Origin: Micromonospora coriariae
GTDB taxonomy: Bacteria; Actinomycetota; Actinomycetes; Mycobacteriales; Micromonosporaceae
Direction of reading: 5' to 3'
DNA length: 64,000 nt
Assembly: GCF_900091455.1 (NCBI RefSeq)
Contig: NZ_LT607412.1
Span: 1,550,001-1,614,000 of the forward strand
Shown: piece by piece, positions 1-64,000 of the stretch
How positions within the stretch are numbered: the first letter of the stretch is position 1
Layout of the letters: every line of letters begins with the position of its first letter
Program-made: the position numbers and the translations under genes
The notes under the pieces: generated by a model
What the model saw: only the letters and a program-made list of their open reading frames with translations
What the model was told of the DNA's origin: nothing
The model's database searches: none

Positions 1-2
1 CG

Positions 3-188
3 TCGTCGCTGTGCCAGGTCGCCCGCAACGCGCGCAACAACGGCTTCAGCGGACTCTACGGGCCGGGCTACCCCGACCACGACGACCACGTGCACGTCGA
101 CTCGCGGCGGGAGAACAACAGCGACAACAGCTCGAACACGACGAGCTGGTCCGCGCCGGACTGCGGGATCGGGGGCGGCAACGACTGA
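3..188 (+). CDS. C-terminal end of a secreted protein, partial
   Basis: The gene enters from outside the window; only its last 61 codons are present, ending at the TGA at 186-188. The readable part contains the motif GLYGPGYPDHDDHVHVD followed by a low-complexity Asn/Ser/Thr/Gly tail. The HDDHVHV stretch resembles the zinc-binding HxH end of secreted peptidase or cell-wall-hydrolase C-terminal domains, and an Asn/Ser-rich tail suits an extracellular protein. Both points are inference because the N-terminus and any signal peptide are missing. Codon use with G/C at third positions supports this frame as coding. Confidence 0.5.
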   Translation, partial: SSLCQVARNARNNGFSGLYGPGYPDHDDHVHVDSRRENNSDNSSNTTSWSAPDCGIGGGND

Positions 189-287
189 GGCTCGGACAGC
201 GTGACGCCGGCCCGGCGCGGGTGGGGAACCTCGCGTCGGGCCGGCATCGTGTCGCCCCGGGTCGGGCGGGCGTGGGGTAGCGCCGCT

Positions 288-755
288 TCAGCTCGCCCGG
301 GGCCAGCGCGGCGCGGTGATGGGGGGAGTCACCGGCCGGCCGGGAGTGGTGGGTCGTACTCCGGGTGGGACGACCCGCGCGGCCGGGTGCCGCGCGGTCA
401 GCCCGTTGGTACGCGCGGCCTGGGCCGAGTAACCGGCGGGACGGGCGGCGGACGGCCCGGTCGCGGTGAACGGGAAGGGCACGTGCACGAAGGGGTTGCC
501 GTGCCGGATCAACGCCTCGATCTGTCGCTCGTTGAGCCCGTGTGTCTCGAGCACCCGCCGCCCCCAACGGTGCAGCCGGCAGGGGTAGGAGGCGCCGTCG
601 TTGCGGCACAGTGGCCCGGTGGGCCACTCCTCGGCGGTGTGCACGACCACCGCCCGGACCGCGAGCCGGACATCCTCGGGCGTCAGCGGTGCCGGCAGCG
701 GCACCTCACCCAGTACCTGATCGATGGGATCCGTCGACTGCTCACCAACTCGCAC
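288..755 (-). CDS. CRND-motif hypothetical protein (paralogue of 52356-52610)
   Basis: A 155-residue protein of unknown function. The GTG start at 755 is chosen because GGGAGG lies 6 nt upstream and because the protein then aligns from its first residues with the 84-residue protein at 52356-52610. Shared features are DxIDxxLGExPLP near the N-terminus, EEWPxGPxCRND, and PCRLHRWGRRVL followed by a Gx(T/N)(D/E)RQI helix. The two cysteines and the histidine could bind metal, but this is not shown. Unlike the paralogue it carries a Pro/Arg/Thr-rich tail of about 65 residues, probably disordered. Its neighbours give no functional clue. Confidence 0.6.
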   Translation of the reverse strand: MRVGEQSTDPIDQVLGEVPLPAPLTPEDVRLAVRAVVVHTAEEWPTGPLCRNDGASYPCRLHRWGRRVLETHGLNERQIEALIRHGNPFVHVPFPFTATGPSAARPAGYSAQAARTNGLTARHPAARVVPPGVRPTTPGRPVTPPITAPRWPRAS

Positions 756-843
756 GGCAGGCCTCCCGCAGTTCGGCAGCGATACGGCGGACCAGCCGCA
801 TCGACATCCTCGGCCAGTGGTACGGCCCACACCGGACGAAAGT

Positions 844-2268
844 TCAATTGCGGTACGCGGTAAGCAGATCCTCCGGAGTCAGCACGGTCATCCCCTCGAC
901 GGCGGTGCCGCTACGCGACACGGCCAGGGCCGGCACCGTCTCGTCGGCGCCGGGCAACCGGGACCGGTGCAGGAGCAGTCGGCCCAGGTCATGCGAGTCG
1001 AAGGGCCGCTTCTCCTGCCACTTGATGGAGCCGACGAAGCGGATACGACCGGCGACGGGTTCACGATCGGCGCCGACTATGTCGATTTCCGGGTCGTTGG
1101 TCCTGGTCCAGTAGCCACCGATCACCGCCGCCTCCGCGGGCAGATGGTCGCCGGGCAGCCGGCGCAGCGCCTCCCGGACAACCGGCTCGATCACCCGCCC
1201 CCGCCAGGATGCCCACGACGTGACGATCCGGTTCAGGGTCAGGTCGCCCCGACCTCGCTCGATCTCGGAGAGATGAGGTCCCAGGAACGACAACCAGAAG
1301 CGCAGGTACGGATCGGCCACTGCGTACCGGGTCTCCCGGGACGGCTTCGTCGACAACGGAACACTGACCTCCACCGTGCGCTTCTCGACCAGCAGGCGCA
1401 GCGCCCGGGTGAGCGATGCCTGTGGAAGATCTCCGGCCGCCCGGGAGATCAGCGAGAAGGTTCGCTCGCCGGAGCCGATGGCCCGCAGCACCAGACCCGC
1501 CTGCGACTGGGGCGGGAACTCGGCCGCCAGCGCGCGCTCGCCGCTGACCAGCAGGGCGGAGGTCGGATCCCGTACCGCATCGGTCAGATACTCCCGTACC
1601 GGTGCGTCACGCGGCCACTCATCGAGGATCAGCGGGAGACCGCCAGACACGAGGTAGGCGTCGAACGCGTCGGCGGCCGGAAGGTCGAGCATGTCGCGGA
1701 CGTCGGCCGGACTCAGCGGCGGGATGACCATCTCCGTGGCGCGTTGGTGAAACGGCCGGCCGTAGTCGTTCAACGCCTCCATCATCGCCAGATCGGACCC
1801 GACGCAGACCAGCAGGACCGGCCTTCGGGACAGCTCGCGATCGAACACCTTCTGCAGCGTTCCCTCGAAGCCCGGGTCGCTCGCGATGAGGTACGGCATC
1901 TCGTCCAGGACGACGACACTGGGCCGGTCGGTCGGCAGCGCGGCGGCCAGCAGGGTGAGCGCGGCGTCCCAGGTCCGTGGTTGCTGCTCGCGCAGGATCT
2001 GGGCGCCCGGCAGCGTCGAGGTGGCCGCCGCCTCCACGAAGAGCGCGAGATCAGCGGCGACGCTCGGCTGTGCCGAGGCGGTGAAGAAGAGGTGCGGCAC
2101 GTCCGCCCGCTCGACGAACTCCTCCACCAGCCGGGACTTGCCCACGCGTCGGCGACCGCGCATGAGGAGGGCTCGACCCGGCCGACCAGCCCGACCACCG
2201 CGTTCCACCCGGGAGAGCATGCCGTTCAGCAGGGAAAGCTCACGATCCCGTCCCACAAAGCCGTCCAT
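844..2268 (-). CDS. Archaeal-type AAA ATPase with DUF234 nuclease-like C-terminus
   Basis: A 474-residue protein of the ATP-binding family with an archaeal-ATPase domain and a C-terminal DUF234 domain. It starts FVGRDREL, has a Walker A at residues 38-45 (GRRRVGKS) and a Walker B VVLDE at 119-123. The last third contains VIEPVV, EIDIVG and GSIKW, the spaced acidic and lysine residues expected of a degraded PD-(D/E)XK-like fold. The start at 2268 is favoured over an upstream ATG because AGGAG lies 7 nt before it and it begins at the family boundary. The family's role is unclear; DNA transactions or stress responses have been suggested. It is monocistronic, with a strongly palindromic upstream region. 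Confidence 0.85.
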   Translation of the reverse strand: MDGFVGRDRELSLLNGMLSRVERGGRAGRPGRALLMRGRRRVGKSRLVEEFVERADVPHLFFTASAQPSVAADLALFVEAAATSTLPGAQILREQQPRTWDAALTLLAAALPTDRPSVVVLDEMPYLIASDPGFEGTLQKVFDRELSRRPVLLVCVGSDLAMMEALNDYGRPFHQRATEMVIPPLSPADVRDMLDLPAADAFDAYLVSGGLPLILDEWPRDAPVREYLTDAVRDPTSALLVSGERALAAEFPPQSQAGLVLRAIGSGERTFSLISRAAGDLPQASLTRALRLLVEKRTVEVSVPLSTKPSRETRYAVADPYLRFWLSFLGPHLSEIERGRGDLTLNRIVTSWASWRGRVIEPVVREALRRLPGDHLPAEAAVIGGYWTRTNDPEIDIVGADREPVAGRIRFVGSIKWQEKRPFDSHDLGRLLLHRSRLPGADETVPALAVSRSGTAVEGMTVLTPEDLLTAYRN

Positions 2269-2285
2269 GCCATCACTCCTGATAC

Positions 2286-2335
2286 TTCCAACGCTGGAAC
2301 ACTCAAAATTGAGTGTAACTTCATCCGCGTTGGAA
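2286..2335 (-). promoter_or_regulatory. Nested inverted repeats upstream of the DUF234 ATPase gene
   Basis: Two nested dyads lie just upstream of the ATPase gene. The inner one is ACACTCAA-AA-TTGAGTGT (2299-2316, perfect 8-bp arms). The outer one is TTCCAACGC (2286-2294) against GCGTTGGAA (2327-2335, perfect 9-bp arms). TTCCA/TGGAA is repeated again at 2286-2299. The stretch is AT-rich against its surroundings. It is probably the promoter/operator of the ATPase gene; which protein binds is unknown. Confidence 0.6.
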
Positions 2336-2367
2336 CGACACGGTCGTACGACCTGCGGCGATTCCAC

Positions 2368-3078
2368 TCAGACCAGGCCGGCGTCGTGCACCAGCAGGGC
2401 CACCTGGACCCGGTTGTTGAGGTCGAGCCGGGTAAGCAGCCGGGAGACGTACGCCTTCACCGTCGCCACGCTCATGAACAACTCCCCCGCGATCTCCGCG
2501 TTGGTGCAGCCCCGGCCCAGCGCGACCGCCACCTGACGCTCCCGCTCGCTGAGCCCGGTGAGCAGCCGCAGCGCCCGCTCCCGGCGCGGGTCGGGGCCGA
2601 CCCGGCCCGGCGCGGCGGCGGTCACGTGGGCGATCAGCGTCCGGGTCACCGTCGGGGAGAGCGTCGCCTCGCCGGCCGCCACCCGGCGCACCGCGTGCAC
2701 GATGTCCGCCGGCGGGGTGTCCTTGAGCAGGAAACCGGCCGCCCCGGCGCGCAGCGCCCGCAGCACCTGCTCGTCGGCGTCGAAGGTCGTCAGCACCAGC
2801 ACCTCCGGCGGGTGCGGCTGGGCGCGCAACGCCTCGGTGGCGGTCAGCCCGTCCACCCGGGGCATCCGGATGTCCATCAGCACCACGTCCGGGGCGTACG
2901 CGGCGACCGCCGCGGGCACCTCGCCGCCGTCGGCCGCCTCGCCGACGACGGTCAGGTCCGGCAGGCCGCCGAGGATCATCGACAGCCCGGCCCGGACCAG
3001 GGCGTCGTCGTCCACGATCAGCACCCGCACCGGGCTGACACCCGCGCCGGCCCCGGTCTCGCCGGGCAGCCCGGTCAC
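2368..3078 (-). CDS. NarL/LuxR-type response regulator
   Basis: A 236-residue regulator with an N-terminal receiver domain (VDDD acid pocket at 22-25, phospho-acceptor Asp69 in VVLMDIRMP, Lys in FLLKDTPP) and a C-terminal LuxR-type helix-turn-helix (LSERERQVAVALGRGCTNAEIA). The GTG at 3078 overlaps the TGA of the kinase gene as GTGA, the usual sign of translational coupling; a second GTG at 3030, closer to the receiver domain, is possible. It pairs with the kinase upstream and probably controls the divergent ABC exporter at 4456-6146. Pathway and signal are not evident. Confidence 0.9.
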   Translation of the reverse strand: MTGLPGETGAGAGVSPVRVLIVDDDALVRAGLSMILGGLPDLTVVGEAADGGEVPAAVAAYAPDVVLMDIRMPRVDGLTATEALRAQPHPPEVLVLTTFDADEQVLRALRAGAAGFLLKDTPPADIVHAVRRVAAGEATLSPTVTRTLIAHVTAAAPGRVGPDPRRERALRLLTGLSERERQVAVALGRGCTNAEIAGELFMSVATVKAYVSRLLTRLDLNNRVQVALLVHDAGLV

Positions 3079-4322
3079 GCCGGCCACGGCAGCCAGGCGG
3101 CCAACCGGAAGTCGCCCGCGTCGTCCCGGCCGTACGCCAACCGGCCGCCGGCCAGGGTGACCCGCTCGGTGATGCCGACCAGGCCGGTGCCGGCGCCCGG
3201 TAGCTGAGCTCCGGTCGGGTTGCCCACCGGCCACCGGTTGCTGATCGCCACGGTCAGCCCGGTGCCCGGCCCGCCCGCGAGATCCACGGTGACGGCCGCG
3301 CCGGCCGCGTGCTTGCGGGCGTTGGTCAGCCCCTCCTGCACGATCCGGTACGCGGCCCGCCCCAGCGCCACCGGCACGTCCCCCGCCGCGCCGACGCTGT
3401 CGGTGACGTTCACCCGTACCCCGGCCGCCCGCGACTCGGCGATCAGGGCGGGAAGGTCGGCGAGGGTGGGCTGCGGAGGCTCCGGCGCGTCGCCGTCGCC
3501 CTCGGCCCGGAGCACCCCGATCACCTCCCGCAGGTCCTGCAGGGCGGCGTGCGCGCTGCCCCGGATCACCCCGGCGGCCCGGGCCACCTCGTCGGCCGGC
3601 GCGTCCGGGCGGAACTCCAGCGCGCCCGCGTGCAGGCTGAGCAGGGAGATCCGGTGGGCCAGCACGTCGTGCATCTCCCGGGCGATCCGGGTGCGCTCCA
3701 GGTGGCGGGCCTGGGTGACCCGCAGTTGCTGCTCCGCCTCGGCCCGCTCGGCCCGCTCCCGCAGCGACACGATCAACTGCCGCCGGGCCCGGACGAACAT
3801 CCCCCAGGCCAGCACGGCGAAGCTGAGCACCACGCCCCAGGACACGGTGGCCCAGTACGGCATGCTCGGGTCCGGGCGCAGCCAACTGAAAACCAGGTTG
3901 GTGACGAGGCCGACACCGGTGACCGCGATCGCGACGGCGGTGCGCCGGTGCACCACCACTGTGAAGTACAGGATCAGCAGCGGGATGGCGGCAGCCATCG
4001 AGAACATGGTGAGCGGCACGGTCGCCACCGCCAGCCCGAGCGGCCACCGCCGACGCACCCAGAGCAGCCCGCAGCAGACCAACCCGAGCACCGTGTCCAC
4101 GCCGGTCATCCAGCCGTGCGGCAGCGCGGTAGCCATCGCCGGCTCGGGCGACAGCGCGTCGGCGGCGGCGAACAGCACCCACAGCAGCCCGATCAGGAAG
4201 GCGAGGCTGTCCACCACCCAGTCGCGGGTGGTGCGGCGCGGACGCGTACGCCCTCGGTCAGCCGGCACGACCAGCTCCCCAGGCAGCAGCCAGGGGTGTT
4301 CCGGGACGGCGAGGCTGGTCAC
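3075..4322 (-). CDS. Sensor histidine kinase (HisKA_3 type)
   Basis: A 415-residue membrane kinase. Residues about 35-175 hold four to six hydrophobic segments. They are followed by a coiled linker and the HisKA_3 phospho-acceptor box EMHDVLAHR (His218), then an HATPase_c domain (AYRIVQEGLTNARKHA, GTGLVGITERV). The GTG at 4322 is chosen because a TAGCAT box lies exactly 7 nt upstream and no Shine-Dalgarno sequence precedes any alternative; it is therefore probably leaderless. It is coupled to the response regulator by a GTGA overlap and divergent from an ABC exporter, an arrangement typical of cell-envelope-stress or antimicrobial-peptide sensing in Gram-positives. That role is inference. Confidence 0.9.
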   Translation of the reverse strand: MTSLAVPEHPWLLPGELVVPADRGRTRPRRTTRDWVVDSLAFLIGLLWVLFAAADALSPEPAMATALPHGWMTGVDTVLGLVCCGLLWVRRRWPLGLAVATVPLTMFSMAAAIPLLILYFTVVVHRRTAVAIAVTGVGLVTNLVFSWLRPDPSMPYWATVSWGVVLSFAVLAWGMFVRARRQLIVSLRERAERAEAEQQLRVTQARHLERTRIAREMHDVLAHRISLLSLHAGALEFRPDAPADEVARAAGVIRGSAHAALQDLREVIGVLRAEGDGDAPEPPQPTLADLPALIAESRAAGVRVNVTDSVGAAGDVPVALGRAAYRIVQEGLTNARKHAAGAAVTVDLAGGPGTGLTVAISNRWPVGNPTGAQLPGAGTGLVGITERVTLAGGRLAYGRDDAGDFRLAAWLPWPA

Positions 4323-4329
4323 GACGCCA

Positions 4330-4335
4330 ATGCTA
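4330..4335 (-). promoter_or_regulatory. -10 box TAGCAT, leaderless start of the kinase gene
   Basis: TAGCAT on the minus strand is followed by 7 nt and then the GTG start of the kinase gene. This places the transcription start at or next to the first base of the start codon. No convincing -35 box is seen. Confidence 0.5.
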
Positions 4336-4455
4336 GGCAGCCGACGGGCAACACGACCAGCTACCAAAGTCGAGACCCTCGAGTCGACCAAGGTCGGTGC
4401 GGCGCCGACCGGTGGCCGCAGCGGATGGCCGGGCGGCGCGGGCAGGCTCGACGAC

Positions 4456-5352
4456 ATGATCACCGTTGAGAACCTCACCAAGCGATACGGGCCGCACCCG
4501 GCGGTGGACGACGTGTCGTTCCAGTGCGAGCCGGGCACCGTGACCGGCTTCCTCGGGCCGAACGGCGCCGGCAAGTCCACCACGATGCGGATGATCTGCG
4601 GGCTCACCGCACCGACCGCCGGCCGCGCCGCCGTCTCCGGGCGCCCCTACCGGGAGCTGCCCAACCCGGGGCGGGAGGTCGGGGTGCTGCTGGACGCCTC
4701 CGCCCAGCACGCCGGGCGGACCGGCCGCGAGGCGCTGACGCTGTCCGCGTACACCATGGGGTTGGACCGGCGGGAGGTCGCCGCGAAGCTCGACCTGGTC
4801 GGGTTGAACGCGGTGGCCGCCAAGCGGCGGGTACGGGCGTACTCGTTGGGCATGCGCCAGCGGCTCGGCCTGGCACAGGCGCTGCTCGGCGACCCCCGGG
4901 TGCTGATCCTCGACGAGCCGGCGAACGGCCTGGACCCGGAGGGGATCTTCTGGATGCGCGGCCTGCTGCGCGACTTCGCCGACCGGGGCGGCACAGTGCT
5001 GCTCTCCTCCCACCTGTTGCGCGAGGTGGAGGCGGTCGCGGACCGGCTGGTGGTGATCGGGGGCGGCCGGATCGTGGCCCAGGGCACCAAGGACGACCTG
5101 CTCGCCGGCGGCGGCACGCTGGTCCGGGCCCGCGACGGCGCGGCGCTGCGCCGGGCGCTGGACGCGGCCGGCCTGACCGCCGCCGACGGCGCCGACGGAC
5201 TGCTGGTGCAGTCCGACGCCGAGGCGGTCGGCCAGGCCGCCGCGGACGCCGGCGTCGCGCTGGCCGAGCTGCGCCCAGCCGGCGGCGGTGGCCTGGAACA
5301 GCTCTTCCTCACCCTGACCGCCGGCGAATCCACCAAGGAGGCCGTCCGATGA
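4456..5352 (+). CDS. ABC transporter ATP-binding protein
   Basis: A 298-residue ABC-2-type exporter ATPase. It has Walker A GPNGAGKST near residue 37, signature YSLGMRQR, Walker B VLILDEPANGLDPEG and H-loop SSHLL, then a C-terminal extension of about 90 residues typical of BcrA/LolD-like export ATPases. The ATG at 4456 follows a short intergenic stretch shared with the divergent kinase gene. The stop overlaps the permease start as ATGA. With the permease it should form an efflux or resistance exporter regulated by the adjacent two-component system; the substrate is unknown. Confidence 0.92.
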   Translation: MITVENLTKRYGPHPAVDDVSFQCEPGTVTGFLGPNGAGKSTTMRMICGLTAPTAGRAAVSGRPYRELPNPGREVGVLLDASAQHAGRTGREALTLSAYTMGLDRREVAAKLDLVGLNAVAAKRRVRAYSLGMRQRLGLAQALLGDPRVLILDEPANGLDPEGIFWMRGLLRDFADRGGTVLLSSHLLREVEAVADRLVVIGGGRIVAQGTKDDLLAGGGTLVRARDGAALRRALDAAGLTAADGADGLLVQSDAEAVGQAAADAGVALAELRPAGGGGLEQLFLTLTAGESTKEAVR

Positions 5353-6146
5353 GCACCACCACCGCGCCCGCCGCCAACACCGTCACGCCCCGGCAGCACG
5401 CGCCGGCGCACCGCCCGTCGCTGCTCCGGCTCACCGCCGTGGAGCTGCGCAAGCTCGTCGACACCAGGGCCGGCCGCTGGCTGCTGATCACCATCGGCCT
5501 GATCGCCGCCGCGATCGCCACCATTCAGCTGATCTACGCCAGGGACGCCGAGCAGACCTTCGTCAACTTCTTCACGCCCTCGCTGCTGCCGATCGGGGTG
5601 CTCCTACCGGTGCTCGGCATCCTGTCGATCACCAGCGAATGGTCGCAGCGGACCGCCCTCACCACGTACGCCCTGGTGCCCCGCCGGGAGCGGGTCGTGG
5701 CCGCGAAGCTGATCGCGGTGGCGCTGGCGGCGCTCGCCTCGGTGCTGGCCAGTCTGGCCGTCGCCGCCGCCGGAACGCTGCTGGCGTCCGTCACCGGCGG
5801 CGCGGGCACCTGGCAGATCGACGCGTCGCTGATCCTGAACGCGGCGATCTTCCAGGTCACCGGCGTGCTGATGGGTGCCGCCTTCGGCCTGCTGCTGCTC
5901 AACCCGCCGCTGGCCATCGTCGGTTACCTGCTGCTGCCCACCCTCTGGGGGGTGCTGGGCGAGCTGGTGCGACCCCTGCGCGGCCCGGCCGGCTGGCTGG
6001 ACACCAGCCGGACCATGGAACCGCTGTTCAGCGGCGACGCCATCACCGGCGAACAGTGGGGCCGGATGGCGGTGTCCCTGCTGGTCTGGATGGTCGTCCC
6101 GCTGGCCGCCGGCCTCATCCGGACGCTGCGCCGCGAGGTGTCCTGA
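5349..6146 (+). CDS. ABC-2 family transporter permease
   Basis: A 265-residue integral membrane protein translated from the ATGA overlap with its ATPase. After about 40 residues of Thr/Ala/Pro-rich cytoplasmic sequence it contains roughly six hydrophobic segments (for example WLLITIGLIAAAIATIQLI and LLPIGVLLPVLGI). ITSEWSQRTALTTYALVPRRERVVAAKL is the usual ABC-2 permease loop after the second segment. It should be the membrane half of the exporter encoded with 4456-5352. Confidence 0.9.
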   Translation: MSTTTAPAANTVTPRQHAPAHRPSLLRLTAVELRKLVDTRAGRWLLITIGLIAAAIATIQLIYARDAEQTFVNFFTPSLLPIGVLLPVLGILSITSEWSQRTALTTYALVPRRERVVAAKLIAVALAALASVLASLAVAAAGTLLASVTGGAGTWQIDASLILNAAIFQVTGVLMGAAFGLLLLNPPLAIVGYLLLPTLWGVLGELVRPLRGPAGWLDTSRTMEPLFSGDAITGEQWGRMAVSLLVWMVVPLAAGLIRTLRREVS

Positions 6147-6148
6147 GC

Positions 6149-6898
6149 ATGGCCGACGAGGGTTACGGCCCACGCACCGTCGTCACCGGCGGGCCGGTCG
6201 AGCTGATCGTGCTGTGGGGCGGCTTCCCGCTGCTCGGCGCGGGCACCGGCAGCCTGCTCGCGCTGGCGGCGGGCTGGGTCGCCAGCCTGCCCTGGGCACC
6301 CGTGCAGTGGCTGTTCAACCTGCTGGACCGGCTGCCCGAGCAGCAGGCGATCGTCGGCACGGCAGCGGTGGGCGCGCTGGCCGGTCTCGTCATCGCCGGG
6401 GTGGGCACCGCCGAACGGCTGGTCGTCACCGTCGACGCGGCGCAGGTCCGGCTGCGCCGCGCCGGCGAGGACCGGCACCACACGCGGGCCGAAACCCGGG
6501 TGGTCTTCGTCGACAGCGGCGATCTGGTGCTGCTCGACGCGGACGGCGCTGAGCTGGTCCGGGAGTCGACGGACCTGCCGGGTGGCAGCCTGGCTGCGGC
6601 GTTCCGCACGCACGGCTGGGGCTGGGCGGACGGCGATCCGCACCGCTCGGCGTATCGGCTCTGGGTGCCCGACCTGCCCGGGCTGCCCGTAGGGGCGGAC
6701 GCCCTGCTGCGGGCCCGGGAACGGGCGATCCAGCGGGGTCGACGCGACGACGCCCGGGAGCTGCGCCGGGAGCTGGGCCGGATCGGGGTGGTGCTGCGCG
6801 ACGAGGGCAAGCGGCAGTACTGGCGGCTGAACGGGCGGGCGGTCACCCCCGGGGCGCAGGAGCCGACTTCGGCCGAGCCGGGGCCGGACGGGCGGTAG
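6149..6898 (+). CDS. YqeB-like membrane protein
   Basis: A 249-residue protein starting 2 nt after the permease stop, so it belongs to the exporter operon. Two hydrophobic segments (about residues 17-45 and 67-90) precede a soluble domain with RVVFVDSGDLVLLDADGAELVRE, DDARELRRELGRIGVVLRDEGKRQYWR, a pattern I associate with the actinobacterial and Bacillus YqeB family. Function is unknown. Its TAG overlaps a TAGCGT hexamer that may be the -10 box of the next gene. Confidence 0.6.
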   Translation: MADEGYGPRTVVTGGPVELIVLWGGFPLLGAGTGSLLALAAGWVASLPWAPVQWLFNLLDRLPEQQAIVGTAAVGALAGLVIAGVGTAERLVVTVDAAQVRLRRAGEDRHHTRAETRVVFVDSGDLVLLDADGAELVRESTDLPGGSLAAAFRTHGWGWADGDPHRSAYRLWVPDLPGLPVGADALLRARERAIQRGRRDDARELRRELGRIGVVLRDEGKRQYWRLNGRAVTPGAQEPTSAEPGPDGR

Positions 6899-6905
6899 CG
6901 TCTGT

Positions 6906-6921
6906 CCCAGGAGATCCTGGG
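6906..6921. promoter_or_regulatory. Palindrome at the SOUL gene promoter
   Basis: CCCAGGA-GA-TCCTGGG has perfect 7-bp arms. It starts 4 nt downstream of a possible -10 box (TAGCGT, 6896-6901) and ends 8 nt before the ATG. It could be an operator or a short 5'-leader hairpin. Confidence 0.45.
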
Positions 6922-6929
6922 AGCGCGCG

Positions 6930-7493
6930 ATGACCGAGCAGCAGCCGTACCGGGTGGTGTCCCGACACCCCGGCTTCGAACTGCGCCGGTACCCGGCCCA
7001 CCTGGTGGCCGAGATGCAGATCCAGGCGTCGTTCACCCGCGCCCCGATGGAGGCGTTCCGGCCGCTGGCCGCCTACATCGGGGGCGCCAACCGGGCCCGG
7101 CACCCGATCGGGATGACCGCACCGGTGATGCAGGAGGCCACCGGCACGGAGAAGATCGCGATGACCGCGCCGGTGGTCCAGGAGGAGGGCGAGCGGCCGG
7201 ACGCGTACCTGGTCCAGTTCGTCATGCCGGCCAGCTTCACCGCCGCCACCCTGCCCGAGCCGGTGGACCCCCGGGTGCGGATCCGGGAGGTCCCGGCACA
7301 GCTCGCGGCGGCGATGCGCTTCTCCGGGCGGTGGACGGAGAAGGCGTTCGGCCAGCGGGCCACAATGCTCGGCCGGTCGGTCACCGCGGCCGGGCTGCAA
7401 CCGACCGGCGCCATCCGGTACGCCCGGTTCGACCCGCCGTGGAAGCCGTGGTTCCTGCGCCGCAACGAGGTCGTGCTGCCGGTCGTGGAGTGA
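6930..7493 (+). CDS. SOUL family heme-binding protein
   Basis: A 187-residue soluble protein spanning a complete SOUL/HBP domain. Family signatures are FELRRYPAHLVAE near the N-terminus, AFRPLAAYIGGANRARHPIGMTAPV, KIAMTAPV, and YLVQFVMPASF. The family binds heme or related tetrapyrroles in eukaryotes; in bacteria the role is poorly defined. No signal peptide or membrane segment is present. It is convergent with the next gene (stops 1 nt apart) and appears monocistronic behind the palindrome at 6906-6921. Confidence 0.9.
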   Translation: MTEQQPYRVVSRHPGFELRRYPAHLVAEMQIQASFTRAPMEAFRPLAAYIGGANRARHPIGMTAPVMQEATGTEKIAMTAPVVQEEGERPDAYLVQFVMPASFTAATLPEPVDPRVRIREVPAQLAAAMRFSGRWTEKAFGQRATMLGRSVTAAGLQPTGAIRYARFDPPWKPWFLRRNEVVLPVVE

Positions 7494-7494
7494 G

Positions 7495-8478
7495 TCAGCG
7501 GCGGTAGCCGAGCGCGGGCGGCCAGGCCAGCAGCAGGGCCATCCCGAGCCCGGCGAGCAGCCCGACCAGCGAGAGCAGCAGGTCGGAGTCGGCGGCGTTG
7601 ATCGGGCTGTTACCGGCCAGCGCCGTGAACTGCGCCCCGATCGGCAGCAGCACCATCATCGGGATGGCGGCCACCAGCAGGAACGCCATCGGACCCACCA
7701 GCGCGGCGAGGGCGGCCAGTGCGTGGTGCCGCCAGACCGGCCGGCCGCCCGGCCAGTCCCACGCCAGCAGGGTGACCCCGGCGAGCAGCACCGCCCCGAG
7801 GGCCAGCTGCGGCAGGGCTCGTGGGCCGGGCGGGATCGTCCGGATCAGTCCGACGCCGGACACGGCCGCCACGCCGAGCCCGGCCGCCAGCACGCAACGG
7901 GCCCGGGTCCGGGCCGGGGCCGCCGCCAGGGCGGCGCCGATGGTCAGGGCGACCAGCAGCACGCCGGTGGCAAAGGCCGACGGGTTCAGCTCCGGCTCCC
8001 GGTCGGTCGGTGACTCGATGCCGGCGGCCACCAGCGTCAGCACCCCCGCCACGCAGGCCGCCCCGGTCAACGCCCGCCGGTCCGTACCCGCGCCGGGTAC
8101 GCCACGCTCCCGCCACAACAGGACCGCCGCCACCGCGCCGAGCACCACACATCCGCCGGCGGCGAGCAGCACCGTCGGCCCCGCACCGGTCAGGTCGGCC
8201 CGGTCGATCGCCACGTCGGCGGCGATCCAGAGGCCGCCGAGCAGCACCGCCGGCCCGGCCCACCGCCGACGCCCTCGGCCGGCCAGCACCAACCCGAGGA
8301 CGACCGCGACGACCGCCGTGAACCGCAGGTCCCGCGCCCAGTAGGCGTTGTTGCCCGGCAGATGCTCAGACCACGGGCCGATCGGCTCGGTAAGCGGTTG
8401 CAGCACCGTCATGCCGATCGCCCAGAGCAGCACGGCGGCCGCGGAGAGGAGCAGCCCGACCGGGCGCGCGGATCGCAT
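7495..8478 (-). CDS. Polytopic membrane protein of unknown function
   Basis: A 327-residue protein made almost entirely of hydrophobic segments, about nine to ten, with short Arg-rich loops. It starts MRSARPVGLLLSAAAVLLW and ends in a final helix GLGMALLLAWP. No catalytic or transport motif could be recognised. The ATG at 8478 is supported by a TACCGT box 6 nt upstream and no Shine-Dalgarno sequence, so it is probably leaderless. It is not part of the neighbouring exporter operon, which is on the same strand but ends upstream of it. Confidence 0.75.
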   Translation of the reverse strand: MRSARPVGLLLSAAAVLLWAIGMTVLQPLTEPIGPWSEHLPGNNAYWARDLRFTAVVAVVLGLVLAGRGRRRWAGPAVLLGGLWIAADVAIDRADLTGAGPTVLLAAGGCVVLGAVAAVLLWRERGVPGAGTDRRALTGAACVAGVLTLVAAGIESPTDREPELNPSAFATGVLLVALTIGAALAAAPARTRARCVLAAGLGVAAVSGVGLIRTIPPGPRALPQLALGAVLLAGVTLLAWDWPGGRPVWRHHALAALAALVGPMAFLLVAAIPMMVLLPIGAQFTALAGNSPINAADSDLLLSLVGLLAGLGMALLLAWPPALGYRR

Positions 8479-8484
8479 CCGTGG

Positions 8485-8490
8485 ACGGTA
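8485..8490 (-). promoter_or_regulatory. -10 box TACCGT, leaderless start of the 7495-8478 gene
   Basis: TACCGT on the minus strand lies 6 nt before the ATG, the same geometry as at several other starts in this window. Confidence 0.45.
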
Positions 8491-8532
8491 CCGGCCCGGC
8501 GCCCGCCGCGGCGGCCCTCGGTATGGGGCTGG

Positions 8533-10974
8533 TCATCCGGCGAAGGCGCGGACCGGCGACCGGGCGGGACGGTGGTGCAGCAGCCGCCACGCCGGCAGCG
8601 CGCTCGCCACCACCGCGAGCAGCAGACAGAGGCCCACTACGCCGCCGACCACCGGCCACGGCACGACGAGGTCCACCGGCGCGCCGACCTGCTCGGCGAG
8701 GCCGGCGCGGATGCTCAGCAGACCGGCGAACGCGACAGCCCCGCCGAGCAGTGCGCCGATCAACACCACCAGGGCGGACTCGGCCGTGACCAGCCAGATG
8801 ACCTGCCGCCGGGTCGCCCCGGCCAACCGGATCAGCCGCAGGTCGGCGGCCCGGCCGGCGGCAGCCAACAACAGCGTGTTGGCCACCGCGATGGCCCCGT
8901 AGCCGGCGGACACCCCAATCAGCAGCAGCGTGAACAGCCAGACGAGGCGGTCCTCGGCGGCGTCCGCTTCGGCCGCCCAGGTGGCGACGTCGACGATCCG
9001 CGCGCCGACCGGCGGATCGATCCGGTCCCGGACGTACACCGTGGAGGTCAGCGCGGACGGGTCGTGCCTTCGCACCACGGCCCGGGGCACGAGCAGGTCG
9101 CCGGGGAGCGAGTCGTCGGTGACCACTGCGACGACGCGCAGCGGCACCAACGTCCCGTCGGCGAAGACCACCGGGTACGGCTGCGACGGCAACCCGGCCG
9201 CCGGCACCTCCGACGCGGTGAGCACCACTGTGTCGTCGCCGCGCAGGTCGTTCAGCGAGCCGGCGACGACGGTGAGCGCCCGGTTCGCGGCGGTGAAGCC
9301 CGCCGGGTCCACACCGAGCGCGGTCAGTGGCCGGTTTTCCGGCAGCGTTCCGGGGTCGGTGCGGAAGACAGTGGTCGGCAGGAGGGCTGTGCCACCGGCC
9401 GTGGCAACGGCCTGGTCCGACAGACCGGGTCCGCCGTCGGGCACGACGATCCAGCCGGCGTTCACGTTGTCCGCCCGACCTGCCGCGTACGCGGCGGTGG
9501 TGGTGCGCACCATCCCGGACACCAGCACCGCGAACGCGACCGTGAGCAGCACCGGCGCGGCGAGGGACGCGGTCCGCCGGGTGGCGGTCAACGCTCCACC
9601 CCGGACCAGCATCCCGATCGCGCCACCGGGCCGCCGCACCGGAGACCGCAGCAGCCGCACGACCGGCCCGACCACCGCCGGGGCGAGCACGGTGGCACCC
9701 GCGACCAGGGCCATCACCGCGTAGAGGGCGTACTGCGCGGCGACCCGGGCTTCGTCGGCGGTCGCCGTTCCGACGCTGAGCGCGGCCCCCACCGCTACGA
9801 GAAACGCCCCGGTGGCGACCCGCAGCCGCCCGATCGGTCGCTGCTCCACCGCGGCCTCACGCAGCGCCTCCAACGGGCGGACCCGGGCCGCTCGGCGGGA
9901 CGCCGACCAGACGGCCAGCAGCGCGATCACCGGCCCGGCGACGAGCGAGACCGCGACCGGCCAGAAGGCGTAGCGGACCGCGAAGGTCGCCGGCTCGAAG
10001 CCGACGTCGACCAGCAGTCGACCCAACGCCGGGGCGAGTGCCGCGCCGACCAACAGGCCGACGAGCCCGGCCGAGGCGCCGACGGCGAGCGCCTCGGCGT
10101 ACACCATGCGGCGGACCTGGTGTGGAGTGGCGCCCACGGCGCGCAGCAGGCCCAGCTCGCGACGGCGCTGCGCGATGGTGAACGCGAAGGTGGAGGCGAC
10201 CACGAACACCGTGACGAAGCCGGCGAGGGCCGCCGTCGCGGTGAGCACCTGCGTGCCGATCCAGCGGGTACGGGCGTCACCGCGCGGCTCCAGCGCGCCG
10301 CGTGCGTCGCCGGTCAGCACCTGTCCATCGCCGCCGACGACACCGCGAGCCGCCACTGCGACCCGTTCCGGGTCGGCGCCGGGCGCGAGCAGCAGACCGA
10401 TGGCCCGGACGCCGGGTGCGAGCTCGGCGGCGACCTCGTCCGCGACGTAGACGCCGGGCGCGTCGACCAGACCGCTGACGGTGTACGGCTGCGGACCCGC
10501 CGCCGTGAGAAGGGTGACCGGCGCGCCGGTCCGCAGCCCGAGCGCACTGTCGACGACCACCTCGCCAGCCTTCCGGGGCGGCTCGCCGGCCGTGCGGCGC
10601 AGTCCACCAAGCTGGGCGTCGGACCAGCCGTGGCCCTGGTGGGCGTCCTCCCGCCGGGCATCAGCGGCCGAAGGGCGGCCGCCGACGAGCGGCTGGGCGT
10701 AGAAGGTCCGGTCCGGAACCGCAGCCGCGACGCCCGGCAGACCGGCCAGCCTGCTGGTGAGTTCCGCCGCCGCGGTGGCGGACCAGGGTCGGCTCGGCAC
10801 GAAGGAGTCGGCCGCCGTACCCGCCTCCGGACTCTGCACCACCACCGCCGCCTGCGCCAGCCGTTCCGGGACCTGCGGACGCCCGGAGGCGAGCAGCAGG
10901 GTGGCCGCCGCGACCAGCGCGACCCCGATGGCGACGGCCACGAACGCGCTGGCCGACCGCCGGACGCTCAGCAC
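8533..10974 (-). CDS. FtsX-like ABC transporter permease
   Basis: An 813-residue permease of the MacB/FtsX class. It has an N-terminal membrane segment, an extracellular domain of about 200 residues, and a first FtsX triplet of helices with GLLRAVGATPHQVRRMVYAEAL. A repeat of the arrangement in the second half ends LIRLAGATRRQVIWLVTAESALVVLIGALLG. The GTG start at 10974 overlaps the end of the ATPase gene by 7 nt, so the two are co-translated. Such exporters commonly remove antibiotics, peptides or lipoproteins from the outer leaflet. The divergent two-component system at 11922-13756 is the likely regulator. Confidence 0.9.
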   Translation of the reverse strand: MLSVRRSASAFVAVAIGVALVAAATLLLASGRPQVPERLAQAAVVVQSPEAGTAADSFVPSRPWSATAAAELTSRLAGLPGVAAAVPDRTFYAQPLVGGRPSAADARREDAHQGHGWSDAQLGGLRRTAGEPPRKAGEVVVDSALGLRTGAPVTLLTAAGPQPYTVSGLVDAPGVYVADEVAAELAPGVRAIGLLLAPGADPERVAVAARGVVGGDGQVLTGDARGALEPRGDARTRWIGTQVLTATAALAGFVTVFVVASTFAFTIAQRRRELGLLRAVGATPHQVRRMVYAEALAVGASAGLVGLLVGAALAPALGRLLVDVGFEPATFAVRYAFWPVAVSLVAGPVIALLAVWSASRRAARVRPLEALREAAVEQRPIGRLRVATGAFLVAVGAALSVGTATADEARVAAQYALYAVMALVAGATVLAPAVVGPVVRLLRSPVRRPGGAIGMLVRGGALTATRRTASLAAPVLLTVAFAVLVSGMVRTTTAAYAAGRADNVNAGWIVVPDGGPGLSDQAVATAGGTALLPTTVFRTDPGTLPENRPLTALGVDPAGFTAANRALTVVAGSLNDLRGDDTVVLTASEVPAAGLPSQPYPVVFADGTLVPLRVVAVVTDDSLPGDLLVPRAVVRRHDPSALTSTVYVRDRIDPPVGARIVDVATWAAEADAAEDRLVWLFTLLLIGVSAGYGAIAVANTLLLAAAGRAADLRLIRLAGATRRQVIWLVTAESALVVLIGALLGGAVAFAGLLSIRAGLAEQVGAPVDLVVPWPVVGGVVGLCLLLAVVASALPAWRLLHHRPARSPVRAFAG

Positions 10975-11753
10975 GACAGCTCCCCGGCGGTCTCCGCGGC
11001 GTGCCGGGACGCGCCCACCGGATCCGCCTCACGCTCGGCGATCCGGGCGGCGACGGCAGCGGCGGTGATCCCGCCGGTCAACTCGTCGACGACGCGGCCG
11101 TCGGCGAGCAGGAGGACCCGATCGGCGTACGCGGCGGCGCTGGGATCGTGGGTCACCATCACGACGGTCTGTCCGTGGTCGTCAACGAGCGCGCGCAGCA
11201 GCTGGAGCACCTGCCGGGACGCGGCGCTGTCGAGTGCCCCGGTCGGCTCGTCGGCGAAGAGCACCACCGGACGGGTGATCAACGCTCGGGCCACGGCGAC
11301 GCGCTGCTGCTCACCACCGGACAGCTCACTCGGCCGGTGCCCGGCCCGGTCGGCCAGTCCGACGGCGTCGAGCGCGGCGGCGACGTCCCGGGCCGGTGGA
11401 CGGCGGCCGGCCAGGCGCAAGGGCAACTCGACGTTCTGCGCGGCGGTCAGCGTGGACACCAGGTTGAACGCCTGGAACACGAAGCCGATGCGGTCACGCC
11501 GCAGGCGGGTCAGCTCGTCCTCGCCGAGGTCGTTCAAGCGGGTGCCGTCGATCGTGACGATCCCCTCGGTCGGGCTGTCCAGCCCGGCCGCGCAGTGCAG
11601 CAGGGTGGACTTTCCCGAGCCGGAGGGGCCCATCACCGCCGTGAACGTGCCGCTCGCGAAGCTGGTCGTCACACCGTCGAGCGCCGTCACCGGCCGACTC
11701 GGGGTGCCGTACACCGCGCGTAACCCCGTCAGGGTCACCGTGTCTGTGGTCAT
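10968..11753 (-). CDS. MacB-type ABC transporter ATP-binding protein
   Basis: A 261-residue ATPase with Walker A GPSGSGKST, Q-loop VFQAFNLV, signature LSGGEQQRVAVARAL, Walker B VVLFADEPTGALD and H-loop VMVTHD, the hallmark set of the MacB/LolD group. The ATG at 11753 is used here; a GTG three codons upstream (11762) is equally possible because neither has a clear ribosome binding site. It pairs with the FtsX-like permease downstream. Confidence 0.92.
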   Translation of the reverse strand: MTTDTVTLTGLRAVYGTPSRPVTALDGVTTSFASGTFTAVMGPSGSGKSTLLHCAAGLDSPTEGIVTIDGTRLNDLGEDELTRLRRDRIGFVFQAFNLVSTLTAAQNVELPLRLAGRRPPARDVAAALDAVGLADRAGHRPSELSGGEQQRVAVARALITRPVVLFADEPTGALDSAASRQVLQLLRALVDDHGQTVVMVTHDPSAAAYADRVLLLADGRVVDELTGGITAAAVAARIAEREADPVGASRHAAETAGELSC

Positions 11754-11908
11754 GGCCGTCACGGTGCCCGCTAAGGCAGGTGCCGCGCGTCATGCCAGCG
11801 CTGACACTTGCCGGCCCTCCCGTGGGCGGAGTCCGGGCGCGACCGGTGACAGGCGTCGTACCCGAGGATGACGGCCCACGGGTGGACGCCCCCACCGCGG
11901 CTGGCCGA

Positions 11909-11914
11909 TACCGT
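11909..11914 (+). promoter_or_regulatory. -10 box TACCGT, leaderless start of the second kinase gene
   Basis: TACCGT is followed by 7 nt and the GTG at 11922. No Shine-Dalgarno sequence precedes the start, and the in-frame upstream codons have no support. Confidence 0.5.
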
Positions 11915-11921
11915 TTGTCGG

Positions 11922-13076
11922 GTGATCGCTCTCCTGCTGTCCCGGCGACTACGGCCGATGGATCTGTACATCCTGGACGCCGTCCTGGCCGTGGCGGTCG
12001 GCGGACTGCTCTGCCCGTACGCGGCGCTCGAGTCGCCGCTGCACGGTGGCGTCCGCGAACCGCTCTGGGTGTCAGTGCTCGTCGGATTGACTCTCGGGCT
12101 GCCGCTGGCCGTCCGGCGACGGTGGCCGGTTCCGGTCGCCATCGTGATCAGCTCGATCAGCACAGTTGCCCTGGTCACCGGCGTGATTCCGAACTTCGCG
12201 GCTGCCGCGCCGGCGTTCGCCATCGGCCTGTCCTTCTACACGGTGGCCGTGTCGACGACCACGCGCCGATCGATGCTCTGCGCCGCCGGTTGTCTCGCTC
12301 TGGTGAGCGTCGCGCTGGTGCTGACCGCGGGCGACCTCTGGTCGCGGACCGGGGCGGTCGCCTACGCCGCCGTCATGATCGCGCCGGCCTGGCTGATCGG
12401 CTGGCTGATCCGGGAGCGACGCGCCCTGGCCGCCCGTCAGAGTGAGAACCTGGTCCGTCAGGCCGCCACCGAGGAGCGACTGCGGGTGGCGCGCGAGCTG
12501 CACGACGTGGTGGCGCACACGCTGAGCCTCATCGTGGTGAAGGCGGCCGTCGCAAACCACGTCGCCGAGGCCGACCCCCGCGAGGCGGGCGCCGCCCTGC
12601 GGGTGATCGAGGAGACCGGCCGCAGCGCGTTGACCGACGTCCGTCGGGTGCTCGGCGTACTGCGGGAGGGCACCCCGTACGCCCCGACGCCCGGGTTGGA
12701 CGAGTTGCCGGTGCTCGCCGAGCAGGCGGCGATCGGCGGTGTCGACGTACGGCTCGACGTAAGGCGGGAGGAGGCCGGCGCGGTGCCGGAATCGGTGGGC
12801 CTGGCCGTGTACCGGATCGTGCAGGAGGCGGTGACCAACGTGGTGAAGCACGCGGCGCCCGCGGCCTGCCGGGCGACGGTGACCGTCCTGCCCACCGAGG
12901 TGCGGGTGGAGGTGACCGACGACGGCCGGCGACCGGTGTCGACCGTAGGGGAGGGACACGGGTTGATTGGCATGCGTGAACGGGTGGCGTTGCACGGTGG
13001 GGAGTTCCACGCCGGACCACGCTCCGACGGCGGCTTCGCGGTGACGGCCAACCTGCCGTACCGGGTGGCCGCGTGA
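11922..13076 (+). CDS. Sensor histidine kinase (HisKA_3 type)
   Basis: A 384-residue membrane kinase with five or six hydrophobic segments in residues 15-165, phospho-acceptor box RELHDVVAHTLS (His194), and HATPase_c motifs AVYRIVQEAVTNVVKHA and GHGLIGMRERV. The GTG at 11922 is supported by the TACCGT box exactly 7 nt upstream. It is translationally coupled to the response regulator (GTGA overlap at 13073) and is divergent from the MacB/FtsX exporter, which is its probable target. Confidence 0.92.
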   Translation: MIALLLSRRLRPMDLYILDAVLAVAVGGLLCPYAALESPLHGGVREPLWVSVLVGLTLGLPLAVRRRWPVPVAIVISSISTVALVTGVIPNFAAAAPAFAIGLSFYTVAVSTTTRRSMLCAAGCLALVSVALVLTAGDLWSRTGAVAYAAVMIAPAWLIGWLIRERRALAARQSENLVRQAATEERLRVARELHDVVAHTLSLIVVKAAVANHVAEADPREAGAALRVIEETGRSALTDVRRVLGVLREGTPYAPTPGLDELPVLAEQAAIGGVDVRLDVRREEAGAVPESVGLAVYRIVQEAVTNVVKHAAPAACRATVTVLPTEVRVEVTDDGRRPVSTVGEGHGLIGMRERVALHGGEFHAGPRSDGGFAVTANLPYRVAA

Positions 13077-13756
13077 TCCGGGTGCTGATCGCCGACGACC
13101 AGGCGCTGCTGCGCGGCAGCTTCCGGCTACTGGTCGACCTGGCCCCTGACTGCACCACCGTCGGGGAGGCCGGCACCGGCGCGGAAGCCGTCGCGCTGAC
13201 CGCCGAACATCGGCCGGACGTCGTGCTGATGGACGTACGCATGCCGGAGATGGACGGCATCGAGGCGACCCGGCGGATCTGCGCCGATCCGGCGACGGCG
13301 GCCACCCGGGTGCTCATGCTGACCACCTTCGACCTCGACGAGTACGTCTACGGCGCAATCCGGGCCGGGGCCAGCGGCTTCCTGCTCAAGGACACCCCAC
13401 CGGCAGAGCTGCTGACCGGCATCCGGGTGGTGGCCGCCGGTGAGGGACTGCTCGCGCCGACGGTGACCCGTCGGTTGATCGACGAGTTCGCCCGGCGGCC
13501 GGAGCCGGCCCGGCCACTGCCGCGTGGGCTGAACGGGGTGACCGAACGGGAACGGGAGGTCCTCGCGCTGATCGCCCGGGGCCTGTCCAACGCCGAACTC
13601 GCCGCGCACCTGCACCTCAGCCCCGCCACCGTGAAGACGCACGTCGGGCGGCTGCTGACCAAGCTGGCGGTACGCGACCGGGCGCAACTCGTCATCGTCG
13701 CCTACGAAACGGGCCTGGTGGGTCCCGGCGGGTTGGGGCCGGCCGACCTACGCTGA
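13073..13756 (+). CDS. NarL/LuxR-type response regulator
   Basis: A 227-residue regulator. Its receiver domain has ADDQ at the acid pocket, Asp54 in VVLMDVRMPEMDG as phospho-acceptor, and FLLKDTPP. The C-terminal LuxR helix-turn-helix is VTEREREVLALIARGLSNAELA with the recognition helix in LSPATVKTHVGRLL. It starts at the GTG overlapping the kinase stop. It is cognate to the preceding kinase and the likely transcription factor for the divergent exporter. Confidence 0.93.
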   Translation: MIRVLIADDQALLRGSFRLLVDLAPDCTTVGEAGTGAEAVALTAEHRPDVVLMDVRMPEMDGIEATRRICADPATAATRVLMLTTFDLDEYVYGAIRAGASGFLLKDTPPAELLTGIRVVAAGEGLLAPTVTRRLIDEFARRPEPARPLPRGLNGVTEREREVLALIARGLSNAELAAHLHLSPATVKTHVGRLLTKLAVRDRAQLVIVAYETGLVGPGGLGPADLR

Positions 13757-13787
13757 CCGGGTCGGCTTGGCAAACGAGGAGGACGCC

Positions 13788-14327
13788 ATGACCCGCTACG
13801 TCGCCCTGCTGCGCGGGGTCAACGTCGGCTCCACCCGGCTCGCGATGGCCGACCTGCGCCGGCTCGTGACCGACCTCGGGCACGACGACGTCAGGACGTA
13901 CCTGCAGAGCGGCAACGTGGTGTTCGGCAGCGGTGTACGCGACGCCGAGAAGCTGGCCGCCGGGATCGAGCGGGCGCTCGCCGACGAGCTGGGGCTGAGC
14001 GTGTCGGTGCTGGTACGCAGCGCCCGGGAGCTGGCGGCGGTGGCCGGCGGCAACCCGTACGCCGAGCGGGAGGACGACCCGACGAGGCTGCTGGTGGCCT
14101 TCCTCGCGACCGCGCCGAAGAAGTCCACAGTGGATGCGCTGACCGTGCCCGGCAGCGAGAACGTGGCGTTCACTGTGACCGGCCGGGAGGTCTTCCTGCA
14201 CTACGTCGACGGCGGTTACGGGCGGTCGAAGTTCACCAACGCGTACCTGGAGAAGAAGCTGGGCGTTGTGGCCACCTCCCGGAACTGGAAGTCGGTGCGC
14301 GCCCTCGCCGAACTGGCGGCCGGCTGA
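13788..14327 (+). CDS. DUF1697 family protein
   Basis: A 179-residue cytoplasmic protein covering a whole DUF1697 domain: YVALLRGVNVGS at the N-terminus, VRTYLQSGNVVF, and a C-terminal GRSKFTNAYLEKKLGVVATSRNWKSV. Function is unknown; the family consists of two ferredoxin-like repeats. The ATG at 13788 is chosen for the GAGGAGG 5 nt upstream rather than a start 21 nt earlier without a ribosome site. It is followed by a bidirectional terminator. Confidence 0.9.
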   Translation: MTRYVALLRGVNVGSTRLAMADLRRLVTDLGHDDVRTYLQSGNVVFGSGVRDAEKLAAGIERALADELGLSVSVLVRSARELAAVAGGNPYAEREDDPTRLLVAFLATAPKKSTVDALTVPGSENVAFTVTGREVFLHYVDGGYGRSKFTNAYLEKKLGVVATSRNWKSVRALAELAAG

Positions 14328-14333
14328 CCCGGC

Positions 14334-14363
14334 GGGGGTCGCGCCGGTCCGGCCGCGACCCCC
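14334..14363. terminator. Bidirectional terminator hairpin between convergent genes
   Basis: GGGGGTCGCG (14334-14343) pairs perfectly with CGCGACCCCC (14354-14363) around a GC-rich loop. It sits in the 47-nt gap between two convergent genes. There is no U-tract, as is usual in actinobacteria. Confidence 0.65.
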
Positions 14364-14374
14364 ACCCGGGCCGG

Positions 14375-15349
14375 TCAGAAGTGGTACGCCGTCTCGTACT
14401 CGGGCACCAGCACCCGGCTGCGCGGCGAGATCCGCCGCACCGCGGCGATCATGTCGTCCAGCCGGATGCGATCGGCCGGGGCGACGGGCGGTGGGTTCTG
14501 CAGTTTGGTCTCGAAGTTGTCCCAGTGCACCGCCACCACGACCTTCGGGTAGTCCAGGCCGGCCAGCAGCCGGGGCAGGTAGTCGCCGGTGGTGGTGGCG
14601 TTCTGCATGGCCACCATGGCCACGTCCGGCGCCAGGCCGGTGAGGTTGCGCTCGGCGACGTCACTGGCCCCGGTGAAGTAGACCGACGGCCCGCCGTCGA
14701 CCCGCAGCAGGTAGCCCAGCGTGTCCCCCTCCGGCAGGTCACCGATGGTCGCCGGCTGCGCCGGCTGGCTCACCCGCACGCCGGGAAAGGCCACCGAGTA
14801 CGAGGGGTTGCGGCTGTGCAGGGAGCCGACCACCTCGACGCTGTGATCACCGAAGTCCAGCACCTCGCCGCCCTTCACTGCGCTGAGCTGCGTCGACGGC
14901 ACCCCGTAGGCCAACCCCAGGTGGTACGCGGTCAGCGTGCCGAACACCCGCGCGCCGGTGCGCCCGGCGATGTGGGGCACGTCCATGAAGTGGTCCCAGT
15001 GGGTGTGCGTGACCAGCACCGTCATGGCCCTGTCGACGCGAGCGTCGATCACGTCGGTGCGCACGGTCAATGCCGTGGTCGGATTGAACGGCCCGGTGAA
15101 CAACCCGGTGTCGATCCGGCTGAGGTACGGGTCGACCAGCACGGTCCGGTCGCCGATGTCGACGCGCCATCCGGCCGTACCCCACCAGCGAAAGCTGACC
15201 GCGCCGCGGCGGCGGGTGGTCGGCGCGGGGGCGGCGGCCGGCGGCGCGGCCTGGGCCGGGGTGGCGGAGGTGGCGGCGAGGCCGCCGGCGGAGACCAGGG
15301 CGGTGGTGGCGGCGTCGCGAAGAAAGCGACGGCGGTCGAGACTGGGCAT
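14375..15349 (-). CDS. Metallo-beta-lactamase-fold hydrolase, Tat-exported
   Basis: A 324-residue protein. The N-terminus DRRRFLRDA plus a hydrophobic stretch and SATPAQA is a twin-arginine signal peptide with probable cleavage near residue 34. The hydrolase domain has THTHWDH (His115, His117, Asp119, His120) for a binuclear metal site, with further metal-ligand candidates at GSLHSRN, FTGASD and VAVHWDN, resembling the UlaG/YycJ-like group. The substrate is unknown. GGGGAG lies about 9 nt before the ATG. It is monocistronic and convergent with the DUF1697 gene. Confidence 0.85.
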   Translation of the reverse strand: MPSLDRRRFLRDAATTALVSAGGLAATSATPAQAAPPAAAPAPTTRRRGAVSFRWWGTAGWRVDIGDRTVLVDPYLSRIDTGLFTGPFNPTTALTVRTDVIDARVDRAMTVLVTHTHWDHFMDVPHIAGRTGARVFGTLTAYHLGLAYGVPSTQLSAVKGGEVLDFGDHSVEVVGSLHSRNPSYSVAFPGVRVSQPAQPATIGDLPEGDTLGYLLRVDGGPSVYFTGASDVAERNLTGLAPDVAMVAMQNATTTGDYLPRLLAGLDYPKVVVAVHWDNFETKLQNPPPVAPADRIRLDDMIAAVRRISPRSRVLVPEYETAYHF

Positions 15350-15503
15350 GCGGATCTACTCCCCGTGGTCCGGTGACTGGTCGGCACGAGCCAACCAGCG
15401 CCACCGGGCTCCGGTCCAAGATCGAAGGCCGCCAGCTCCGATACGTCGCCGCATATCGGGCCTGTTCAGGGACGGTGCGCCGATGCCCGAACGGCTGAAA
15501 AGT

Positions 15504-16427
15504 TCAGTCGCCGCGCAGCGCCTCGACGGCCGTCCGCGCGGCGTGTCCCATCGCCAGGTCGACGTCGATCCGGCGCGGGGTCAGCCGATCGGAACGGGCG
15601 AAGACGGCGATGGCGTACCGGCCGCCGTCGAGGTATTCGGCGACGCCGGCTTCCAGGTGCAGGCCGGGCAGGGTGCCGGTCTTGCCGGACACCCGGACGC
15701 CGGGCGGGAACCCCGCGGCCAGCCGGGTCCAGAAGATCTGCCGGGCCATCCAGGTGCGGACCATCGCGCAGGCCTGCGGCGGCCCGGCCTCGTCCCGCCA
15801 GATCAGGGTGAGCAGCCGGGTGATCTCCCGAGCCGTGCTCGACGTGGTGCGCGCCGGGTCGAACACCCGCATGGTCCAGACCTGGTCGTCCGGCAGGGTC
15901 GGGAAGATCCGGGCGAAATCCGCCTCGTTCCGCGCGCCCACATCGGCGAGCATCCCCTCGACCAGATCCCGGGGGCCGCCGAGCACGCGGGTACGGGTCA
16001 ACCCCAGCTCGGCGGCGAGCATCGGCAGCAGGTCCGGGCCGACCCGGCGCAGCAGCAGGTCAGCGGCCGTGTTGTCGCTGACCGACATGGCGAAGTACGC
16101 GAGGTCGCGCAGCGACACCTCGGCGTCGTCGGTGCAGCCGGCCAGCCCCCACCCGCCGAGCCGGTCGGCGGCGGTGACCTGGATCCGTTCGGTCGGGTCC
16201 AGCTGACCGGCGACGACCTGCCGGGCGAACTCCAACACCAGCAGGATCTTGAAGATCGAGGCGATCACCACCTGCTCGTCGGCCCGCACCCCGACCTCCC
16301 GACCACCGGCGACCTCGCCGCCGTGCTGCTCGGCGGTCAGGTCCACGCCGTCCAGGTCGACGGCGTGCAGGCTGGCTGTCACCCCGACCTCGGCGAAGAT
16401 GGCCCCGATGCGCTCCCCCACGTCCAC
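15504..16427 (-). CDS. Class A beta-lactamase-like serine hydrolase
   Basis: A 307-residue protein with the three class A/penicillin-binding motifs in order: SIFK (Ser57-Lys60), SDN (117-119) and KTG (249-251). No signal peptide is visible, which is unusual for a beta-lactamase and suggests a cytosolic esterase or amidase role or a non-classical location. The GTG at 16427 (or the GTG two codons later) is favoured because a TACCGT box lies 6 nt upstream and no ribosome site is present. It is divergent from a LysR regulator across 52 nt, the classical layout of a LysR-controlled target gene. Confidence 0.85.
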   Translation of the reverse strand: MDVGERIGAIFAEVGVTASLHAVDLDGVDLTAEQHGGEVAGGREVGVRADEQVVIASIFKILLVLEFARQVVAGQLDPTERIQVTAADRLGGWGLAGCTDDAEVSLRDLAYFAMSVSDNTAADLLLRRVGPDLLPMLAAELGLTRTRVLGGPRDLVEGMLADVGARNEADFARIFPTLPDDQVWTMRVFDPARTTSSTAREITRLLTLIWRDEAGPPQACAMVRTWMARQIFWTRLAAGFPPGVRVSGKTGTLPGLHLEAGVAEYLDGGRYAIAVFARSDRLTPRRIDVDLAMGHAARTAVEALRGD

Positions 16428-16433
16428 CCCGGC

Positions 16434-16472
16434 ACGGTATCCAGCGGCACGATGCCGGCGCTGGCGTAGGGT
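16434..16472. promoter_or_regulatory. Back-to-back leaderless promoters of hydrolase and LysR genes
   Basis: In the 52-nt gap, TACCGT on the minus strand (16434-16439) lies 6 nt before the hydrolase GTG. TAGGGT on the plus strand (16467-16472) lies 7 nt before the LysR GTG. Both genes therefore probably start transcription at their start codons. The -35 regions overlap, and a LysR site is expected here. Confidence 0.5.
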
Positions 16473-16479
16473 CCGGGCC

Positions 16480-17445
16480 GTGGACCTGCTCCGACACCTG
16501 CGGCACTTCGTGGTGGTCGCCCACGAGCTGCACTTCGGGCGGGCCGCGGAGCTGCTCGGGATGGCCCAGCCGCCGCTCAGCCAGTCCATCCAACGGTTGG
16601 AGCGGGAGCTGACGGTCGAGCTGTTCGACCGGTCCCGCCGCCAGGTGCGCCTCACCACCGCCGGTGAGCTGCTGCTCGGCGAGGCGGAGGAGTTGCTCGC
16701 CGGCGAGGGTCGGCTACGCAACCTGATGGGGCAGGTCCGCGCGGGTGAGCTGGGCGTCCTGCGGGCCGGGGTGCCACCGGAGACGCCGGCGGTGACGCTG
16801 CGCGCGCTGCTGGACGGGCTCACCACCCGGGCGCCCGGCCTGGACGTGGAGCTGCAGGAGCTGACCAGCGGCGAACAGGTGCGGATGCTCACCGAACGGA
16901 CCCTGGACGTGGGGCTGGTGCACCACCCGGTGGCGGCGGACGGGCTGCGCTTCGGCGCCCCGGTCGACGTACCGCTGGGGGTGCTGCTGCCGCGCACCTC
17001 GCCGCTGGCCCGCGGCCGGGAGGTGCCGCTCGCCGCGCTGGCCGGCCTCGACCTGGTGGCCGCGCCCCGGGCCACCGCGCCGGGCTGGCACGACCACCTG
17101 CTGGACGTGTGCCGCCGGCACGGCTACCGACCCGCGCGGGTCCGGCCGGCGCGCAACCCGGAGTTCCTCTTCGCCCTGGTGCTGGCCGGTGGCGCGGTGG
17201 CCGTCGAGCCGGCGACGGTGGCCCGCCGGGAGCCGCGGATCGCCTGGCGGCCGATCGCCGGCGCGCCGCTGGCGAAGCGCACCTCGGCGGCCTGGCCGGA
17301 CCGGTCGGCGCACCCGGCGGCGCCGATGTTCGGGCAGCTCGCCGCCGAGGTGCTCACCGGCGCCGAACCCCCGCCGCCCGCGCCCGGCACCCCGTCGGTG
17401 CCCGCGGCGCGCCCCTGGCCGGTGCTCTTCGACACGACCGGGTGA
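16480..17445 (+). CDS. LysR family transcriptional regulator
   Basis: A 321-residue regulator. The N-terminal winged helix-turn-helix (LRHFVVVAHELHFGRAAELLGMAQPPLSQSIQRLE) is followed by a LysR substrate-binding domain (about 90-290) and a Pro/Ala-rich tail. The GTG at 16480 is set by the TAGGGT box 7 nt upstream. It probably controls the divergent serine hydrolase gene and itself; the co-inducer is unknown. Confidence 0.92.
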   Translation: MDLLRHLRHFVVVAHELHFGRAAELLGMAQPPLSQSIQRLERELTVELFDRSRRQVRLTTAGELLLGEAEELLAGEGRLRNLMGQVRAGELGVLRAGVPPETPAVTLRALLDGLTTRAPGLDVELQELTSGEQVRMLTERTLDVGLVHHPVAADGLRFGAPVDVPLGVLLPRTSPLARGREVPLAALAGLDLVAAPRATAPGWHDHLLDVCRRHGYRPARVRPARNPEFLFALVLAGGAVAVEPATVARREPRIAWRPIAGAPLAKRTSAAWPDRSAHPAAPMFGQLAAEVLTGAEPPPPAPGTPSVPAARPWPVLFDTTG

Positions 17446-17578
17446 GCGGGTCCACGTTGCGCTCGTCACCCTGAGAACGGCGGTGAATCCACCTCCCGCT
17501 CGGGTAGGGATAACAGGTGGCACGCGTGGACGTGATTGCGCGCCCGGGTGCCTCGGACGAAGACGCGAAGGAGCCGCA

Positions 17579-18430
17579 GTGGCCAACACGATTCCCGACA
17601 TCAGCCTGAACGACGGCACGACCATCCCGCAGCTCGGCTTCGGGGTGTTCCAGATCGAGCCGAAGGACACCGTCGCGGCGGTGGCCAAGGCGCTGGAGGT
17701 GGGCTACCGGCACATCGACACCGCCGAGATGTACGGCAACGAGGCCGAGGTGGGCGAGGCCGTACGCGAGTCCGGCCTCGACCGGGACGCGGTCTACATC
17801 ACCAGCAAGCTGAACAACGCCTTCCACCGCCCCGACGACGCCCGCAAGGCGTTCGACTCGACGCTGGCGGCGCTGAAGATGGACTACATCGACCTGTTCC
17901 TGATCCACTGGCCGCTGCCGACCCTGTACGACGGCGACTACGTCTCCACCTGGAAGGTGCTGGAGGAGTTCCAGCGCGACGGCCGGGCCCGCTCGATCGG
18001 CGTGTCGAACTTCCAGGTGTCGCACCTGCGGCGGCTGGCCGCCGAGGCGGACGTGATGCCGGCGGTCAACCAGATCGAGGCGCACCCGTACTTCGGCAAC
18101 GAGGAGGTCCGCGCCTACGGCCGCGAGCACAACATCCTCACCGAGGCGTGGTCGCCGATCGCGCAGGGCAAGGTGCTGGGCGACCCGACGGTGGTCGACA
18201 TCGCCGAGCAGGTCGACCGGAGCCCGGCGCAGGTGGTGCTCCGCTGGCACGTGCAGCGCGGCGACATCATCTTCCCGAAGTCGACCACCCCGAAGCGGAT
18301 CGAGGAGAACACCCGGATCTTCGACTTCGAGCTGGACGACACGGCGATGGAGCGGATCACCGGGCTGGACAAGGGCGAGGCCGGTCGGCAGGGCCCGAAC
18401 CCGGACACCTTCGCCTACCTGCCCGCGTAA
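17579..18430 (+). CDS. Aldo/keto reductase (2,5-diketo-gluconate reductase type)
   Basis: A 283-residue NADPH-dependent oxidoreductase with the complete catalytic tetrad Asp47, Tyr52, Lys77 and His110 (HIDTAEMYGNE, ITSKLNN, LIHWPLP) and the cofactor motif IIFPKSTTPKRIEEN near the C-terminus. It probably reduces small carbonyl compounds. The GTG at 17579 follows GAAGGAG at good spacing. It is monocistronic, ending at a strong terminator. Confidence 0.92.
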   Translation: MANTIPDISLNDGTTIPQLGFGVFQIEPKDTVAAVAKALEVGYRHIDTAEMYGNEAEVGEAVRESGLDRDAVYITSKLNNAFHRPDDARKAFDSTLAALKMDYIDLFLIHWPLPTLYDGDYVSTWKVLEEFQRDGRARSIGVSNFQVSHLRRLAAEADVMPAVNQIEAHPYFGNEEVRAYGREHNILTEAWSPIAQGKVLGDPTVVDIAEQVDRSPAQVVLRWHVQRGDIIFPKSTTPKRIEENTRIFDFELDDTAMERITGLDKGEAGRQGPNPDTFAYLPA

Positions 18431-18457
18431 CGCGACGGCTGGCGACGGCGCACAGAG

Positions 18458-18485
18458 AAGGGGGGCCCGGTCGGGTCCCCCTTTT
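18458..18485 (+). terminator. Rho-independent terminator
   Basis: AAGGGGGGCCCG pairs with CGGGTCCCCCTT (one G-U pair) and is followed by TTTTC. It lies 28 nt after the reductase stop and 24 nt before the next ATG. Confidence 0.85.
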
Positions 18486-18509
18486 CGTGTGAAAGGACCG
18501 CCCCCTGCG

Positions 18510-19205
18510 ATGTCGCTCCGCCGCTCCACCCTTGCTCTGCTGTCGTTGCTCCTGCTCGCGCCGGCGGCCTGCGCGCCGAGCCAGGCCGCCGAGGCCCCCC
18601 GCTGGTCCGCGCCGGCGGCGTCGGCCTCGCCGACCCCGCCGAAGCCGCGCCCGGCGCCGACCTCCACCGCCGAGGTCCGCAGCCGGGTCACCAAGGCGAT
18701 GCTGAACCTGGACGCGAAGTTCAACCCGGAGACCGCCCAGTACACCGACGAGAACACCGACGCGTGGAAGCTGATCTCGTTGTGCAGGGCGAGCCTGCCG
18801 TCGGACATCAAACGCACCGCCTACCGGGAGCGGCTCTGGGACGGCGAGACCGTGTGGATCCGGCAGTACGTGGTCGGCTACCTGAAGGTGCCCGGCCGCA
18901 AGCTCGCCGACGAGCTGCGGTCCGTCCTCTCGACGTGCAAGCAGTACGAGGTGCCCGACGACGGACGCACGTCGACGATCGTGCGGCCCTCACCCCCGCC
19001 GGTGCCGAACGGCCCGGACGTGATCACCTTCTGCGAGCGGTTGAAGGGGAAGGCGACCCGGCACCAGTGCACCCTCTTCCTGGTGCGCGGCAACTTCGTC
19101 ATGGAGGTGGACGCCTCGGCGAGCAACGGCGACCTGGCGGCCGGCACCGCGCTGATCGCGAAGATCGCGCCGCTGGCAGTGGCCGCCCTCGAGAAGATCG
19201 CCTGA
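18510..19205 (+). CDS. Putative lipoprotein
   Basis: A 231-residue exported protein of unknown function. The N-terminus RRSTLALLSLLLLAPAAC fits a lipoprotein signal with Cys21 as the lipidated residue, although Pro at -3 makes the lipobox weak. A Pro/Ala/Ser-rich linker to about residue 50 precedes two similar segments, each with a pair of cysteines. A GTG seven codons upstream is in frame but would lengthen the signal peptide; GAAAGGA lies before the ATG. No domain was recognised. Confidence 0.7.
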   Translation: MSLRRSTLALLSLLLLAPAACAPSQAAEAPRWSAPAASASPTPPKPRPAPTSTAEVRSRVTKAMLNLDAKFNPETAQYTDENTDAWKLISLCRASLPSDIKRTAYRERLWDGETVWIRQYVVGYLKVPGRKLADELRSVLSTCKQYEVPDDGRTSTIVRPSPPPVPNGPDVITFCERLKGKATRHQCTLFLVRGNFVMEVDASASNGDLAAGTALIAKIAPLAVAALEKIA

Positions 19206-19282
19206 ACGTCGCCGCGGGACGGGCGCCACCGCTGTGGCACCCGCCCCTCCCCCCTGCTGACGACCCCTCGGTCAGCCCCCGG

Positions 19283-19813
19283 TCAGCTCCGGCCCACGGA
19301 GTCCTGGTTCTGCAGCACCAGCCACCGGCCTTGGTGGTAGGTGTAGCTCACCCCGATCAGCAGCGGCACCCGGACGCCGGACGCCGGCACCGCGTAGACG
19401 GAGTCGAACAGCACGAAGCCGGTGTGGCAGCCCACCACGGTCTGCTTGGCCACGCTGAACGACTGCGTCCAGGAGTCGTCGGCGAAGAACCCGCGCAGCC
19501 AGTCCACGGTGGCCCGCTTGCCGTCGAGCACCTCCCCGTCGGAGGCGAAGACGGAGGTCACCTCGGGGTGCAGCAGGGCGGCGAAGCCGTCCAGGTCACG
19601 CCGGGCGGTGGTCTCCACGTACGCCCGGACGGCACGGTCGAAGGCGCGCTGGCAGCCGCGGGCCGTCGCGTCGCCGGTCGTGGTGTCGCCCGGGCCGGGG
19701 GTGGCGGCCGACACCGCGGCGGGAGCCGAGGCCAGCAGGCCGGCGGTGAGCCCGAGCAGGGCGATCGTTCGGCCGAGCCGGCCGGCGGGGCGGGCGGAGG
19801 CAGGTGGGCGCAT
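19283..19813 (-). CDS. Secreted NTF2-like (SgcJ/EcaC type) protein
   Basis: A 176-residue protein with an N-terminal signal sequence (Arg-rich start, hydrophobic ALLGLTAGLLASAPAAV, cleavage near SAA). An NTF2-like alpha+beta fold follows: AVRAYVETTARRDLDGFAALLHPEVTSVFASDGEVLDGK, then a strand-rich half ending GRWLVLQNQD. Related cytosolic proteins are polyketide cyclase or isomerase-like; an exported member suggests a binding or small-molecule role that cannot be specified. The ATG at 19813 is supported by GAGGAGA upstream. Confidence 0.75.
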   Translation of the reverse strand: MRPPASARPAGRLGRTIALLGLTAGLLASAPAAVSAATPGPGDTTTGDATARGCQRAFDRAVRAYVETTARRDLDGFAALLHPEVTSVFASDGEVLDGKRATVDWLRGFFADDSWTQSFSVAKQTVVGCHTGFVLFDSVYAVPASGVRVPLLIGVSYTYHQGRWLVLQNQDSVGRS

Positions 19814-19927
19814 CGGGTTCTCCTCGCAACGAGTGGCTGTGCCGTCGCAGCCAACCCGGCCCGGCGATCCGCCGGCCAGTGATTCGAACCAGCTCGAATG
19901 CGGGCCGCACATAGATGCCGCCGCTTG

Positions 19928-19933
19928 TACGAT
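19928..19933 (+). promoter_or_regulatory. -10 box TACGAT, leaderless start of the DUF5937-like regulator
   Basis: TACGAT is followed by 7 nt and GTGATG. The GTG at 19941 would be the 5' end of the transcript. Confidence 0.5.
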
Positions 19934-19940
19934 CCGCGCT

Positions 19941-20945
19941 GTGATGGTCGCGCATCTGGACGGCCCGAGCCTCGCCCGGCTGCGGTTGGCGATCTCGCCG
20001 GCCTCGGAGGTGACGTCCTGGCTGCGGGCGGCGCTCTCGCGGTTCGGGCATCCGGTGCACGGCGATCCCGGCCCGGCCGCCCGCGCCGCACTGCGGCACC
20101 CCGACGTGGCCCTGGTCGCGGCGCTGGTGACGCCGCCCGGCCGGCTCGGTTACACGCCGGACCTGCTCACGCCGAAGCCGCCGCTGGGCCCGCTCGACGC
20201 GGTCTTCGACCAGCAGTTGACGGCCATGGCGGCGACGCCCGCCGACGAGGTGGCGACGCAGGTGCACGAGCGGTTCCCGGCGGGCGCGATGCCGGCGCGG
20301 GTCCGCGCGGCGGTCGAGGACGGCACGCTCGCCCGGCGGGTCACCGACGGGCTGCGCCACTTCTGGCGGGCCGCGCTCGCCGAGCAGTGGCCGGCGGTGC
20401 GGGCCGCGCTGGAGGCCGAACTGGCCGCGCGGGCCACCACCATGGCCACCGCCGGGGTGGGCGGCATGCTGAACAGCCTGCACCCGAAGGTCGGCTGGAC
20501 CGGCAGGTCGCTGACCATCGACAGCTCGTACCGGATCACCACGGCGCTGACCGGCGCGGAACTGGTGCTCGCGCCGTCGGCGCTGGCCTGGCCGCAGCTG
20601 TCCACCCAGCTCTGCGACGAGGGCAACGCTGTGCTGGTCTACCCGATCGGCGCCGGGCGGGCGCAGCCGCGCCGGGCGGGCCGGCTCGGTGACCTGGTCG
20701 GTGCGAGCCGCGCGGCGATCCTCGCGGACCTGGACGTGCCCCGGTCCACCGGGCAGCTCAGCGAGCGGCACCGGCTGGCGCCGGCCACCGTCTCCTACCA
20801 CCTGGGGGTGCTGCTGCGCTCCGGCCTCGTGGTCCGCGCGCGGGAACGGCACAGCGTGCTCTACCGGCGGTCCGAGCACGGGGACGAGCTGGTCGGCTGC
20901 CGTCAGGGCGCGACGCGCTCGGCGAGCCGACGGAACACCGCCTGA
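19941..20945 (+). CDS. ArsR-like winged-helix regulator (DUF5937-type N-terminus)
   Basis: A 334-residue regulator. The first about 250 residues, beginning with LARLRLAISPASEVTSWLRA, match the actinobacterial DUF5937-type sensor region. Residues about 255-320 are a winged helix (GDLVGASRAAILADLDVPRSTGQLSERHRLAPATVSYHLGVLLRSGLVVRARERHSVLYRR). GTG 19941 or the adjacent ATG 19944 is the start; the TACGAT box favours GTG. The 3' end overlaps the convergent gene by 43 nt. Target genes are unknown. Confidence 0.85.
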   Translation: MMVAHLDGPSLARLRLAISPASEVTSWLRAALSRFGHPVHGDPGPAARAALRHPDVALVAALVTPPGRLGYTPDLLTPKPPLGPLDAVFDQQLTAMAATPADEVATQVHERFPAGAMPARVRAAVEDGTLARRVTDGLRHFWRAALAEQWPAVRAALEAELAARATTMATAGVGGMLNSLHPKVGWTGRSLTIDSSYRITTALTGAELVLAPSALAWPQLSTQLCDEGNAVLVYPIGAGRAQPRRAGRLGDLVGASRAAILADLDVPRSTGQLSERHRLAPATVSYHLGVLLRSGLVVRARERHSVLYRRSEHGDELVGCRQGATRSASRRNTA

Positions 20946-21739
20946 GTGGGTGAGCCGGGCTCGGGGACGTAGACGATCATCCGCTGGTCGGTCTCCGGCA
21001 CGTGCAGCACCCGGCACTCGAACTCCAACGCCCCCAGCTCGGGGTGCGGCACCCGCTTGACGATCGGGCGGCGCTCCTCGACGTCGTGCTCGGCCCAGAG
21101 CCGCGCGAACCGGGGCGAGGTGCCGAGCAGCTCGGTGACCAGCTCGCGGATCGCCGGGTCGGCCGGGTAGCGGCCGTAGGCGGCCCGCAGGTCCGCCACT
21201 GTGCTGCGGACGAAGCAGATACTTTCCGCGTCGGACCAGCGGCTGTCGGTCACCGGGCGCCGGAAGGTCCAGCGGATCATGTTGCGGTCCGCGTCCGGCA
21301 CGGCCGCGAGGTCACCCACGAAGTACGTGGCCAGACGATTCCAGGCCAGCACCTGGTACGCGGCGTCGACGAGGTACGCCGGGGTCTCGGTCATCGCGTC
21401 GATCAGGTGCCGCAGCCCCGGGGTCACCTCCCGGCTCGGTCCGCCGACCGGCAGCGGATTCTCCCCGGCGATCCGGAACAGATACTCGCGCTCGTCCCGG
21501 CTGAGCAGCAGTGCCCGGGCCATCGCGGCGAGCACCTGCCGGGACGGGTGCGGCCCCCTGCCCTGTTCCAGCCGAATGTAGTAGTCGATCGACATACCGG
21601 CGAGTTGGGCCACCTCCTGGCGGCGAAGCCCGGGGGTGCGTCGGCGTTCGCCCTCGGGGAGCCCGACCTCGGCGGGGCGCAGCCGGGCGCGGCGGGCGCG
21701 CAGGAACGCCGCCAGTTCGTCACGACGTAGGTCGGTCAT
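20903..21739 (-). CDS. XRE-type regulator with MmyB-like ligand-binding domain
   Basis: A 278-residue regulator. An N-terminal helix-turn-helix (RRTPGLRRQEVAQLAGMSIDYYIRLEQGR) is followed by the MmyB-like PAS-type domain (from about residue 110: AYLVDAAYQVLAWNRLATYFVGD, to the C-terminus). In this family the C-terminal domain can bind fatty-acid-like ligands. It is divergent from the SDR gene at 21842, which is a likely target by position, and overlaps the convergent regulator at its 3' end. Confidence 0.92.
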   Translation of the reverse strand: MTDLRRDELAAFLRARRARLRPAEVGLPEGERRRTPGLRRQEVAQLAGMSIDYYIRLEQGRGPHPSRQVLAAMARALLLSRDEREYLFRIAGENPLPVGGPSREVTPGLRHLIDAMTETPAYLVDAAYQVLAWNRLATYFVGDLAAVPDADRNMIRWTFRRPVTDSRWSDAESICFVRSTVADLRAAYGRYPADPAIRELVTELLGTSPRFARLWAEHDVEERRPIVKRVPHPELGALEFECRVLHVPETDQRMIVYVPEPGSPTQAVFRRLAERVAP

Positions 21740-21841
21740 GCGTCAAGCGTGCCTCAGCCGGCGCCGGCGAGGGTGGTACCGCCGGTCCCAGCCTCGGCCG
21801 GTCTCTCCCTCCGGGCGGGCCGGACGGGCAACGTCGAGGAC

Positions 21842-22597
21842 ATGACGACGAACACGATCGCCCTGATCACCGGGGCCAACAGGGGAATCGGCCTGGCCAC
21901 GGCCGAGCAGCTCGGCGCGCGGGGCATGACGGTGCTGGTGGGTGCCCGGGACGCCGAGCGGGGCCGGGCCGCGCAGGAGAAGCTTCGCGCCGGCGGCGCG
22001 GACGCCCGGTTCGTGCCGCTGGACGTCACCGACGCCGAGTCGGTGGCGGCCGCCGCGAAGCTGGTCGAGTCGGAGTACGGCCGGTTGGACGTGCTGGTCA
22101 ACAACGCCGGCATCATCCTCGCCGACGGTACGTTGGGGCTGCCCAGCGAGACGACCGTGGCGACACTGCGCCGCGTGTTCGAGACGAACGTTTTCGGGGT
22201 GGCGGCGGTGACCAACGCGCTGCTGCCGCTGCTGCTCCGGGCACCCGCGGCCCGGATCGTCAACGTCTCCAGCGAGGTCGGCTCGATCGCGGTGATGACC
22301 GACCCGGACGGCGCGCTGTTCGCGCTGACCTCCGTGCCGTACCCGTCGTCGAAGTCGGCGCTGAACATGCTCACCGCCATGTACGCCAAGGAGCTGCGGG
22401 ACACCCCGATCAAGGTGAACGCGGCGAACCCGGGCTACTGCGCCACCGACCTCAACGGCAACAGCGGCTTCCGCACCGCCGAGCAGGGCGCCGAGGTGAG
22501 CGTGCACCTGGCGACGCTGCCGGCGGACGGGCCGAGCGGGCTGCTCTGGGGCTTCCAGATGGACGCCGGCGGCGGGTACGGGGTGCTGCCCTGGTGA
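21842..22597 (+). CDS. Short-chain dehydrogenase/reductase
   Basis: A 251-residue classical SDR with cofactor motif TGANRGIG (10-17), NNAG (87-90), catalytic Ser143/144, Tyr167 and Lys171 (YPSSK). NAD(P)H-dependent carbonyl reduction is expected. The ATG at 21842 has GAGG upstream. The gene is divergent from an MmyB-type regulator and followed 80 nt later by an aldo/keto reductase with its own ribosome site; the two may be co-regulated. Confidence 0.93.
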   Translation: MTTNTIALITGANRGIGLATAEQLGARGMTVLVGARDAERGRAAQEKLRAGGADARFVPLDVTDAESVAAAAKLVESEYGRLDVLVNNAGIILADGTLGLPSETTVATLRRVFETNVFGVAAVTNALLPLLLRAPAARIVNVSSEVGSIAVMTDPDGALFALTSVPYPSSKSALNMLTAMYAKELRDTPIKVNAANPGYCATDLNGNSGFRTAEQGAEVSVHLATLPADGPSGLLWGFQMDAGGGYGVLPW

Positions 22598-22677
22598 ACG
22601 CTTGACCTGGAGTGCGCTCCAGCCGGCAGGGTGGCGTGCGGGCGCCCACCGGTAGGGCGCACGGAAGGAGAACCACC

Positions 22678-23664
22678 ATGCTGTACCGCACGATCGGCAC
22701 CGACCCGGCGACCCGGCGCGAGGTCAGCGTGCTCAGCCTCGGCGCGATGCTGTTCGGCAGCGTCACCGACGAGACCACCTCGTACGCGATCCTCGACCGG
22801 TACGTCGAGGCCGGCGGCACCTTCATCGACACGTCGGACAACTACGCGTTCTGGGTGGACGACGGGCAGGGCGGGCAGAGCGAGGAGCTGCTCGGCCGGT
22901 GGCGGCGCAGCCGGGGCGTCGGCTCCGAGATCGTCATCGCCACCAAGCTGGGGGCCCGCCCGCTGGCCCCGGGGACCAGCTACCTGGACAACGCCGAGGG
23001 CCTGTCCGCGAAGGTGATCCGCGAGTCCGCCGAGCGCAGCCGGGACCGGCTCGGCGTGGAACGGCTGGACCTGCTCTACGCGCACATCGAGGATCGGACG
23101 GTGCCGCTGGCGGAGACCGTGGAGGGCTTCGCCGAGCTGGTCGGCGAGGGAACGGTGGGCCTGCTGGGGGCGAGCAACCACCGGGCGTGGCGGGTCGAGC
23201 GGGCCCGCGCGCTGGCCGCCGCGGCCGGCCTGCCCGGGTACGAGGTGCTCCAGTACCACCGCAGCTACCTGCCGAACCGCACCGACCTGGCCAGCGCGCT
23301 GGACCCGGACGGCGAGCCGGGTGGCGTCAGCGGCGACCTGCTCAGCTACCTGCGCGCCGAGCCGGAGCTGACCCTGGTGGCGTACTCGCCGCTGCTCAAG
23401 GGAGCGTTCACCCGGGCGGACAAGCCGCTCAGCGAGGCGTACGACCTGCCGAGCGCGCCGCGCCGGCTGGCCGCGCTGCGCGAGGTGGCCGGTGAGACCG
23501 GCGCGACGGTCAACCAGGTGGTGCTGGCCTGGTTGCTGGGCGGCGACCTGCCGTCGATCCCGCTGGTGGGCGCGTCCTCGGTGGCTCAGCTGGAGGAGAG
23601 CCTGGCCGCGGTGGACCTGGAGCTGACCGCCGAGCAGCGGCACCGCCTCGACACCACCTGGTGA
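22678..23664 (+). CDS. Aldo/keto reductase
   Basis: A 328-residue oxidoreductase of the larger AKR group. The tetrad residues are Asp51 and Tyr56 (FIDTSDNYAFW), Lys90 (IATKLGA) and His136 (LLYAHIED). The C-terminal cofactor region is LPSIPLVGASSVAQLEESL. GGAGAAC precedes the ATG. A perfect 10-bp hairpin terminator follows. Confidence 0.92.
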   Translation: MLYRTIGTDPATRREVSVLSLGAMLFGSVTDETTSYAILDRYVEAGGTFIDTSDNYAFWVDDGQGGQSEELLGRWRRSRGVGSEIVIATKLGARPLAPGTSYLDNAEGLSAKVIRESAERSRDRLGVERLDLLYAHIEDRTVPLAETVEGFAELVGEGTVGLLGASNHRAWRVERARALAAAAGLPGYEVLQYHRSYLPNRTDLASALDPDGEPGGVSGDLLSYLRAEPELTLVAYSPLLKGAFTRADKPLSEAYDLPSAPRRLAALREVAGETGATVNQVVLAWLLGGDLPSIPLVGASSVAQLEESLAAVDLELTAEQRHRLDTTW

Positions 23665-23679
23665 CCCGTCAGGCACCGT

Positions 23680-23708
23680 CCCGCCGGCGTCAGCCCGTCG
23701 CCGGCGGG
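23680..23708. terminator. Bidirectional terminator hairpin
   Basis: CCCGCCGGCG (23680-23689) and CGCCGGCGGG (23699-23708) form a perfect 10-bp stem with a 9-nt loop between convergent genes. It overlaps the last codons of the acetyltransferase gene. Confidence 0.65.
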
Positions 23709-24205
23709 GCGGTCAGGTCGAGCTGCCAGTCGTTGGCGCGCATCATGTGCCCCGGCGGGTATTCGAAGCCGGTCTCGCCGAGCAGTGTGAAGCCTGCCTT
23801 GCGACAGACCGCGTTCGAGGCCGGGTTGTCGACCGAGGGGTAGGCGTGCGCGTAGCGGCGGGTCCGCCGGGCGCGGGCCACGTCGGCGACCGCGAGCACC
23901 GCGGCGGTGGCCAGCCCCTGTCCCCGGTACGCGGGCAGCACCGCCCAGCCCATCTCGTACACCGGCTGCTCGCGCCACTCCCGGGCCCAGTAGCCGACGC
24001 TGCCCGCTCGCGCGCCGTCCGGCAGCACCAGGGTGAACATGCAGCCCTGCCCGCCCTCGGCGAAGTGCACGTAGCGGTCGTGCCGGGCGAGCACCTGCTC
24101 GTCGGTCTCCGGCCCGCCGGTGTGCTTGCGCGTGTCCGGTGAGTTGAGCTGCCGCAGCAGGTCGAGGTCGTCCTCGTGCCACGGTTCGATGCGTACCTGC
24201 GCCAT
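23690..24205 (-). CDS. GNAT family N-acetyltransferase
   Basis: A 171-residue GCN5-type acetyltransferase. The acetyl-CoA pyrophosphate loop is RGQGLA (94-99) after EMGWAVLPAY, and the C-terminal half has AYPSVDNPASNAVCRKAGF, typical of the RimJ/RimL-like subgroup. It transfers acetyl groups from acetyl-CoA to an unknown amine. The ATG at 24205 is favoured because the domain begins there (RIEPWHEDDLDLL). Confidence 0.88.
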   Translation of the reverse strand: MAQVRIEPWHEDDLDLLRQLNSPDTRKHTGGPETDEQVLARHDRYVHFAEGGQGCMFTLVLPDGARAGSVGYWAREWREQPVYEMGWAVLPAYRGQGLATAAVLAVADVARARRTRRYAHAYPSVDNPASNAVCRKAGFTLLGETGFEYPPGHMMRANDWQLDLTAPPATG

Positions 24206-24350
24206 CGCGCCCCCTGTTCCTCGGCCCCAGTCAAGCCGATGGCTCTGACATCGGTCCCCGAAACGCCGCCCGCTAGATCCGATCTGGCGGGGCGCCGGCC
24301 GTCTCCTCGCGCCTGCTGGGTGAGACCGAGAGGCCCGGGGGGGGGAAACG

Positions 24351-24905
24351 ATGACGCCGCTCAGGATCGCCGTGATCATCGGCAGCACCCGGGAGGGGCG
24401 GGCCGGGGACCGGGTCACCCGCTGGTTCGTCGACCAGGCCGAGCGGCACGACGACCTCGCGGTGACGGTCGTTGACCTGACCGAGTACGACTTTCCGGCC
24501 AGCTACCCCGCCGAGCCGACCGCTTCCATCCGGGCGTTCGTCCGCGAGGTGAGCCGGGCGGACGCGTTCGTAGTGGTCACCCCGGAGTACAACCACAGCT
24601 TCCCGGCACCCTTGAAACAGGCGATCGACTACGCGTATGACGAGTGGCAGGCCAAGCCGGTCGGCTTCGTGTCGTACGGCTGCCGGTCCACCGGCCTGCA
24701 CGCGGTCGACCAGCTGCGCACGGTCTTCACGGCGCTGCACGCGATGACGGTGCGCGACGTCGTCGGCATCGACCTGCTCGCCGGCGAGCAGACGCCGCAC
24801 TGCACCGACGAGCTGCGCCGCGACGCCCGCGTCCTGCTCGACCAGCTCCGCTGGTGGGGTCTGGCGTTGCGCGACGGCCGCGCCGCCCGGCCCTACGTCT
24901 CCTGA
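24351..24905 (+). CDS. NADPH-dependent FMN reductase family protein
   Basis: A 184-residue flavodoxin-like protein with FMN-phosphate loop GSTREGR (11-17) and the family signature TPEYNHSFPAPLKQAIDYAYDEW. It should reduce FMN, quinones or azo compounds with NADPH. Its ribosome binding region is a run of nine G residues (24337-24345) ending 5 nt before the ATG. It is separated by 42 nt from the DrrAB operon on the same strand. Confidence 0.9.
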   Translation: MTPLRIAVIIGSTREGRAGDRVTRWFVDQAERHDDLAVTVVDLTEYDFPASYPAEPTASIRAFVREVSRADAFVVVTPEYNHSFPAPLKQAIDYAYDEWQAKPVGFVSYGCRSTGLHAVDQLRTVFTALHAMTVRDVVGIDLLAGEQTPHCTDELRRDARVLLDQLRWWGLALRDGRAARPYVS

Positions 24906-24947
24906 ACGCCGCCTCCTGAACACGACGACCGATGAAAGGTAAGGATC

Positions 24948-25961
24948 ATGAGTAGACGCACCACCGGCCTGGCCATCGAGGCCGAAGGGCTCACCCGCTC
25001 GTTCGGGGACACCCGGGCGCTGGCCGGCATCGACCTGCAGGTGCCCGCCGGCACCGTCTACGGCCTGCTCGGCCCGAACGGGGCGGGCAAGACCACCGCA
25101 GTGCGGGTGCTCGCGACGCTGCTGCGACCCGACGGCGGCACGGCCCGGGTCTTCGGGCACGACGTCGTCACCGAGGCCGACGCGGTCCGCAGCCGGGTCA
25201 GCCTCACCGGCCAGTACGCCTCGGTCGACGAGGACCTGACCGGCACCGAGAACCTGGTGCTCCTGGCCCGCCTGCTCGGCCTGCGCAAGCCGGCCGCCCG
25301 CGAGCGCGCGGCGGCCCTGCTCGCCGCGTTCGGCCTGACCGAGGCGAGCGACCGCCAGGTGAAGAAGTACTCCGGCGGGATGCGGCGGCGCATCGACATC
25401 GCCGCCAGCATCCTCAACACCCCCGACCTGCTCTTCCTCGACGAGCCGACCACCGGCCTGGATCCGCGCAGCCGAAACCAGGTGTGGGAAATCGTCCGGG
25501 CCGTGGTGGCACACGGCACGACGGTGCTGCTGACCACCCAGTACCTGGATGAGGCCGACCAGCTCGCCGGGCGGATCGCGGTCGTCGACCACGGCCGGGT
25601 GATCGCGGAGGGCACCCCGGGCGAGCTGAAGTCGTCGGTCGGCTCCGGCACCGTCCACCTGCGACTGCGTGACCCCGGGCAGCGGCCCGAGGCGGAGAAG
25701 GTGCTCCATGCGGCATTGGGCGTACCGGTGCAGCTCGAAGCCGACCCGGTCGCGCTGCTCGCCCGTGTCGGCGAGGCCGGCAGCGACCTCGACGCCAGCG
25801 CGCAGGCCGCCCGCGCGCTCGGCGACCTTGCCCGCGCCGGCATCGTCGTCGACGACTTCTCCCTCGGCCAGCCGAGCCTCGACGAGGTCTTCCTGGCCCT
25901 GACCGACCACCCTGCCGTGCCCGCCGACGAGCGGGACGACCAGCTGGAGGCAGCCCGATGA
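24948..25961 (+). CDS. Daunorubicin-resistance (DrrA) family ABC ATPase
   Basis: A 337-residue ATPase of the DrrA group: Walker [10 protein letters not shown] (42-50), [17 protein letters not shown], signature [14 protein letters not shown], Walker [17 protein letters not shown] and the characteristic DrrA C-terminal extension ending in [24 protein letters not shown] precedes the ATG. It energises efflux of a hydrophobic drug-like compound with the permease encoded by the overlapping gene. Confidence 0.92.
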
Positions 25962-26815
25962 GCAACGCCACCACCACCACGACCGAACGGGCGCCGTCGG
26001 TCTACGTGCCGTCCGCCGAGGCGCTGGCGACCGTGCTCGCGCCCGGTGCCCGACCGCCCCGACCGAGCGCGCTGGGCGCGTCGCTCACCTTCGGCTGGCG
26101 GGCCATGTTGAAGATCAAGCACGTGCCGGAGCAGCTCTTCGACGTGACCGCGTTCCCGATCATCATGGTGCTGATGTTCACGTACCTGTTCGGTGGCGCC
26201 CTGGCCGACAGCCCGCGCGACTACCTGCAGTTCTTCCTGCCCGGCATCATGGTGACCAGCGTCGTGATGATCACCATGTACACCGGCGTCGGCCTCAACA
26301 CCGACATCGAGAAGGGCATCTTCGACCGCTTCCGGACGCTGCCGGTCTGGCGGCCGGCCGCCCTGGTCGGCATGATCTTCGGCGACGTGCTGCGCTACAT
26401 CCTCGCCGCCCTGGTGATCCTCGGCGTCGGGCTGGCGCTCGGGTTCCGGCCCGACGGCGGGGTGGCCGGCGTGGCCGCCGGGATCGGGCTGCTGGTGGTC
26501 TTCTCGTTCGCGTTCTCCTGGGTGTGGACGTTCTTCGGGCTGGTCCTGCGCAGCGAGAAGTCGGTGATGGGCGTCAGCATGATGGTGCTGTTCCCGTTGA
26601 CGTTCCTGAGCAACGTCTTCGTCGAGCCGAGCACCATGCCCGGCTGGCTCCAGGCGTTCGTGAACGTCAACCCGGTGACGCAGCTGGTCGCCGCCGTCCG
26701 CGCGGCGATGGCCGGCACGTCGGATGCGTCCAGCACGATGTGGTTGCTGGCGTGGAGCGCCGGGTTCGTGGTCGTCTTTGGCACGCTGACCATGTACCGC
26801 TACAACCGCCGCTGA
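25958..26815 (+). CDS. DrrB-type ABC-2 permease
   Basis: A 285-residue membrane protein starting at the ATGA overlap with the DrrA-type gene. About 45 cytoplasmic residues precede six hydrophobic segments; [35 protein letters not shown] and [21 protein letters not shown] are typical DrrB features. With its ATPase it forms a multidrug or natural-product exporter. The nearby MarR regulator (27365-27862) may control it, although the NTF2-like gene lies between them on the other strand. Confidence 0.92.
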
Positions 26816-27303
26816 CCCTGCTCTGACGCCCGGCCGACCCCAAGGCGGCGTGCGGCGTGGCCCATGGCCTGAGCCATACGAGAGGGTAGCGATTCCGGGG
26901 CCGGGATTCGCACCGGGCGCACCCTTCCGTTGTGTAGAGCCGTGAACAGCCAGCCATGTTCGGTGCGCACGGCGACCAGCGTCTGCCGGGACAGGCGTCG
27001 CTTCGGCAGCTTCGCACGCCAGGGCATCAGCACCGAGGCCGTGCCGTGGAGGATCGCCACCCCCGGAGCAATGTGCCGGATCGACTCGAGGTCGCCGACG
27101 AGTGCCGATCCGGCAAGCACCCCCCGGAAGAGCCGGTCGTGAGCGTTCTGCATGTCGAGTCGTCCGATGGCGCGGGTGCCGTCGTAGGAGACGTAATCGG
27201 AGTCCTCGGTGAAGCAGGCGCCGTAGGCGACGGCGTCGTTGTCGGTCCAGGCCTGCATGAGCCGGTCGAACAGATCCCTGAGGTCACGGTCGTCGGCTGT
27301 CAT
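26800..27303 (-). CDS. SgcJ/EcaC family NTF2-like protein
   Basis: A 167-residue soluble protein with a SnoaL/SgcJ-type fold: LFDRLMQAWTDNDAVAYGACFTEDSDYVSYDGTRAIGR, GVAILHGTASVLM and GWLFTALHNGRVRP. Related proteins are annotated as oxidoreductases or ketosteroid-isomerase-like, but no catalytic residues can be assigned. It has GGGGAG upstream of the ATG. It is divergent from marR with the operator between them, so it is probably MarR-regulated. It overlaps the convergent permease gene by 16 nt. Confidence 0.85.
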   Translation of the reverse strand: MTADDRDLRDLFDRLMQAWTDNDAVAYGACFTEDSDYVSYDGTRAIGRLDMQNAHDRLFRGVLAGSALVGDLESIRHIAPGVAILHGTASVLMPWRAKLPKRRLSRQTLVAVRTEHGWLFTALHNGRVRPVRIPAPESLPSRMAQAMGHAARRLGVGRASEQGQRRL

Positions 27304-27319
27304 TGTGCGCTCCCCGTCT

Positions 27320-27352
27320 GATATCGTTTCGATGACCGAAGACTACGATATC
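27320..27352. promoter_or_regulatory. MarR-type operator in a divergent promoter
   Basis: GATATCGT (27320-27327) and ACGATATC (27345-27352) are perfect 8-bp arms around 17 nt. A second dyad, TTCG/CGAA (27328-27331/27337-27340), lies inside. It covers the promoter space between the NTF2-like and MarR genes and is the obvious binding site for the MarR protein. Confidence 0.65.
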
Positions 27353-27364
27353 AGAAGGTTTCGA

Positions 27365-27862
27365 ATGTCGAAAGATGCACTGATCCGTGACGTCGCGATG
27401 CACGTGCGGCTGCTCCAACAGAGCTTCGACGCCTTCGAGGAAGCTGCCGCCGCTCGGCTCGGGCTCAACCGCACGGACCTTCGCGCGCTGGATCTCCTCC
27501 TGGCCAACGGTGGTCCGATGTCGGCGGGGGAACTCACCAGCGCCCTCAAGCTCAGCCCAGCTGCGACCACCACGGTCATCGACCGCCTGGAGCGGGCCGG
27601 CCTGGTCAGCCGTATCCGGGACTCCGAAAACCGACGGCGGGTCCTGGTCAGCGCCACGGACGCCGCACGCACCATCGAACAGGACATCTACCTACCCGTC
27701 GGCGCCGCCGGCGCACAGGCCCTCGGCAGGTACGACGAGGACCAACTCGCGACGATCCTCGACTTCCTCCACACCGCCAGCCAAGTGCAGGAAGAGCAGG
27801 CGAGACGGGTCAGTGAACCACCGGCTCAGAGCCGCCAGGGAAGCGGCTCGGGCGGCAGATAA
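27365..27862 (+). CDS. MarR family transcriptional regulator
   Basis: A 165-residue winged-helix regulator: LNRTDLRALDLLLANGGPMSAGELTSALKLSPAATTTVIDRLERAGLVSRIRDSENRRRVLVSAT. The ATG at 27365 is chosen because AGAAGG lies 6 nt upstream; an in-frame ATG at 27332 falls inside the operator and lacks a ribosome site. It is probably autoregulated and represses the divergent NTF2-like gene. Its 3' end overlaps the convergent AAA-regulator gene by 37 nt. Confidence 0.92.
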   Translation: MSKDALIRDVAMHVRLLQQSFDAFEEAAAARLGLNRTDLRALDLLLANGGPMSAGELTSALKLSPAATTTVIDRLERAGLVSRIRDSENRRRVLVSATDAARTIEQDIYLPVGAAGAQALGRYDEDQLATILDFLHTASQVQEEQARRVSEPPAQSRQGSGSGGR

Positions 27863-30800
27863 CGGCAGGTGCTCCCGGTCGAGACGGACTCGCGCAGGTG
27901 TCCGGCGAGCGCCGGATGACGCTCGTCGAGCTTGCGCAGCGTGTCCCGGATCCGCGCGGTCACCGTCTTGCGGGCCCGCTCGGCCTCGTCACCCAGCCGG
28001 CGGCTCCGACCGGCCAGCCCGGCGGCCGCCCGCAACTCGTCGAGCAGTGCGCCGCGTTCCACGTCCAGCGCGGCCACCTTCCGGTCGTCGCCGCGCGCGG
28101 CGGCCCGGTCGATCTCCTCGTCGAGGCGCTCCAGGTGCCGCCGGTAGCGCGCCTTCGCCTCGTCGTCGAGGACCGGGTCGCCGCCCATCCGTCGGGCGGC
28201 GGCCAACTCCGGACCGGCGGTCGGATCGAGCAGCTCCACTGCCGGGACGTCGCTGCCCGGCCGGCTCAGCAGCAGGTGCAGATCGTGCAGCCCCTTGGCG
28301 TCGGGCAGGTGTACGACAGCTCCGGCGTAGGCGAGCTGCCAGACCAGCCCGTCGCGGCGGAACTCGTACTCCTCGACCGGCGCTGCGGCCGGCGCGACCT
28401 GGCGCAGCCCGACGGCCTGGCCTGCCCCGGCGCGGCCCGGTTCGACGATTTCGCCTGGCGCAGCGCGTTGGCCCTGCGCGGTGGCCTGACCCGACGCGGT
28501 GGCCTGGCCCTGCGCGGTGGCCCGGCTTGGCGCGAGGCTCTGGCTCGGCGCGACGGCTGGGGTGGCGGCGGCGGTGGGTGTCGGGCCGGCGAGCCGGTCG
28601 AGCACCTGGGCCATGCCGAGGGCGGTGGCCTCCCGGGCGGTGGCGGTACGCAGCGCGGCCAGTGTCTCGACATCGCCCGGGTCGCCTCGGCCGGCCAGGG
28701 CGTTCGCCAGTCCGGCGCGGGCGATGAGTGACCAGGGCCGCGAGCCCATCCGGTCGGCGGCGTCGCGGGCCGCCGCGAAGCCGGCGATGGCGTCGTCCCA
28801 GCGCTCCTGCGCGGCGTCGACCACCGCCAGCCAGTGGTCGACGGGCCCGCTGATGTCGCAGCCGAACAGCCCGACCGTCCACTCTCCACGGTGCGGGGCG
28901 AGGGCAGCTCGTGCGTCGTCGCAGTGCTGCGGGTCGCGGGACGCCGCGGCGGCCTGCGCGCGTAGCCGCAGCCAGAGCGGCGACACCGGGCGCGGGTACC
29001 TGATGTCGGCGGCCTCGATGCCGGCGGTCAGCCGGACGGCCGTCTCGTCGTCGCCGCGTTCCGCCGCGGTGATCGCCCGCAGCAGCTCCCGGTAGGGGTA
29101 GTCGGCCGGGGCCAATCCGTCCAGCAGTACGTCGACCTCGTCGAACCGGCCCTGCAGCAGCAGCCGGGACCAGAACAGATGATGGCCCATGAACGCGAAC
29201 TCGGCGTGGCCCGGGTCGGCGATATCGGTGAGGACGGCGAACCGCTCGTCGGCCTCGGCGAAGTCACCCCGGAACGCCGCGATGATTCCACTGTCGACGG
29301 TCGCTGCCATCCTGTGCCGGGCGAGGTCGTCTTGACCGCCGCCGGTGACAAAGGAGCTGAACTCCTCGACGAAGCGGGGGTCGCCCAGTTCCAGCAGCGC
29401 CACCCAGCGCAGCGAGGTGGCCCACAGCTCGGTCTCCCGGTCGCCGGCGCGGCGGGCCACGTCCCGGATCTCCGAGGTGAGCGCTGCCCGGGCCGCTGCG
29501 GTGCCCAACCCCCAGGTGGTGTCGTGGCGGGCCCACAGGCTGAAGGTGAGGGTCTCGTCGTCGCTGCCCCGACGGGCGATCGTCTCGGTGGCGGTGATCA
29601 GGTCGGCGATCAGCGTGCCAACCGGCGCGGTGCCGTCCGGCTCGCCGATCAACCGCCGGTACGCCTCCCGCACCAGCTCCGCCGCCTCCACCGAGCGCCT
29701 GGTCTCCACCTGGCGGGAGCGGTGGACGGTGAGCGCGACGCGGGCCAGCAGCACCGGATCGTCGAGCGTACGGGCCAGCGTCGCGGCCTCGGCGAAAATT
29801 TGACCTGCCTCTTCCCGGCCGGCGTGGTGGTAGAACACCTCACCGAACTCGACGAGGATCCGCACCCGCTGCGCCGGGTCTTCGACGACCTCCAGCGCCC
29901 GGTGAAAGTGCACCCCCGCCTCGTCGGTGGCCAGCCGGGCGTGCGCGTCCCGCCCAGCGGCGACCAGCAGGTCGGTGACCCGGGCCCGGTCGAGCGCGGG
30001 GCCGGCCAGGTAGGCGTGACGGGCCAGGTCGGCCGGGATCAGCAGGCCGCTGAGCTCCGCCGGCGGGTCGACCGCCCGGACGACCGCGGCGTGCCGGGCC
30101 CGCCGGTCGTCATCGCTGAGCCCGTCGTAGAGCGTCTCCCGGACCAGGTCGTGGGCGAAGGCGAACCGGCCGCCACCCCGGCTGACGACCAGCCGGGCGG
30201 TCACCGCCCGGTCGAGCAGCCGATCGACCTGCGCCGCCGGGGCGGCCGCGCTGGCCGCCAGGACCTGACGGTGGAACTCCCGGCCCAGCACGGCGGCGAC
30301 GGTGAGCGCCTCGACCACCGGCGCGGGCAACTGGGCCAGGCGGCGCCGCACCGCCTCCCGTACGCCGGGTGCGATCGTGCCGCCCGCACCGCCGGCGCGC
30401 CACAGCCGGGCGGTCTGCTCGATGAAGAACGGATTGCCACCGGTACGCCGGTGCACCTCGTCGACCAGGCCGGCGTCGGGCTCCCGCCCGGCGGTACGCG
30501 CCATCAGCGCGGCCACCTCGTCCCGGGACAGGCCGGTGAGGGTGACAGTGGTCGCCTTCGTGACCAGCGGCATCAGCAGTGGGCGCAACGGGTGCTCGCC
30601 CGACTCGACCTCCGCGTCGCGGTAGGTGCCGATCAGCAGCAGCCGTTCGAACCAGGTGTGCTGGGCGGCGAACGCCAGCAGCCGCAGCGACGCCGGGTCG
30701 GCCCAGTGCAGGTCGTCGAGGACGACCACGACCGGCCGGTGCTGGGAGACCGCGACCAGGGCGGCGGTCACCGCGTCGTACAGGGCGAACGCCTCGCGGT

Positions 30801-31203
30801 CGGCGATGTCCCCGCCCGTGTCAACGCCGGCCCAGCTGGCGGTGCGACCGGCCTGCTCGCCGCTGGTGTCGGTCTCGCCCAGCAGGGCCGCGAGAGCCGG
30901 CTCCGCGGTCGAACGCGCCACCGACCAGTCGTCGGCGGATCGCTGCAGGCCGCGCAGCACCTGAACCCACGGCCAGTAGCCGGGGGCGCTGTCGGAATCC
31001 CAGCAGGCGGCACCGAGCACCAGTGCTCCGCGCTGCCGAGCCTCCCGCGCCGCGGCCGTGACCAGCGTCGTCTTACCGATGCCCGGCTCGCCGGTGACCA
31101 GGACGAGGCCGCCGTGGCTGGTGGCGGCCCGGTTAAGCTCAGCGCGCAGCAGACCCGCGGGATGATCCCGCCCGATGATGGCGTCGCCGAGCCGCGCGTC
31201 CAT
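27826..31203 (-). CDS. Large AAA ATPase, signal-transduction (LAL/STAND-like) protein
   Basis: A 1125-residue protein. An N-terminal NTPase module has IIGRDHPAGLLRAEL, Walker A TGEPGIGKTT (38-46), Walker B VVVVLDDLHWADP and the winged-helix-like segment after it, as in LuxR-family LAL regulators. A long TPR-like helical region follows (about 400-880). Then comes a low-complexity Ala/Gln/Gly linker and a C-terminal domain with EYEFRRDGLVWQLAYAG, a helical hairpin and ARKTVTARIRDTLRKL. No LuxR helix-turn-helix is present at the C-terminus, so DNA binding would depend on the unfamiliar terminal domain. Upstream there is a TACCGT box 9 nt from the ATG. Confidence 0.8.
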   Translation of the reverse strand: MDARLGDAIIGRDHPAGLLRAELNRAATSHGGLVLVTGEPGIGKTTLVTAAAREARQRGALVLGAACWDSDSAPGYWPWVQVLRGLQRSADDWSVARSTAEPALAALLGETDTSGEQAGRTASWAGVDTGGDIADREAFALYDAVTAALVAVSQHRPVVVVLDDLHWADPASLRLLAFAAQHTWFERLLLIGTYRDAEVESGEHPLRPLLMPLVTKATTVTLTGLSRDEVAALMARTAGREPDAGLVDEVHRRTGGNPFFIEQTARLWRAGGAGGTIAPGVREAVRRRLAQLPAPVVEALTVAAVLGREFHRQVLAASAAAPAAQVDRLLDRAVTARLVVSRGGGRFAFAHDLVRETLYDGLSDDDRRARHAAVVRAVDPPAELSGLLIPADLARHAYLAGPALDRARVTDLLVAAGRDAHARLATDEAGVHFHRALEVVEDPAQRVRILVEFGEVFYHHAGREEAGQIFAEAATLARTLDDPVLLARVALTVHRSRQVETRRSVEAAELVREAYRRLIGEPDGTAPVGTLIADLITATETIARRGSDDETLTFSLWARHDTTWGLGTAAARAALTSEIRDVARRAGDRETELWATSLRWVALLELGDPRFVEEFSSFVTGGGQDDLARHRMAATVDSGIIAAFRGDFAEADERFAVLTDIADPGHAEFAFMGHHLFWSRLLLQGRFDEVDVLLDGLAPADYPYRELLRAITAAERGDDETAVRLTAGIEAADIRYPRPVSPLWLRLRAQAAAASRDPQHCDDARAALAPHRGEWTVGLFGCDISGPVDHWLAVVDAAQERWDDAIAGFAAARDAADRMGSRPWSLIARAGLANALAGRGDPGDVETLAALRTATAREATALGMAQVLDRLAGPTPTAAATPAVAPSQSLAPSRATAQGQATASGQATAQGQRAAPGEIVEPGRAGAGQAVGLRQVAPAAAPVEEYEFRRDGLVWQLAYAGAVVHLPDAKGLHDLHLLLSRPGSDVPAVELLDPTAGPELAAARRMGGDPVLDDEAKARYRRHLERLDEEIDRAAARGDDRKVAALDVERGALLDELRAAAGLAGRSRRLGDEAERARKTVTARIRDTLRKLDERHPALAGHLRESVSTGSTCRYLPPEPLPWRL
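28446..28565 (-). repeat. Short tandem-like repeats encoding an Ala/Gln/Gly linker
   Basis: Within the AAA regulator gene an 18-nt unit around GGCCCTGCGCGGTGGCC recurs at least three times with drift. It encodes hexapeptides such as ATAQGQ and ATASGQ. The segment is a probable flexible linker and a slippage-prone site. Confidence 0.6.
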
Positions 31204-31367
31204 GGTTTCCAGACGGTACTGGACCCGTCCGACACCCGGGGATCCTCAGCGCGGTTCTCCGCCCGCAGCTCAAGACGCATGACGTCGTGGGGAGTGTTCG
31301 CAGGCCCTTTGGAGCTGATGTCGTCAACGACTCATGCTGAGCGTGCTCCTCATCACTCCTTAACCTT

Positions 31368-31384
31368 CCCTATCTGAGTTAGGG
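31368..31384 (+). promoter_or_regulatory. Inverted repeat before the HTH/DUF4180 operon
   Basis: CCCTA-N7-TAGGG lies in an AT-rich patch. TAGGGT (31380-31385) ends 8 nt before the ATG and could be a -10 box of a nearly leaderless transcript, with the dyad as operator. Confidence 0.35.
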
Positions 31385-31393
31385 TAGGGAGCG

Positions 31394-31849
31394 ATGAAGG
31401 AAGACATGTACTCCGTTGAGCAGGTTGCCGAGCGGCTCGGGCTGCACGTGCGTACCGTGCGCGGCTACATCCGCTCCGGCCGGCTGAAGGCGGTGCGGAT
31501 CGGCAAGCAGTACCGGATCGCCGCCAGTGACCTCGACGCGCTCACCGGGCGGACCCGAGCCACCACCGGCACCGCCACCGGGCCGGCGGAGGTGTCGAGC
31601 ATCGTGCAGATCGACGGCGTCGACCGGGCCGCCGCCGACCGGCTCGGCACGCTCGTGCTCGCCAGCGCCAACACCGGCCACGACCCCGCCAACCCTCTGC
31701 GGGTGCAGACCGTGCACGACGAGGAGCGGCGCCGCATGAAGATCATCATCCTGGGCGACCCTGCCGCCACCGCCGAGTTGCTGCACCTGCTCGACGCCGT
31801 ACTCAACGCCGACAACGGCCTGTTCGACCGGGAGGTCAACGATGCCTGA
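31394..31849 (+). CDS. Helix-turn-helix (excisionase/MerR-like) protein
   Basis: A 151-residue protein. Residues 5-52 are a winged helix of the excisionase/MerR class (YSVEQVAERLGLHVRTVRGYIRSGRLKAVRIGKQYRI). Residues 65-150 are an unrecognised alpha/beta domain with VSSIVQIDGVDRAAADRL and MKIIILGDPAATAELLHLLDAVL. It overlaps the DUF4180 gene by 8 nt and is therefore probably its partner, most likely acting as an autoregulatory DNA-binding subunit. Confidence 0.85.
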   Translation: MKEDMYSVEQVAERLGLHVRTVRGYIRSGRLKAVRIGKQYRIAASDLDALTGRTRATTGTATGPAEVSSIVQIDGVDRAAADRLGTLVLASANTGHDPANPLRVQTVHDEERRRMKIIILGDPAATAELLHLLDAVLNADNGLFDREVNDA

Positions 31850-32210
31850 CGAGGTCCAGGAACGCGCCGGGGTCCAGGTGCTGGTCTGCGACCCGGCCGG
31901 CCCGCCGGTCGCCACCGAGCAGGACGCGCTGGACCTCATCGGCGCGGCCTTCCTCGGCGCCCAGGTGGTGGCCGTGCCAGCCAACCGGCTCGACGAGCGC
32001 TTCTTCTCGCTGGGCACCCGCTTCGCGGGCGACGTGATGCAGAAGTTCGTCAACTACCGGATGCGACTGGCGGTGGTCGGCGACATCTCGGCCCACCTGG
32101 CGGAGAGCTCGGCGCTGCGCGCCCTGGTGCACGAGTCGAACCGGGCCGAGCACATCTGGTTCGTCCCCGACCTCGACGCGCTCGACGCCCGCCTCCGCGC
32201 TATGTCGTAG
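31842..32210 (+). CDS. DUF4180 domain protein
   Basis: A 122-residue single-domain protein. ATEQDALDLIGAAF, RFFSLGTRFAGDVMQKFVNYRMRLAVVGDIS, and a C-terminal HIWFVPDLDALDARL define the DUF4180 family of unknown function. It is translated from within the end of the HTH gene. Its 3' end overlaps the convergent gene by 11 nt. Confidence 0.88.
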   Translation: MPDEVQERAGVQVLVCDPAGPPVATEQDALDLIGAAFLGAQVVAVPANRLDERFFSLGTRFAGDVMQKFVNYRMRLAVVGDISAHLAESSALRALVHESNRAEHIWFVPDLDALDARLRAMS

Positions 32211-32850
32211 CCGCCCCAGCCCCGTTGCGGACAGTCATCTCCACCTCGTCCGGCTCAACGCCTCGGGCCTGCGCCTGCTCGGCCGCCCAACGGAGGTACG
32301 CGAGCCACTCCTCGGACAACCAGTCGGCTTGACGGCCGACGCCGGCCTCGACGGGGAGACCGCTGGCCACGACGCGGTCGAGGATCAGCGGCTGCAGACC
32401 GCCGGCCCCGCGCCGGTAGCCGGCGAAGTAGAGAACCTTCGTGAACAGTCCCGGCCCCAACCACGGCAGGCGAGCGTGGTTGGGGTCGCGGAAGCGGCGG
32501 TACGCCGTACGCAGCGCGTCCTCGTCGGGTGCTGACGCGGACACCTCCTCTAGCGCGTACGCCAGACGTTTGCCCTCCGGGTCGGCGCCGAGCGACCTGG
32601 CGGCGCGCCACGGGCCGTAGCCGATGGATCCGTAGCCCCAGATCAGCACGGCGGTCAGCAACTGGCGGGGGCTCGCGGAGCCGGTCCGGTACGCATCGGC
32701 CACCGCGAAGACGTCGCGCCGCCAGATTTCGCCGCTCGACGGGAAGTTGTCCGGCCACGCGTCCGGCGGCAGCGCCACCCGCCACCGGTCCGGATCGACA
32801 GTGATCGGGGCCGGCTCCCCCGGCAAGGTCAACTCGTCGGTCATCGTCAT
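32200..32850 (-). CDS. Hypothetical protein, possible OGG-like fold
   Basis: A 216-residue cytoplasmic protein. The pattern LLTAVLIWGYGSIGYGPWRAARSLG followed by RFRDPNHARLPWLGPGLFTKVLYFAGY resembles actinobacterial proteins described as having an 8-oxoguanine-glycosylase (OGG) fold; the WLGPGLFTK segment would match the helix-hairpin-helix, and no catalytic lysine is obvious. That assignment is from memory and uncertain. The ATG at 32850 is fixed by GGGAGG upstream. Confidence 0.6.
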   Translation of the reverse strand: MTMTDELTLPGEPAPITVDPDRWRVALPPDAWPDNFPSSGEIWRRDVFAVADAYRTGSASPRQLLTAVLIWGYGSIGYGPWRAARSLGADPEGKRLAYALEEVSASAPDEDALRTAYRRFRDPNHARLPWLGPGLFTKVLYFAGYRRGAGGLQPLILDRVVASGLPVEAGVGRQADWLSEEWLAYLRWAAEQAQARGVEPDEVEMTVRNGAGAATT

Positions 32851-33090
32851 GACTGCCTCCCTCGAATCGCGGAGCAGCCGCCCAAAGCAGGCATGGGATC
32901 TCCGTCGCCCGAACGCTATGGCCGGGCACTCCCGCACGCTGACCGCTGACGCCATATCGGGGTATCGAGGGGCATGAACCACCCGGTCTGGTGTCGAGCT
33001 GCCCTGCGCGTCACCATGGCTCGGACCGGGCTCAGGACCAGGGCCTGTCCGGCGGATCATGCCGAACAGGCCCGTGGTCCCGAGGAGGGA

Positions 33091-33639
33091 TCAGGGTTTG
33101 AGCGTGAAGGTGAAGTCGCCGGAGAGCTTGCCGCTCAGCCGGACTGCCGAAACGAGTTTCTCCTCCGTGATCAGTCTCTCGACCTCTGCCCTCGAAAGAC
33201 CGCAACCTTCAGCGATCAGTCGCACCGGCCGGACAGGGATCCGCGCCGCAAATCGGACCGAGACGTCGATCGCCTCGCGGTGCAGGTGATCCGATCCGCC
33301 AGTGTCGAGACGCCAGGCGTTGTCCCAGTCGAGGGCGATGCGACCACGGCGCTGCACGACCGGATCCTGGAGCAGCTCAGCTGTCAGGCCAGGGTCGTTG
33401 TCATGCAGCCGGTCCAGCAGCTCAGGTCGTATGGAACGCACAGTCTTCCGTTCCAGGACCGGGAGCTTTGCCGTGTCCCCGCAAACGACACAGAGCGCGA
33501 GGAGCCAGGCGTCGATGAGCTTGTGGTTTGCGTTGACGCGAAAGTTGCCGCTTGCCTGGAAGCGGTCGGACGCGCACACGTGGCAACGGCGACGAACGAG
33601 AGGCAGGCAGGTGGGTACAACAATCCAGTTGTAGAGCAC
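33091..33639 (-). CDS. DUF1062 family protein
   Basis: A 182-residue protein with the DUF1062 zinc-ribbon-like start: VVPTCLPLVRRRCHVC, SGNFRVNANHKLIDAWLLALCVVCGD, and ERKTVRSI. Two CxxC pairs can hold one zinc ion. The C-terminal part contains a small helix-turn-helix-like segment (GLSRAEVERLITEEKLV) and an RNA- or DNA-binding-like strand region. Function is unknown. The start is a GTG at 33639 without a good ribosome site. Confidence 0.8.
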   Translation of the reverse strand: MLYNWIVVPTCLPLVRRRCHVCASDRFQASGNFRVNANHKLIDAWLLALCVVCGDTAKLPVLERKTVRSIRPELLDRLHDNDPGLTAELLQDPVVQRRGRIALDWDNAWRLDTGGSDHLHREAIDVSVRFAARIPVRPVRLIAEGCGLSRAEVERLITEEKLVSAVRLSGKLSGDFTFTLKP

Positions 33640-33966
33640 AGAAGTACACCGGTTTCAGTGAGAAGTCCGCAGCAAAAAGGAGCGCGGCGCACATGCGCGA
33701 CGCGCGACAAATCAGCGCTTGGGAGGTCTCACAGGGTGTACAACGGCACGTCCTCGACTAGACGACCTGGTTCGGCAGCACGGTAACGACGCACGGCGGC
33801 GCTGCGCCACTGGGTTTCGAGCGCCTCACCACCAGCCTTCGTCCGGAGGATCCTGGACGAAGCCAGAGCCTGTTGGTCGTCCGCTCGAGGCAACGACCCC
33901 GGCCCGAACCAGTCACACGTCCGCCGGACCAGGCCTAGCCGCCGAGCGACCGGGTACGCGCGATGC
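33640..33966. other. Gap without a convincing gene
   Basis: Open frames on both strands here have poor composition and no recognisable similarity. I see no repeat, transposon end or RNA gene. It contains the upstream region of the DUF1062 gene. Confidence 0.4.
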
Positions 33967-34188
33967 ATGGGTAGCCACAAGCAGAACAAACACGACAGCG
34001 GCGGCGAGTCGGCGCGAGGCCGGCGGCATCCGGGCAGCGGCGCTCCGGGCCGGCAAGGTTCGCCCATGGAGCACTCGCCCGACCAACGGCACCGCCGTAC
34101 CGCGACCGGCCCGGCCGGCACCGAGGGCGACCTGGGCCGGGCCAAGGTCTCGGGCGACGAGCGGATCCAGCGCCAGGGCGGCTCCTGA
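33967..34188 (+). CDS. Small hydrophilic protein, hypothetical
   Basis: A possible 73-residue protein starting MGSHKQNKHDSGG, rich in Gly, Ser, His, Arg, Asp and Gln with no hydrophobic segment, so intrinsically disordered if real. Composition differs from the surrounding shadow frames, which are dominated by Arg/Ala/Pro, and this is the main support. No Shine-Dalgarno sequence is seen. It ends 20 nt before the terminator of the convergent repeat-protein gene. Confidence 0.4.
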   Translation: MGSHKQNKHDSGGESARGRRHPGSGAPGRQGSPMEHSPDQRHRRTATGPAGTEGDLGRAKVSGDERIQRQGGS

Positions 34189-34208
34189 GCTGGCCAGGTA
34201 ACGGTGCA

Positions 34209-34234
34209 GCCGCCCCGCGTGTTCGCGGGGCGGC
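34209..34234. terminator. Strong hairpin between convergent genes
   Basis: GCCGCCCCGCG pairs perfectly over 11 bp with CGCGGGGCGGC around a TGTT loop. It lies 17 nt after the stop of the secreted repeat protein (minus strand) and probably terminates it. Confidence 0.7.
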
Positions 34235-34251
34235 CACACCGGTGAGTGTTG

Positions 34252-35157
34252 TTACGCCGTCGCGCAGATGGCGTACGCCGTGTCTGACCAGTTGCCGGCG
34301 AACGCGTCCTCCTCGTACGCACCCGAGGCGGCCGACGTCGGGGCGGTCGCGGGACCACCGTTGGGACGGAAGTCGTCCACGATGCCCTCACCGGTGACGC
34401 CGTTCAGCTCGTAGCCAGCGCCGGTCAGCACCTTCCCGACCGGGCAGGTCGCGACGACACTGCGGAAGTCCAGGGAGTTGCTGGCACCCACCGAGGACGC
34501 CCGCACCAGGCCGGGCAGCGGGTTGGCGCAGATGGCGTACGCGGTCGCAGACCAGTTCAGGGCGGTGGCGTCCGACTCGTAGGCGCCAACGTTCACCGAG
34601 GTGGGTGCCGCCGCGACCCCACCGTTGGGGCGGAAGTCGTCGATGACACCCTCACCGGTCACACCGTTCAGCTCATAACCCGTACCTGTCAGCACCTTGC
34701 CGACCGGGCAGGTCGCCGTGGCGCTGTGGAAGTCGGCGGAGTTGCTGACGCTGGTCGCGGAGACCCGCACCAGGCCGGGCAGCGGGTTGGCGCAGATCGC
34801 GTACGCCGTCACCGACCAGTTGCCGGCGAACGCCTCCGTCTCGTAGGCGCCCACGGTGACCGCCGTCGGCGCGGTGGCCGGGCCGCCGTTGGGTCGCAGG
34901 TCGTCCACGATGCCCTCGCCGGTGACGCCGTTCAGCTCGTAGCCCGTGCCGGTCAGGACCTTTCCGACCGGGCAGGTCGCCGTGGCGCTGTGGAAGTCGG
35001 TCGAGTTGCTGACGCTGGTCGCGGAAATCCGGACGAGGCCGGGGACCGCGGCGGAAGCCGGGCTCGCCGGGGCGACCACCGCACCAGCCACGACAAGACC
35101 GAGCACGAGTACGGAGGCTCGGGCACCGAACCGCCGGGATTCATTCTGAGCACGCAT
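34252..35157 (-). CDS. Secreted protein of three tandem 88-residue repeats
   Basis: A 301-residue exported protein. A signal peptide (residues 1 to about 36, ending PASPASA) precedes three nearly identical repeats of 88 residues (about 40-127, 128-215, 216-301). Each repeat contains ATCPVGKVLTGxGYELNGVTGEG, (D/N)xRPNGGxA and GAYExxAxxxNWSxTAYAICA. Two conserved cysteines per repeat (in TCPVGK and AICA) suggest one disulfide per repeat. GGGAG before the ATG at 35157 fixes the start. Similar repeats occur in other actinobacterial secreted proteins of unknown role; an extracellular binding or matrix function is a guess. Confidence 0.85.
   Translation of the reverse strand: MRAQNESRRFGARASVLVLGLVVAGAVVAPASPASAAVPGLVRISATSVSNSTDFHSATATCPVGKVLTGTGYELNGVTGEGIVDDLRPNGGPATAPTAVTVGAYETEAFAGNWSVTAYAICANPLPGLVRVSATSVSNSADFHSATATCPVGKVLTGTGYELNGVTGEGVIDDFRPNGGVAAAPTSVNVGAYESDATALNWSATAYAICANPLPGLVRASSVGASNSLDFRSVVATCPVGKVLTGAGYELNGVTGEGIVDDFRPNGGPATAPTSAASGAYEEDAFAGNWSDTAYAICATA
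34255..35040 (-). repeat. Three tandem 264-bp coding repeats
   Basis: The DNA coding for the repeat protein consists of three head-to-tail 264-bp units (35040-34777, 34776-34513, 34512-34255) with long identical blocks, such as the segment encoding CPVGKVLTG. Recent duplication or gene conversion is implied, and copy number may vary between strains. Confidence 0.85.
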
Positions 35158-35557
35158 GTGTTTCTCCCGTCTGAGGCCCCGGTGGCGGCTGCTCGGTTCA
35201 GGGGAACCGGCGCCGACACCAGGGCCGATCGTGATGACGGGTTCACGGTAGGTAGCGGCCTGACCAGGCAATATCTCCAAACCGACTACGTCGTGTAACG
35301 GACGGCGTAGATCCCACCAAGGAAATTCGCTACAGGTTGCAGCAACGTGTATCGAGCTTCCTTGTGAGGTCGGAGGAAAGATCAGAAACCGGGGACACCC
35401 CCCTTAGCGCCCTCCCTGGCACCTTCAGTTACTCCGAGGCCCTCGACGCCGGCTTTGAGTGGCAGCTGTACCGGTCGAGGGATCAAGGGCTCATCGCATC
35501 CTGACGACCTTCGAGATCGGGCGTACGGAGCTGCCGCTTGCGGCTCGGTGACGGCGG
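35158..35557. other. Intergenic region upstream of the repeat protein
   Basis: About 400 bp without a convincing coding frame. The part next to 35157 holds the ribosome site and presumably the promoter of the repeat protein. The rest shows no repeat or RNA structure that I could recognise. Confidence 0.4.
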
Positions 35558-36367
35558 CTAGATTGCGGGCAGCCCTTGCTGCGGTACGCAGGTCACCAGG
35601 CTTCTGAGATGAGCGAACTCGTGCGGCGCGAGGTTCGCGACGGCCGCGAACTCCTCCACGCTGCCGAACCCGCGGCGCACCTGCCGTTCAGCCACCACCC
35701 GCTGCGCACGCTCCGGGTCAAAGTGGGCAAGAGCGGCAAGCTGTTCGAACGTTGCAGCGTTGACATCCACGGCCCCCGGGGGCGCGGCCATTGGCGCCGA
35801 CGGCGGTTGCGGCGCTGGTAGCGGCGACGGTTGAGAGGGTACGGGCGCCGCCGTGATCCCGTTACCCGAGTAGGCGCCGGGCTGCGGCATCATCTCGGCG
35901 ATGGCCGGCGGTACGGATGTGGGCAGGGACGGTGATCCTGCCTGCACTGGTGGGTGCTGGCTGCCAGGCCAGGTGGGCGGCGCCGCCTGGGGCCGGGCGT
36001 ACCAGGGAACATGGCCGGCCCGCCAGCGCAGCCAGGACGGGTTGATGACGAAACCGTGCACGATGCTCGCCACCCACAGCGCCATGAGCACGACGACTGC
36101 CACAGTGCTCAGGGTGCTTGTCTTGTCCGCCTCACCGACAGTGGCGAAGGACGTCCACCCGATCACCAGGTAGACGATGCCCGCGATCCACCAGGCCGGA
36201 CGCCGGGCGCGCAGGCCGACGTAGAGGAATCCGGCACCGGCCAGGAAGCCGCACCCGGCGACGGGCAGCAGCAGCCAGAGGCTGTGCCGGATCCGCCAGC
36301 CGAGGCTCGCCGCCGGACTCGGTGGCGCTGGTGGAGGCTGCCAACCCCCGTTAGACACGCTCGACAT
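35558..36367 (-). CDS. Membrane protein with C-terminal helix-hairpin-helix domain
   Basis: A 269-residue protein. Residues about 20-110 contain four hydrophobic segments (SLWLLLPVAGCGFLAGAGFLYVGL, WWIAGIVYLVIGWTSFATV, LSTVAVVVLMALWVASIVHGFV). A Pro/Ala/Gln-rich linker of about 90 residues follows. The end (about 200-265) is a ComEA-like helix-hairpin-helix: VDVNAATFEQLAALAHFDPERAQRVVAERQ...FGSVEEF. In ComEA such domains bind DNA outside the membrane; here the topology, and so the side on which DNA would be met, is not certain. Confidence 0.8.
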   Translation of the reverse strand: MSSVSNGGWQPPPAPPSPAASLGWRIRHSLWLLLPVAGCGFLAGAGFLYVGLRARRPAWWIAGIVYLVIGWTSFATVGEADKTSTLSTVAVVVLMALWVASIVHGFVINPSWLRWRAGHVPWYARPQAAPPTWPGSQHPPVQAGSPSLPTSVPPAIAEMMPQPGAYSGNGITAAPVPSQPSPLPAPQPPSAPMAAPPGAVDVNAATFEQLAALAHFDPERAQRVVAERQVRRGFGSVEEFAAVANLAPHEFAHLRSLVTCVPQQGLPAI

Positions 36368-36948
36368 ACCGCTCCTCTTGCAGCCACTGCACGTTCACGT
36401 TGGTCCTCGTGTCCTGACGCTCCAAGCGATCCCTGAGCCGCCGTCACGGCGGCTTGGGCCAGCGGCAGGAGGATCAGCAGAACGTTGAACGTGCCCTCTC
36501 GATCATGCCGCCGTCCCAGGGCTTGATGATCTTCCACCAGTGCAGACGGCGGCGCATCATCGGGGCGGATACGACCAGGTGAACCGAACGGTGGCTCGCG
36601 ACAGCCAGCCGGCCCGATCTTGACGTTGCCGATGCTCCCATCGAGAGATCGGATCTTGCGGCCGGCCATCCGTCTCTGCAGCCTCGCCCGCCGCGACGTC
36701 AACTGAAGGAAACAACCCGAGCACTTCCGGCAGGTTGGGGCGCAGCTAAAGACCCCACGCCAGTGACCGTGCTGATCGCGCTGGTCTATCGGCCCTGCCG
36801 GTCGCCTCCGACGCCAAAAGGTTGAGCGGGCAAACATGCACTCGACCGAGCGACAGAACGGTTCACCGACCGTACGGTCAAGGGATCTTGAGCGGACTCG
36901 CTGAGCGACCTTAGCCTCCTCAGCTCCGCCCGAGAAGGGCCGATTTGT
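36368..36948. other. Gap with a hairpin and possible decayed coding sequence
   Basis: About 580 bp with no intact gene. A perfect hairpin, AGCCGCCGT-C-ACGGCGGCT (36436-36454), lies near its left end. The minus strand has a long open frame of mixed composition which may be a decayed gene or mobile-element remnant; I could not identify a family. Confidence 0.4.
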
Positions 36949-36967
36949 CGTAGCGAGACGCTACGGT
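36949..36967 (+). promoter_or_regulatory. Inverted repeat overlapping the -10 box of the HelD-like gene
   Basis: CGTAGCG-AGA-CGCTACG (36949-36965) has perfect 7-bp arms. Its right arm overlaps TACGGT (36962-36967), a probable -10 box lying exactly 7 nt before the ATG at 36975. A repressor bound here would block the promoter. Confidence 0.55.
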
Positions 36968-36974
36968 CTGCGCC

Positions 36975-37019
36975 ATGTCAGCGGGAGGTCCAAAATGTAT
37001 GCGGTCTCGGAAGAGCTGA
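36975..37019 (+). CDS. Possible leaderless 14-codon leader peptide
   Basis: ATG at 36975, 7 nt after TACGGT, opens a short frame MSAGGPKCMRSRKS-stop that ends inside the HelD-like gene (overlap 25 nt, other frame). The ribosome site of the helicase gene (GGGAGG) lies inside it. It could be a translated leader controlling the downstream gene, or fortuitous. Confidence 0.35.
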   Translation: MSAGGPKCMRSRKS

Positions 37020-39346
37020 GTCGCGAGCAGAAGTACTTCGACGCGGCTTGGGACCACCGGGAGCGCATGCGCACGACTCTGGGTCTCGCCGCAGGCGCTG
37101 CCGCCAACAGCGGCGCCGCCGCGAGGATCAGGCAGGACACCCAAGCGCGACTGGACCGCATAGGCGGATCAGACGAGCCTGTCGCCTTCGGCCGGATGGA
37201 TTACGAGGACGGCGAGGTCTTCTACATCGGCCATCACGCGATCTTTGACGACCATGCTGAGCTGCTCGTCATGAACTGGCAGGCACCCGCCGCCGCCCGC
37301 TACTACGAGGCAAGTCATGCCGAACCTCTTGGCCTCCGGCTCAGGCGCAATTTCGAGTGCTCGAGCAACACGATCACGTCGTTCAACGACACGGTGTTCG
37401 CCCAATTGGCCGCCGACGTCGCGGAGCTGGAGGCGCACGAGGATGTCGTCGACGACGCGCTGCTCGCAGACCTCAACAGCAACCGCACCGGCACGATGCA
37501 GGACATCGTCCGGACGATCCAGGCGGCGCAGTTCGATCTCATCCGTGCCCCGATGGACCAGCTGTTGGTCGTTCAGGGCGGGCCGGGCACCGGCAAGACA
37601 GCAGTTGCGCTGCACAGGGTCTCGTGGCTGCTGTTCAACAGTCAGGGCCGACTCTCGGCCCAGGATGTCCTCATCATCGGCCCGAACCCCACGTTCACGC
37701 GCTACACCCGCACCGTGCTGCCCAGCCTGGGTGACACGAACATCGAACAACGTGACATCAACCAGCTGCATCCACCGGTGAAACGTGGTCGCCAAGAGGA
37801 TGCCGAAGTCGTGAGGCTGAAGGGCGACGGCAGGATGGCTGGGCTTCTGCAGCGGGCGCTCTATGCTCGGGTCGGCCCGCCCGAGGGACAGCACTGGGTT
37901 GAGGCGCAGATCGAGGGCCGCCCCGTGCCGATGGCCGCCGAGGAGCTCAAGCCCCTGATAGCGCGGTGCCGTGCCAGTGCCGGCACATACTCCGAGCGCC
38001 GGCACCTGTTCCGGGATCTGCTGACCGATCTCGTCTCCCCCCGGGTCCGCGTGAGTCAGCAACGACTACGGACGGCACTCGACCCCGTGATGGACAGGCT
38101 CTGGCCGTCGTTCACCGCCGCGTCGTTCCTGCGTGAGCTCTACGGCTCGCGGGACCGGCTGATGGGAGCGGCGGGCGACGAGTTCACGGCCCGGGAAGTT
38201 TCACTGTTGCACCGGCGGCCCGCCGATCGGCTCACCGAGGAGACGTGGAGCGACGCCGACCTTGCGGTGCTCGACGAGGCCGAGCACCTCATCAACAGCG
38301 TGGAGACCCGCTTTACGCACGTCGTCGTCGACGAGGCGCAGGACCTCTCCCCCATGCAACTGCGAACCATCGCCCGCCGCTCCGCCAACGGATCCATGAC
38401 CATCGTCGGGGACATCGCCCAGTCGACCGGCCACTGGGCGCGCGACGACTGGGACGAGGTTCTCGATCACCTGCCTGCCAATCTGCCCCAGGTCCGGGAA
38501 GAACTGCGTTACGGCTACCGGGTACCCCGACAGGTCTTCGAGCTTGCCGCCCAACTCCTGCCTCTCGCCGCTCCCACGGTGCAGGCGCCGCAAATCGTCC
38601 GGGACGGTCCGGCCGAGCCTCTCGTCCACCGGGTCGACGGGGACGAGCGTGCGGCTGAGTCCGTCCGCGTCGCGATGGGGCACGCGGCCCACGGCCGCTC
38701 CGTGGCCATCATCTGCCCCGCTTCCTGCCGCCCGGACACCGAACGAGAGCTGAAGGCCAAAGACGTGGCCTGGCGTGCCGCGTCCGCCGGTGAGCTCGGC
38801 CCAGGAATCAACCTGGTCGGTCCTCAGGAAGCCAAAGGCCTCGAGTTCGACGCGGTCGTCGTCATGGAACCGGAAGACATCGTCGCCGAGGACGACCGCG
38901 GCCACCGCTTGCTGTACGTCGCACTGACGAGAACCACGCGGTACCTCGACATCGTCTGCGTCGGAGACCCGCTCGCCATGGGCGACGACGACTGCGGGTC
39001 GGACGACACCGATGAGCCCTCTGCGGCGACCGGCGACGCCACCCACGCAGAGGAAGACTCGGATTTCAGACCGGACCCGTGGGGACCAGTCCTCCGTGAG
39101 GTGCTCGCTCCGAACCTCGCTGCAGCCAATGGGTCAGATACGGCCGACGGCAAGGACGGCCTGCGTGTCCGTCCTGCCACGGTGGTGGAGCCTTCCGACG
39201 CCCCGCCACGACGAGGACACGTCTCCCAGCGGTTCGTCGACCTGGCGGCGGAGGAGGTGGTCGCGCTACTCCGCGGAACTGTCGCGCCGAATCTGTGGGA
39301 GTCCGTACTAGCCAGAGCGGGCGAGATCCTCGACGCCGAGGGCTGA
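36995..39346 (+). CDS. HelD/HelR-like RNA polymerase-associated SF1 helicase
   Basis: A 783-residue UvrD-superfamily ATPase of the HelD group. A charged N-terminal helix pair (residues 3-60 and about 120-180) precedes the motor. Between them is FYIGHHAIFDDHAELLVMNWQAPAAARYYEAS, the family-specific 1A-like insert. Walker A GGPGTGKT is at 195-202, then VVVDEAQDLSPMQL, GDIAQSTGHW, and motifs V/VI AKGLEFDAVVVMEPE and LLYVALTRTTRYLDIV. The Asp/Glu/Ser-rich stretch near 670-700 is probably a loop. HelD proteins remove RNA polymerase from stalled complexes, and HelR members confer rifampicin tolerance; which applies here is unknown. GGGAGG precedes the ATG. Confidence 0.88.
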   Translation: MYAVSEELSREQKYFDAAWDHRERMRTTLGLAAGAAANSGAAARIRQDTQARLDRIGGSDEPVAFGRMDYEDGEVFYIGHHAIFDDHAELLVMNWQAPAAARYYEASHAEPLGLRLRRNFECSSNTITSFNDTVFAQLAADVAELEAHEDVVDDALLADLNSNRTGTMQDIVRTIQAAQFDLIRAPMDQLLVVQGGPGTGKTAVALHRVSWLLFNSQGRLSAQDVLIIGPNPTFTRYTRTVLPSLGDTNIEQRDINQLHPPVKRGRQEDAEVVRLKGDGRMAGLLQRALYARVGPPEGQHWVEAQIEGRPVPMAAEELKPLIARCRASAGTYSERRHLFRDLLTDLVSPRVRVSQQRLRTALDPVMDRLWPSFTAASFLRELYGSRDRLMGAAGDEFTAREVSLLHRRPADRLTEETWSDADLAVLDEAEHLINSVETRFTHVVVDEAQDLSPMQLRTIARRSANGSMTIVGDIAQSTGHWARDDWDEVLDHLPANLPQVREELRYGYRVPRQVFELAAQLLPLAAPTVQAPQIVRDGPAEPLVHRVDGDERAAESVRVAMGHAAHGRSVAIICPASCRPDTERELKAKDVAWRAASAGELGPGINLVGPQEAKGLEFDAVVVMEPEDIVAEDDRGHRLLYVALTRTTRYLDIVCVGDPLAMGDDDCGSDDTDEPSAATGDATHAEEDSDFRPDPWGPVLREVLAPNLAAANGSDTADGKDGLRVRPATVVEPSDAPPRRGHVSQRFVDLAAEEVVALLRGTVAPNLWESVLARAGEILDAEG

Positions 39347-39457
39347 TCCACGGGCTTGCGAAGACTCGACCGGTGCGGTCGTATCAGGCGATGGTGATCG
39401 ACCGGCCGATTCAGGATCAGCCTGGGCTGGGGGCAGCGTCCGCTGACCCGGGTCCGA

Positions 39458-39463
39458 TACGGT
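39458..39463 (+). promoter_or_regulatory. -10 box TACGGT, leaderless start of the DUF4268 gene
   Basis: TACGGT plus 7 nt plus ATG (39471). Box and spacer (TACGGTCTGC) match those before the leader ATG of the HelD-like gene at 36962. Confidence 0.55.
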
Positions 39464-39470
39464 CTGCCGC

Positions 39471-40439
39471 ATGACGACAGTGGACACGACAAACGGTCTA
39501 CCCGCGCTGGGCAGGCTCGACAGCGTCGAGGTCCGTGACGTCTGGAAGCACGAGGCGCACACCTTCACGCCGTGGCTGCTCGCCAACGCCGAGGTTCTCG
39601 GTGATGTGCTGGGGATGGAGCTGGCACTTTCGGCCGCCGAGCACCCGGTGGGCGGCTTTTCGCTGGACCTCATCGGCATCGACGAGGCGACCAACGAGAC
39701 GGTGATCATCGAGAACCAGCTGGAGAGAACGGACCACAACCATCTGGGCCAACTGCTCACCTACGCGGGCGGGACCGACCCCGTGAACGTGGTGTGGATC
39801 GCGACCAGCTTCCGGGAGGAGCATCGCGCGGCCCTGGACTGGTTGAACACCAGGACCGACGAGAACACCCGGTTTTTCGGCATCGAGATCAGTGCCGTAC
39901 GGATCGGCCAGTCTGTTCCCGCACCGCTCATGCGCCTGGTCGTGCAGCCGAACGACTGGGGCAAGAGGGTAAGGGCGAGCACCCACGACGCCGCGACGAG
40001 CGGCCGCAACCAGGCCTACCAGTCGTTCTGGACGATGTTTCTGGCGGCTATCCAGCAGCGTCAGCTCCAGTGGACGACCTCTAGCAAGGGGTACCCGCAG
40101 AATTGGTACTCGTTGCCGAGCGGTATGAGCGGGGTGTCCTACGCCTGCACGTTCGGTCGCGCCGGGTTGTCGAGCGAGATCTTCTTCCAGCACCCCGATC
40201 CGGCAGTCAATGACGCTCGCTTCGCGGCGGCACAGTCGAAGCTCGAACCGGTCTACCCGGCGACCCTGTCCTTCGAGCCACTGACCGGCAGGAAGGGGTG
40301 CCGCATCGCCGAATACCGAGAAGGCGACATCGGGAACACCGACGGGTGGGGTGACTACGTCGAGTGGTTCATCGCTGCTCAGCTCCGTCTCCGCCAGGCG
40401 GTGGCCGCCGCTGGCGGCCTGCCCTCCCTCATCTCCTAG
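39471..40439 (+). CDS. PD-(D/E)XK-like nuclease with DUF4268
   Basis: A 322-residue protein. The N-terminal half has VWKHEAHTFTPWLLANAEVLGDVLGMEL, GGFSLDLIGID (Asp66) and VIIENQLERTDHNHLGQLLTYA (Glu81, Gln83): a PD-(D/E)XK core with Gln in place of the usual Lys. The C-terminal half (about 180-315, SFWTMFLAAI, GLSSEIFFQ) is DUF4268. Such proteins are usually annotated as putative restriction endonucleases or DUF4268 proteins. It is followed 18 nt later by another nuclease gene on the same strand, so the two are probably co-transcribed. The start is leaderless. Confidence 0.85.
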   Translation: MTTVDTTNGLPALGRLDSVEVRDVWKHEAHTFTPWLLANAEVLGDVLGMELALSAAEHPVGGFSLDLIGIDEATNETVIIENQLERTDHNHLGQLLTYAGGTDPVNVVWIATSFREEHRAALDWLNTRTDENTRFFGIEISAVRIGQSVPAPLMRLVVQPNDWGKRVRASTHDAATSGRNQAYQSFWTMFLAAIQQRQLQWTTSSKGYPQNWYSLPSGMSGVSYACTFGRAGLSSEIFFQHPDPAVNDARFAAAQSKLEPVYPATLSFEPLTGRKGCRIAEYREGDIGNTDGWGDYVEWFIAAQLRLRQAVAAAGGLPSLIS

Positions 40440-40457
40440 CTACATCAAGGAGGACGC

Positions 40458-41507
40458 ATGCCGTTGTACGAGATCCATGGGGACCGGCTACGCCGGCATG
40501 ACGTCGCGCGGTTCGCGGCTCTCGGCATCTACGAGCGCAACGATCTGCAGCGGCTTCTCCGTGACGACATCGCTGTGCTAAGTCCGGATCTGCTCGTCAT
40601 CGCCGAGGAGTTCGGGAACTGGGAGGACTCCCGGCGTCGCATCGACCTGCTCGCTGTGGACAAAGCCGGGCACCTGGTGGTCATCGAGCTGAAGCGCACC
40701 GATGATGGCGGCCACATGGAGCTGCAAGCTCTGCGGTACGCCGCGATGGTGTCCGCGATGAGCTTCGACGAGGTTGTCGCCGCCTTTGAGGTGCACCTGT
40801 CGAAGGTGCGACCGGATCCGGATGTCGACGCGCGGACCGCGCTCATCAGCTGGCTGGACCTGAGCGACAGCGACGACGCGCCGATCATCTCCTCCGACGT
40901 GCGGATCCTGCTCGTCTCGGCGGACTTCGGCCGGGAACTCACTACCGCGGTGCTGTGGCTGAATCGCTTCGAGGGCATGGACGTGCGTTGTGTCCGGCTG
41001 ATTCCGTACGAGATCGACGGGCGGGTCCTGCTGGACATCCAGCAGGTCATCCCGCTCCCCGAGGCTGCCGACTATCAGATCCGGGTGGGCCGGAAGGTCA
41101 CAGAACAGGAACGGCGCAGCACCGACGGCCGGGACTGGACGCGGTACCACATCATTGTCGACGGTCAGGTACTGCCGGACGAGAACAAGCGCCGTACGGT
41201 GCGGCTGATGATCGAGAAGCTGGTAGATCGCGGAGTGACTGCCGCGGCCATCGGGAAGGTCCTCACTCCAGGGCGCTTCCGGCCCCTCGAGGGAGAGCAC
41301 CACAGTGACGAGGAGGTCCAGGCCGCGCTAGCTGAGCAGTACCCTGGGGTGGAGGTCAGCCGCTGGTTCACCGGTCAGGCGATGGTCGAGGACGGCGTTA
41401 CCTGGGTGGTGCGCAAGATGTGGGGCCGCAACACCGAGCCAACCCTCTCTGTCCTGCGGGACGCATTCCCCGCGGCCGGAGTCAGATTCCAGCGAGCGAG
41501 CCCTTGA
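40458..41507 (+). CDS. PD-(D/E)XK nuclease-like protein
   Basis: A 349-residue protein with a clear restriction-type nuclease core: EEFGNWEDSRRRIDLLAVDKAGHLVVIELKRTDDGGHMELQALRYAAM gives Asp63, Glu77 and Lys79, and QxxxY at 90-94. This resembles the NucS/endonuclease-like group. The C-terminal 140 residues (YQIRVGRKVTEQERR, TVRLMIEKLVDRGVTAAAIGKVL) are not recognised and may bind DNA. AAGGAGG lies before the ATG. It is in one operon with the DUF4268 gene and likely acts on DNA. Confidence 0.85.
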   Translation: MPLYEIHGDRLRRHDVARFAALGIYERNDLQRLLRDDIAVLSPDLLVIAEEFGNWEDSRRRIDLLAVDKAGHLVVIELKRTDDGGHMELQALRYAAMVSAMSFDEVVAAFEVHLSKVRPDPDVDARTALISWLDLSDSDDAPIISSDVRILLVSADFGRELTTAVLWLNRFEGMDVRCVRLIPYEIDGRVLLDIQQVIPLPEAADYQIRVGRKVTEQERRSTDGRDWTRYHIIVDGQVLPDENKRRTVRLMIEKLVDRGVTAAAIGKVLTPGRFRPLEGEHHSDEEVQAALAEQYPGVEVSRWFTGQAMVEDGVTWVVRKMWGRNTEPTLSVLRDAFPAAGVRFQRASP

Positions 41508-41561
41508 TCCGGCTCCGGACAAGGGTGCGGGTATGAGCAACGGACCCGCGCACCAGAGCTG

Positions 41562-41660
41562 AGGTACGTATCAAGATCGCCACACTGATCACCGAGTTCT
41601 ACAACTGGCGCCTACGCCACTCGGTCTGCCACGGACTCTCACCGGAACAACGCCGAACTA
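41562..41660 (+). pseudogene. Possible transposase C-terminal remnant
   Basis: The frame IKIATLITEFYNWRLRHSVCHGLSPEQ resembles the FYNxxRxHSxLxxLSPxE end of integrase-core (IS3-like) transposases. It has no start and runs into a stop soon after. This is short and the similarity is only by eye. Confidence 0.35.
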
Positions 41661-41766
41661 GTTGCGGCGCGGGTGCCACCGGCGTAAGCACAAAGAGCAT
41701 TGCATGAAGGTGCTCATGGAACACTCCCTGACCGTCCTGATAGTCGCGGCACGCCAACTGAGCGAC

Positions 41767-41772
41767 TAGGCT
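41767..41772 (+). promoter_or_regulatory. -10 box TAGGCT, leaderless start of the nuclease-ATL fusion
   Basis: TAGGCT is followed by 7 nt and the ATG at 41780. No Shine-Dalgarno sequence is present. Confidence 0.5.
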
Positions 41773-41779
41773 ACCCGTC

Positions 41780-43165
41780 ATGGCCAGCCTGCCCAAGATC
41801 AGCCCGTTGAAGTGGACGAGCATCCGGGACGTGCTACCGCACGAGGCGCTCGACTTCACGCCGTGGCTCGCCTCTAATCTGGATCTTTTAGCCAACGTGC
41901 TGGGTCTTGAAGAGCTTGAACTGGTCGGGACCGAGTCCTCGGTTGACGCGTTTCGCTTAGACATCAGGGCTACGGGGACGGACGGCTCGGGGGAAGCCAT
42001 CGGCGTCGTGATTGAGAACCAGTACGACAAAACTGACCACGATCATCTCGGCAAGCTCGTGACCTATGCCGCCCGAGCGGACACGGAGGCCGAACGTGTG
42101 CTCGCTGTCTGGATCGTCGAGCATCCGGTGCCGGCGCACCTCGCAGCAATTGAATTCCTAAACCGGATCAGCGCCGCCCACGTCGGCTGGGTACTAATCT
42201 CGCCCCGATTCGTTCCGTCTCCAGACGGATATTTCGTCCACTTCGAGAAGCACGCTGAGCCCAACGCGTTCCTCCAGTCGGCGAAGGAGAGCGCAGCGCT
42301 GGCTTCCCCGGAGCGGGCGGCCTTCATGGCCGAACTCTTCGCCCTCGTTGACCAACCCCTTCGCAAGCAAGGGTTCCACCACGTCTGGTCGCACCCCGCC
42401 GGCCACATGATTAGGGCGTACCTGCCCAAGACATGGCCGGCAGCCAGTTGGGCGGAGATTCGAGTGCTGGCGGCACGTAACCGACTCCGGGTGGTGTTGT
42501 TCATTCGGGCGGGCCAGCTGCCGGTCGACTACAACATTAAGGTATTGGAGGGCATCCGCCAGCGACACGCTGCCGCGATTCAACAAGCAGTCGGTTCGAA
42601 CCCACCGATCGAGTGGCATGCCCGCAGCGACAGTGATCGCTGCGACTACAGCCGGATAACTTCAGAGGGTCACGGCTATTTGAGTGGCAAGCCGGAGGAA
42701 GCCGCGGAGCTCGTGACGCGCTTTGCGATGGCGGTGCTTGATGCACTCGGACAGGACGACGAGACGGACTTCCCCGACCCCGACCAGATCGAAAGCGCCA
42801 CCGGCCGAGCGGACACCGCGACCATCAGCGCCATCGCCGCATGCATCAAGCCGGGTGAGTGGGCGACTTACGGGGACCTGTCCAAAGTTGCCACAGGAAC
42901 GAGCAGCGCCGCGATCGCAGTAGGCACGATCGCGGCTAGGACGCCGGCATTCCCCAATCCCCACCGAATCCTCGCAGGCAAGGGCAAGATACCCAATAGC
43001 TGGGCCTCTTCGGACGGTGGTGGCCCAGATGCGTGTCGAGAGCGGCTAGGTGCGGAAGGGATTTCATTTCTCCCAGATGGCCGGGCCGCTCCTCAGCAGC
43101 GAGCGAGCGTTGATGCGCTGCGGACCCGATGGCGCGAACAGGCCACAGCCAGCGATCTAGGTTGA
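41780..43165 (+). CDS. PD-(D/E)XK/DUF4268 protein fused to an alkyltransferase-like domain
   Basis: A 461-residue three-part protein. Residues 1-150 are a nuclease-like core related to 39471-40439 (VDAFRLDIRA, Asp61; VIENQYDKTDHDHLGKLVTYAA, Glu79, Gln81). Residues about 180-320 are DUF4268-like. Residues 348-432 match the MGMT/ATL DNA-binding domain: IKPGEWATYGDLSKV, TSSAAIAVGTIAART, NPHRILAGKGKIP. Tyr364 of the nucleotide-flipping pocket is kept, but the Arg-finger position is Ile379 and the acceptor Cys of PCHR is Pro394, so it cannot be an alkyltransferase. It may recognise damaged or modified bases and direct the nuclease. Two TTA codons (41888, 41957) are unusual in such GC-rich DNA. Confidence 0.8.
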   Translation: MASLPKISPLKWTSIRDVLPHEALDFTPWLASNLDLLANVLGLEELELVGTESSVDAFRLDIRATGTDGSGEAIGVVIENQYDKTDHDHLGKLVTYAARADTEAERVLAVWIVEHPVPAHLAAIEFLNRISAAHVGWVLISPRFVPSPDGYFVHFEKHAEPNAFLQSAKESAALASPERAAFMAELFALVDQPLRKQGFHHVWSHPAGHMIRAYLPKTWPAASWAEIRVLAARNRLRVVLFIRAGQLPVDYNIKVLEGIRQRHAAAIQQAVGSNPPIEWHARSDSDRCDYSRITSEGHGYLSGKPEEAAELVTRFAMAVLDALGQDDETDFPDPDQIESATGRADTATISAIAACIKPGEWATYGDLSKVATGTSSAAIAVGTIAARTPAFPNPHRILAGKGKIPNSWASSDGGGPDACRERLGAEGISFLPDGRAAPQQRASVDALRTRWREQATASDLG

Positions 43166-43303
43166 TGCCCAGCTCAGCGCTCCGCGTGCAGGTCACCCTG
43201 TGATCGGCATCCTCGTGACCTATGCTCGATGACCCCCCGCACCGACGTCCCCCGCCAGCAGCCTCGTTCTACGCCCATAATCTATTGCAACGGCTCGCCA
43301 CCA

Positions 43304-44626
43304 TCAGATCTTTGCTCCGTGGGCCAACAAATGAGCCAGGACGGACTGGTTGGCCTCCCAGCCGTCGGGGAACTTGACAGGGGCGTTGAGGTGCACCGGC
43401 TCTGTCGAGGGATGGGCGTCGAGCAGCTCAGCGATCCCCGCCCGCGCCACCACGATGCATGCCTGCCGGTGCCGGGAAGTCAGAACGCAGAGCCGCCCCG
43501 ACTCCAGGTGGAACGCGGTCGCGTCCCGCCGCCCCGACAGCGGGTGCAGCACGATCGTTACGTCGTACTCGCGGCCCTGGAGCCGGTTGGCCGTGTCGAC
43601 GGTGATGCCCGCTCCCGCCTCACCGAGTTGCGCGCGGATGGCCGCGACCTGGTCGCGGTGCGCGGCACCGACGGCGATCCGGTCTGCGGTGACCGGCGCG
43701 CCGCCCGGCGCGCGTTCCGAGACGGCGACTGCTCCCCGCTCCAACACCCGCCGCGCCAACGCAGCACAGGCAGTTGCCGCCTCCGGGTCCGTCCGGAGGG
43801 TGTGCCGTGCCGGCAGCTCATACAGCGCCCACCCGGTCGACGCGGCCATCTCCACGGCCGCGTCGACCGGACCGTGACCGAACCCCGAGGTAGCGAACGA
43901 CAGCGACCGCTCGCCGGCGGTAGTGCCAGCTTGGAAACCGGTGAACGGGTAGAACGCCTCGGCCACCACCGGCGCCGCCGAGGGCGGCAGTCGCCAGGAC
44001 ACCGGCAGCCGGTGCACCGGCAGCTCCGGGTTGTGCCGTAGCAGCGCCGCCACCGCCGACTGCATCGGATCCCAGGTCAGGCCAGTCCACCGCTCGGTCT
44101 CGACGGTGGAGAACGGATCCAGTTGGCCGGGGTCGCCGACGAACAGGGCCCGCTCGAACCTGGCGGCAACGCGCAGCAGGGCGTCGGACCGCATCTGGTA
44201 CGCCTCGTCAACGATCGCCCAGGGCCAGCAACCTTCCGACACCATCGACCACTTCGCGGCCGTACCGATGATGACGGAGGGGCCGCCCAGGTCGGCGACC
44301 TTGGCGGCGACCCGGACCGTCCCGTACTGCTTGATCCGCTCGCTGGCCGTGTAGTCGTTCGCCGAGAGCCGGCCGATGTGCAGGTCCGGCGCCTTCTGGG
44401 CGAGCCGGTCGACCAGGTCGTCGACCTGCTCGTTGGTCTGCGCGATGACGATCAGCGGCTGGCCGGCCCGGGCCAGCTCGATGGCGGCGCGTACCACGAG
44501 GGTCGACTTGCCGGCCCCGGGCGGCGAGTCAACCACCACGCCGAGATGCTTGCCGGAGCGCAGATCGGCCAGGACGTCGGTGATCACCTGCTCCGCCTGC
44601 TCCGCAGGGGTACTGAAGCCGGTCAT
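43304..44626 (-). CDS. UPF1/Dna2-type SF1 helicase
   Basis: A 440-residue motor consisting only of the two RecA domains. Walker A PPGAGKST is at 35-42, motif Ia QTNEQVDDLVDRL at 63-75, Walker B VDEAYQM at 139-145, motif III GDPGQLDPF at 164-172, motif IV SWRLPPS (Arg212), motif V VDTANRLQGREYDVTIV and motif VI LTSRHRQACIVV. The order and wording are those of the UPF1-like SF1B helicases, but the 1B barrel normally inserted between Walker A and B is absent. It overlaps the upstream gene as ATGA and is the last gene of a four-gene operon. A broken copy of its N-terminal half lies at 63250-63560. Confidence 0.88.
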   Translation of the reverse strand: MTGFSTPAEQAEQVITDVLADLRSGKHLGVVVDSPPGAGKSTLVVRAAIELARAGQPLIVIAQTNEQVDDLVDRLAQKAPDLHIGRLSANDYTASERIKQYGTVRVAAKVADLGGPSVIIGTAAKWSMVSEGCWPWAIVDEAYQMRSDALLRVAARFERALFVGDPGQLDPFSTVETERWTGLTWDPMQSAVAALLRHNPELPVHRLPVSWRLPPSAAPVVAEAFYPFTGFQAGTTAGERSLSFATSGFGHGPVDAAVEMAASTGWALYELPARHTLRTDPEAATACAALARRVLERGAVAVSERAPGGAPVTADRIAVGAAHRDQVAAIRAQLGEAGAGITVDTANRLQGREYDVTIVLHPLSGRRDATAFHLESGRLCVLTSRHRQACIVVARAGIAELLDAHPSTEPVHLNAPVKFPDGWEANQSVLAHLLAHGAKI

Positions 44627-46137
44627 GACCACTCCTCGCGTGCGTCCTCGGCGGACGGAGCACCGTCGTCGAAGGGTGCGGGCGGTCCGCCGTGTGTCCA
44701 CGGCGTCTCCTCCCGCGTCGGGAAGGCGCCGGCCGGGAAGAACGTGTCGGTGAGCGTGGTGTAGCAGAGCCGCTCCCCCACCCCAGGCACGCTGCCCGGC
44801 GGCGGGGTCAGCGACGACCCCATTCCGCCGGCAAGCTCCAGCACCACCTCGGCGCTGCCGTCGTCGTTGCGGGCCATCGAGACGACCGTCGCCTTCTGGT
44901 TGCCGGGCCGGTCCGGCGAGAACAGCTTCGTACCGGGGGTGACCAGCACGGGGTCGGCCGTGGTGACCGTGATCCAGGGGCGCAGGACCCGCTTCTTGCC
45001 GCTGCTGTCCACCCGGGTCGGGTCGGCCGCGGTCACCTCGCCGACGAACGCCTCGCCGGTGAGCCGGTAGTCGGCCATCACCATCGGATCGTCGTAGGCG
45101 CGCTGCACGTCGTACGACGCCTGGGCCCGCTCCAGCCGGTGCAGCCGCTTGGCCGCCGCCACCGCTCCGTCCCGGCGGGCCTGCGGAAAACCGCCCCCGT
45201 CGACGTACTCAGTGAAGTTGGTGAAGGCATCGCGGTCCTCAGCCCAGCGCCCGGCGACCCGGGACCCGACGGGCAACTCGCGGAGCAGCGACACTCCCTG
45301 CCACATCAGCCGCCAGGTCGGCTCGAGCTGCGACCGCAGGAGGTCTTCCAGCTCGGCGCGTCTCCGGTCGACCAGCGAGTCGGTGCTGACCGCCCGCTGG
45401 TACGCGGTCATCGCCGGCGCCAGGACCTCGTTGTCGAAGCTGGGGTCGGTGATCGGGCCAGCCGGCGGCCAGGTCACAGGGTCCTCGGCGGCCGCCGCCG
45501 CCTGTGCGCCGGTCAGGCCGTCCGGCGGTGCGATCCATGCCAGGAGCGCGGCGAGCTGAGCGTCCTCGAGCGGGCTCTGACCGGTCGCCCAGTGCAGGGT
45601 CAGCGCCTGCGTCATCGCGACGAGCGAGCAGGAGCCGGGATGTTCGGCCCGCTCGGCGAAGTAGGTCAGCCAGCGGCCGAGCAGCGGCACGGACGGGTGC
45701 ACCGGGTAGTCGCCGTCGGTGCGCCGGAACCGGGTGGAGCGGCCGAAGAGGCGGGTGAAGCCGGCGCCGCCCGGGTTGGGGACGAGCAGTTGGGGCGCGT
45801 CGGCGTACCGGATCCGGATGTCTTTGCCCCGATTCACCGACACCGCTTCCAGCTCACCGCGGAAGCTGTCGATGTACGGTAGGACGACGGCGGCGAGCTC
45901 GGCGGCGAAGGCGAAGCGCTGATCCCGGTTCCGCGGCTGCGGGACGATCAGCAGCGTCGGGGCGTCCGGGTCGTCGCCGACCATCGCGGCGAGCGGCGCG
46001 TTCGCCTCACCGGCCATGGTCAGCGGGATGAAGACCAGGGGCCGCTCGGTGACGTGCGTGTGGCGGACCAGGGTGGTTCGCTGTGCGCGGCCTTCGACAA
46101 CGGCTTCGGCGCGCGCCAGGGTGGTGAGGGTGGTCAT
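44623..46137 (-). CDS. Hypothetical protein, probable beta-barrel accessory of the helicase
   Basis: A 504-residue protein without recognised family. The first 200 residues are mixed alpha/beta (VFIPLTMAGEANAPLAAMVGDD, TLLIVPQPRNRDQRFAF). Residues about 260-350 are charged helices (ELEDLLRSQLEPTWRLMWQGVSLLREL, AAKRLHRLERAQASYDVQRAY) that could form a stalk. Residues 365-450 are strand-rich (GEAFVGEVTAADP, PWITVTTADPVLVTPGTKLF, KATVVSMARNDDGSAEVVLEL), like the barrel that precedes the motor in Dna2/UPF1-type helicases. ATGA overlaps on both sides couple it to nuclease and helicase. The structural reading is inference. Confidence 0.75.
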   Translation of the reverse strand: MTTLTTLARAEAVVEGRAQRTTLVRHTHVTERPLVFIPLTMAGEANAPLAAMVGDDPDAPTLLIVPQPRNRDQRFAFAAELAAVVLPYIDSFRGELEAVSVNRGKDIRIRYADAPQLLVPNPGGAGFTRLFGRSTRFRRTDGDYPVHPSVPLLGRWLTYFAERAEHPGSCSLVAMTQALTLHWATGQSPLEDAQLAALLAWIAPPDGLTGAQAAAAAEDPVTWPPAGPITDPSFDNEVLAPAMTAYQRAVSTDSLVDRRRAELEDLLRSQLEPTWRLMWQGVSLLRELPVGSRVAGRWAEDRDAFTNFTEYVDGGGFPQARRDGAVAAAKRLHRLERAQASYDVQRAYDDPMVMADYRLTGEAFVGEVTAADPTRVDSSGKKRVLRPWITVTTADPVLVTPGTKLFSPDRPGNQKATVVSMARNDDGSAEVVLELAGGMGSSLTPPPGSVPGVGERLCYTTLTDTFFPAGAFPTREETPWTHGGPPAPFDDGAPSAEDAREEWS

Positions 46138-47264
46138 CCGGCCACCCCGCTGATCAGCTCGGCCCGGAGTCGGGCGGCGGCCCGCAGCAGTTCCGCGGCC
46201 TCGTGCTGGTCCGCGGCGGGCGCCCGCTGGTCACGGGCGATAGCGAGGGCCGTCTCCACCCGGTCGATGCCGCCCATCTCCTCCAGGGCCGCCTTGCCGA
46301 GGGCGGCGGTGCACCCGCGGGCCTCGTGCCGGCAGAGGTACGCCAGCTCGCAGCTGGCCAGGCACTCCGGCGAGTACCGGGCCTCGACCTCTTCAAGGGC
46401 GGCGATGAGCGAGGCGGGCGAGCGGGTGGGCACGCCCTTGTCGTCGGGCGCCAGGTCGAAGGTCAAGTCGGCGGGCAACTCGGCGAGCAGGGCGTCGACG
46501 CGGGTCATCCGGGTCAGCTGCCGGCGTACCACGGCGAGTTGCTTGCGCACGTCGACCCGGACGGCCATCGGCTGGTTGGAGAAGTCCCGGGGGCAGACCA
46601 GCACCACGTCGTGGGACACGACCTCCGGGTCGTAGCCGGCCTCACCGAGCATCTCCCGCATGGCGAGCACGTAGACGGCGGCCTGGGTGGCTGCGGCGGC
46701 TACCTTGCCGGAGTCGGCCTGCCCGTCGATGACGGCGAACGACTTGATCTCGACGACGTGGAAGAGGCCGTCGTGCTGGAACGCGATCAGGTCGGGTTCC
46801 AGGTAGGCCTGCTGACCGGCGACCTCGAGCCGCAGCAGCGGGTGGTCGAAGAGCGTGCCAGCGCCGTCAGCCTGGGCCGCGGCCCGAGTCAGCAGGGCCT
46901 TCGCTCGGGAGTAGCGCACGTCCTGGCTCTCCCGGCCCGCCACCGATTCGAGGTCGTCGTAGGACACCTCAGGGACGCTCAGGTCGAGCAGGTCGCGGAG
47001 CAGGCTGAGCAGCTCGGCGCAGCCGTTGGCCTTGACCTGCGCCTCGAAGACGTTGCCGCGGGTGATGGCGAACTGCGACTGGCCGAACCGGGCGGGGTAG
47101 TCGACGTACGCGGCGAGGCGCTGCTTGTCGACCCCGGCGCAGTCCAGAACGGCGCGGCGGGCGCAGCCCGGGTTGCCGGTGAGGGCAGCGATGGTGCGGG
47201 CGTTGTGCCGGGCGGGCTCGACGCCGCCCCGGATCGCGGCCAGCCGCTGGCTGGTGCTGGTCAT
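46134..47264 (-). CDS. Cas4/RecB-family nuclease with Fe-S cluster motif
   Basis: A 376-residue nuclease. Catalytic residues are Asp158 (YLEPDLIAF), Glu172 and Lys174 (VVEIKSF), and QxxxY at 194-198, the RecB/Cas4/Dna2 nuclease motifs II-IV; RGNVFEAQV (69-77) matches motif I with Glu in place of His. Cys34 near the N-terminus and Cys301, Cys305, Cys311, Cys318 near the C-terminus (ECLASCELAYLCRHEARGC) have the split arrangement of Fe-S-cluster nucleases such as AddB, Cas4 and Dna2. It should degrade single-stranded DNA ends. It is coupled by ATGA overlaps to the coiled-coil gene before it and the barrel protein after it. Confidence 0.85.
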   Translation of the reverse strand: MTSTSQRLAAIRGGVEPARHNARTIAALTGNPGCARRAVLDCAGVDKQRLAAYVDYPARFGQSQFAITRGNVFEAQVKANGCAELLSLLRDLLDLSVPEVSYDDLESVAGRESQDVRYSRAKALLTRAAAQADGAGTLFDHPLLRLEVAGQQAYLEPDLIAFQHDGLFHVVEIKSFAVIDGQADSGKVAAAATQAAVYVLAMREMLGEAGYDPEVVSHDVVLVCPRDFSNQPMAVRVDVRKQLAVVRRQLTRMTRVDALLAELPADLTFDLAPDDKGVPTRSPASLIAALEEVEARYSPECLASCELAYLCRHEARGCTAALGKAALEEMGGIDRVETALAIARDQRAPAADQHEAAELLRAAARLRAELISGVAG

Positions 47265-48070
47265 GCCAACCCCCTGATGACCCTCAGCCGGCTACCGAAG
47301 AGTTGTTCGGCCTCGTCGAGCTGGGCTCGCGCGCGGTCCGCCGCCGCGGCGCGCTGCGCCCGGTCGGCGTCGGCGTGCACCTCCAGCTCGGCATGAGCGG
47401 CGTTGATGACGATCGCCGGGTCTGCGGCCTCGTGCCCGTCGACCGCGCCGGGGATGCTGGTGGCGAAGCGGCGCAGCAGGCGGGCCACCGTGAGGGTCCG
47501 CTCCGGCATGCGCCCGACCTGCTCGGCGACCTTGATGGCGGCCGTCAGGAAGTCCACCCGGGGGCTGAGCGGGCCGATGATGCGCCGCTCCAGCGGCCAG
47601 GTTGACACGCCGAGCAGGCCACGGGCCGGCGCGAGGTGTTCGGCGGTCAGCGCCGAACAGAGGTAGTAGGGCCGAGAGTGCCGCGCGGTGCGAAACGAGC
47701 GTTCCTCGTCGCGTCGCAGGTGGGTCAGCTTGGCTGCGGCGAGGCCAGGACCGGCGGCGCCGAAGAAGGCGTTGTGCACCTCGGTGATGAGCTTCGGCGC
47801 GGTGGGAGCGGACAGGAGCGTGAGAGCGTGGTGGACCTGGTCGCGCACCGACACCAGGGGTGCCTCATCCGCCGCCGGCTGACCGGCGTCCGGCGTGTCG
47901 TCAGCCAGGTCGGTGAGGGCCCGCTCCCAATCGCGCTCGGCGGACCGTAGCTCGGCGCGCAGGGCCCGGGCTCGGGCCTGGTCGCGTGCCACGACTGCCC
48001 GTCGGACCGCCGCCCGCAGGTCGTCGATCCGACGTTCGAGGTTCTCTATGGACTCAGCCACATCGAGCAT
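47261..48070 (-). CDS. Coiled-coil/helical protein, first gene of the nuclease-helicase operon
   Basis: A 269-residue, almost all-helical protein of unknown family. Residues 1-55 form a heptad-like coiled coil (ENLERRIDDLRAAVRRAVVARDQARARALRAELRSAERDWERAL). The middle has KLTHLRRDEERSFRTARHSRPYYLC, and the end another charged helix (ADRAQRAAAADRARAQLDEAEQLF). The ATG at 48070 is the last possible before the coiled coil; no clear ribosome site is seen. It is divergent from the Rad50-like gene across 94 nt and couples by ATGA to the nuclease gene. Confidence 0.75.
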   Translation of the reverse strand: MLDVAESIENLERRIDDLRAAVRRAVVARDQARARALRAELRSAERDWERALTDLADDTPDAGQPAADEAPLVSVRDQVHHALTLLSAPTAPKLITEVHNAFFGAAGPGLAAAKLTHLRRDEERSFRTARHSRPYYLCSALTAEHLAPARGLLGVSTWPLERRIIGPLSPRVDFLTAAIKVAEQVGRMPERTLTVARLLRRFATSIPGAVDGHEAADPAIVINAAHAELEVHADADRAQRAAAADRARAQLDEAEQLFGSRLRVIRGLA

Positions 48071-48082
48071 GCTACAAGTTCC

Positions 48083-48146
48083 AGTGTTTCCCAGCAATCC
48101 CCCGTAACCAGGATTGTTGATACGGGGAACACTACTTACGGTTACG
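48083..48146. promoter_or_regulatory. Dyad-rich divergent promoter of the nuclease-helicase module
   Basis: Three imperfect or perfect dyads share the 94-nt gap: AGTGTTTCCC/GGGGAACACT (48083-48092/48124-48133, one mismatch), AGCAATCC/GGATTGTT (48093-48100/48111-48118, one mismatch) and CGTAACC/GGTTACG (48103-48109/48140-48146, perfect). They sit where both divergent promoters must lie, so one regulator may control both arms. Confidence 0.5.
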
Positions 48147-48164
48147 CCTGGAAGGGAGACCCGC

Positions 48165-50627
48165 ATGGCCTGGGACCAATCCCTACTTGACCAGGTTTTT
48201 GACCGGTTGGCTGAGAGCAACGTGGCCGACGACGTAATCGACCTCGTCCTTGCGGCCTACGTCGGCGACGTCGCCCTCGACGGAGTCCTCGCCGGCGAGG
48301 CCGTCGACCTTCCGGAGCGGGACCCCGCCCTCCGCTCACGGCCGCGACCGCTCTACCTGGAGTCCATCACCGTCGCGGGCTTCCGGGGCGTCGGTCCACA
48401 ACAGGCTCTTCGGCTCCAGCCGCACGCCGGGCTCACCCTCGTTGTCGGCCGTAACGGCTCCGGCAAGTCCAGCTATGCGGAGGCCGTCGAGCTCGCCCTC
48501 ACCGGCGACAGCGCCCGCTGGGCCGACCGCAACAGCGTCTTCAAGGACGGCTGGCGCAACCTGCACTGCGGGTCGCCCTGCGAGGTCGAGGTGCAGCTCC
48601 GCGCCGAGGGAGCCAGCAAGCCCATTCGCGTACGGCGAAACTGGCACGACGAACACACCCAGGCCCACCAGGGCATCGGCAGCGTCTTGACGGACGACGG
48701 GGAGCGCTACACGGAGACGGCGGAGCTGGGCTGGCGCGAGCCACTCGACACGTACCGCCCGTTCCTCACCGCGAGCGATCTCGGCCGCCTCGTCACCTCC
48801 ACCCCCAGTGGCCTCTTCGACGCCCTCGCACCGATCCTCGGCATGGATCCGGTCGTCGAGGCGGACAAGCGGCTGATGCGGGTCCGCCGTGAGTTCAACG
48901 AGCAGATCACGTCGGTCAAGACGGCCCGCGATGCGCTGCGTACGGCGCTTGTGGGGGTCGACGACCATCGGGCGCAGGCCATCGCCGCGCTCCTGGCGAA
49001 GCGGACCGTCGATCTCAACGCTCTCGACCAGCTACTCGCCGACGCCGGAAGCGACACCAACGACCCGCTCGCCGTGGCGGCCCGCCGCGTGGTCGCCGTC
49101 GCTCTCCCCGACCACGGATACGCCCTCGAGGTTGCGAACGAGCTCGCCGCCGCGGCGGCGCAGATCGCGGAGCTCTCCACCACCCGCGCCGGCACCGCGG
49201 ACCAGGCGGCCCAAGTGCTACGGATGGCCGTCGCCTTTCATGACGAGCACGGCGAGAGCCCCTGTCCGGTCTGCGGCAGCGGAGCACTGGATGCTGCCTG
49301 GCGCGCTCGGGCCGGGGACACTCTGGATCAGCTTCAGCGCGACACGGTCGCCGTTGACCAGGCGCACCGCCGGCTGCAGGACGCGCGGTCCCGCGCCGCG
49401 CGGCTGCTCGATCTCGACCGGCGGGTCAGCGCCGACGACTTGGAGGCGATGGCCGCCGCCCTCGACCAGCCCGAGGCGGTGAAGCGGTTCCGCACCAAGG
49501 CCGACGAGCTGCGCATCCCCGCTGCCGAACTCACCGCCGAGCAACTCGCGGCGCACCTACGGGCGGCGTATCCGCCGCTGGTCGAGGCGTTCGCGGCGGT
49601 GCAGGACGAGGCGAGCGCCTGGCTGCGGCAGCGCCACGACGCCTGGCGTGAGCATGCCGCCTCGTTGCAGGACTGGCTCAACCGGGCCCGCACCGGCGCC
49701 GAGAACGACGCGAAGCTGAAGCGGGTCAACGCCGCCCGCGACTGGCTGCGGAGCGCGATCACCGCGCTGCGCGACCAGCGGTTCGAGCCCTTCGCCCAGC
49801 GCTCACAGGAGATCTGGGACGAGCTGCGTCAGGAGAGCAACGTCGAGCTGAGTGGGATGCGGCTCGACGGCACCAACACCCGCCGCAAGATTTCCTTCCC
49901 GGCCAAGGTCGACGGCACCACGACGTCCGCGATGGCGGTCATGAGCCAGGGCGAGCTCCAGGCGCTCGGCCTGTCCGTGTTCCTGCCCCGCGCCTGCGCC
50001 GACGACAGCCCGTTCCGGTTCGTCATCATCGACGACCCGGTGCAGAGCATGGACCCGTCGAAGGTCGACGGCCTGGCGCAGGTGCTGGCCGGCTTGGCGC
50101 AGACCCGGCAGGTCGTGGTGTTCACCCACGACAACCGGCTACCGGAAGCGATCCGCCGGCTGCGCATCGAGGCCACCATCTGGGCGGTCACCCGGCGCGA
50201 CGAGTCGGTAATTGAGATCCGGAAGAACAGCGACCCGACCGAGCGGTACCTCAACGATGCCACCGCGATCCTCAAGGCGGAGGGGCTGGCCGACAACGCC
50301 CGCTACCCGCTGGTGTCCGGCTTCTGCCGGTCGGCGTTGGAGGCGGCGTGCCACGAGCGGATCCGACGGGAGCGCATCAGCCGCGGCGAACGGCACGGCG
50401 ACGTCGAGGAGCTCATCGAGAAGGCGCTGACGCTCAACCAGGTGGCCGCCCTGGCGCTCTTCGGTGACATGCACCAGGGCGGCAAGGTTCTCAGTCGGCT
50501 CAACAAGTTCGGCGGGTGGGCCGGTGACGCGTTCCAGGCCTGCAAGCAGGGCGTACACAAGCCCGGAACGTTCGATCTTGAGGTGCTCGTCCGTGACTGC
50601 CGCCGCCTCGTCGAGGAGTTGCGATGA
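48165..50627 (+). CDS. Rad50/SbcC-like ATPase with zinc hook
   Basis: An 820-residue SMC-related ATPase. About 65 N-terminal residues precede the motor (LYLESITVAGFRGVG). Walker A GRNGSGKS is at 95-102. A helical arm leads to the zinc hook CPVC (367-370) and back. The signature is SQGEL (594-598), Walker B VIIDDPVQSMD (620-630) with D-loop, and H-loop His655 (VVFTHDNR). The arms are short (about 120 residues per side) compared with Rad50. A C-terminal helical region (680-820) follows the motor and is not in Rad50. GGGAG lies before the ATG. It overlaps the next gene as ATGA and is divergent from the nuclease operon. Confidence 0.85.
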   Translation: MAWDQSLLDQVFDRLAESNVADDVIDLVLAAYVGDVALDGVLAGEAVDLPERDPALRSRPRPLYLESITVAGFRGVGPQQALRLQPHAGLTLVVGRNGSGKSSYAEAVELALTGDSARWADRNSVFKDGWRNLHCGSPCEVEVQLRAEGASKPIRVRRNWHDEHTQAHQGIGSVLTDDGERYTETAELGWREPLDTYRPFLTASDLGRLVTSTPSGLFDALAPILGMDPVVEADKRLMRVRREFNEQITSVKTARDALRTALVGVDDHRAQAIAALLAKRTVDLNALDQLLADAGSDTNDPLAVAARRVVAVALPDHGYALEVANELAAAAAQIAELSTTRAGTADQAAQVLRMAVAFHDEHGESPCPVCGSGALDAAWRARAGDTLDQLQRDTVAVDQAHRRLQDARSRAARLLDLDRRVSADDLEAMAAALDQPEAVKRFRTKADELRIPAAELTAEQLAAHLRAAYPPLVEAFAAVQDEASAWLRQRHDAWREHAASLQDWLNRARTGAENDAKLKRVNAARDWLRSAITALRDQRFEPFAQRSQEIWDELRQESNVELSGMRLDGTNTRRKISFPAKVDGTTTSAMAVMSQGELQALGLSVFLPRACADDSPFRFVIIDDPVQSMDPSKVDGLAQVLAGLAQTRQVVVFTHDNRLPEAIRRLRIEATIWAVTRRDESVIEIRKNSDPTERYLNDATAILKAEGLADNARYPLVSGFCRSALEAACHERIRRERISRGERHGDVEELIEKALTLNQVAALALFGDMHQGGKVLSRLNKFGGWAGDAFQACKQGVHKPGTFDLEVLVRDCRRLVEELR

Positions 50628-51037
50628 CCACTCCGACCGCCGCCTCGGCGCAGAGTTGCCTGGACACCGCCGACCAGCTGCTGACCAGCGTCATGCGCGG
50701 TACTCGTGGCGCCTGGCCGCGCGCCTGCGCCTGGCTGCTCCGGCTGGCGTTGGAGACCGCGATGGACGACTACTGGCTGCGGTCGCGCCCGGAGATCGTT
50801 TCGATGCGCGCCCGGTCGCCCCAATTTCTCGTCCTTGACCGCTACGCCGGCCGGCACATCGCCGCCCGGGCCGGTTACGCCTGGTCGGCGCTGTCCAGGG
50901 CGGGCCATCACCACAGCTACGAGCTCGGCCTCACCGCAGGCGAGCTCCGCCGGCTGCGGGAGATGGTGGCAGCAGTGGTGCACGACTTGGCGCGCGCGCA
51001 GGTCGAGCAGGCGCGGGGAGCCGATGACGGTGCTTGA
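50624..51037 (+). CDS. Small helical protein co-translated with the Rad50-like ATPase
   Basis: A 137-residue protein starting at the ATGA overlap. It appears all-helical (DTADQLLTSVMRG, WPRACAWLLRLALETAMDDYWLRSRP, WSALSRAGHHHSYELGLTAGELRRLREMVAAVVHDLARA). Size and helical content would fit a HEPN-like or adaptor protein, but the HEPN RxxxxH motif is not clearly present. Tight coupling implies that it works with the ATPase. Confidence 0.75.
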   Translation: MTTPTAASAQSCLDTADQLLTSVMRGTRGAWPRACAWLLRLALETAMDDYWLRSRPEIVSMRARSPQFLVLDRYAGRHIAARAGYAWSALSRAGHHHSYELGLTAGELRRLREMVAAVVHDLARAQVEQARGADDGA

Positions 51038-51104
51038 CGTGGAACGCCTCCGGCGCGTCGCAGCGGCTGCCGATCGCTGGGCCAAGTCCCTCGGGTCACC
51101 CTGA
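51024..51104 (+). CDS. Possible 26-residue ORF
   Basis: ATG at 51024 preceded by GGGGAG encodes MTVLDVERLRRVAAAADRWAKSLGSP, an amphipathic helix, overlapping the end of the previous gene in another frame. It may be a real small subunit, but its length makes this uncertain. Confidence 0.3.
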   Translation: MTVLDVERLRRVAAAADRWAKSLGSP

Positions 51105-51114
51105 GCCGCCGCCA

Positions 51115-51360
51115 GGCTGACGACGTTCAGCCGGGCTCCACCTGCATCGACGACTGCCCGTTCCGGCTGTGCCCGTTCCGCCGAAGGGGGACAAGTTGCC
51201 GTACTAGATGGACGAGACCTTCTGCGCCCACCAAATCGACCTCGTCGGGCACTGGTTTCGCTCGCCCGGGCGGGCGGACTGGCAGGCGGTCAACCGGGAG
51301 GACCTGCGGACGTTCTCGCGCGAGATGTCCGAGCGGATGGCCCCCGCCTGGCGGAAGTGA
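51115..51360 (+). pseudogene. Decayed cysteine-rich small gene
   Basis: The segment TCIDDCPFRLCPF in one frame continues in another as PPKGDKLPY, then TAG, then MDETFCAHQIDLVGHWFR...DLRTFSREMSERM to the stop at 51360. Read together these give a plausible CPFxLCPxPPKG...FC protein interrupted by a frameshift near 51175 and an in-frame TAG at 51205. The 50-residue remainder (51208-51360) has its own ATG but no clear ribosome site. The family is recalled by pattern only. Confidence 0.4.
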
Positions 51361-51415
51361 GCGTTGTCAGCGCAGCAGGTGGCCCACGAGCGTCTTTGGC
51401 TGGCTGCCGCCTCCG

Positions 51416-51826
51416 TTACTCGCCACCGCCTGCCGCGCGGCGGGGCCTGGGGATCTGCCGGTTGAAGCGTGGCTTCAGGGCTAGGACCAAGGCTTCCTTC
51501 GCACCCTCCGGGTTGTCGGTCTCCTGCCATCGGACCTTGCACCGACCCAGCCAGCCCGCGATGTCTGCGGCCGACGCCGCGTTGTGCGGAGTGTCGAGGA
51601 GCTGTCCGACCTGGTCGTGCAGCACCGATGACTCGCGGTTGCCGGTCAGGTGCTGCCGGAGACGACCCCGTAGACCCCGCCTGGTCCGGCCGACGTAGAT
51701 GACCACGCCGCCGTCGAGGACCACGTGCACGCCGGGCGCGCGGGGAGCGTCGGCGACGGTCTCCATGGTGTACGGCTGGGGAGCCGTGAAGCCGGCCAGC
51801 AGGTCGTCGTGGGTGGCGTCGGGCAT
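51416..51826 (-). CDS. GIY-YIG nuclease-like protein
   Basis: A 136-residue protein. PGVHVVLDGGVVIYVGRTRRGLRGRLRQHLTG (31-62) is a GIY-YIG core with the first motif written GVH and the second YVG, followed by the expected Arg and His. The later KEALVLALKPRFNRQ has the conserved Glu and Asn-containing end. A single-strand or nicking activity is possible. It lies 9 nt after the stop of the small gene at 51836-52099 and is the last gene of a four-gene minus-strand operon. Confidence 0.8.
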   Translation of the reverse strand: MPDATHDDLLAGFTAPQPYTMETVADAPRAPGVHVVLDGGVVIYVGRTRRGLRGRLRQHLTGNRESSVLHDQVGQLLDTPHNAASAADIAGWLGRCKVRWQETDNPEGAKEALVLALKPRFNRQIPRPRRAAGGGE

Positions 51827-51835
51827 CCCCGGAGG

Positions 51836-52099
51836 CTACCGGCGTGGGCCCTCATCCGTGGCCCCGCAGGAGCCGTCGTGGTCGTCGCGGCGTCGACAGC
51901 GGCCGGCTCCGTCGAGCTTGGCGTCACACCAGATTCGGGCACGCAGGAACTGTTGATCCTCCTCGCTGAGGGTGGTCTCGCCGAAGTCGATGGCGGTGAC
52001 GTGGCCGAGCGAGTCGCGTAGGGCTGCGGCGAGGGCGATGGCCCCGTCGAGGCTGGTCAGGGTGGTGGGGAGGTGAATGATCCAGCGGGGTGAGGTCAT
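51836..52099 (-). CDS. Small hypothetical protein
   Basis: An 87-residue protein. WIIHLPTTLTSLDGAIALAAALRDSLGHVTAIDFGETTLSEEDQQFLRARIWC forms an alpha/beta half with acidic character. The tail is Cys/Asp/Arg-rich (CDAKLDGAGRCRRRDDHDGSCG) with three cysteines. No family was recognised. It starts in the ATGA overlap with the DivIVA-like gene and is followed by the GIY-YIG gene. Confidence 0.65.
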   Translation of the reverse strand: MTSPRWIIHLPTTLTSLDGAIALAAALRDSLGHVTAIDFGETTLSEEDQQFLRARIWCDAKLDGAGRCRRRDDHDGSCGATDEGPRR

Positions 52100-52359
52100 C
52101 GCTGCCACCGACTGTTCGGTGAACCTGGATCGGTGTGGCGGCAGCCGGTGTGCCGGGACTGCCACTGCCGCAGCGCCTGGCGGATGCGTTCGGCCTCGGT
52201 GTTTGCCGTGGTCAGGTCGCGGTGCAGTCGTTCGAGTTCGTCGGCTAAGCGGTTGAGGTAGTCGTGCACCTGAGCGGGGTCGAGGCCGCGCCAGCGCGTG
52301 TCGAAGGAGGCAATGCGGGCGTGGTGTGGGTGCAGGCGTTCCCCGGTCACGTAGATCAT
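52096..52359 (-). CDS. DivIVA-domain-like small protein
   Basis: An 87-residue protein with the DivIVA N-terminal pattern: ARIASFDTRWRGLDPAQVHDYLNRLADELERLHRDLTTANTEAERIRQAL, where FxxxxxGLDPxQVxxYL is the hallmark and the rest a short coiled coil. Full DivIVA proteins are much longer; this one lacks the long coiled-coil tail. It probably localises or multimerises with its operon partners. It has ATGA overlaps with the genes on both sides. Confidence 0.75.
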   Translation of the reverse strand: MIYVTGERLHPHHARIASFDTRWRGLDPAQVHDYLNRLADELERLHRDLTTANTEAERIRQALRQWQSRHTGCRHTDPGSPNSRWQR

Positions 52360-52610
52360 GGCTGCGACACATTCTGCTCGGCGATCAGCCTGCGGATCTG
52401 CCGGTCGGTGAGGCCGCGTTGGTCGAGGACCCGGCGACCCCAACGGTGCAGCCGGCAGGGGTGGGAGGCCCGGTCGTTGCGGCAGCGCGGGCCCTCGGGC
52501 CACTGCTCGGAGACGTGCACGGTGATCGCCTTCACGGCGAAGGTGATGTCTTCGGCGGTGACGTAGGGCGGTAGGGGTAGTTCACCGAGGATCTCGTCGA
52601 TGGAATCCAT
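52356..52610 (-). CDS. CRND-motif hypothetical protein
   Basis: An 84-residue protein, paralogous to 288-755: DSIDEILGELPLPPYVTAEDITFAVKAITVHVSEQWPEGPRCRND, then PCRLHRWGRRVLDQRGLTDRQI. AGGAAGG precedes the ATG. It is first in a four-gene operon whose junctions are ATGA overlaps, and is divergent from an XRE-TPR regulator. Possible metal ligands are the two cysteines and the histidine; function is unknown. Confidence 0.75.
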   Translation of the reverse strand: MDSIDEILGELPLPPYVTAEDITFAVKAITVHVSEQWPEGPRCRNDRASHPCRLHRWGRRVLDQRGLTDRQIRRLIAEQNVSQP

Positions 52611-52849
52611 GGTCCTTCCTGGTTGTCGGGTTCGGCGCCGAGGCGGGCGGGGACGGCGGCTCGCCGTTCGGGGGACGACGGGATACCGGAGCCCAGCACC
52701 CGCCCCGGGCCATGCCCCCAGCTTCGGCAAGAAGCTGACCAGGAACTACAGCGTCCGAGGGGCCTCGGTGACGCAGAAATGAGGCGTCTCCGTACCCCCT
52801 GATCGACGGACTGTTACTACAGTGGCGGCAGACGGAGGGAGATCGGCTC

Positions 52850-54097
52850 GTGGCCGTGAAGCGACATCGGCTCTGCCAGCGACGCAAAGCCCTCGGGTAT
52901 AGCCAGGAGCGCTTTGCCGAGATTCTGGGCGTGGAGCGGTCAACCGTGGTGCGCTGGGAGAACGCCGAGACGGATCCTCAGCCCTGGCATCGAACCCGCA
53001 TCGCCTCCGCGTTGGGAGTTACGCTCGAACAGCTCGACGACATGCTTGTCGACGTGTCGGTGGCAACACATCGAGGGCAGGCCATGGGAGATGAGACCCC
53101 TAATCCCGCTTCCGGCGCTGCCCGGCTGGAGCTGTTGAACGGCCTCCGAACCTACCTGACCAACTACCTCACAGCACCCGCTGGGCCAGCTCAGTCGCTC
53201 CTCGAGGTGCGGCGAAGCGTTGGCCGAGCGCACAACCTCTACCAGCGAGCGAGCTACACATCCGCCTCCCGCTTGCTGCCGGACGTGCTCAGCCAGGCGA
53301 CGGACCTGTCCAGCAGGTCCACCGGGATGCATCGCAGCAGTTCTTTCCGGCTGCTCGCCGCGGCGTACATCGCGGCGTCAAAGCTGGCAACCAAGGTGGG
53401 CGACGGCGAGACCGCCTTACTGACCGCCGACCGGGCTTCCACGGCGGCGCGGCTCGCCGACGACCAGCCGCTTGCGGCCGTTGCGGCATACCAGGCGGCG
53501 TGTGGTCTCATGCGGCTGCCCGGACGGGTAACCGAAGCCGAGCAGGTCGTGCGGACCAGCATCGTCCGGCTGACAACCACCGCCCCCGCAAACGACCCCG
53601 ACCTGCTCTCCGCTCAGGGCGCATTGCTGCTTCTTGCTGCCGTGATGATGGCCGGACAGGGCAACCCGAAGGAAGCAGGTCAGTTCCTGACGCAGGCCGA
53701 AGGGCTGGCAACGACGCTGGGCTCTGACCGCAACCGGTTGTGGACAGGCTTTGGCCCGACAAACGTCGTTATCCACGCGGTCTCCGCCGCGGTTCGGGCT
53801 GGCAACGCGGACCGGGCGCTGGAGATCGGAGCGCGGCTCGACACCTCGCGGCTGCCGACGGGGTTGGTTGGCCGAAGGGCACAGGTGCACGTCGACTTGG
53901 CGGCAGCGACGATGAGGTCGGCCGGCGACAGATCGGTATCGGTCCTGCACCTGCTCGAAGCCGAGCGGATAGCCGCCGAGATGGTCCACGCCAACGTCCA
54001 GGCGCGCATGCTCCTGCTCGACCTGCTGTCCAAGGAGCGACGAGCGGGGACACCGGGGCTGCGGCCGCTGGCTGAACGGGCCGGGCTGCTCGCATGA
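52850..54097 (+). CDS. XRE-type regulator with TPR-like C-terminal domain
   Basis: A 415-residue regulator. The N-terminal helix-turn-helix is RRKALGYSQERFAEILGVERSTVVRWENAETDPQPW. Residues about 110-400 are helical repeats (TPR-like: ASRLLPDVLSQATDL, AAYIAASKLATKVGDGETALLTADRASTAARLADD). Such proteins are common partners of small accessory or development genes in actinobacteria. The GTG at 52850 follows GGAGGGA. The stop overlaps the flavoprotein start (ATGA), so the two act together, and it may also control the divergent four-gene operon. Confidence 0.88.
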   Translation: MAVKRHRLCQRRKALGYSQERFAEILGVERSTVVRWENAETDPQPWHRTRIASALGVTLEQLDDMLVDVSVATHRGQAMGDETPNPASGAARLELLNGLRTYLTNYLTAPAGPAQSLLEVRRSVGRAHNLYQRASYTSASRLLPDVLSQATDLSSRSTGMHRSSSFRLLAAAYIAASKLATKVGDGETALLTADRASTAARLADDQPLAAVAAYQAACGLMRLPGRVTEAEQVVRTSIVRLTTTAPANDPDLLSAQGALLLLAAVMMAGQGNPKEAGQFLTQAEGLATTLGSDRNRLWTGFGPTNVVIHAVSAAVRAGNADRALEIGARLDTSRLPTGLVGRRAQVHVDLAAATMRSAGDRSVSVLHLLEAERIAAEMVHANVQARMLLLDLLSKERRAGTPGLRPLAERAGLLA

Positions 54098-54624
54098 CTC
54101 GACGGGGTGTGTTGTCTCTGGTCGCCTGCGCCGCTCCTCCCGTGCTGCGCATCGGCGAGCTGATTGAGTTGCTGCAGGAAGACGGGTGGATCGTATGCGT
54201 CACCGCTAGCCCGACGGCTGCCACTTGGATCGATCGGGAAGCGCTACAGCGGCAGACTGGCTATCCGGTCCGGGTCGAGTGGCGGATGCCCGGCGACCCT
54301 GAGCCGCACCCCCCGGCGACCACCGTTGCCGTCGTACCGGCCACGTTCAACGTCATCAACAAGTGGGCGCAGGGAATCAACGACGCGCTCGTGCTTGGCA
54401 TCCTCAACGAAGCGCTTGGCGCTGGCATCCCGGTGTACGCGTTTCCGAACGTCAAAGCGCAGCTCGCCAAGCACCCAACCTATGACCGGCACCTGCAGCT
54501 ACTCCGAGAGGCGGGCATCATCATGACGCCGCTGCCCGCCGACGTGGACTGGCGAATGGTCGCGGACAGCCTCCAAGCCCCCGCGCACGGCAGTTCTGGC
54601 GCTGCGGCTGGGCTAAACAGCTGA
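54094..54624 (+). CDS. Flavoprotein (HFCD family)
   Basis: A 176-residue protein of the Dfp/LanD-like flavoprotein family: [40 protein letters not shown], then [69 protein letters not shown]. Members bind FMN and decarboxylate cysteine-containing substrates; in this XRE-linked group the substrate is not known. It is translationally coupled to the regulator. Confidence 0.85.
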
Positions 54625-54639
54625 CGTATGCGCGCCTTC

Positions 54640-55426
54640 GACCGGCGTTCAACCATGCGAGCGACGGCGGGTTCAAAGGGTGTGCGCAAGGAGTTCGGCG
54701 AGCTTCTCGGATGGGTGCTTCGCTCGACCAGGGTGCCCACTGCGGACTTGATGTCTTTGCCGAGGATCAGATCGCCCTCCCAGTGGCCGGGCACCGCACG
54801 ATCGTCGGCCTCGGCGGGCCGTTCGCTGATCATGACCATGTCCGGGATCCGGCCGGTGTTCTCGTACCGCCGGCGGGCACGGCGCTGACTCGGCCGGTGC
54901 GCAGGCAGCGAGCTAGTTCTCGGCGTAGCTCACCGCGGCCCTGCACGAACAGCGCCTGATAGATGGTTTCAGAGGATCGCGGGGAAACTCGATTGGCAAG
55001 CGCCGCGAGATCTCTTGCGGTGGCCAACCGGCCTGCAGGCACTCGGTGACCTTCCCGGCCAGCCGCGCACAGGCCAGCTTCGGCGTCTTCGGCCGTCGGG
55101 CCCGCGCTCGCGCTCGCTGGTGAGCCCGCCAGGCACGGTAGTCGGTCCGGCTGCCGCTACCACCCACTTCCCGGGACACCGTCGAGGTGGCCTTGCCGAG
55201 CCGGGCAGCGATCGCCGTGAACGACTCGCCGCCACGCAGGCCAAGACTGATTTCCTCCCGGTCGGCAAGAGGCGGATCGCACCGGGCGTTTCGATTCGTG
55301 GCGCACGACGGTTCGGACGATCTCATGCGAGCAGCCGACCTTGCGGCCGATCTCCCTCAACGACAAGCCCTTAGCGCTCAACCGGCGGGCCAACTGCCGT
55401 TGCTCCACAGTCAGATGGGCGGTCAT
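54640..55426 (-). pseudogene. Broken IS30 family transposase
   Basis: Consecutive pieces of one IS30 transposase occur in shifting frames: MTAHLTVEQRQLARRLSAKGLSLREIGRKVGCSHE (from 55426), SLGLRGGESFTAIAARLGKATSTVSREV and AWRAHQRARARARRPKTPKLA (about 55270-55000), [28 protein letters not shown] (about 54980-54880) and [28 protein letters not shown] (about 54800-54720). After this the catalytic core is lost. At least three frameshifts and a 3' truncation make it inactive. It separates the flavoprotein gene from the MORC/Z1/AIPR operon. Confidence 0.8.
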
Positions 55427-55725
55427 CAACAACTCCCTCGATCGAATCGATGCATTCTCATCGACTCGTCGAGCCCATTGCGCTGACCGACTGAACCCGC
55501 CCCCTCTGCTCCTGCCGAATGTTGACCCCCTCGCTGGTTGTTGATGTTCAGCTGTGGGTCTTTGATGGCCGGGGACGCGACCGAGGCTGCGGTCTTCGAC
55601 TCGGCAGCTGTCGCCCTCCATTGAGGTGACTTCGGTTGCAAACGCCCGCGCCACGGCGCCGGCTCGATTCCGTGCGCGCGACGGAACGCGAAATCGACCA
55701 ACTGCCCAAGCCGCCAGACTGGTAG
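55427..55725. other. Intergenic region between IS30 remnant and AIPR gene
   Basis: About 300 bp without an intact gene. It should contain the outer end of the IS30 element. I could not define an inverted repeat because the other end of the element is missing. Confidence 0.4.
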
Positions 55726-57804
55726 CTACCGGGAATCATCCGGCAGCTCTACCGGCAGCCCCAACGCGCGTAGGCGGCCGTAGGTCTCAAGCGCGACCAG
55801 ACTCTGAGCCTCGGTAGGGATCTTGATCGGTAGGGCACCACATACGTTGAGAATTCCGACCTCCTTAGGGGTGACGTGGCGGCGTTCCCGGCCCCATCTA
55901 AGAACGTCCTGCCAGAAGGTTCTGCCTGCCGTAACGACGGTGGTCTGAGCCGCGATGCCATTGAGGATGCGCTGGTCCTGTGCGCCGTCCCTTGCGCGGG
56001 CAGATGCTTCGCGGCCCTCGATGGTGGCCTTCCGCAAGTCAGGATGCCAATCCACGTGAACCTTGCTGACGGCCCGCCAACAGTCTTCGTGTTTGGCCCA
56101 TTCAGTGACGTTTGCGCGGTTCCCCTCGGGACGTTGTAGGATCGTCAGAACAGCTCTACCGGCCTTCACGAGACCATCTCTGACAATCGATGGCAGAGCT
56201 TGATCCCGCCATACGGCTTCGAAGTCGAAGGCGCGGCCAAGACGCCTCAGATCAAAAGCGAGCTTGGCGATCGCATATGCGACGATGTTCGCTCGATACC
56301 CACCCTCGTACCAATCTTGTTTCGGGATCAACAATTCAAGGTTCTTCCATACGATCGCCTTGGCGATCGACGCCCGGTAGTAAGACTCGGAAAAGTAATC
56401 AGGCGAGTCTTCCCACTTCTTCGAGACGTCGGCGGCAAAGGCTGCGAAGTTCCGTTGAGCGCCTCTGCTTACGACGTGAGGCTGCTCAGCCCAAGCCATC
56501 GAATATTTTGCAAGGTCTGTCTTGCCGAACAGTTGCTCGCGGGGATACTCGAGATCAAATTCCTTCCGCTTCTTCGCCGTCAGTCCGGACCTGGCGTCTA
56601 GGTACTGTCCGCGCGCTCTCTCGTAGAACCACTTGGACTGCTTCAGCGAACCGTCGAGTGATGGAGCGTAGACACGCCGCGAGAATTGCTCAATCCGAAC
56701 ATGGAAAGGGTGGTTGGAGAAGAAGTCCGCTTGACTCACGCGGTTCTGACTGTTCGCGTACTCCGAAATCTTCGGCACCACATCGGCCGCATTGTTCGAG
56801 TCGACGATCGACAATTTCATCTGAACGAATACATCGGAAAGGTCAACGTTGTTAACGAATGCCGCATGGATGGAAGCTGTAGTCTGGCCACCATTGACGA
56901 TCTGGAGATTCCGGATCTTTGTGAGCCGGGCGGTGGTGCCGTCAGAGTCGAGTTCCACAGCCTCCGCCGTGGCCGATATGCCGTTGTTATAGGCGAAAAA
57001 CATCTGTGGAGCCGATTCCAGCGTCGTCTTGATTCCTCTGTTGACTGAGCCACGCGACTGCAGAAAGACTCGCACATTCTGCTCTAGCAGGCGAGTACCC
57101 CATCGATCGTAAATCGCCGCGAGTTGGGCACCCGGAATGACTACGAGGTAGCCGTCGTAATCGGCCCCCTTCACGGCAGCACGGAGCGCCGGAAGTGGAG
57201 CAGGAAGGTCATTCACCAGATCGAGCTCAAGCTCCTCGCGCTCACCCCCGGCCACGACGTACCGGTGCAGGCGTCCGAGATCCCAGACGTTGTGGGTAAT
57301 CGGTACGCCGTCTATCTCGCCAGCTGGGACGCTGTCGACCCGGCTGCTCAGCACCCGGTTGGTGATCACGATGATTCGAACTTTGTTGACGACAGCCCAC
57401 GTCGTCGCAATCATCTCAGCGAGATCAAACGCCGGTTGAGCCTGCTCCAAGCCGTCCCTGAAAGTAGGGTCGAGCGAACGGAGGATGAAGTTGCGGGCAC
57501 GATTGTTGATGGCGCGGAGGTCGGTTGCGGTCAGCGTCTCCGGCCGCTCTGCCTGCCGGAAGTCGACGATGATCAGGGTTAGCACGCCGACGGCTTCCCG
57601 AGGATCGCCGGCGTAGCCGTCGACGCGGACGCCACGGACGCCCAAGTAAGGCGCCCGATCGGCGGTTTCGATCTCCCCGGCCGTTATCAGGTATTCCGTC
57701 ACGACGTCAAAGAACGAGTCCTCGGCAAACGATCCCGTGGCTTCCGAGTGCGCGAGGACCTCTTGATAGAGCTGGTTGTGGTAGATGTCCAGCGCGTTAT
57801 CCAC
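55726..57804 (-). CDS. AIPR family protein
   Basis: A 692-residue protein. The family signatures are NRGIKTTLESAPQMFFAYNNGISATAEAV and LQIVNGGQTTASIHAAF, followed by DVFVQMKLSIVDSNNAADVVPKISEYANSQNRVSQADFFSNHPFH. The AIPR (abortive infection phage resistance) family is linked to phage exclusion and restriction loci. Residues 60-150 resemble a nuclease-like region (VLTLIIVDFRQ) but no complete active site is evident. The GTG at 57804 follows GGAGG by 8 nt and overlaps the end of the nuclease gene, so it is the last gene of the four-gene operon. Confidence 0.85.
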   Translation of the reverse strand: MDNALDIYHNQLYQEVLAHSEATGSFAEDSFFDVVTEYLITAGEIETADRAPYLGVRGVRVDGYAGDPREAVGVLTLIIVDFRQAERPETLTATDLRAINNRARNFILRSLDPTFRDGLEQAQPAFDLAEMIATTWAVVNKVRIIVITNRVLSSRVDSVPAGEIDGVPITHNVWDLGRLHRYVVAGGEREELELDLVNDLPAPLPALRAAVKGADYDGYLVVIPGAQLAAIYDRWGTRLLEQNVRVFLQSRGSVNRGIKTTLESAPQMFFAYNNGISATAEAVELDSDGTTARLTKIRNLQIVNGGQTTASIHAAFVNNVDLSDVFVQMKLSIVDSNNAADVVPKISEYANSQNRVSQADFFSNHPFHVRIEQFSRRVYAPSLDGSLKQSKWFYERARGQYLDARSGLTAKKRKEFDLEYPREQLFGKTDLAKYSMAWAEQPHVVSRGAQRNFAAFAADVSKKWEDSPDYFSESYYRASIAKAIVWKNLELLIPKQDWYEGGYRANIVAYAIAKLAFDLRRLGRAFDFEAVWRDQALPSIVRDGLVKAGRAVLTILQRPEGNRANVTEWAKHEDCWRAVSKVHVDWHPDLRKATIEGREASARARDGAQDQRILNGIAAQTTVVTAGRTFWQDVLRWGRERRHVTPKEVGILNVCGALPIKIPTEAQSLVALETYGRLRALGLPVELPDDSR

Positions 57805-58786
57805 GGGCAGCCTCCAGATCGGAGAGCATCGTCTCAAGCGTGACGACGAAGCTGTCAATCTCTTTAAGTTCAACCTGATATCTGACTCTACCGATGCCAG
57901 TCCGTAGGATGTCGGGAGTGATCCTCGGGAAATCTGGTCTGACCTGATATATCGACATTCCGTCGATAGACCAGATGTTGGTATACGAGTCTTCCTCCCG
58001 ATAACCAGTTGCCGCCAGCCGAGACTCCAGCAGGTCACTGGCCCACGGCGCATGGTCCTCGAAGCAAGTTCGCAGGCGACTCACCCAGCCGTGGAGCGTA
58101 GTCGCGTCAGCGCCCTCGCGAGGTATCTCGTTGACCGAGAAGACCACTAGGTAGAGGGCTTCGAACGACACCATGTCCAACTGGTGCTCGGAGCTGATGC
58201 TGACCGCCGGTACGGCTCCGCCCCGCTGCGTCTTCACCTCGATGGCAGTCGGAGAAAACTCGAAGTCCTTAGGCCCGTCCAGCGGACCCCACCATCCCGT
58301 TACCGCCTCTTTAGCGCCGATCGACGGAATCAGATGCTCCTGAATGAGCCTGAGCTCGCCGACCAATCCCTTCTGCTCCGAGTTGGTGAGGACATGTGAA
58401 GGAGCTCCCCGCATGAGGTGGTGCCAGCGCCAGGTTCGGGCAATTACCCTCCGGACCGCGTCCGACTCAGTAGGAGCCAGGCCGGCTGCCTCCATAATGT
58501 CGACGCAGAGGCGGTGGAATAGGTCCGTCGACCCCGCATCCTTCAGCGCAAGCCAGAGGTGCACCTTGCCCGCTTTGTCTGCGTCGCCGAAAGAAAGCTC
58601 GACGCCACGCAGTTCCGGCAGCGTCGCGTCGCCGATCGAGGACGGTTGAACGGACATGGTCCAAGCCCTGCGCCCCCTAGCGTCCCTCGCCCAGTAGCAG
58701 TCCCAGCGGTGGCCCGGATCGGCTCGGACTGCTGTGGCGGTACCCATCGTGGTCGCGGGGCGCAGACCCGCCCAGGGATCGCTCAT
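57797..58786 (-). CDS. PD-(D/E)XK motif protein (DUF4420-type)
   Basis: A 329-residue protein with a nuclease core in its centre: GLVGELRLIQEHLIPSIGAKEAVTGWWGPLDGPKDFEFSPTAIEVKTQ gives Glu144, Asp174, Glu183 and Lys185. The flanking regions are family-specific. It is the endonuclease of the MORC/Z1/AIPR set. The ATG overlaps the Z1 stop as TGATG. Confidence 0.88.
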   Translation of the reverse strand: MSDPWAGLRPATTMGTATAVRADPGHRWDCYWARDARGRRAWTMSVQPSSIGDATLPELRGVELSFGDADKAGKVHLWLALKDAGSTDLFHRLCVDIMEAAGLAPTESDAVRRVIARTWRWHHLMRGAPSHVLTNSEQKGLVGELRLIQEHLIPSIGAKEAVTGWWGPLDGPKDFEFSPTAIEVKTQRGGAVPAVSISSEHQLDMVSFEALYLVVFSVNEIPREGADATTLHGWVSRLRTCFEDHAPWASDLLESRLAATGYREEDSYTNIWSIDGMSIYQVRPDFPRITPDILRTGIGRVRYQVELKEIDSFVVTLETMLSDLEAARG

Positions 58787-61500
58787 CAGTCTTCGCCCTC
58801 AAGCTCGTCGTCCGAGTCGACACCGAAGTGTTCGCGGAACCAGACGGTGTTCACGACAAACTCGACTCGCTTCTCCGACTGTCCCGGAGGTGACGGCGGG
58901 AAGCTGATCCCCCAAGCGGCCACAAGAGCCGGTAAGTTGGGCCCGCCGCCGTCGCTCGAAGTCGTTAGGCGTACCAGGTGCAACATGAGCAGTGGCTTCG
59001 CCCGGAAACGGCGGTATGCGACGTCAGGATAGTTCACAGGATCCCCGTCCGGCGAGGGGTTGTCTCGCCGATAGTGCTCCTCTGCAGCCTCGCGCTGGGC
59101 GTCCGGCATACCAGCGCGTTCGATGCCCCGTGATGCCACCTTTTGGTTGTTCCCGATGTACAAGGTGTTCCCGCTCGAGCGGGACCCGGTAGACCGCTTC
59201 TGATAAACGACGCGCAGATCGTTCAAGGTCTCGTAATCGGCTCGCTCAACCAGCGGCTCCTTCACGCTGGGTTGCCGGCCGACGAGCAGGACGTCCCAAC
59301 TCCGAAGCGTGGACGCAGCACGCTCTTCGATGTAAGCGACGACGGGTCCGCTCTGCGTCTTGGTCGAGCCTGGATCCTGCTTGTAATCGCGCACGAATGA
59401 TGCCACGAGTTCCGGCGAAACACTGGAAAATAGCCAGCTGCCGCCGAGAGGTATTGGTGTTACGCCGGAGGCGTGGACGGCGGTCACAAGTGAACGGATG
59501 CGCCGGACGTTGTAGTCAGAGTCACGTGCAGACACGGGTGTGGTTTCGATTTGCGACCCGCCGAGGCCGATGCTGACGACGAAGCGCTTGCCTGTCCCCA
59601 TTTTGTTACGCGCCGTAACGATGAGACTGTCTGGATGGCTTCTGACCCGCAAACCAAAGTCCTCAGGAGTGGCGCCCGAGGCCTCCATATCTTTCAAATC
59701 GTCGCGTAACATCTCGATCGACTCGGCGATGTGTGCGTACCATCCCTGCGCGTCCTCCGGCATCCAAATCCGGCAAAGGTCCTCGTAACCGGGTCGGTAG
59801 CCGAACCAGCGGCCCATCTGCATCAATGTGTCGTACATGACCGAGCTACGTAGGAAGTACGTGATGCTGAGGCCTTCCAGGGTCAGACCTCGGGAGAGGG
59901 AGAATCCGCCAACCGCGATGACGTTGAGGCCGTTCTCGAAGTCGCTGTAGTTCAGCTTACCGGCCGACTTGTTGTTGACCTCAACGACGCGGATGGGCGC
60001 GGCGGCATCGTGGAGGACTCTGAGGACATCCTCCCACCGTTGACCGGCCTCGCCGTACTCGGTCTTCCAAGTGTTCTCCAATTCAAAAATCTCGGGCACT
60101 GCACGAGCCTCGACCGGATCGAGCGCCCCGCTGATACGGAGCGCGTTCTGCAGCTCCTCAAGATAGGAGTGCACGTGATTCCGGAGTTGGGACTGCACTC
60201 GGGTGAACCGAGACGCGTTGATCAGCATCGAATTGTGTTCCAATGCCCCTCCGCGGAGGATCCGGATGGCTCTGACCAGCAAGAACGCCCGCACAGCGAA
60301 CCGCAGGCTGTCAGGCAAACCTTCGATGATTTGCGTTATCCGGTGTTTGACCGGGATGACGTCGTCCGAGTCGTTAATGGGTCGCAAAAACTCGTCCGGC
60401 GATTCGAGGAACACCCTTCTGGCACCAAGGTAGTTGCTAGGTGGGTCCAAGCTGACGATGAAATCGCGCGGGAAGAGGTCTTGGCCAAGCATCTCATCAT
60501 CGCTCTCAGGGTCGATGAAGATGTTGGCGAAAGGCGTGGCGGTGTAGCCTACGTACGAACTGCGCTCGAACATGGCGAGAAGCTCTCTGATCTGCGCATT
60601 GATGGTGGACGCCGCGTTGGGATTTTGGCTGACGTTAATCGATGCGTTGTCTGCCTCATCGTCGATCAGCAGCAGGGGAGAGTTGATGCGGCCGCCCTGC
60701 AGGCTGGTTTTCAGCCACTGGGTCAGGTTGGCAAGAGTGTTGGCATTCTTCTTAATAACGAACACGGCAGGCTCGTTCAGATTCTGCAGTGGAACGCCTA
60801 CCTGACTGGCTGCGGCTTGGCTGAAGTCCTTCGTCGAGCTGGTGAAGTGTGAAGGGCGGCGCTGCAGATCGATCCGGCCGACGCCTACGACCTTGCCGAG
60901 CTTGTTTTTGCCTGCTCCCTTCTCGAAGCCGATGAACCCCTCGTCCACCCTGGATTGCGTCTGGTTTCGGAGGTTGTTGTGGATTCCCGCGATGACAATG
61001 ATCACCCGGTAGCCTGCGTCGGCGGCCTTGCAGACCAGTCCGAGGTAGTTCGCTGTCTTGCCGGACTGGACGTTTCCGAGCACCAGACCCTTCCGGGCCC
61101 ACACACCAGCTTCCCGAGGATTTCCCAGCAAGCCGAGAGTGCGGTCGGACACTTCGCCCAGTGTCGCCAGGACGGGGACACCCATGCCCTTCGTGGACAA
61201 CAGCTTTCTGTACCTCAGCCAATAATAGGGATCGATGGACGCCTTAGCGTCCGGGAGCCAAGGTTCGTGCTTCACCTTGACGACGTTCCCGATGGTCAAG
61301 ATCACAGCATGTCGGGTCTCAAGAAGACGCGCGAGTTGTTCGGCGTCATCGTCCGAGACCGAACTGAATTTGGGCAGCGGCCGGAAGTCATCAATTGTCG
61401 TACGGATCAATTGAGGAGTAAGCTGGTCCGCCGGCAAGCTGGTCAGCTCGGCGGTGACCACTCGGTCTAGAGCGTCGATCACTCCAAGCTCGGCTGACAT
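58786..61500 (-). CDS. Z1 domain protein (SFII-helicase-like ATPase)
   Basis: A 904-residue protein. The N-terminal motor has LVLGNVQSGKTANYLGLV (Walker A at 142-149), the DEAD-box-like LLLIDDEADNASIN and SSYVGYTATPFANIFI. The C-terminal half holds the Z1 domain (GGFSLSRGLTLEGLSITYFLRSSVMYDTLMQMGRWFGYRPGYEDLCRIWMPED), which supplies the second RecA lobe including motif VI RWFGYRPGY. GGAGG lies before the ATG and TGATG couples it to the MORC gene. It is predicted to translocate on or remodel DNA for the restriction system. Confidence 0.9.
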   Translation of the reverse strand: MSAELGVIDALDRVVTAELTSLPADQLTPQLIRTTIDDFRPLPKFSSVSDDDAEQLARLLETRHAVILTIGNVVKVKHEPWLPDAKASIDPYYWLRYRKLLSTKGMGVPVLATLGEVSDRTLGLLGNPREAGVWARKGLVLGNVQSGKTANYLGLVCKAADAGYRVIIVIAGIHNNLRNQTQSRVDEGFIGFEKGAGKNKLGKVVGVGRIDLQRRPSHFTSSTKDFSQAAASQVGVPLQNLNEPAVFVIKKNANTLANLTQWLKTSLQGGRINSPLLLIDDEADNASINVSQNPNAASTINAQIRELLAMFERSSYVGYTATPFANIFIDPESDDEMLGQDLFPRDFIVSLDPPSNYLGARRVFLESPDEFLRPINDSDDVIPVKHRITQIIEGLPDSLRFAVRAFLLVRAIRILRGGALEHNSMLINASRFTRVQSQLRNHVHSYLEELQNALRISGALDPVEARAVPEIFELENTWKTEYGEAGQRWEDVLRVLHDAAAPIRVVEVNNKSAGKLNYSDFENGLNVIAVGGFSLSRGLTLEGLSITYFLRSSVMYDTLMQMGRWFGYRPGYEDLCRIWMPEDAQGWYAHIAESIEMLRDDLKDMEASGATPEDFGLRVRSHPDSLIVTARNKMGTGKRFVVSIGLGGSQIETTPVSARDSDYNVRRIRSLVTAVHASGVTPIPLGGSWLFSSVSPELVASFVRDYKQDPGSTKTQSGPVVAYIEERAASTLRSWDVLLVGRQPSVKEPLVERADYETLNDLRVVYQKRSTGSRSSGNTLYIGNNQKVASRGIERAGMPDAQREAAEEHYRRDNPSPDGDPVNYPDVAYRRFRAKPLLMLHLVRLTTSSDGGGPNLPALVAAWGISFPPSPPGQSEKRVEFVVNTVWFREHFGVDSDDELEGED

Positions 61501-63002
61501 CAGGTTTCCTCCGTCATTATCTGGTCGACGACTCTTGCGGTCTCTTCCCAATTGGCGTCGAACGGAGGGGATGACTTCAGCATCCTCGTGATCCGCTCCC
61601 AGCTGAGCCCGCGCTGCAGCAGCGAGGCGACCGTACTCCGAGTGATCTCGCTCAGCTCTTCGACGCTGACCGAAGCGGCGTTGACTCGGTCGGGTGCCTC
61701 ACTCATATCGTGCAGGAGGCTGTCCACTGGCAGGGTCCGCGAGAACACGTTCAGGACAGTCAGGAGCTGGGTGCGGCGGTCGGCGGGGAGATCCGCGAGC
61801 ATCGACTGGATCAGAGGGTGCTCGGAGTTGATCTGATAGCGGATCCCGGTGCGAGTGTGAATTCGTTGCCATGTCGGAATCTCTGCCAGCGCAGCTTTCC
61901 GGACTCCCCGATGTGTGTAGATTCTTTTCGATGTCGCGACAATCGCCTCGATCAGAGTCTTGAGGCGTCGTCGCACGTAGTCCGGCGGCTCTGCACTGGC
62001 CTTCAAGACGTTGATCTTCCAAGATTCGTCCAGTGAACTCGGAATATCGAGTAGGACCCTGGTCAGCTTGGTCCTCTCAGTTTGCTTCGCGATACCGAAC
62101 CAGGTCCCCCACATGATCAGGCGACGAGCCCGGTAGAGGTAGAACCCCTGGTTCTTGATGAATCCATCCCGTCCACCTAGGCGCTCCCACGCGTCTTGGT
62201 CCACGTTGCTGTGATGTGGGAGGGTGAAGGGCTGCATCGTTACGGCGCCGGCTTTGGTCCAAATTTTCTCCACGGGTCCGGCGATGGTCGCGGCGTACTT
62301 GCGGGCGAAAGGATCGAACGCAGCGAGCTCTCGGCTGTTGACTGAGATTCGTATGGTGCGATGACCGCCCTCGCGCTCCAAAAATCGGTGAAAGACCATC
62401 TCTAGATGACATGCCGCCTCGGAGACGCGCCTTGCAAATGTTCGAGAGTCGTTTCCATCGTCAGTTCCGCTGACAATGCGGTCCAAGTTCTGCCAGACCA
62501 CCAGCGTGCCTGTCTCGCCGACACGGTCGGACCAGGGGACTTCGGTGGCTGGGGGCCGGCTGACGTACCACTCGTCTCGGCGGCTGACCTCGTCCAGGTC
62601 CCACCGGGCGGTACTGATGACCTCCGACTGCTTTGTCAGCACCGTCATCCGTCGGCACTGGGAAAACGATGCAGTCTTCATGCCCATGCCGAATCGTCCT
62701 AGGTCGTCGGGCTGGCGTCCTTCGGAGGGGCTGGTGCTCGCGAGGCGCATCGCCAGGTGCAGTTGCTCAGCGCCCATGCCGTACCCGTCGTCCAAAATCC
62801 CGATGGCGGAGTCGGATCCATCGAACTTGGCGAAGATTTCGACACGCGTTGCGTCGGCAGATACGGAGTTGTCGACGATGTCGGCAAGGGCGGTCTCCAA
62901 GCTGTAGCCAAAATCGCGCAGGCTCTCTACCAGGCTTGCCGCGCTCGGACGCGCCTCGAACCCGAAGTTCCCGGCGTCCGACGGAACGTTTCCGTCTAGC
63001 AA
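61500..63002 (-). CDS. MORC/MutL-like GHKL ATPase
   Basis: A 500-residue protein with the GHKL ATPase motifs: DIVDNSVSA (N-box, 41-49), DDGYGMG (71-77) and LGRFGMGMKTAS (101-112). An S5-like domain follows (RKYAATIAGPVEKIW, FIKNQGFYLYRARRLIMWG), as in bacterial MORC homologues. The rest is helical. The start is a TTG at 63002 behind GAGGGGG; no better start exists before the conserved FEARPSAASLVESLRDFGYSLETALADIVDN. It is first in the operon and probably clamps DNA in an ATP-dependent way. Confidence 0.88.
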   Translation of the reverse strand: MLDGNVPSDAGNFGFEARPSAASLVESLRDFGYSLETALADIVDNSVSADATRVEIFAKFDGSDSAIGILDDGYGMGAEQLHLAMRLASTSPSEGRQPDDLGRFGMGMKTASFSQCRRMTVLTKQSEVISTARWDLDEVSRRDEWYVSRPPATEVPWSDRVGETGTLVVWQNLDRIVSGTDDGNDSRTFARRVSEAACHLEMVFHRFLEREGGHRTIRISVNSRELAAFDPFARKYAATIAGPVEKIWTKAGAVTMQPFTLPHHSNVDQDAWERLGGRDGFIKNQGFYLYRARRLIMWGTWFGIAKQTERTKLTRVLLDIPSSLDESWKINVLKASAEPPDYVRRRLKTLIEAIVATSKRIYTHRGVRKAALAEIPTWQRIHTRTGIRYQINSEHPLIQSMLADLPADRRTQLLTVLNVFSRTLPVDSLLHDMSEAPDRVNAASVSVEELSEITRSTVASLLQRGLSWERITRMLKSSPPFDANWEETARVVDQIMTEET

Positions 63003-63249
63003 GCTTCCCCCTCGTGTCCCTGAACCACCCCACGTGCCACCTATGATGATCTTCAGGGTGGTTGTTGCAGTCCACTGTTCAGGTACGTTGTCCTAGACGA
63101 GTAGTTCCGACTGCCGGTTAGTGGTCGAACGGTCAGTGGTCGAAGGCGATCAGGGATTGGGTGGCCTGGGTCGGCGCCGGGCGCGTGGAGGCGGTCGCCG
63201 CCGCGGCGCTCCCCCAGCCGGGATTCCTGCTGGACTGTCCCGGATCGGC

Positions 63250-63560
63250 CAGGGCCACGAGGGGGTCTGGGGCCCTGACCAGCTCGGACGGCTTGTCGTC
63301 CGCGGCGGACAACCGGCCGATGCGTAGCTCGGCCGCCGTGCGGCCAGGCGGTCGACCAGGTCGTCGACCTGCTCGTTGGTCTGCGCGATGATGATCAGCC
63401 ACTCGCCGGCGGCGGCCAGATCGAGGGCGGCGCGCACCACCAGGGTCGCGCCGGCCCCAGGCGGCGAGTCGACCACCATCCCACGGTGTTCACCGGAGAG
63501 TAGATCGGCCAGCACGGCCTTGATCACCCGTCCCGCCTCGACCGCGGGCGGTCTTCCAGC
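63250..63560 (-). pseudogene. Degenerate N-terminal copy of the SF1 helicase
   Basis: Minus-strand sequence resembles the first 100 codons of the helicase at 43304-44626: VIKAVLADLLSGEHRGMVVDSPPGAG..TLVVRAALDLAAAGEWLIIIAQTNEQVDDLVDRLA. The Walker A Lys-Ser is lost through a 3-nt deletion (GAGKST becomes GAGAT), and a frameshift near 63340 moves the continuation (LRIGRLSAADDKPSELV) to another frame. The rest of the gene is missing. Confidence 0.75.
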
Positions 63561-63590
63561 CCGGCAAGCATCGGTCCCACCTCCCCACAA

Positions 63591-63885
63591 AGGCGTCCCC
63601 GGACACTACCGGCGAAATTCCTGCTAGCGGGACCCCCGATCTCTTTCCGGCAAGCTGGACCAGGGCCTTCGCACTCAGGACTGGACCAACGATGTTGCCT
63701 GGAGCGACAACCTCCTCTGAATTGGCAGCACGGAGAGGCTCAACCCTGTGAGCTGCAGCACTGGCACGATGACGGCTCGCAAACGAGGAGTCACCCCCCT
63801 GCCTCTGAAGGCTGCATTCCATCGACGGAAGCGGCAACTGTCCGGAATCTGACAGCGCTAGGGTTGTCCGACACGAGTGATAGGG
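63591..63885. other. Intergenic, no gene seen
   Basis: About 300 bp between the helicase remnant and the last, incomplete gene. Open frames on both strands are short and unconvincing. The right end holds the presumed promoter of the partial gene. Confidence 0.4.
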
Positions 63886-64000
63886 ATGACGCGTGCAGCA
63901 AACATGGTCGCTGCGACGGAGCGTGGGGGCGTGACGATGACCAGCGGCTCTGGGGAGTCGGCCGCTCGTCGGCCAGCTCCGTTGAGTGAAGCGGTCTCCA
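63886..64000 (+). CDS. Start of an unidentified gene, partial
   Basis: An open frame from ATG 63886 (MTRAANMVAATERGGVTMTSGSGE...) runs to the window end. An internal ATG at 63937 is also possible. The 38 residues available are Ser/Ala/Arg-rich with no recognised motif. It is divergent from the MORC/Z1 operon, where related systems often carry a DNA methyltransferase, but nothing in these codons shows that. Confidence 0.35.
   Translation, partial: MTRAANMVAATERGGVTMTSGSGESAARRPAPLSEAVS

What the first reader, a model, noticed from the sequence alone, without database searches (positions are those of the whole stretch)
43304..51037. Six-gene divergent module: split Dna2-like nuclease/helicase plus Rad50-like zinc-hook ATPase
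Four minus-strand genes joined by ATGA overlaps (coiled-coil, Fe-S RecB/Cas4 nuclease, barrel-like 504-residue protein, SF1B helicase) face two plus-strand genes, also ATGA-joined (Rad50-like ATPase with CPVC hook, 137-residue helical protein). End-resection chemistry (Rad50-like sensing, Dna2-like helicase-nuclease) is complete in one locus inside a defence island. I do not recognise it as a named system; candidate roles are defence against linear phage or plasmid DNA, or a dedicated repair pathway.
Basis: partly seen in the sequence, partly recalled or inferred. Interest (0 to 1): 0.88.

Follow-up and report, generated by a model that had tools for sequence, protein, structure and literature searches.

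The report
Mobile six-gene DNA-end-processing cassette
A soil bacterium carries a transferable-looking six-gene block, sitting among anti-virus genes, that joins a three-part DNA-cutting helicase machine to a DNA-end-sensing type of ATPase and a possible RNA-cutting partner; it looks like an unnamed defence system and has a widespread sister version in related bacteria.

Summary
In detail: six ORFs, four ATGA junctions, two divergent operons. In five of 13 relatives compared, DNA homology spans the block and ends at or within 0.1 kb of its borders; in the 97% identical relative it runs on to 52.7 kb. I count 15 distinct contigs, all Micromonosporaceae, with the Rad50-like/HEPN pair divergent from the four-gene operon. 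The nine linked ATPases tested form one clade (100/99) against 17 stand-alone ones. The operon pairs with SbcD-SbcC in other accessory lineages (18 distinct downstream loci), so the Rad50-type partner is exchangeable. A version of the core is in 141 of 150 Streptomyces genomes. New here: the 504-aa protein models as an RNase H-like domain plus SF1B stalk and barrel, so gene order mirrors single-chain TM0106 helicase-nucleases (structure level only). The 137-aa protein models as HEPN-like; the ATPase has RloC-like motifs. MZA-like and PDC-S11 genes flank it. Best reading: mobile anti-phage or anti-plasmid end-processing system with a possible RNase arm. Function is inferred, not tested. The literature tool failed, so novelty rests on Pfam, NCBIfam 2026, PADLOC 2023 and recall.

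The parts
43304..44626 (-). hel: small SF1B (Upf1/Dna2-like) helicase motor, 440 aa
   Evidence: Pfam AAA_11/AAA_12; PDB profile hits SMUBP-2, DNA2, UPF1; hhalign to TM0106 helicases E 3.4e-19; conserved SPPGAGKS, DEAYQMRSD, GDPGQLDP, VDTANRLQG, SRHR
44623..46137 (-). 504-aa protein ('barrel'): RNase H-like, polymerase-exonuclease-like domain (about 31-298) + SF1B stalk and barrel (about 319-479)
46134..47264 (-). nuc: Cas4/RecB-type Fe-S nuclease by motif, 376 aa
   Evidence: invariant C34, R69, D140, E172, K174, Q194, Y198, C301, C305, C311; E74 and D158 nearly invariant; same motif order in TM0106 N-termini; hhalign not significant
   Evidence: no Pfam family above cut-off
48071..48164 (.). 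divergent intergenic region
   Evidence: 92-121 bp between ATPase and cc matches in the 8 linked loci of the 80; window sequence
48165..50627 (+). rad: Rad50/RloC-like zinc-hook ABC ATPase, about 820 aa
   Evidence: SMC_N, AAA_23; CPxC and DD of Walker B, R721 and E725 in 26 of 26 rows, H797 in 23 of 23 rows with a letter there
50624..51037 (+). HEPN-like protein, 137 aa; R92-x4-H97-x-Y99 in the window

Best explanation
A mobile anti-phage/anti-plasmid system that works on DNA ends. Shown: the six genes recur as a unit of two operons, and accessory copies of the helicase-nuclease operon are paired with a Rad50-family partner, either this RloC-like ATPase+HEPN pair or SbcD-SbcC. Inferred: the ATPase detects or tethers free or aberrant DNA ends and, with cc as adaptor, loads a three-subunit Dna2/TM0106-type machine in which the 440-aa motor translocates, the 504-aa subunit supplies stalk, barrel and an RNase H-like domain without an evident catalytic DxE, and the Fe-S nuclease cuts the unwound strand, so that invading linear DNA is degraded. 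Most speculative: prolonged ATPase engagement frees the HEPN protein as an RNase (as in RloC/PrrC, recalled), a growth-arrest back-up that SbcCD versions lack.
For: Block borders in relatives. Collinear operon: of 80 cc loci, nuc in 79, 504-aa in 74, hel in 72, some contigs cut. Nine linked ATPases one clade, 100/99. In the family sample all eight full-length ATPase matches at 51% identity or more are cc-linked. In Micromonospora 7 of 8 window-type loci carry the ATPase/HEPN pair and 9 of 9 loci of the 48-57% class carry sbcD and sbcC. L108 has both partners. Seven genomes carry an accessory copy plus a 67-70% identical second copy. Neighbours: PDC-S11 and MZA-like genes in the window; Hma, DruE, Cas, GmrSD_N or Wadjet genes elsewhere. 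Models.
Confidence: 0.6

Rival explanations
1. An accessory DNA-repair complex (end resection or tethering) rather than defence: the mobile copy is a spare or specialised repair helicase-nuclease paired with Rad50-type proteins.
For: Core in 141 of 150 Streptomyces genomes, at one syntenic site in the 11 such loci looked at; partner exchange with SbcCD, a repair complex.
Against: Window type sporadic (8 of 151 Micromonospora genomes at 79% identity or more); block-like borders; coexists with a second copy in 7 genomes; lies among defence genes in the loci looked at; carries a HEPN-like gene.
Confidence: 0.22
2. Two independent systems that merely travel together: a helicase-nuclease operon and a separate RloC-like ATPase/HEPN system that share a divergent promoter region.
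For: Each half is usually found without the other.
Against: One ATPase clade is linked; the link is seen in three lineages of the core tree; SbcD-SbcC accompany the operon in other accessory lineages; one stand-alone pair lies beside a single-chain TM0106 gene (L074).
Confidence: 0.13
3. Inter-element competition or maintenance function of mobile or linear replicons, for example protecting or trimming plasmid ends.
For: In two Streptomyces plasmid records, one linear and one listed as circular, the 504-aa match lies about 13 and 4 kb from a record end, beside Wadjet genes; one has SbcC and SbcD divergent.
Against: Only 3 of 72,556 plasmid records matched; the other loci are chromosomal or draft contigs.
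Confidence: 0.05

Closest known systems
TM0106-family single-chain RecB-like nuclease/helicase (TIGR03491 + RNase_H_2 + AAA_11/12)
   Same: Domain order equals the operon's gene order; helicase homologous
   Different: Here three proteins; the 504-aa model's first strand has no DxE where the TM0106 protein reads DFE; nuclease and middle part not detectably homologous by profile
Eukaryotic Dna2 (Cas4-like nuclease + SF1B helicase; layout recalled)
   Same: Motor class; profile hit to DNA2 structures
   Different: Split, bacterial, extra RNase H-like domain and cc
RloC / PrrC (AAA_13) anticodon nucleases (function recalled)
   Same: CPxC hook, DDPxxSxD Walker B, C-terminal R-x3-E and H, also seen in three AAA_13 proteins
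   Different: AAA_13 score below cut-off (22.2 vs 36 bits); local profile match only in the ATPase lobe; a separate HEPN-like protein in addition
SbcCD / Mre11-Rad50
   Same: Rad50-like ATPase; SbcD-SbcC accompany the operon in other lineages
   Different: No SbcD in the module; the ATPase aligns with a plasmid SbcC only around Walker A and, weakly, the hook
Lamassu, MADS, Mokosh (PADLOC)
   Same: Distant ATPase or helicase similarity (LmuB 64, mad3 68, MkoA 41 bits)

Membership tests
TM0106-type helicase-nuclease | single polypeptide | tested here: not met
   three ORFs
TM0106-type helicase-nuclease | Cas4/RecB nuclease motifs with four Cys | tested here: met
   same motif order, similar spacing, read by eye; profile comparison not significant
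TM0106-type helicase-nuclease | RNase_H_2 domain with catalytic acids | tested here: inconclusive
   similar fold class, no Pfam hit; strand 34-40 of the model has no acid; no residue-level superposition made
TM0106-type helicase-nuclease | SF1B AAA_11/AAA_12 helicase | tested here: met
RloC/PrrC (AAA_13) | AAA_13 model above cut-off | tested here: not met
   22.2 bits vs cut-off 36
RloC/PrrC (AAA_13) | CPxC hook in the ATPase | tested here: met
   26 of 26 rows
RloC/PrrC (AAA_13) | C-terminal anticodon-nuclease domain with R-x3-E...H (triad recalled) | tested here: inconclusive
   motif conserved and seen by eye in three AAA_13 proteins; no profile-level homology of this domain
HEPN | HEPN fold | tested here: met
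HEPN | catalytic Rx4-6H (recalled) | tested here: inconclusive
   R92-x4-H97 in the window; R92 in 9 of 9 linked, 7 of 16 stand-alone rows; H97 replaced in L117 and L065
SbcCD/Mre11-Rad50 | SbcD/Mre11 subunit in the module | tested here: not met
   no such match among the nine window proteins scanned; NCBIfam does hold SbcD models
Lamassu | LmuA effector and LmuC partner | tested here: inconclusive
MADS | full mad gene set | tested here: inconclusive

The most novel reading that the evidence does not exclude
A new class of defence system in which a tripartite split Dna2/TM0106-type helicase-nuclease with a non-catalytic RNase H-like scaffold is licensed by interchangeable Rad50-family end sensors. 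In this branch the sensor is RloC-like and carries two RNase-type elements (its own C-terminal R-x3-E/H domain and a separate HEPN protein), so one end-recognition event triggers both DNA destruction and translation shut-down. The system was recruited from a near-universal Streptomyces complex, or the reverse.
Probability: 0.3. Interest if true: 0.88.

Novelty: new variant of a known kind. Interest (0 to 1): 0.72.

Why it matters
It would be an unnamed system that links DNA-end sensing to nucleolytic attack and perhaps an RNase arm, with a natural experiment built in: the same helicase-nuclease core paired with an RloC-like/HEPN pair or with SbcCD. It also points to a helicase-nuclease core found in 141 of 150 sampled Streptomyces genomes for which I recall no assigned role and which can be knocked out directly.

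Tried and rejected
AdnAB/RecBCD identity: the motor is SF1B AAA_11/12-type, not UvrD-like. SbcC identity of the ATPase: weak match only. HEPN protein and ATPase C-terminus as homologues: hhalign probability 1.1%. Sequence homology of the 504-aa protein or nuclease to TM0106: not significant with shallow profiles of 7 and 6 rows. Phage carriage: 504-aa protein not found in phage records or, by two peptide patterns, in viral contigs; ATPase 3 viral hits of 27-38%. RNA families in 42-53 kb: none at gathering score; tRNA in the window: none. Repeats of 12 bases between 42.9-43.4 and 50.95-51.7 kb: none. Nuclease profile against PDB: two designed repeat proteins (E 3.7e-10, 6.2e-7), taken as spurious. 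HEPN and cc profiles against PDB: hits of E 0.24 and 0.013 or worse, ignored. A 434-aa PDB 'putative deoxyribonuclease' (9kwf_B) matched the helicase at positions 24-79, E 9.6e-6, and could not be followed up.

Literature: the paper search failed and paper reading. No paper was seen; statements on RloC, PrrC, Dna2, Lamassu, MADS, HepT and the exonuclease domain of B-family polymerases are recalled.

On re-check of this report: the block-border claim, intergenic distances, HEPN residue counts, the count of Actinoplanes-type genomes and the TM0106 count were mended.
Full report
OBSERVATION. All four junctions read ATGA and the operons lie about 94 bp apart. The genome is one contig of 6.93 Mb. 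Genus Micromonospora is inferred: G532 is of the same genus and its contig has the length of Micromonospora musae L082.

UNIT. The window was compared as DNA with 13 loci. L225, L231, L258, L260 and L261 match from 43.28-43.34 to 50.95-51.09 kb with nothing in the adjoining sequence of their roughly 20 kb stretches, apart from a second match of the helicase region at window 63.3 kb and two extra patches in L258. The closest, L257 (97%), runs on to 52.7 kb. L081 keeps only part of the operon and also matches 40.4-41.5 and 51.4-52.1 kb. L259, L084, L083 and L090 share parts; L108 and L117 match patchily across the block. In the five loci a GmrSD_N gene lies between the 504-aa and helicase genes (Pfam on L082); the window lacks it.

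FOUR-GENE OPERON. The 504-aa protein is in 16 of 396 actinobacterial genomes. Of 17 loci fetched, 16 have nuclease-504-helicase collinear, 3 have cc, none has the ATPase or HEPN gene by tblastn. A genome-contig scan with cc found 350 relatives, 80 kept. In these 80: nuclease 79, 504-aa 74, helicase 72 (several contigs are cut); ATPase and HEPN divergent from cc in 8; sbcD and sbcC downstream of the helicase in 10; L108 has both, so 17 of 80 have a Rad50-family partner.

RAD50-TYPE PARTNERS. The ATPase/HEPN pair is a unit of its own: in 18 stand-alone loci 17 have a tblastn HEPN match beside the ATPase, two of them weak or partial (L075, L066), and the eighteenth (L072) has a 125-aa ORF there with a similar motif. 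Nine linked ATPases form one clade against 17 stand-alone ones, 100/99. Sampling differed (linked rows from the cc scan, the others from 396 genomes), so the family test matters. In 250 genomes of the own family the ATPase (E 1e-50) is in 50 and cc in 73, 43 of these full-length (E under 1e-60). Sixteen have both ATPase and full-length cc, and 9 have them divergently adjacent. All eight full-length ATPase matches at 51% identity or more are linked. Of the other matches only the frameshifted G549 copy is; partial matches of 52-53% in G559, G589 and G625 are in genomes without a cc match. L081 has lost most of the operon, L100 is cut by its contig end and L114 has a frameshifted ATPase.

In 151 Micromonospora genomes the 504-aa protein is in 108. 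Classes by identity: 8 genomes at 79% or more (window type), 9 at 48-57%, most of the rest at 65-72%, plus two copies at 31-33% that I did not look at. Window-type loci: 7 of 8 have ATPase and HEPN; L259 does not. Of the 48-57% class, 9 of 9 have sbcD and sbcC behind the helicase; one, L263, gave no cc match. With the 10 and one overlap (L266 = L113), 18 distinct loci have downstream sbcDC. Seven genomes hold an accessory copy and a 67-70% second copy (G532, G817, G823, G535, G544, G585, G639); in G803 the second copy is broken. Of the 65-72% class I inspected only L021: nuclease and 504-aa genes together, helicase 36 kb off. In the g264 (Actinoplanes/Paractinoplanes) group with a shorter, 33-43% cc, three loci looked at (L220-L222) have cc-nuclease-504 adjacent and no helicase in the fetched stretch. 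All 11 such genomes tested, and G204, do have a helicase gene, 6.5 kb away in G564.

STREPTOMYCES VERSION. 141 of 150 genomes have the 504-aa protein. In 11 loci (L024-L034) nuclease-504-helicase sit at one syntenic site with no cc match. In the 93-row tree these 11 form one clade; nine downstream-sbcDC rows lie in a clade of 10 (L146 lacks it), L108 apart from them; ATPase/HEPN rows fall in three lineages (quick model, long branches noted by the program).

PLASMIDS. Three of 72,556 records matched. Streptomyces NBC_01244 carries SbcC-SbcD divergent from cc-nuclease-504-helicase, then Wadjet genes. WAC00288 has the four genes and Wadjet genes, with a short 'AAA family ATPase' gene in place of SbcC. 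The third, Nonomuraea, is unannotated. L035, a second copy in a Streptomyces genome, has genes that I read as SbcC and SbcD divergent from cc.

SURROUNDINGS. PDC-S11 at 40.5-43.2 kb; the gene at 39471-40439 was not in that call but shares a BLAST cluster with 41780-43165. MzaB, MzaC, MzaD and MzaE-like genes at 55.7-63.0 kb, all below NCBIfam's curated cut-offs. Elsewhere: HmaA/HmaB next to L112, with matching genes at L114, L229, L230 and L022 (L229 and L230 are L112 and L114 again); DruE at L088; Cas_GSU0053/0054 proteins at L095; Wadjet. These are loci I looked at; no enrichment test was made.

INFERENCE. Pairing of accessory copies with a Rad50-family partner, the block borders, the coexisting second copy and the neighbours favour defence over repair; the Streptomyces version keeps repair as the main rival. 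The HEPN arm is the least certain step.

Noticed in passing
window 63330-63548 (-): Remnant of a second helicase gene: 74 residues, 72% identical to the module's helicase, Walker A lysine missing, beside the MZA-like genes.
   Followed up: partly
window 55726-63002 (-): MzaB, MzaC, MzaD, MzaE-like genes (MZA anti-phage system, NCBIfam; scores below the curated cut-offs).
   Followed up: partly
window 39471-43165 (+): Genes of the PADLOC candidate PDC-S11; the 461-aa one ends in a methylguanine-methyltransferase-type DNA-binding domain, just at the Pfam cut-off.
   Followed up: no
window 36995-39346 (+): HelR/HelD-like RNA polymerase recycling motor (343 bits to an NCBIfam model with cut-off 1100).
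   Followed up: no
L061 (G000:C1:5379000-5398900): Second, unlinked ATPase/HEPN pair in the same genome, about 47-48% identical; its HEPN protein has T where the window has R92.
   Followed up: partly
L082, L084, L085, L225, L257, L258, L261 and L227: GmrSD_N (DUF262) gene: before the helicase in the first seven contigs, behind the helicase in L227 (Pfam on L082); absent from the window.
   Followed up: partly
L024-L034: Syntenic Streptomyces locus: nuclease-504-helicase near genes read by eye (L034) as a PAP2-type phosphatase, a histidine phosphatase and a small conserved protein.
   Followed up: partly
L074:4992-11303: Stand-alone ATPase/HEPN pair followed on the same strand by a single-chain TM0106 helicase-nuclease.
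   Followed up: partly
L022:13238-19477: PD-(D/E)XK protein and a pPIWI-RE Z domain protein beside cc in a Streptomyces copy that also has HmaA/HmaB-like genes.
   Followed up: no
G246 contig C8: An ATPase/HEPN pair (L067) and a four-gene operon (L022) on one contig about 17 kb apart, not adjacent.
   Followed up: no
window 51416-51826 (-): GIY-YIG endonuclease-like gene just outside the module; similar genes lie in degraded module L081 and in L084 and L257.
   Followed up: no
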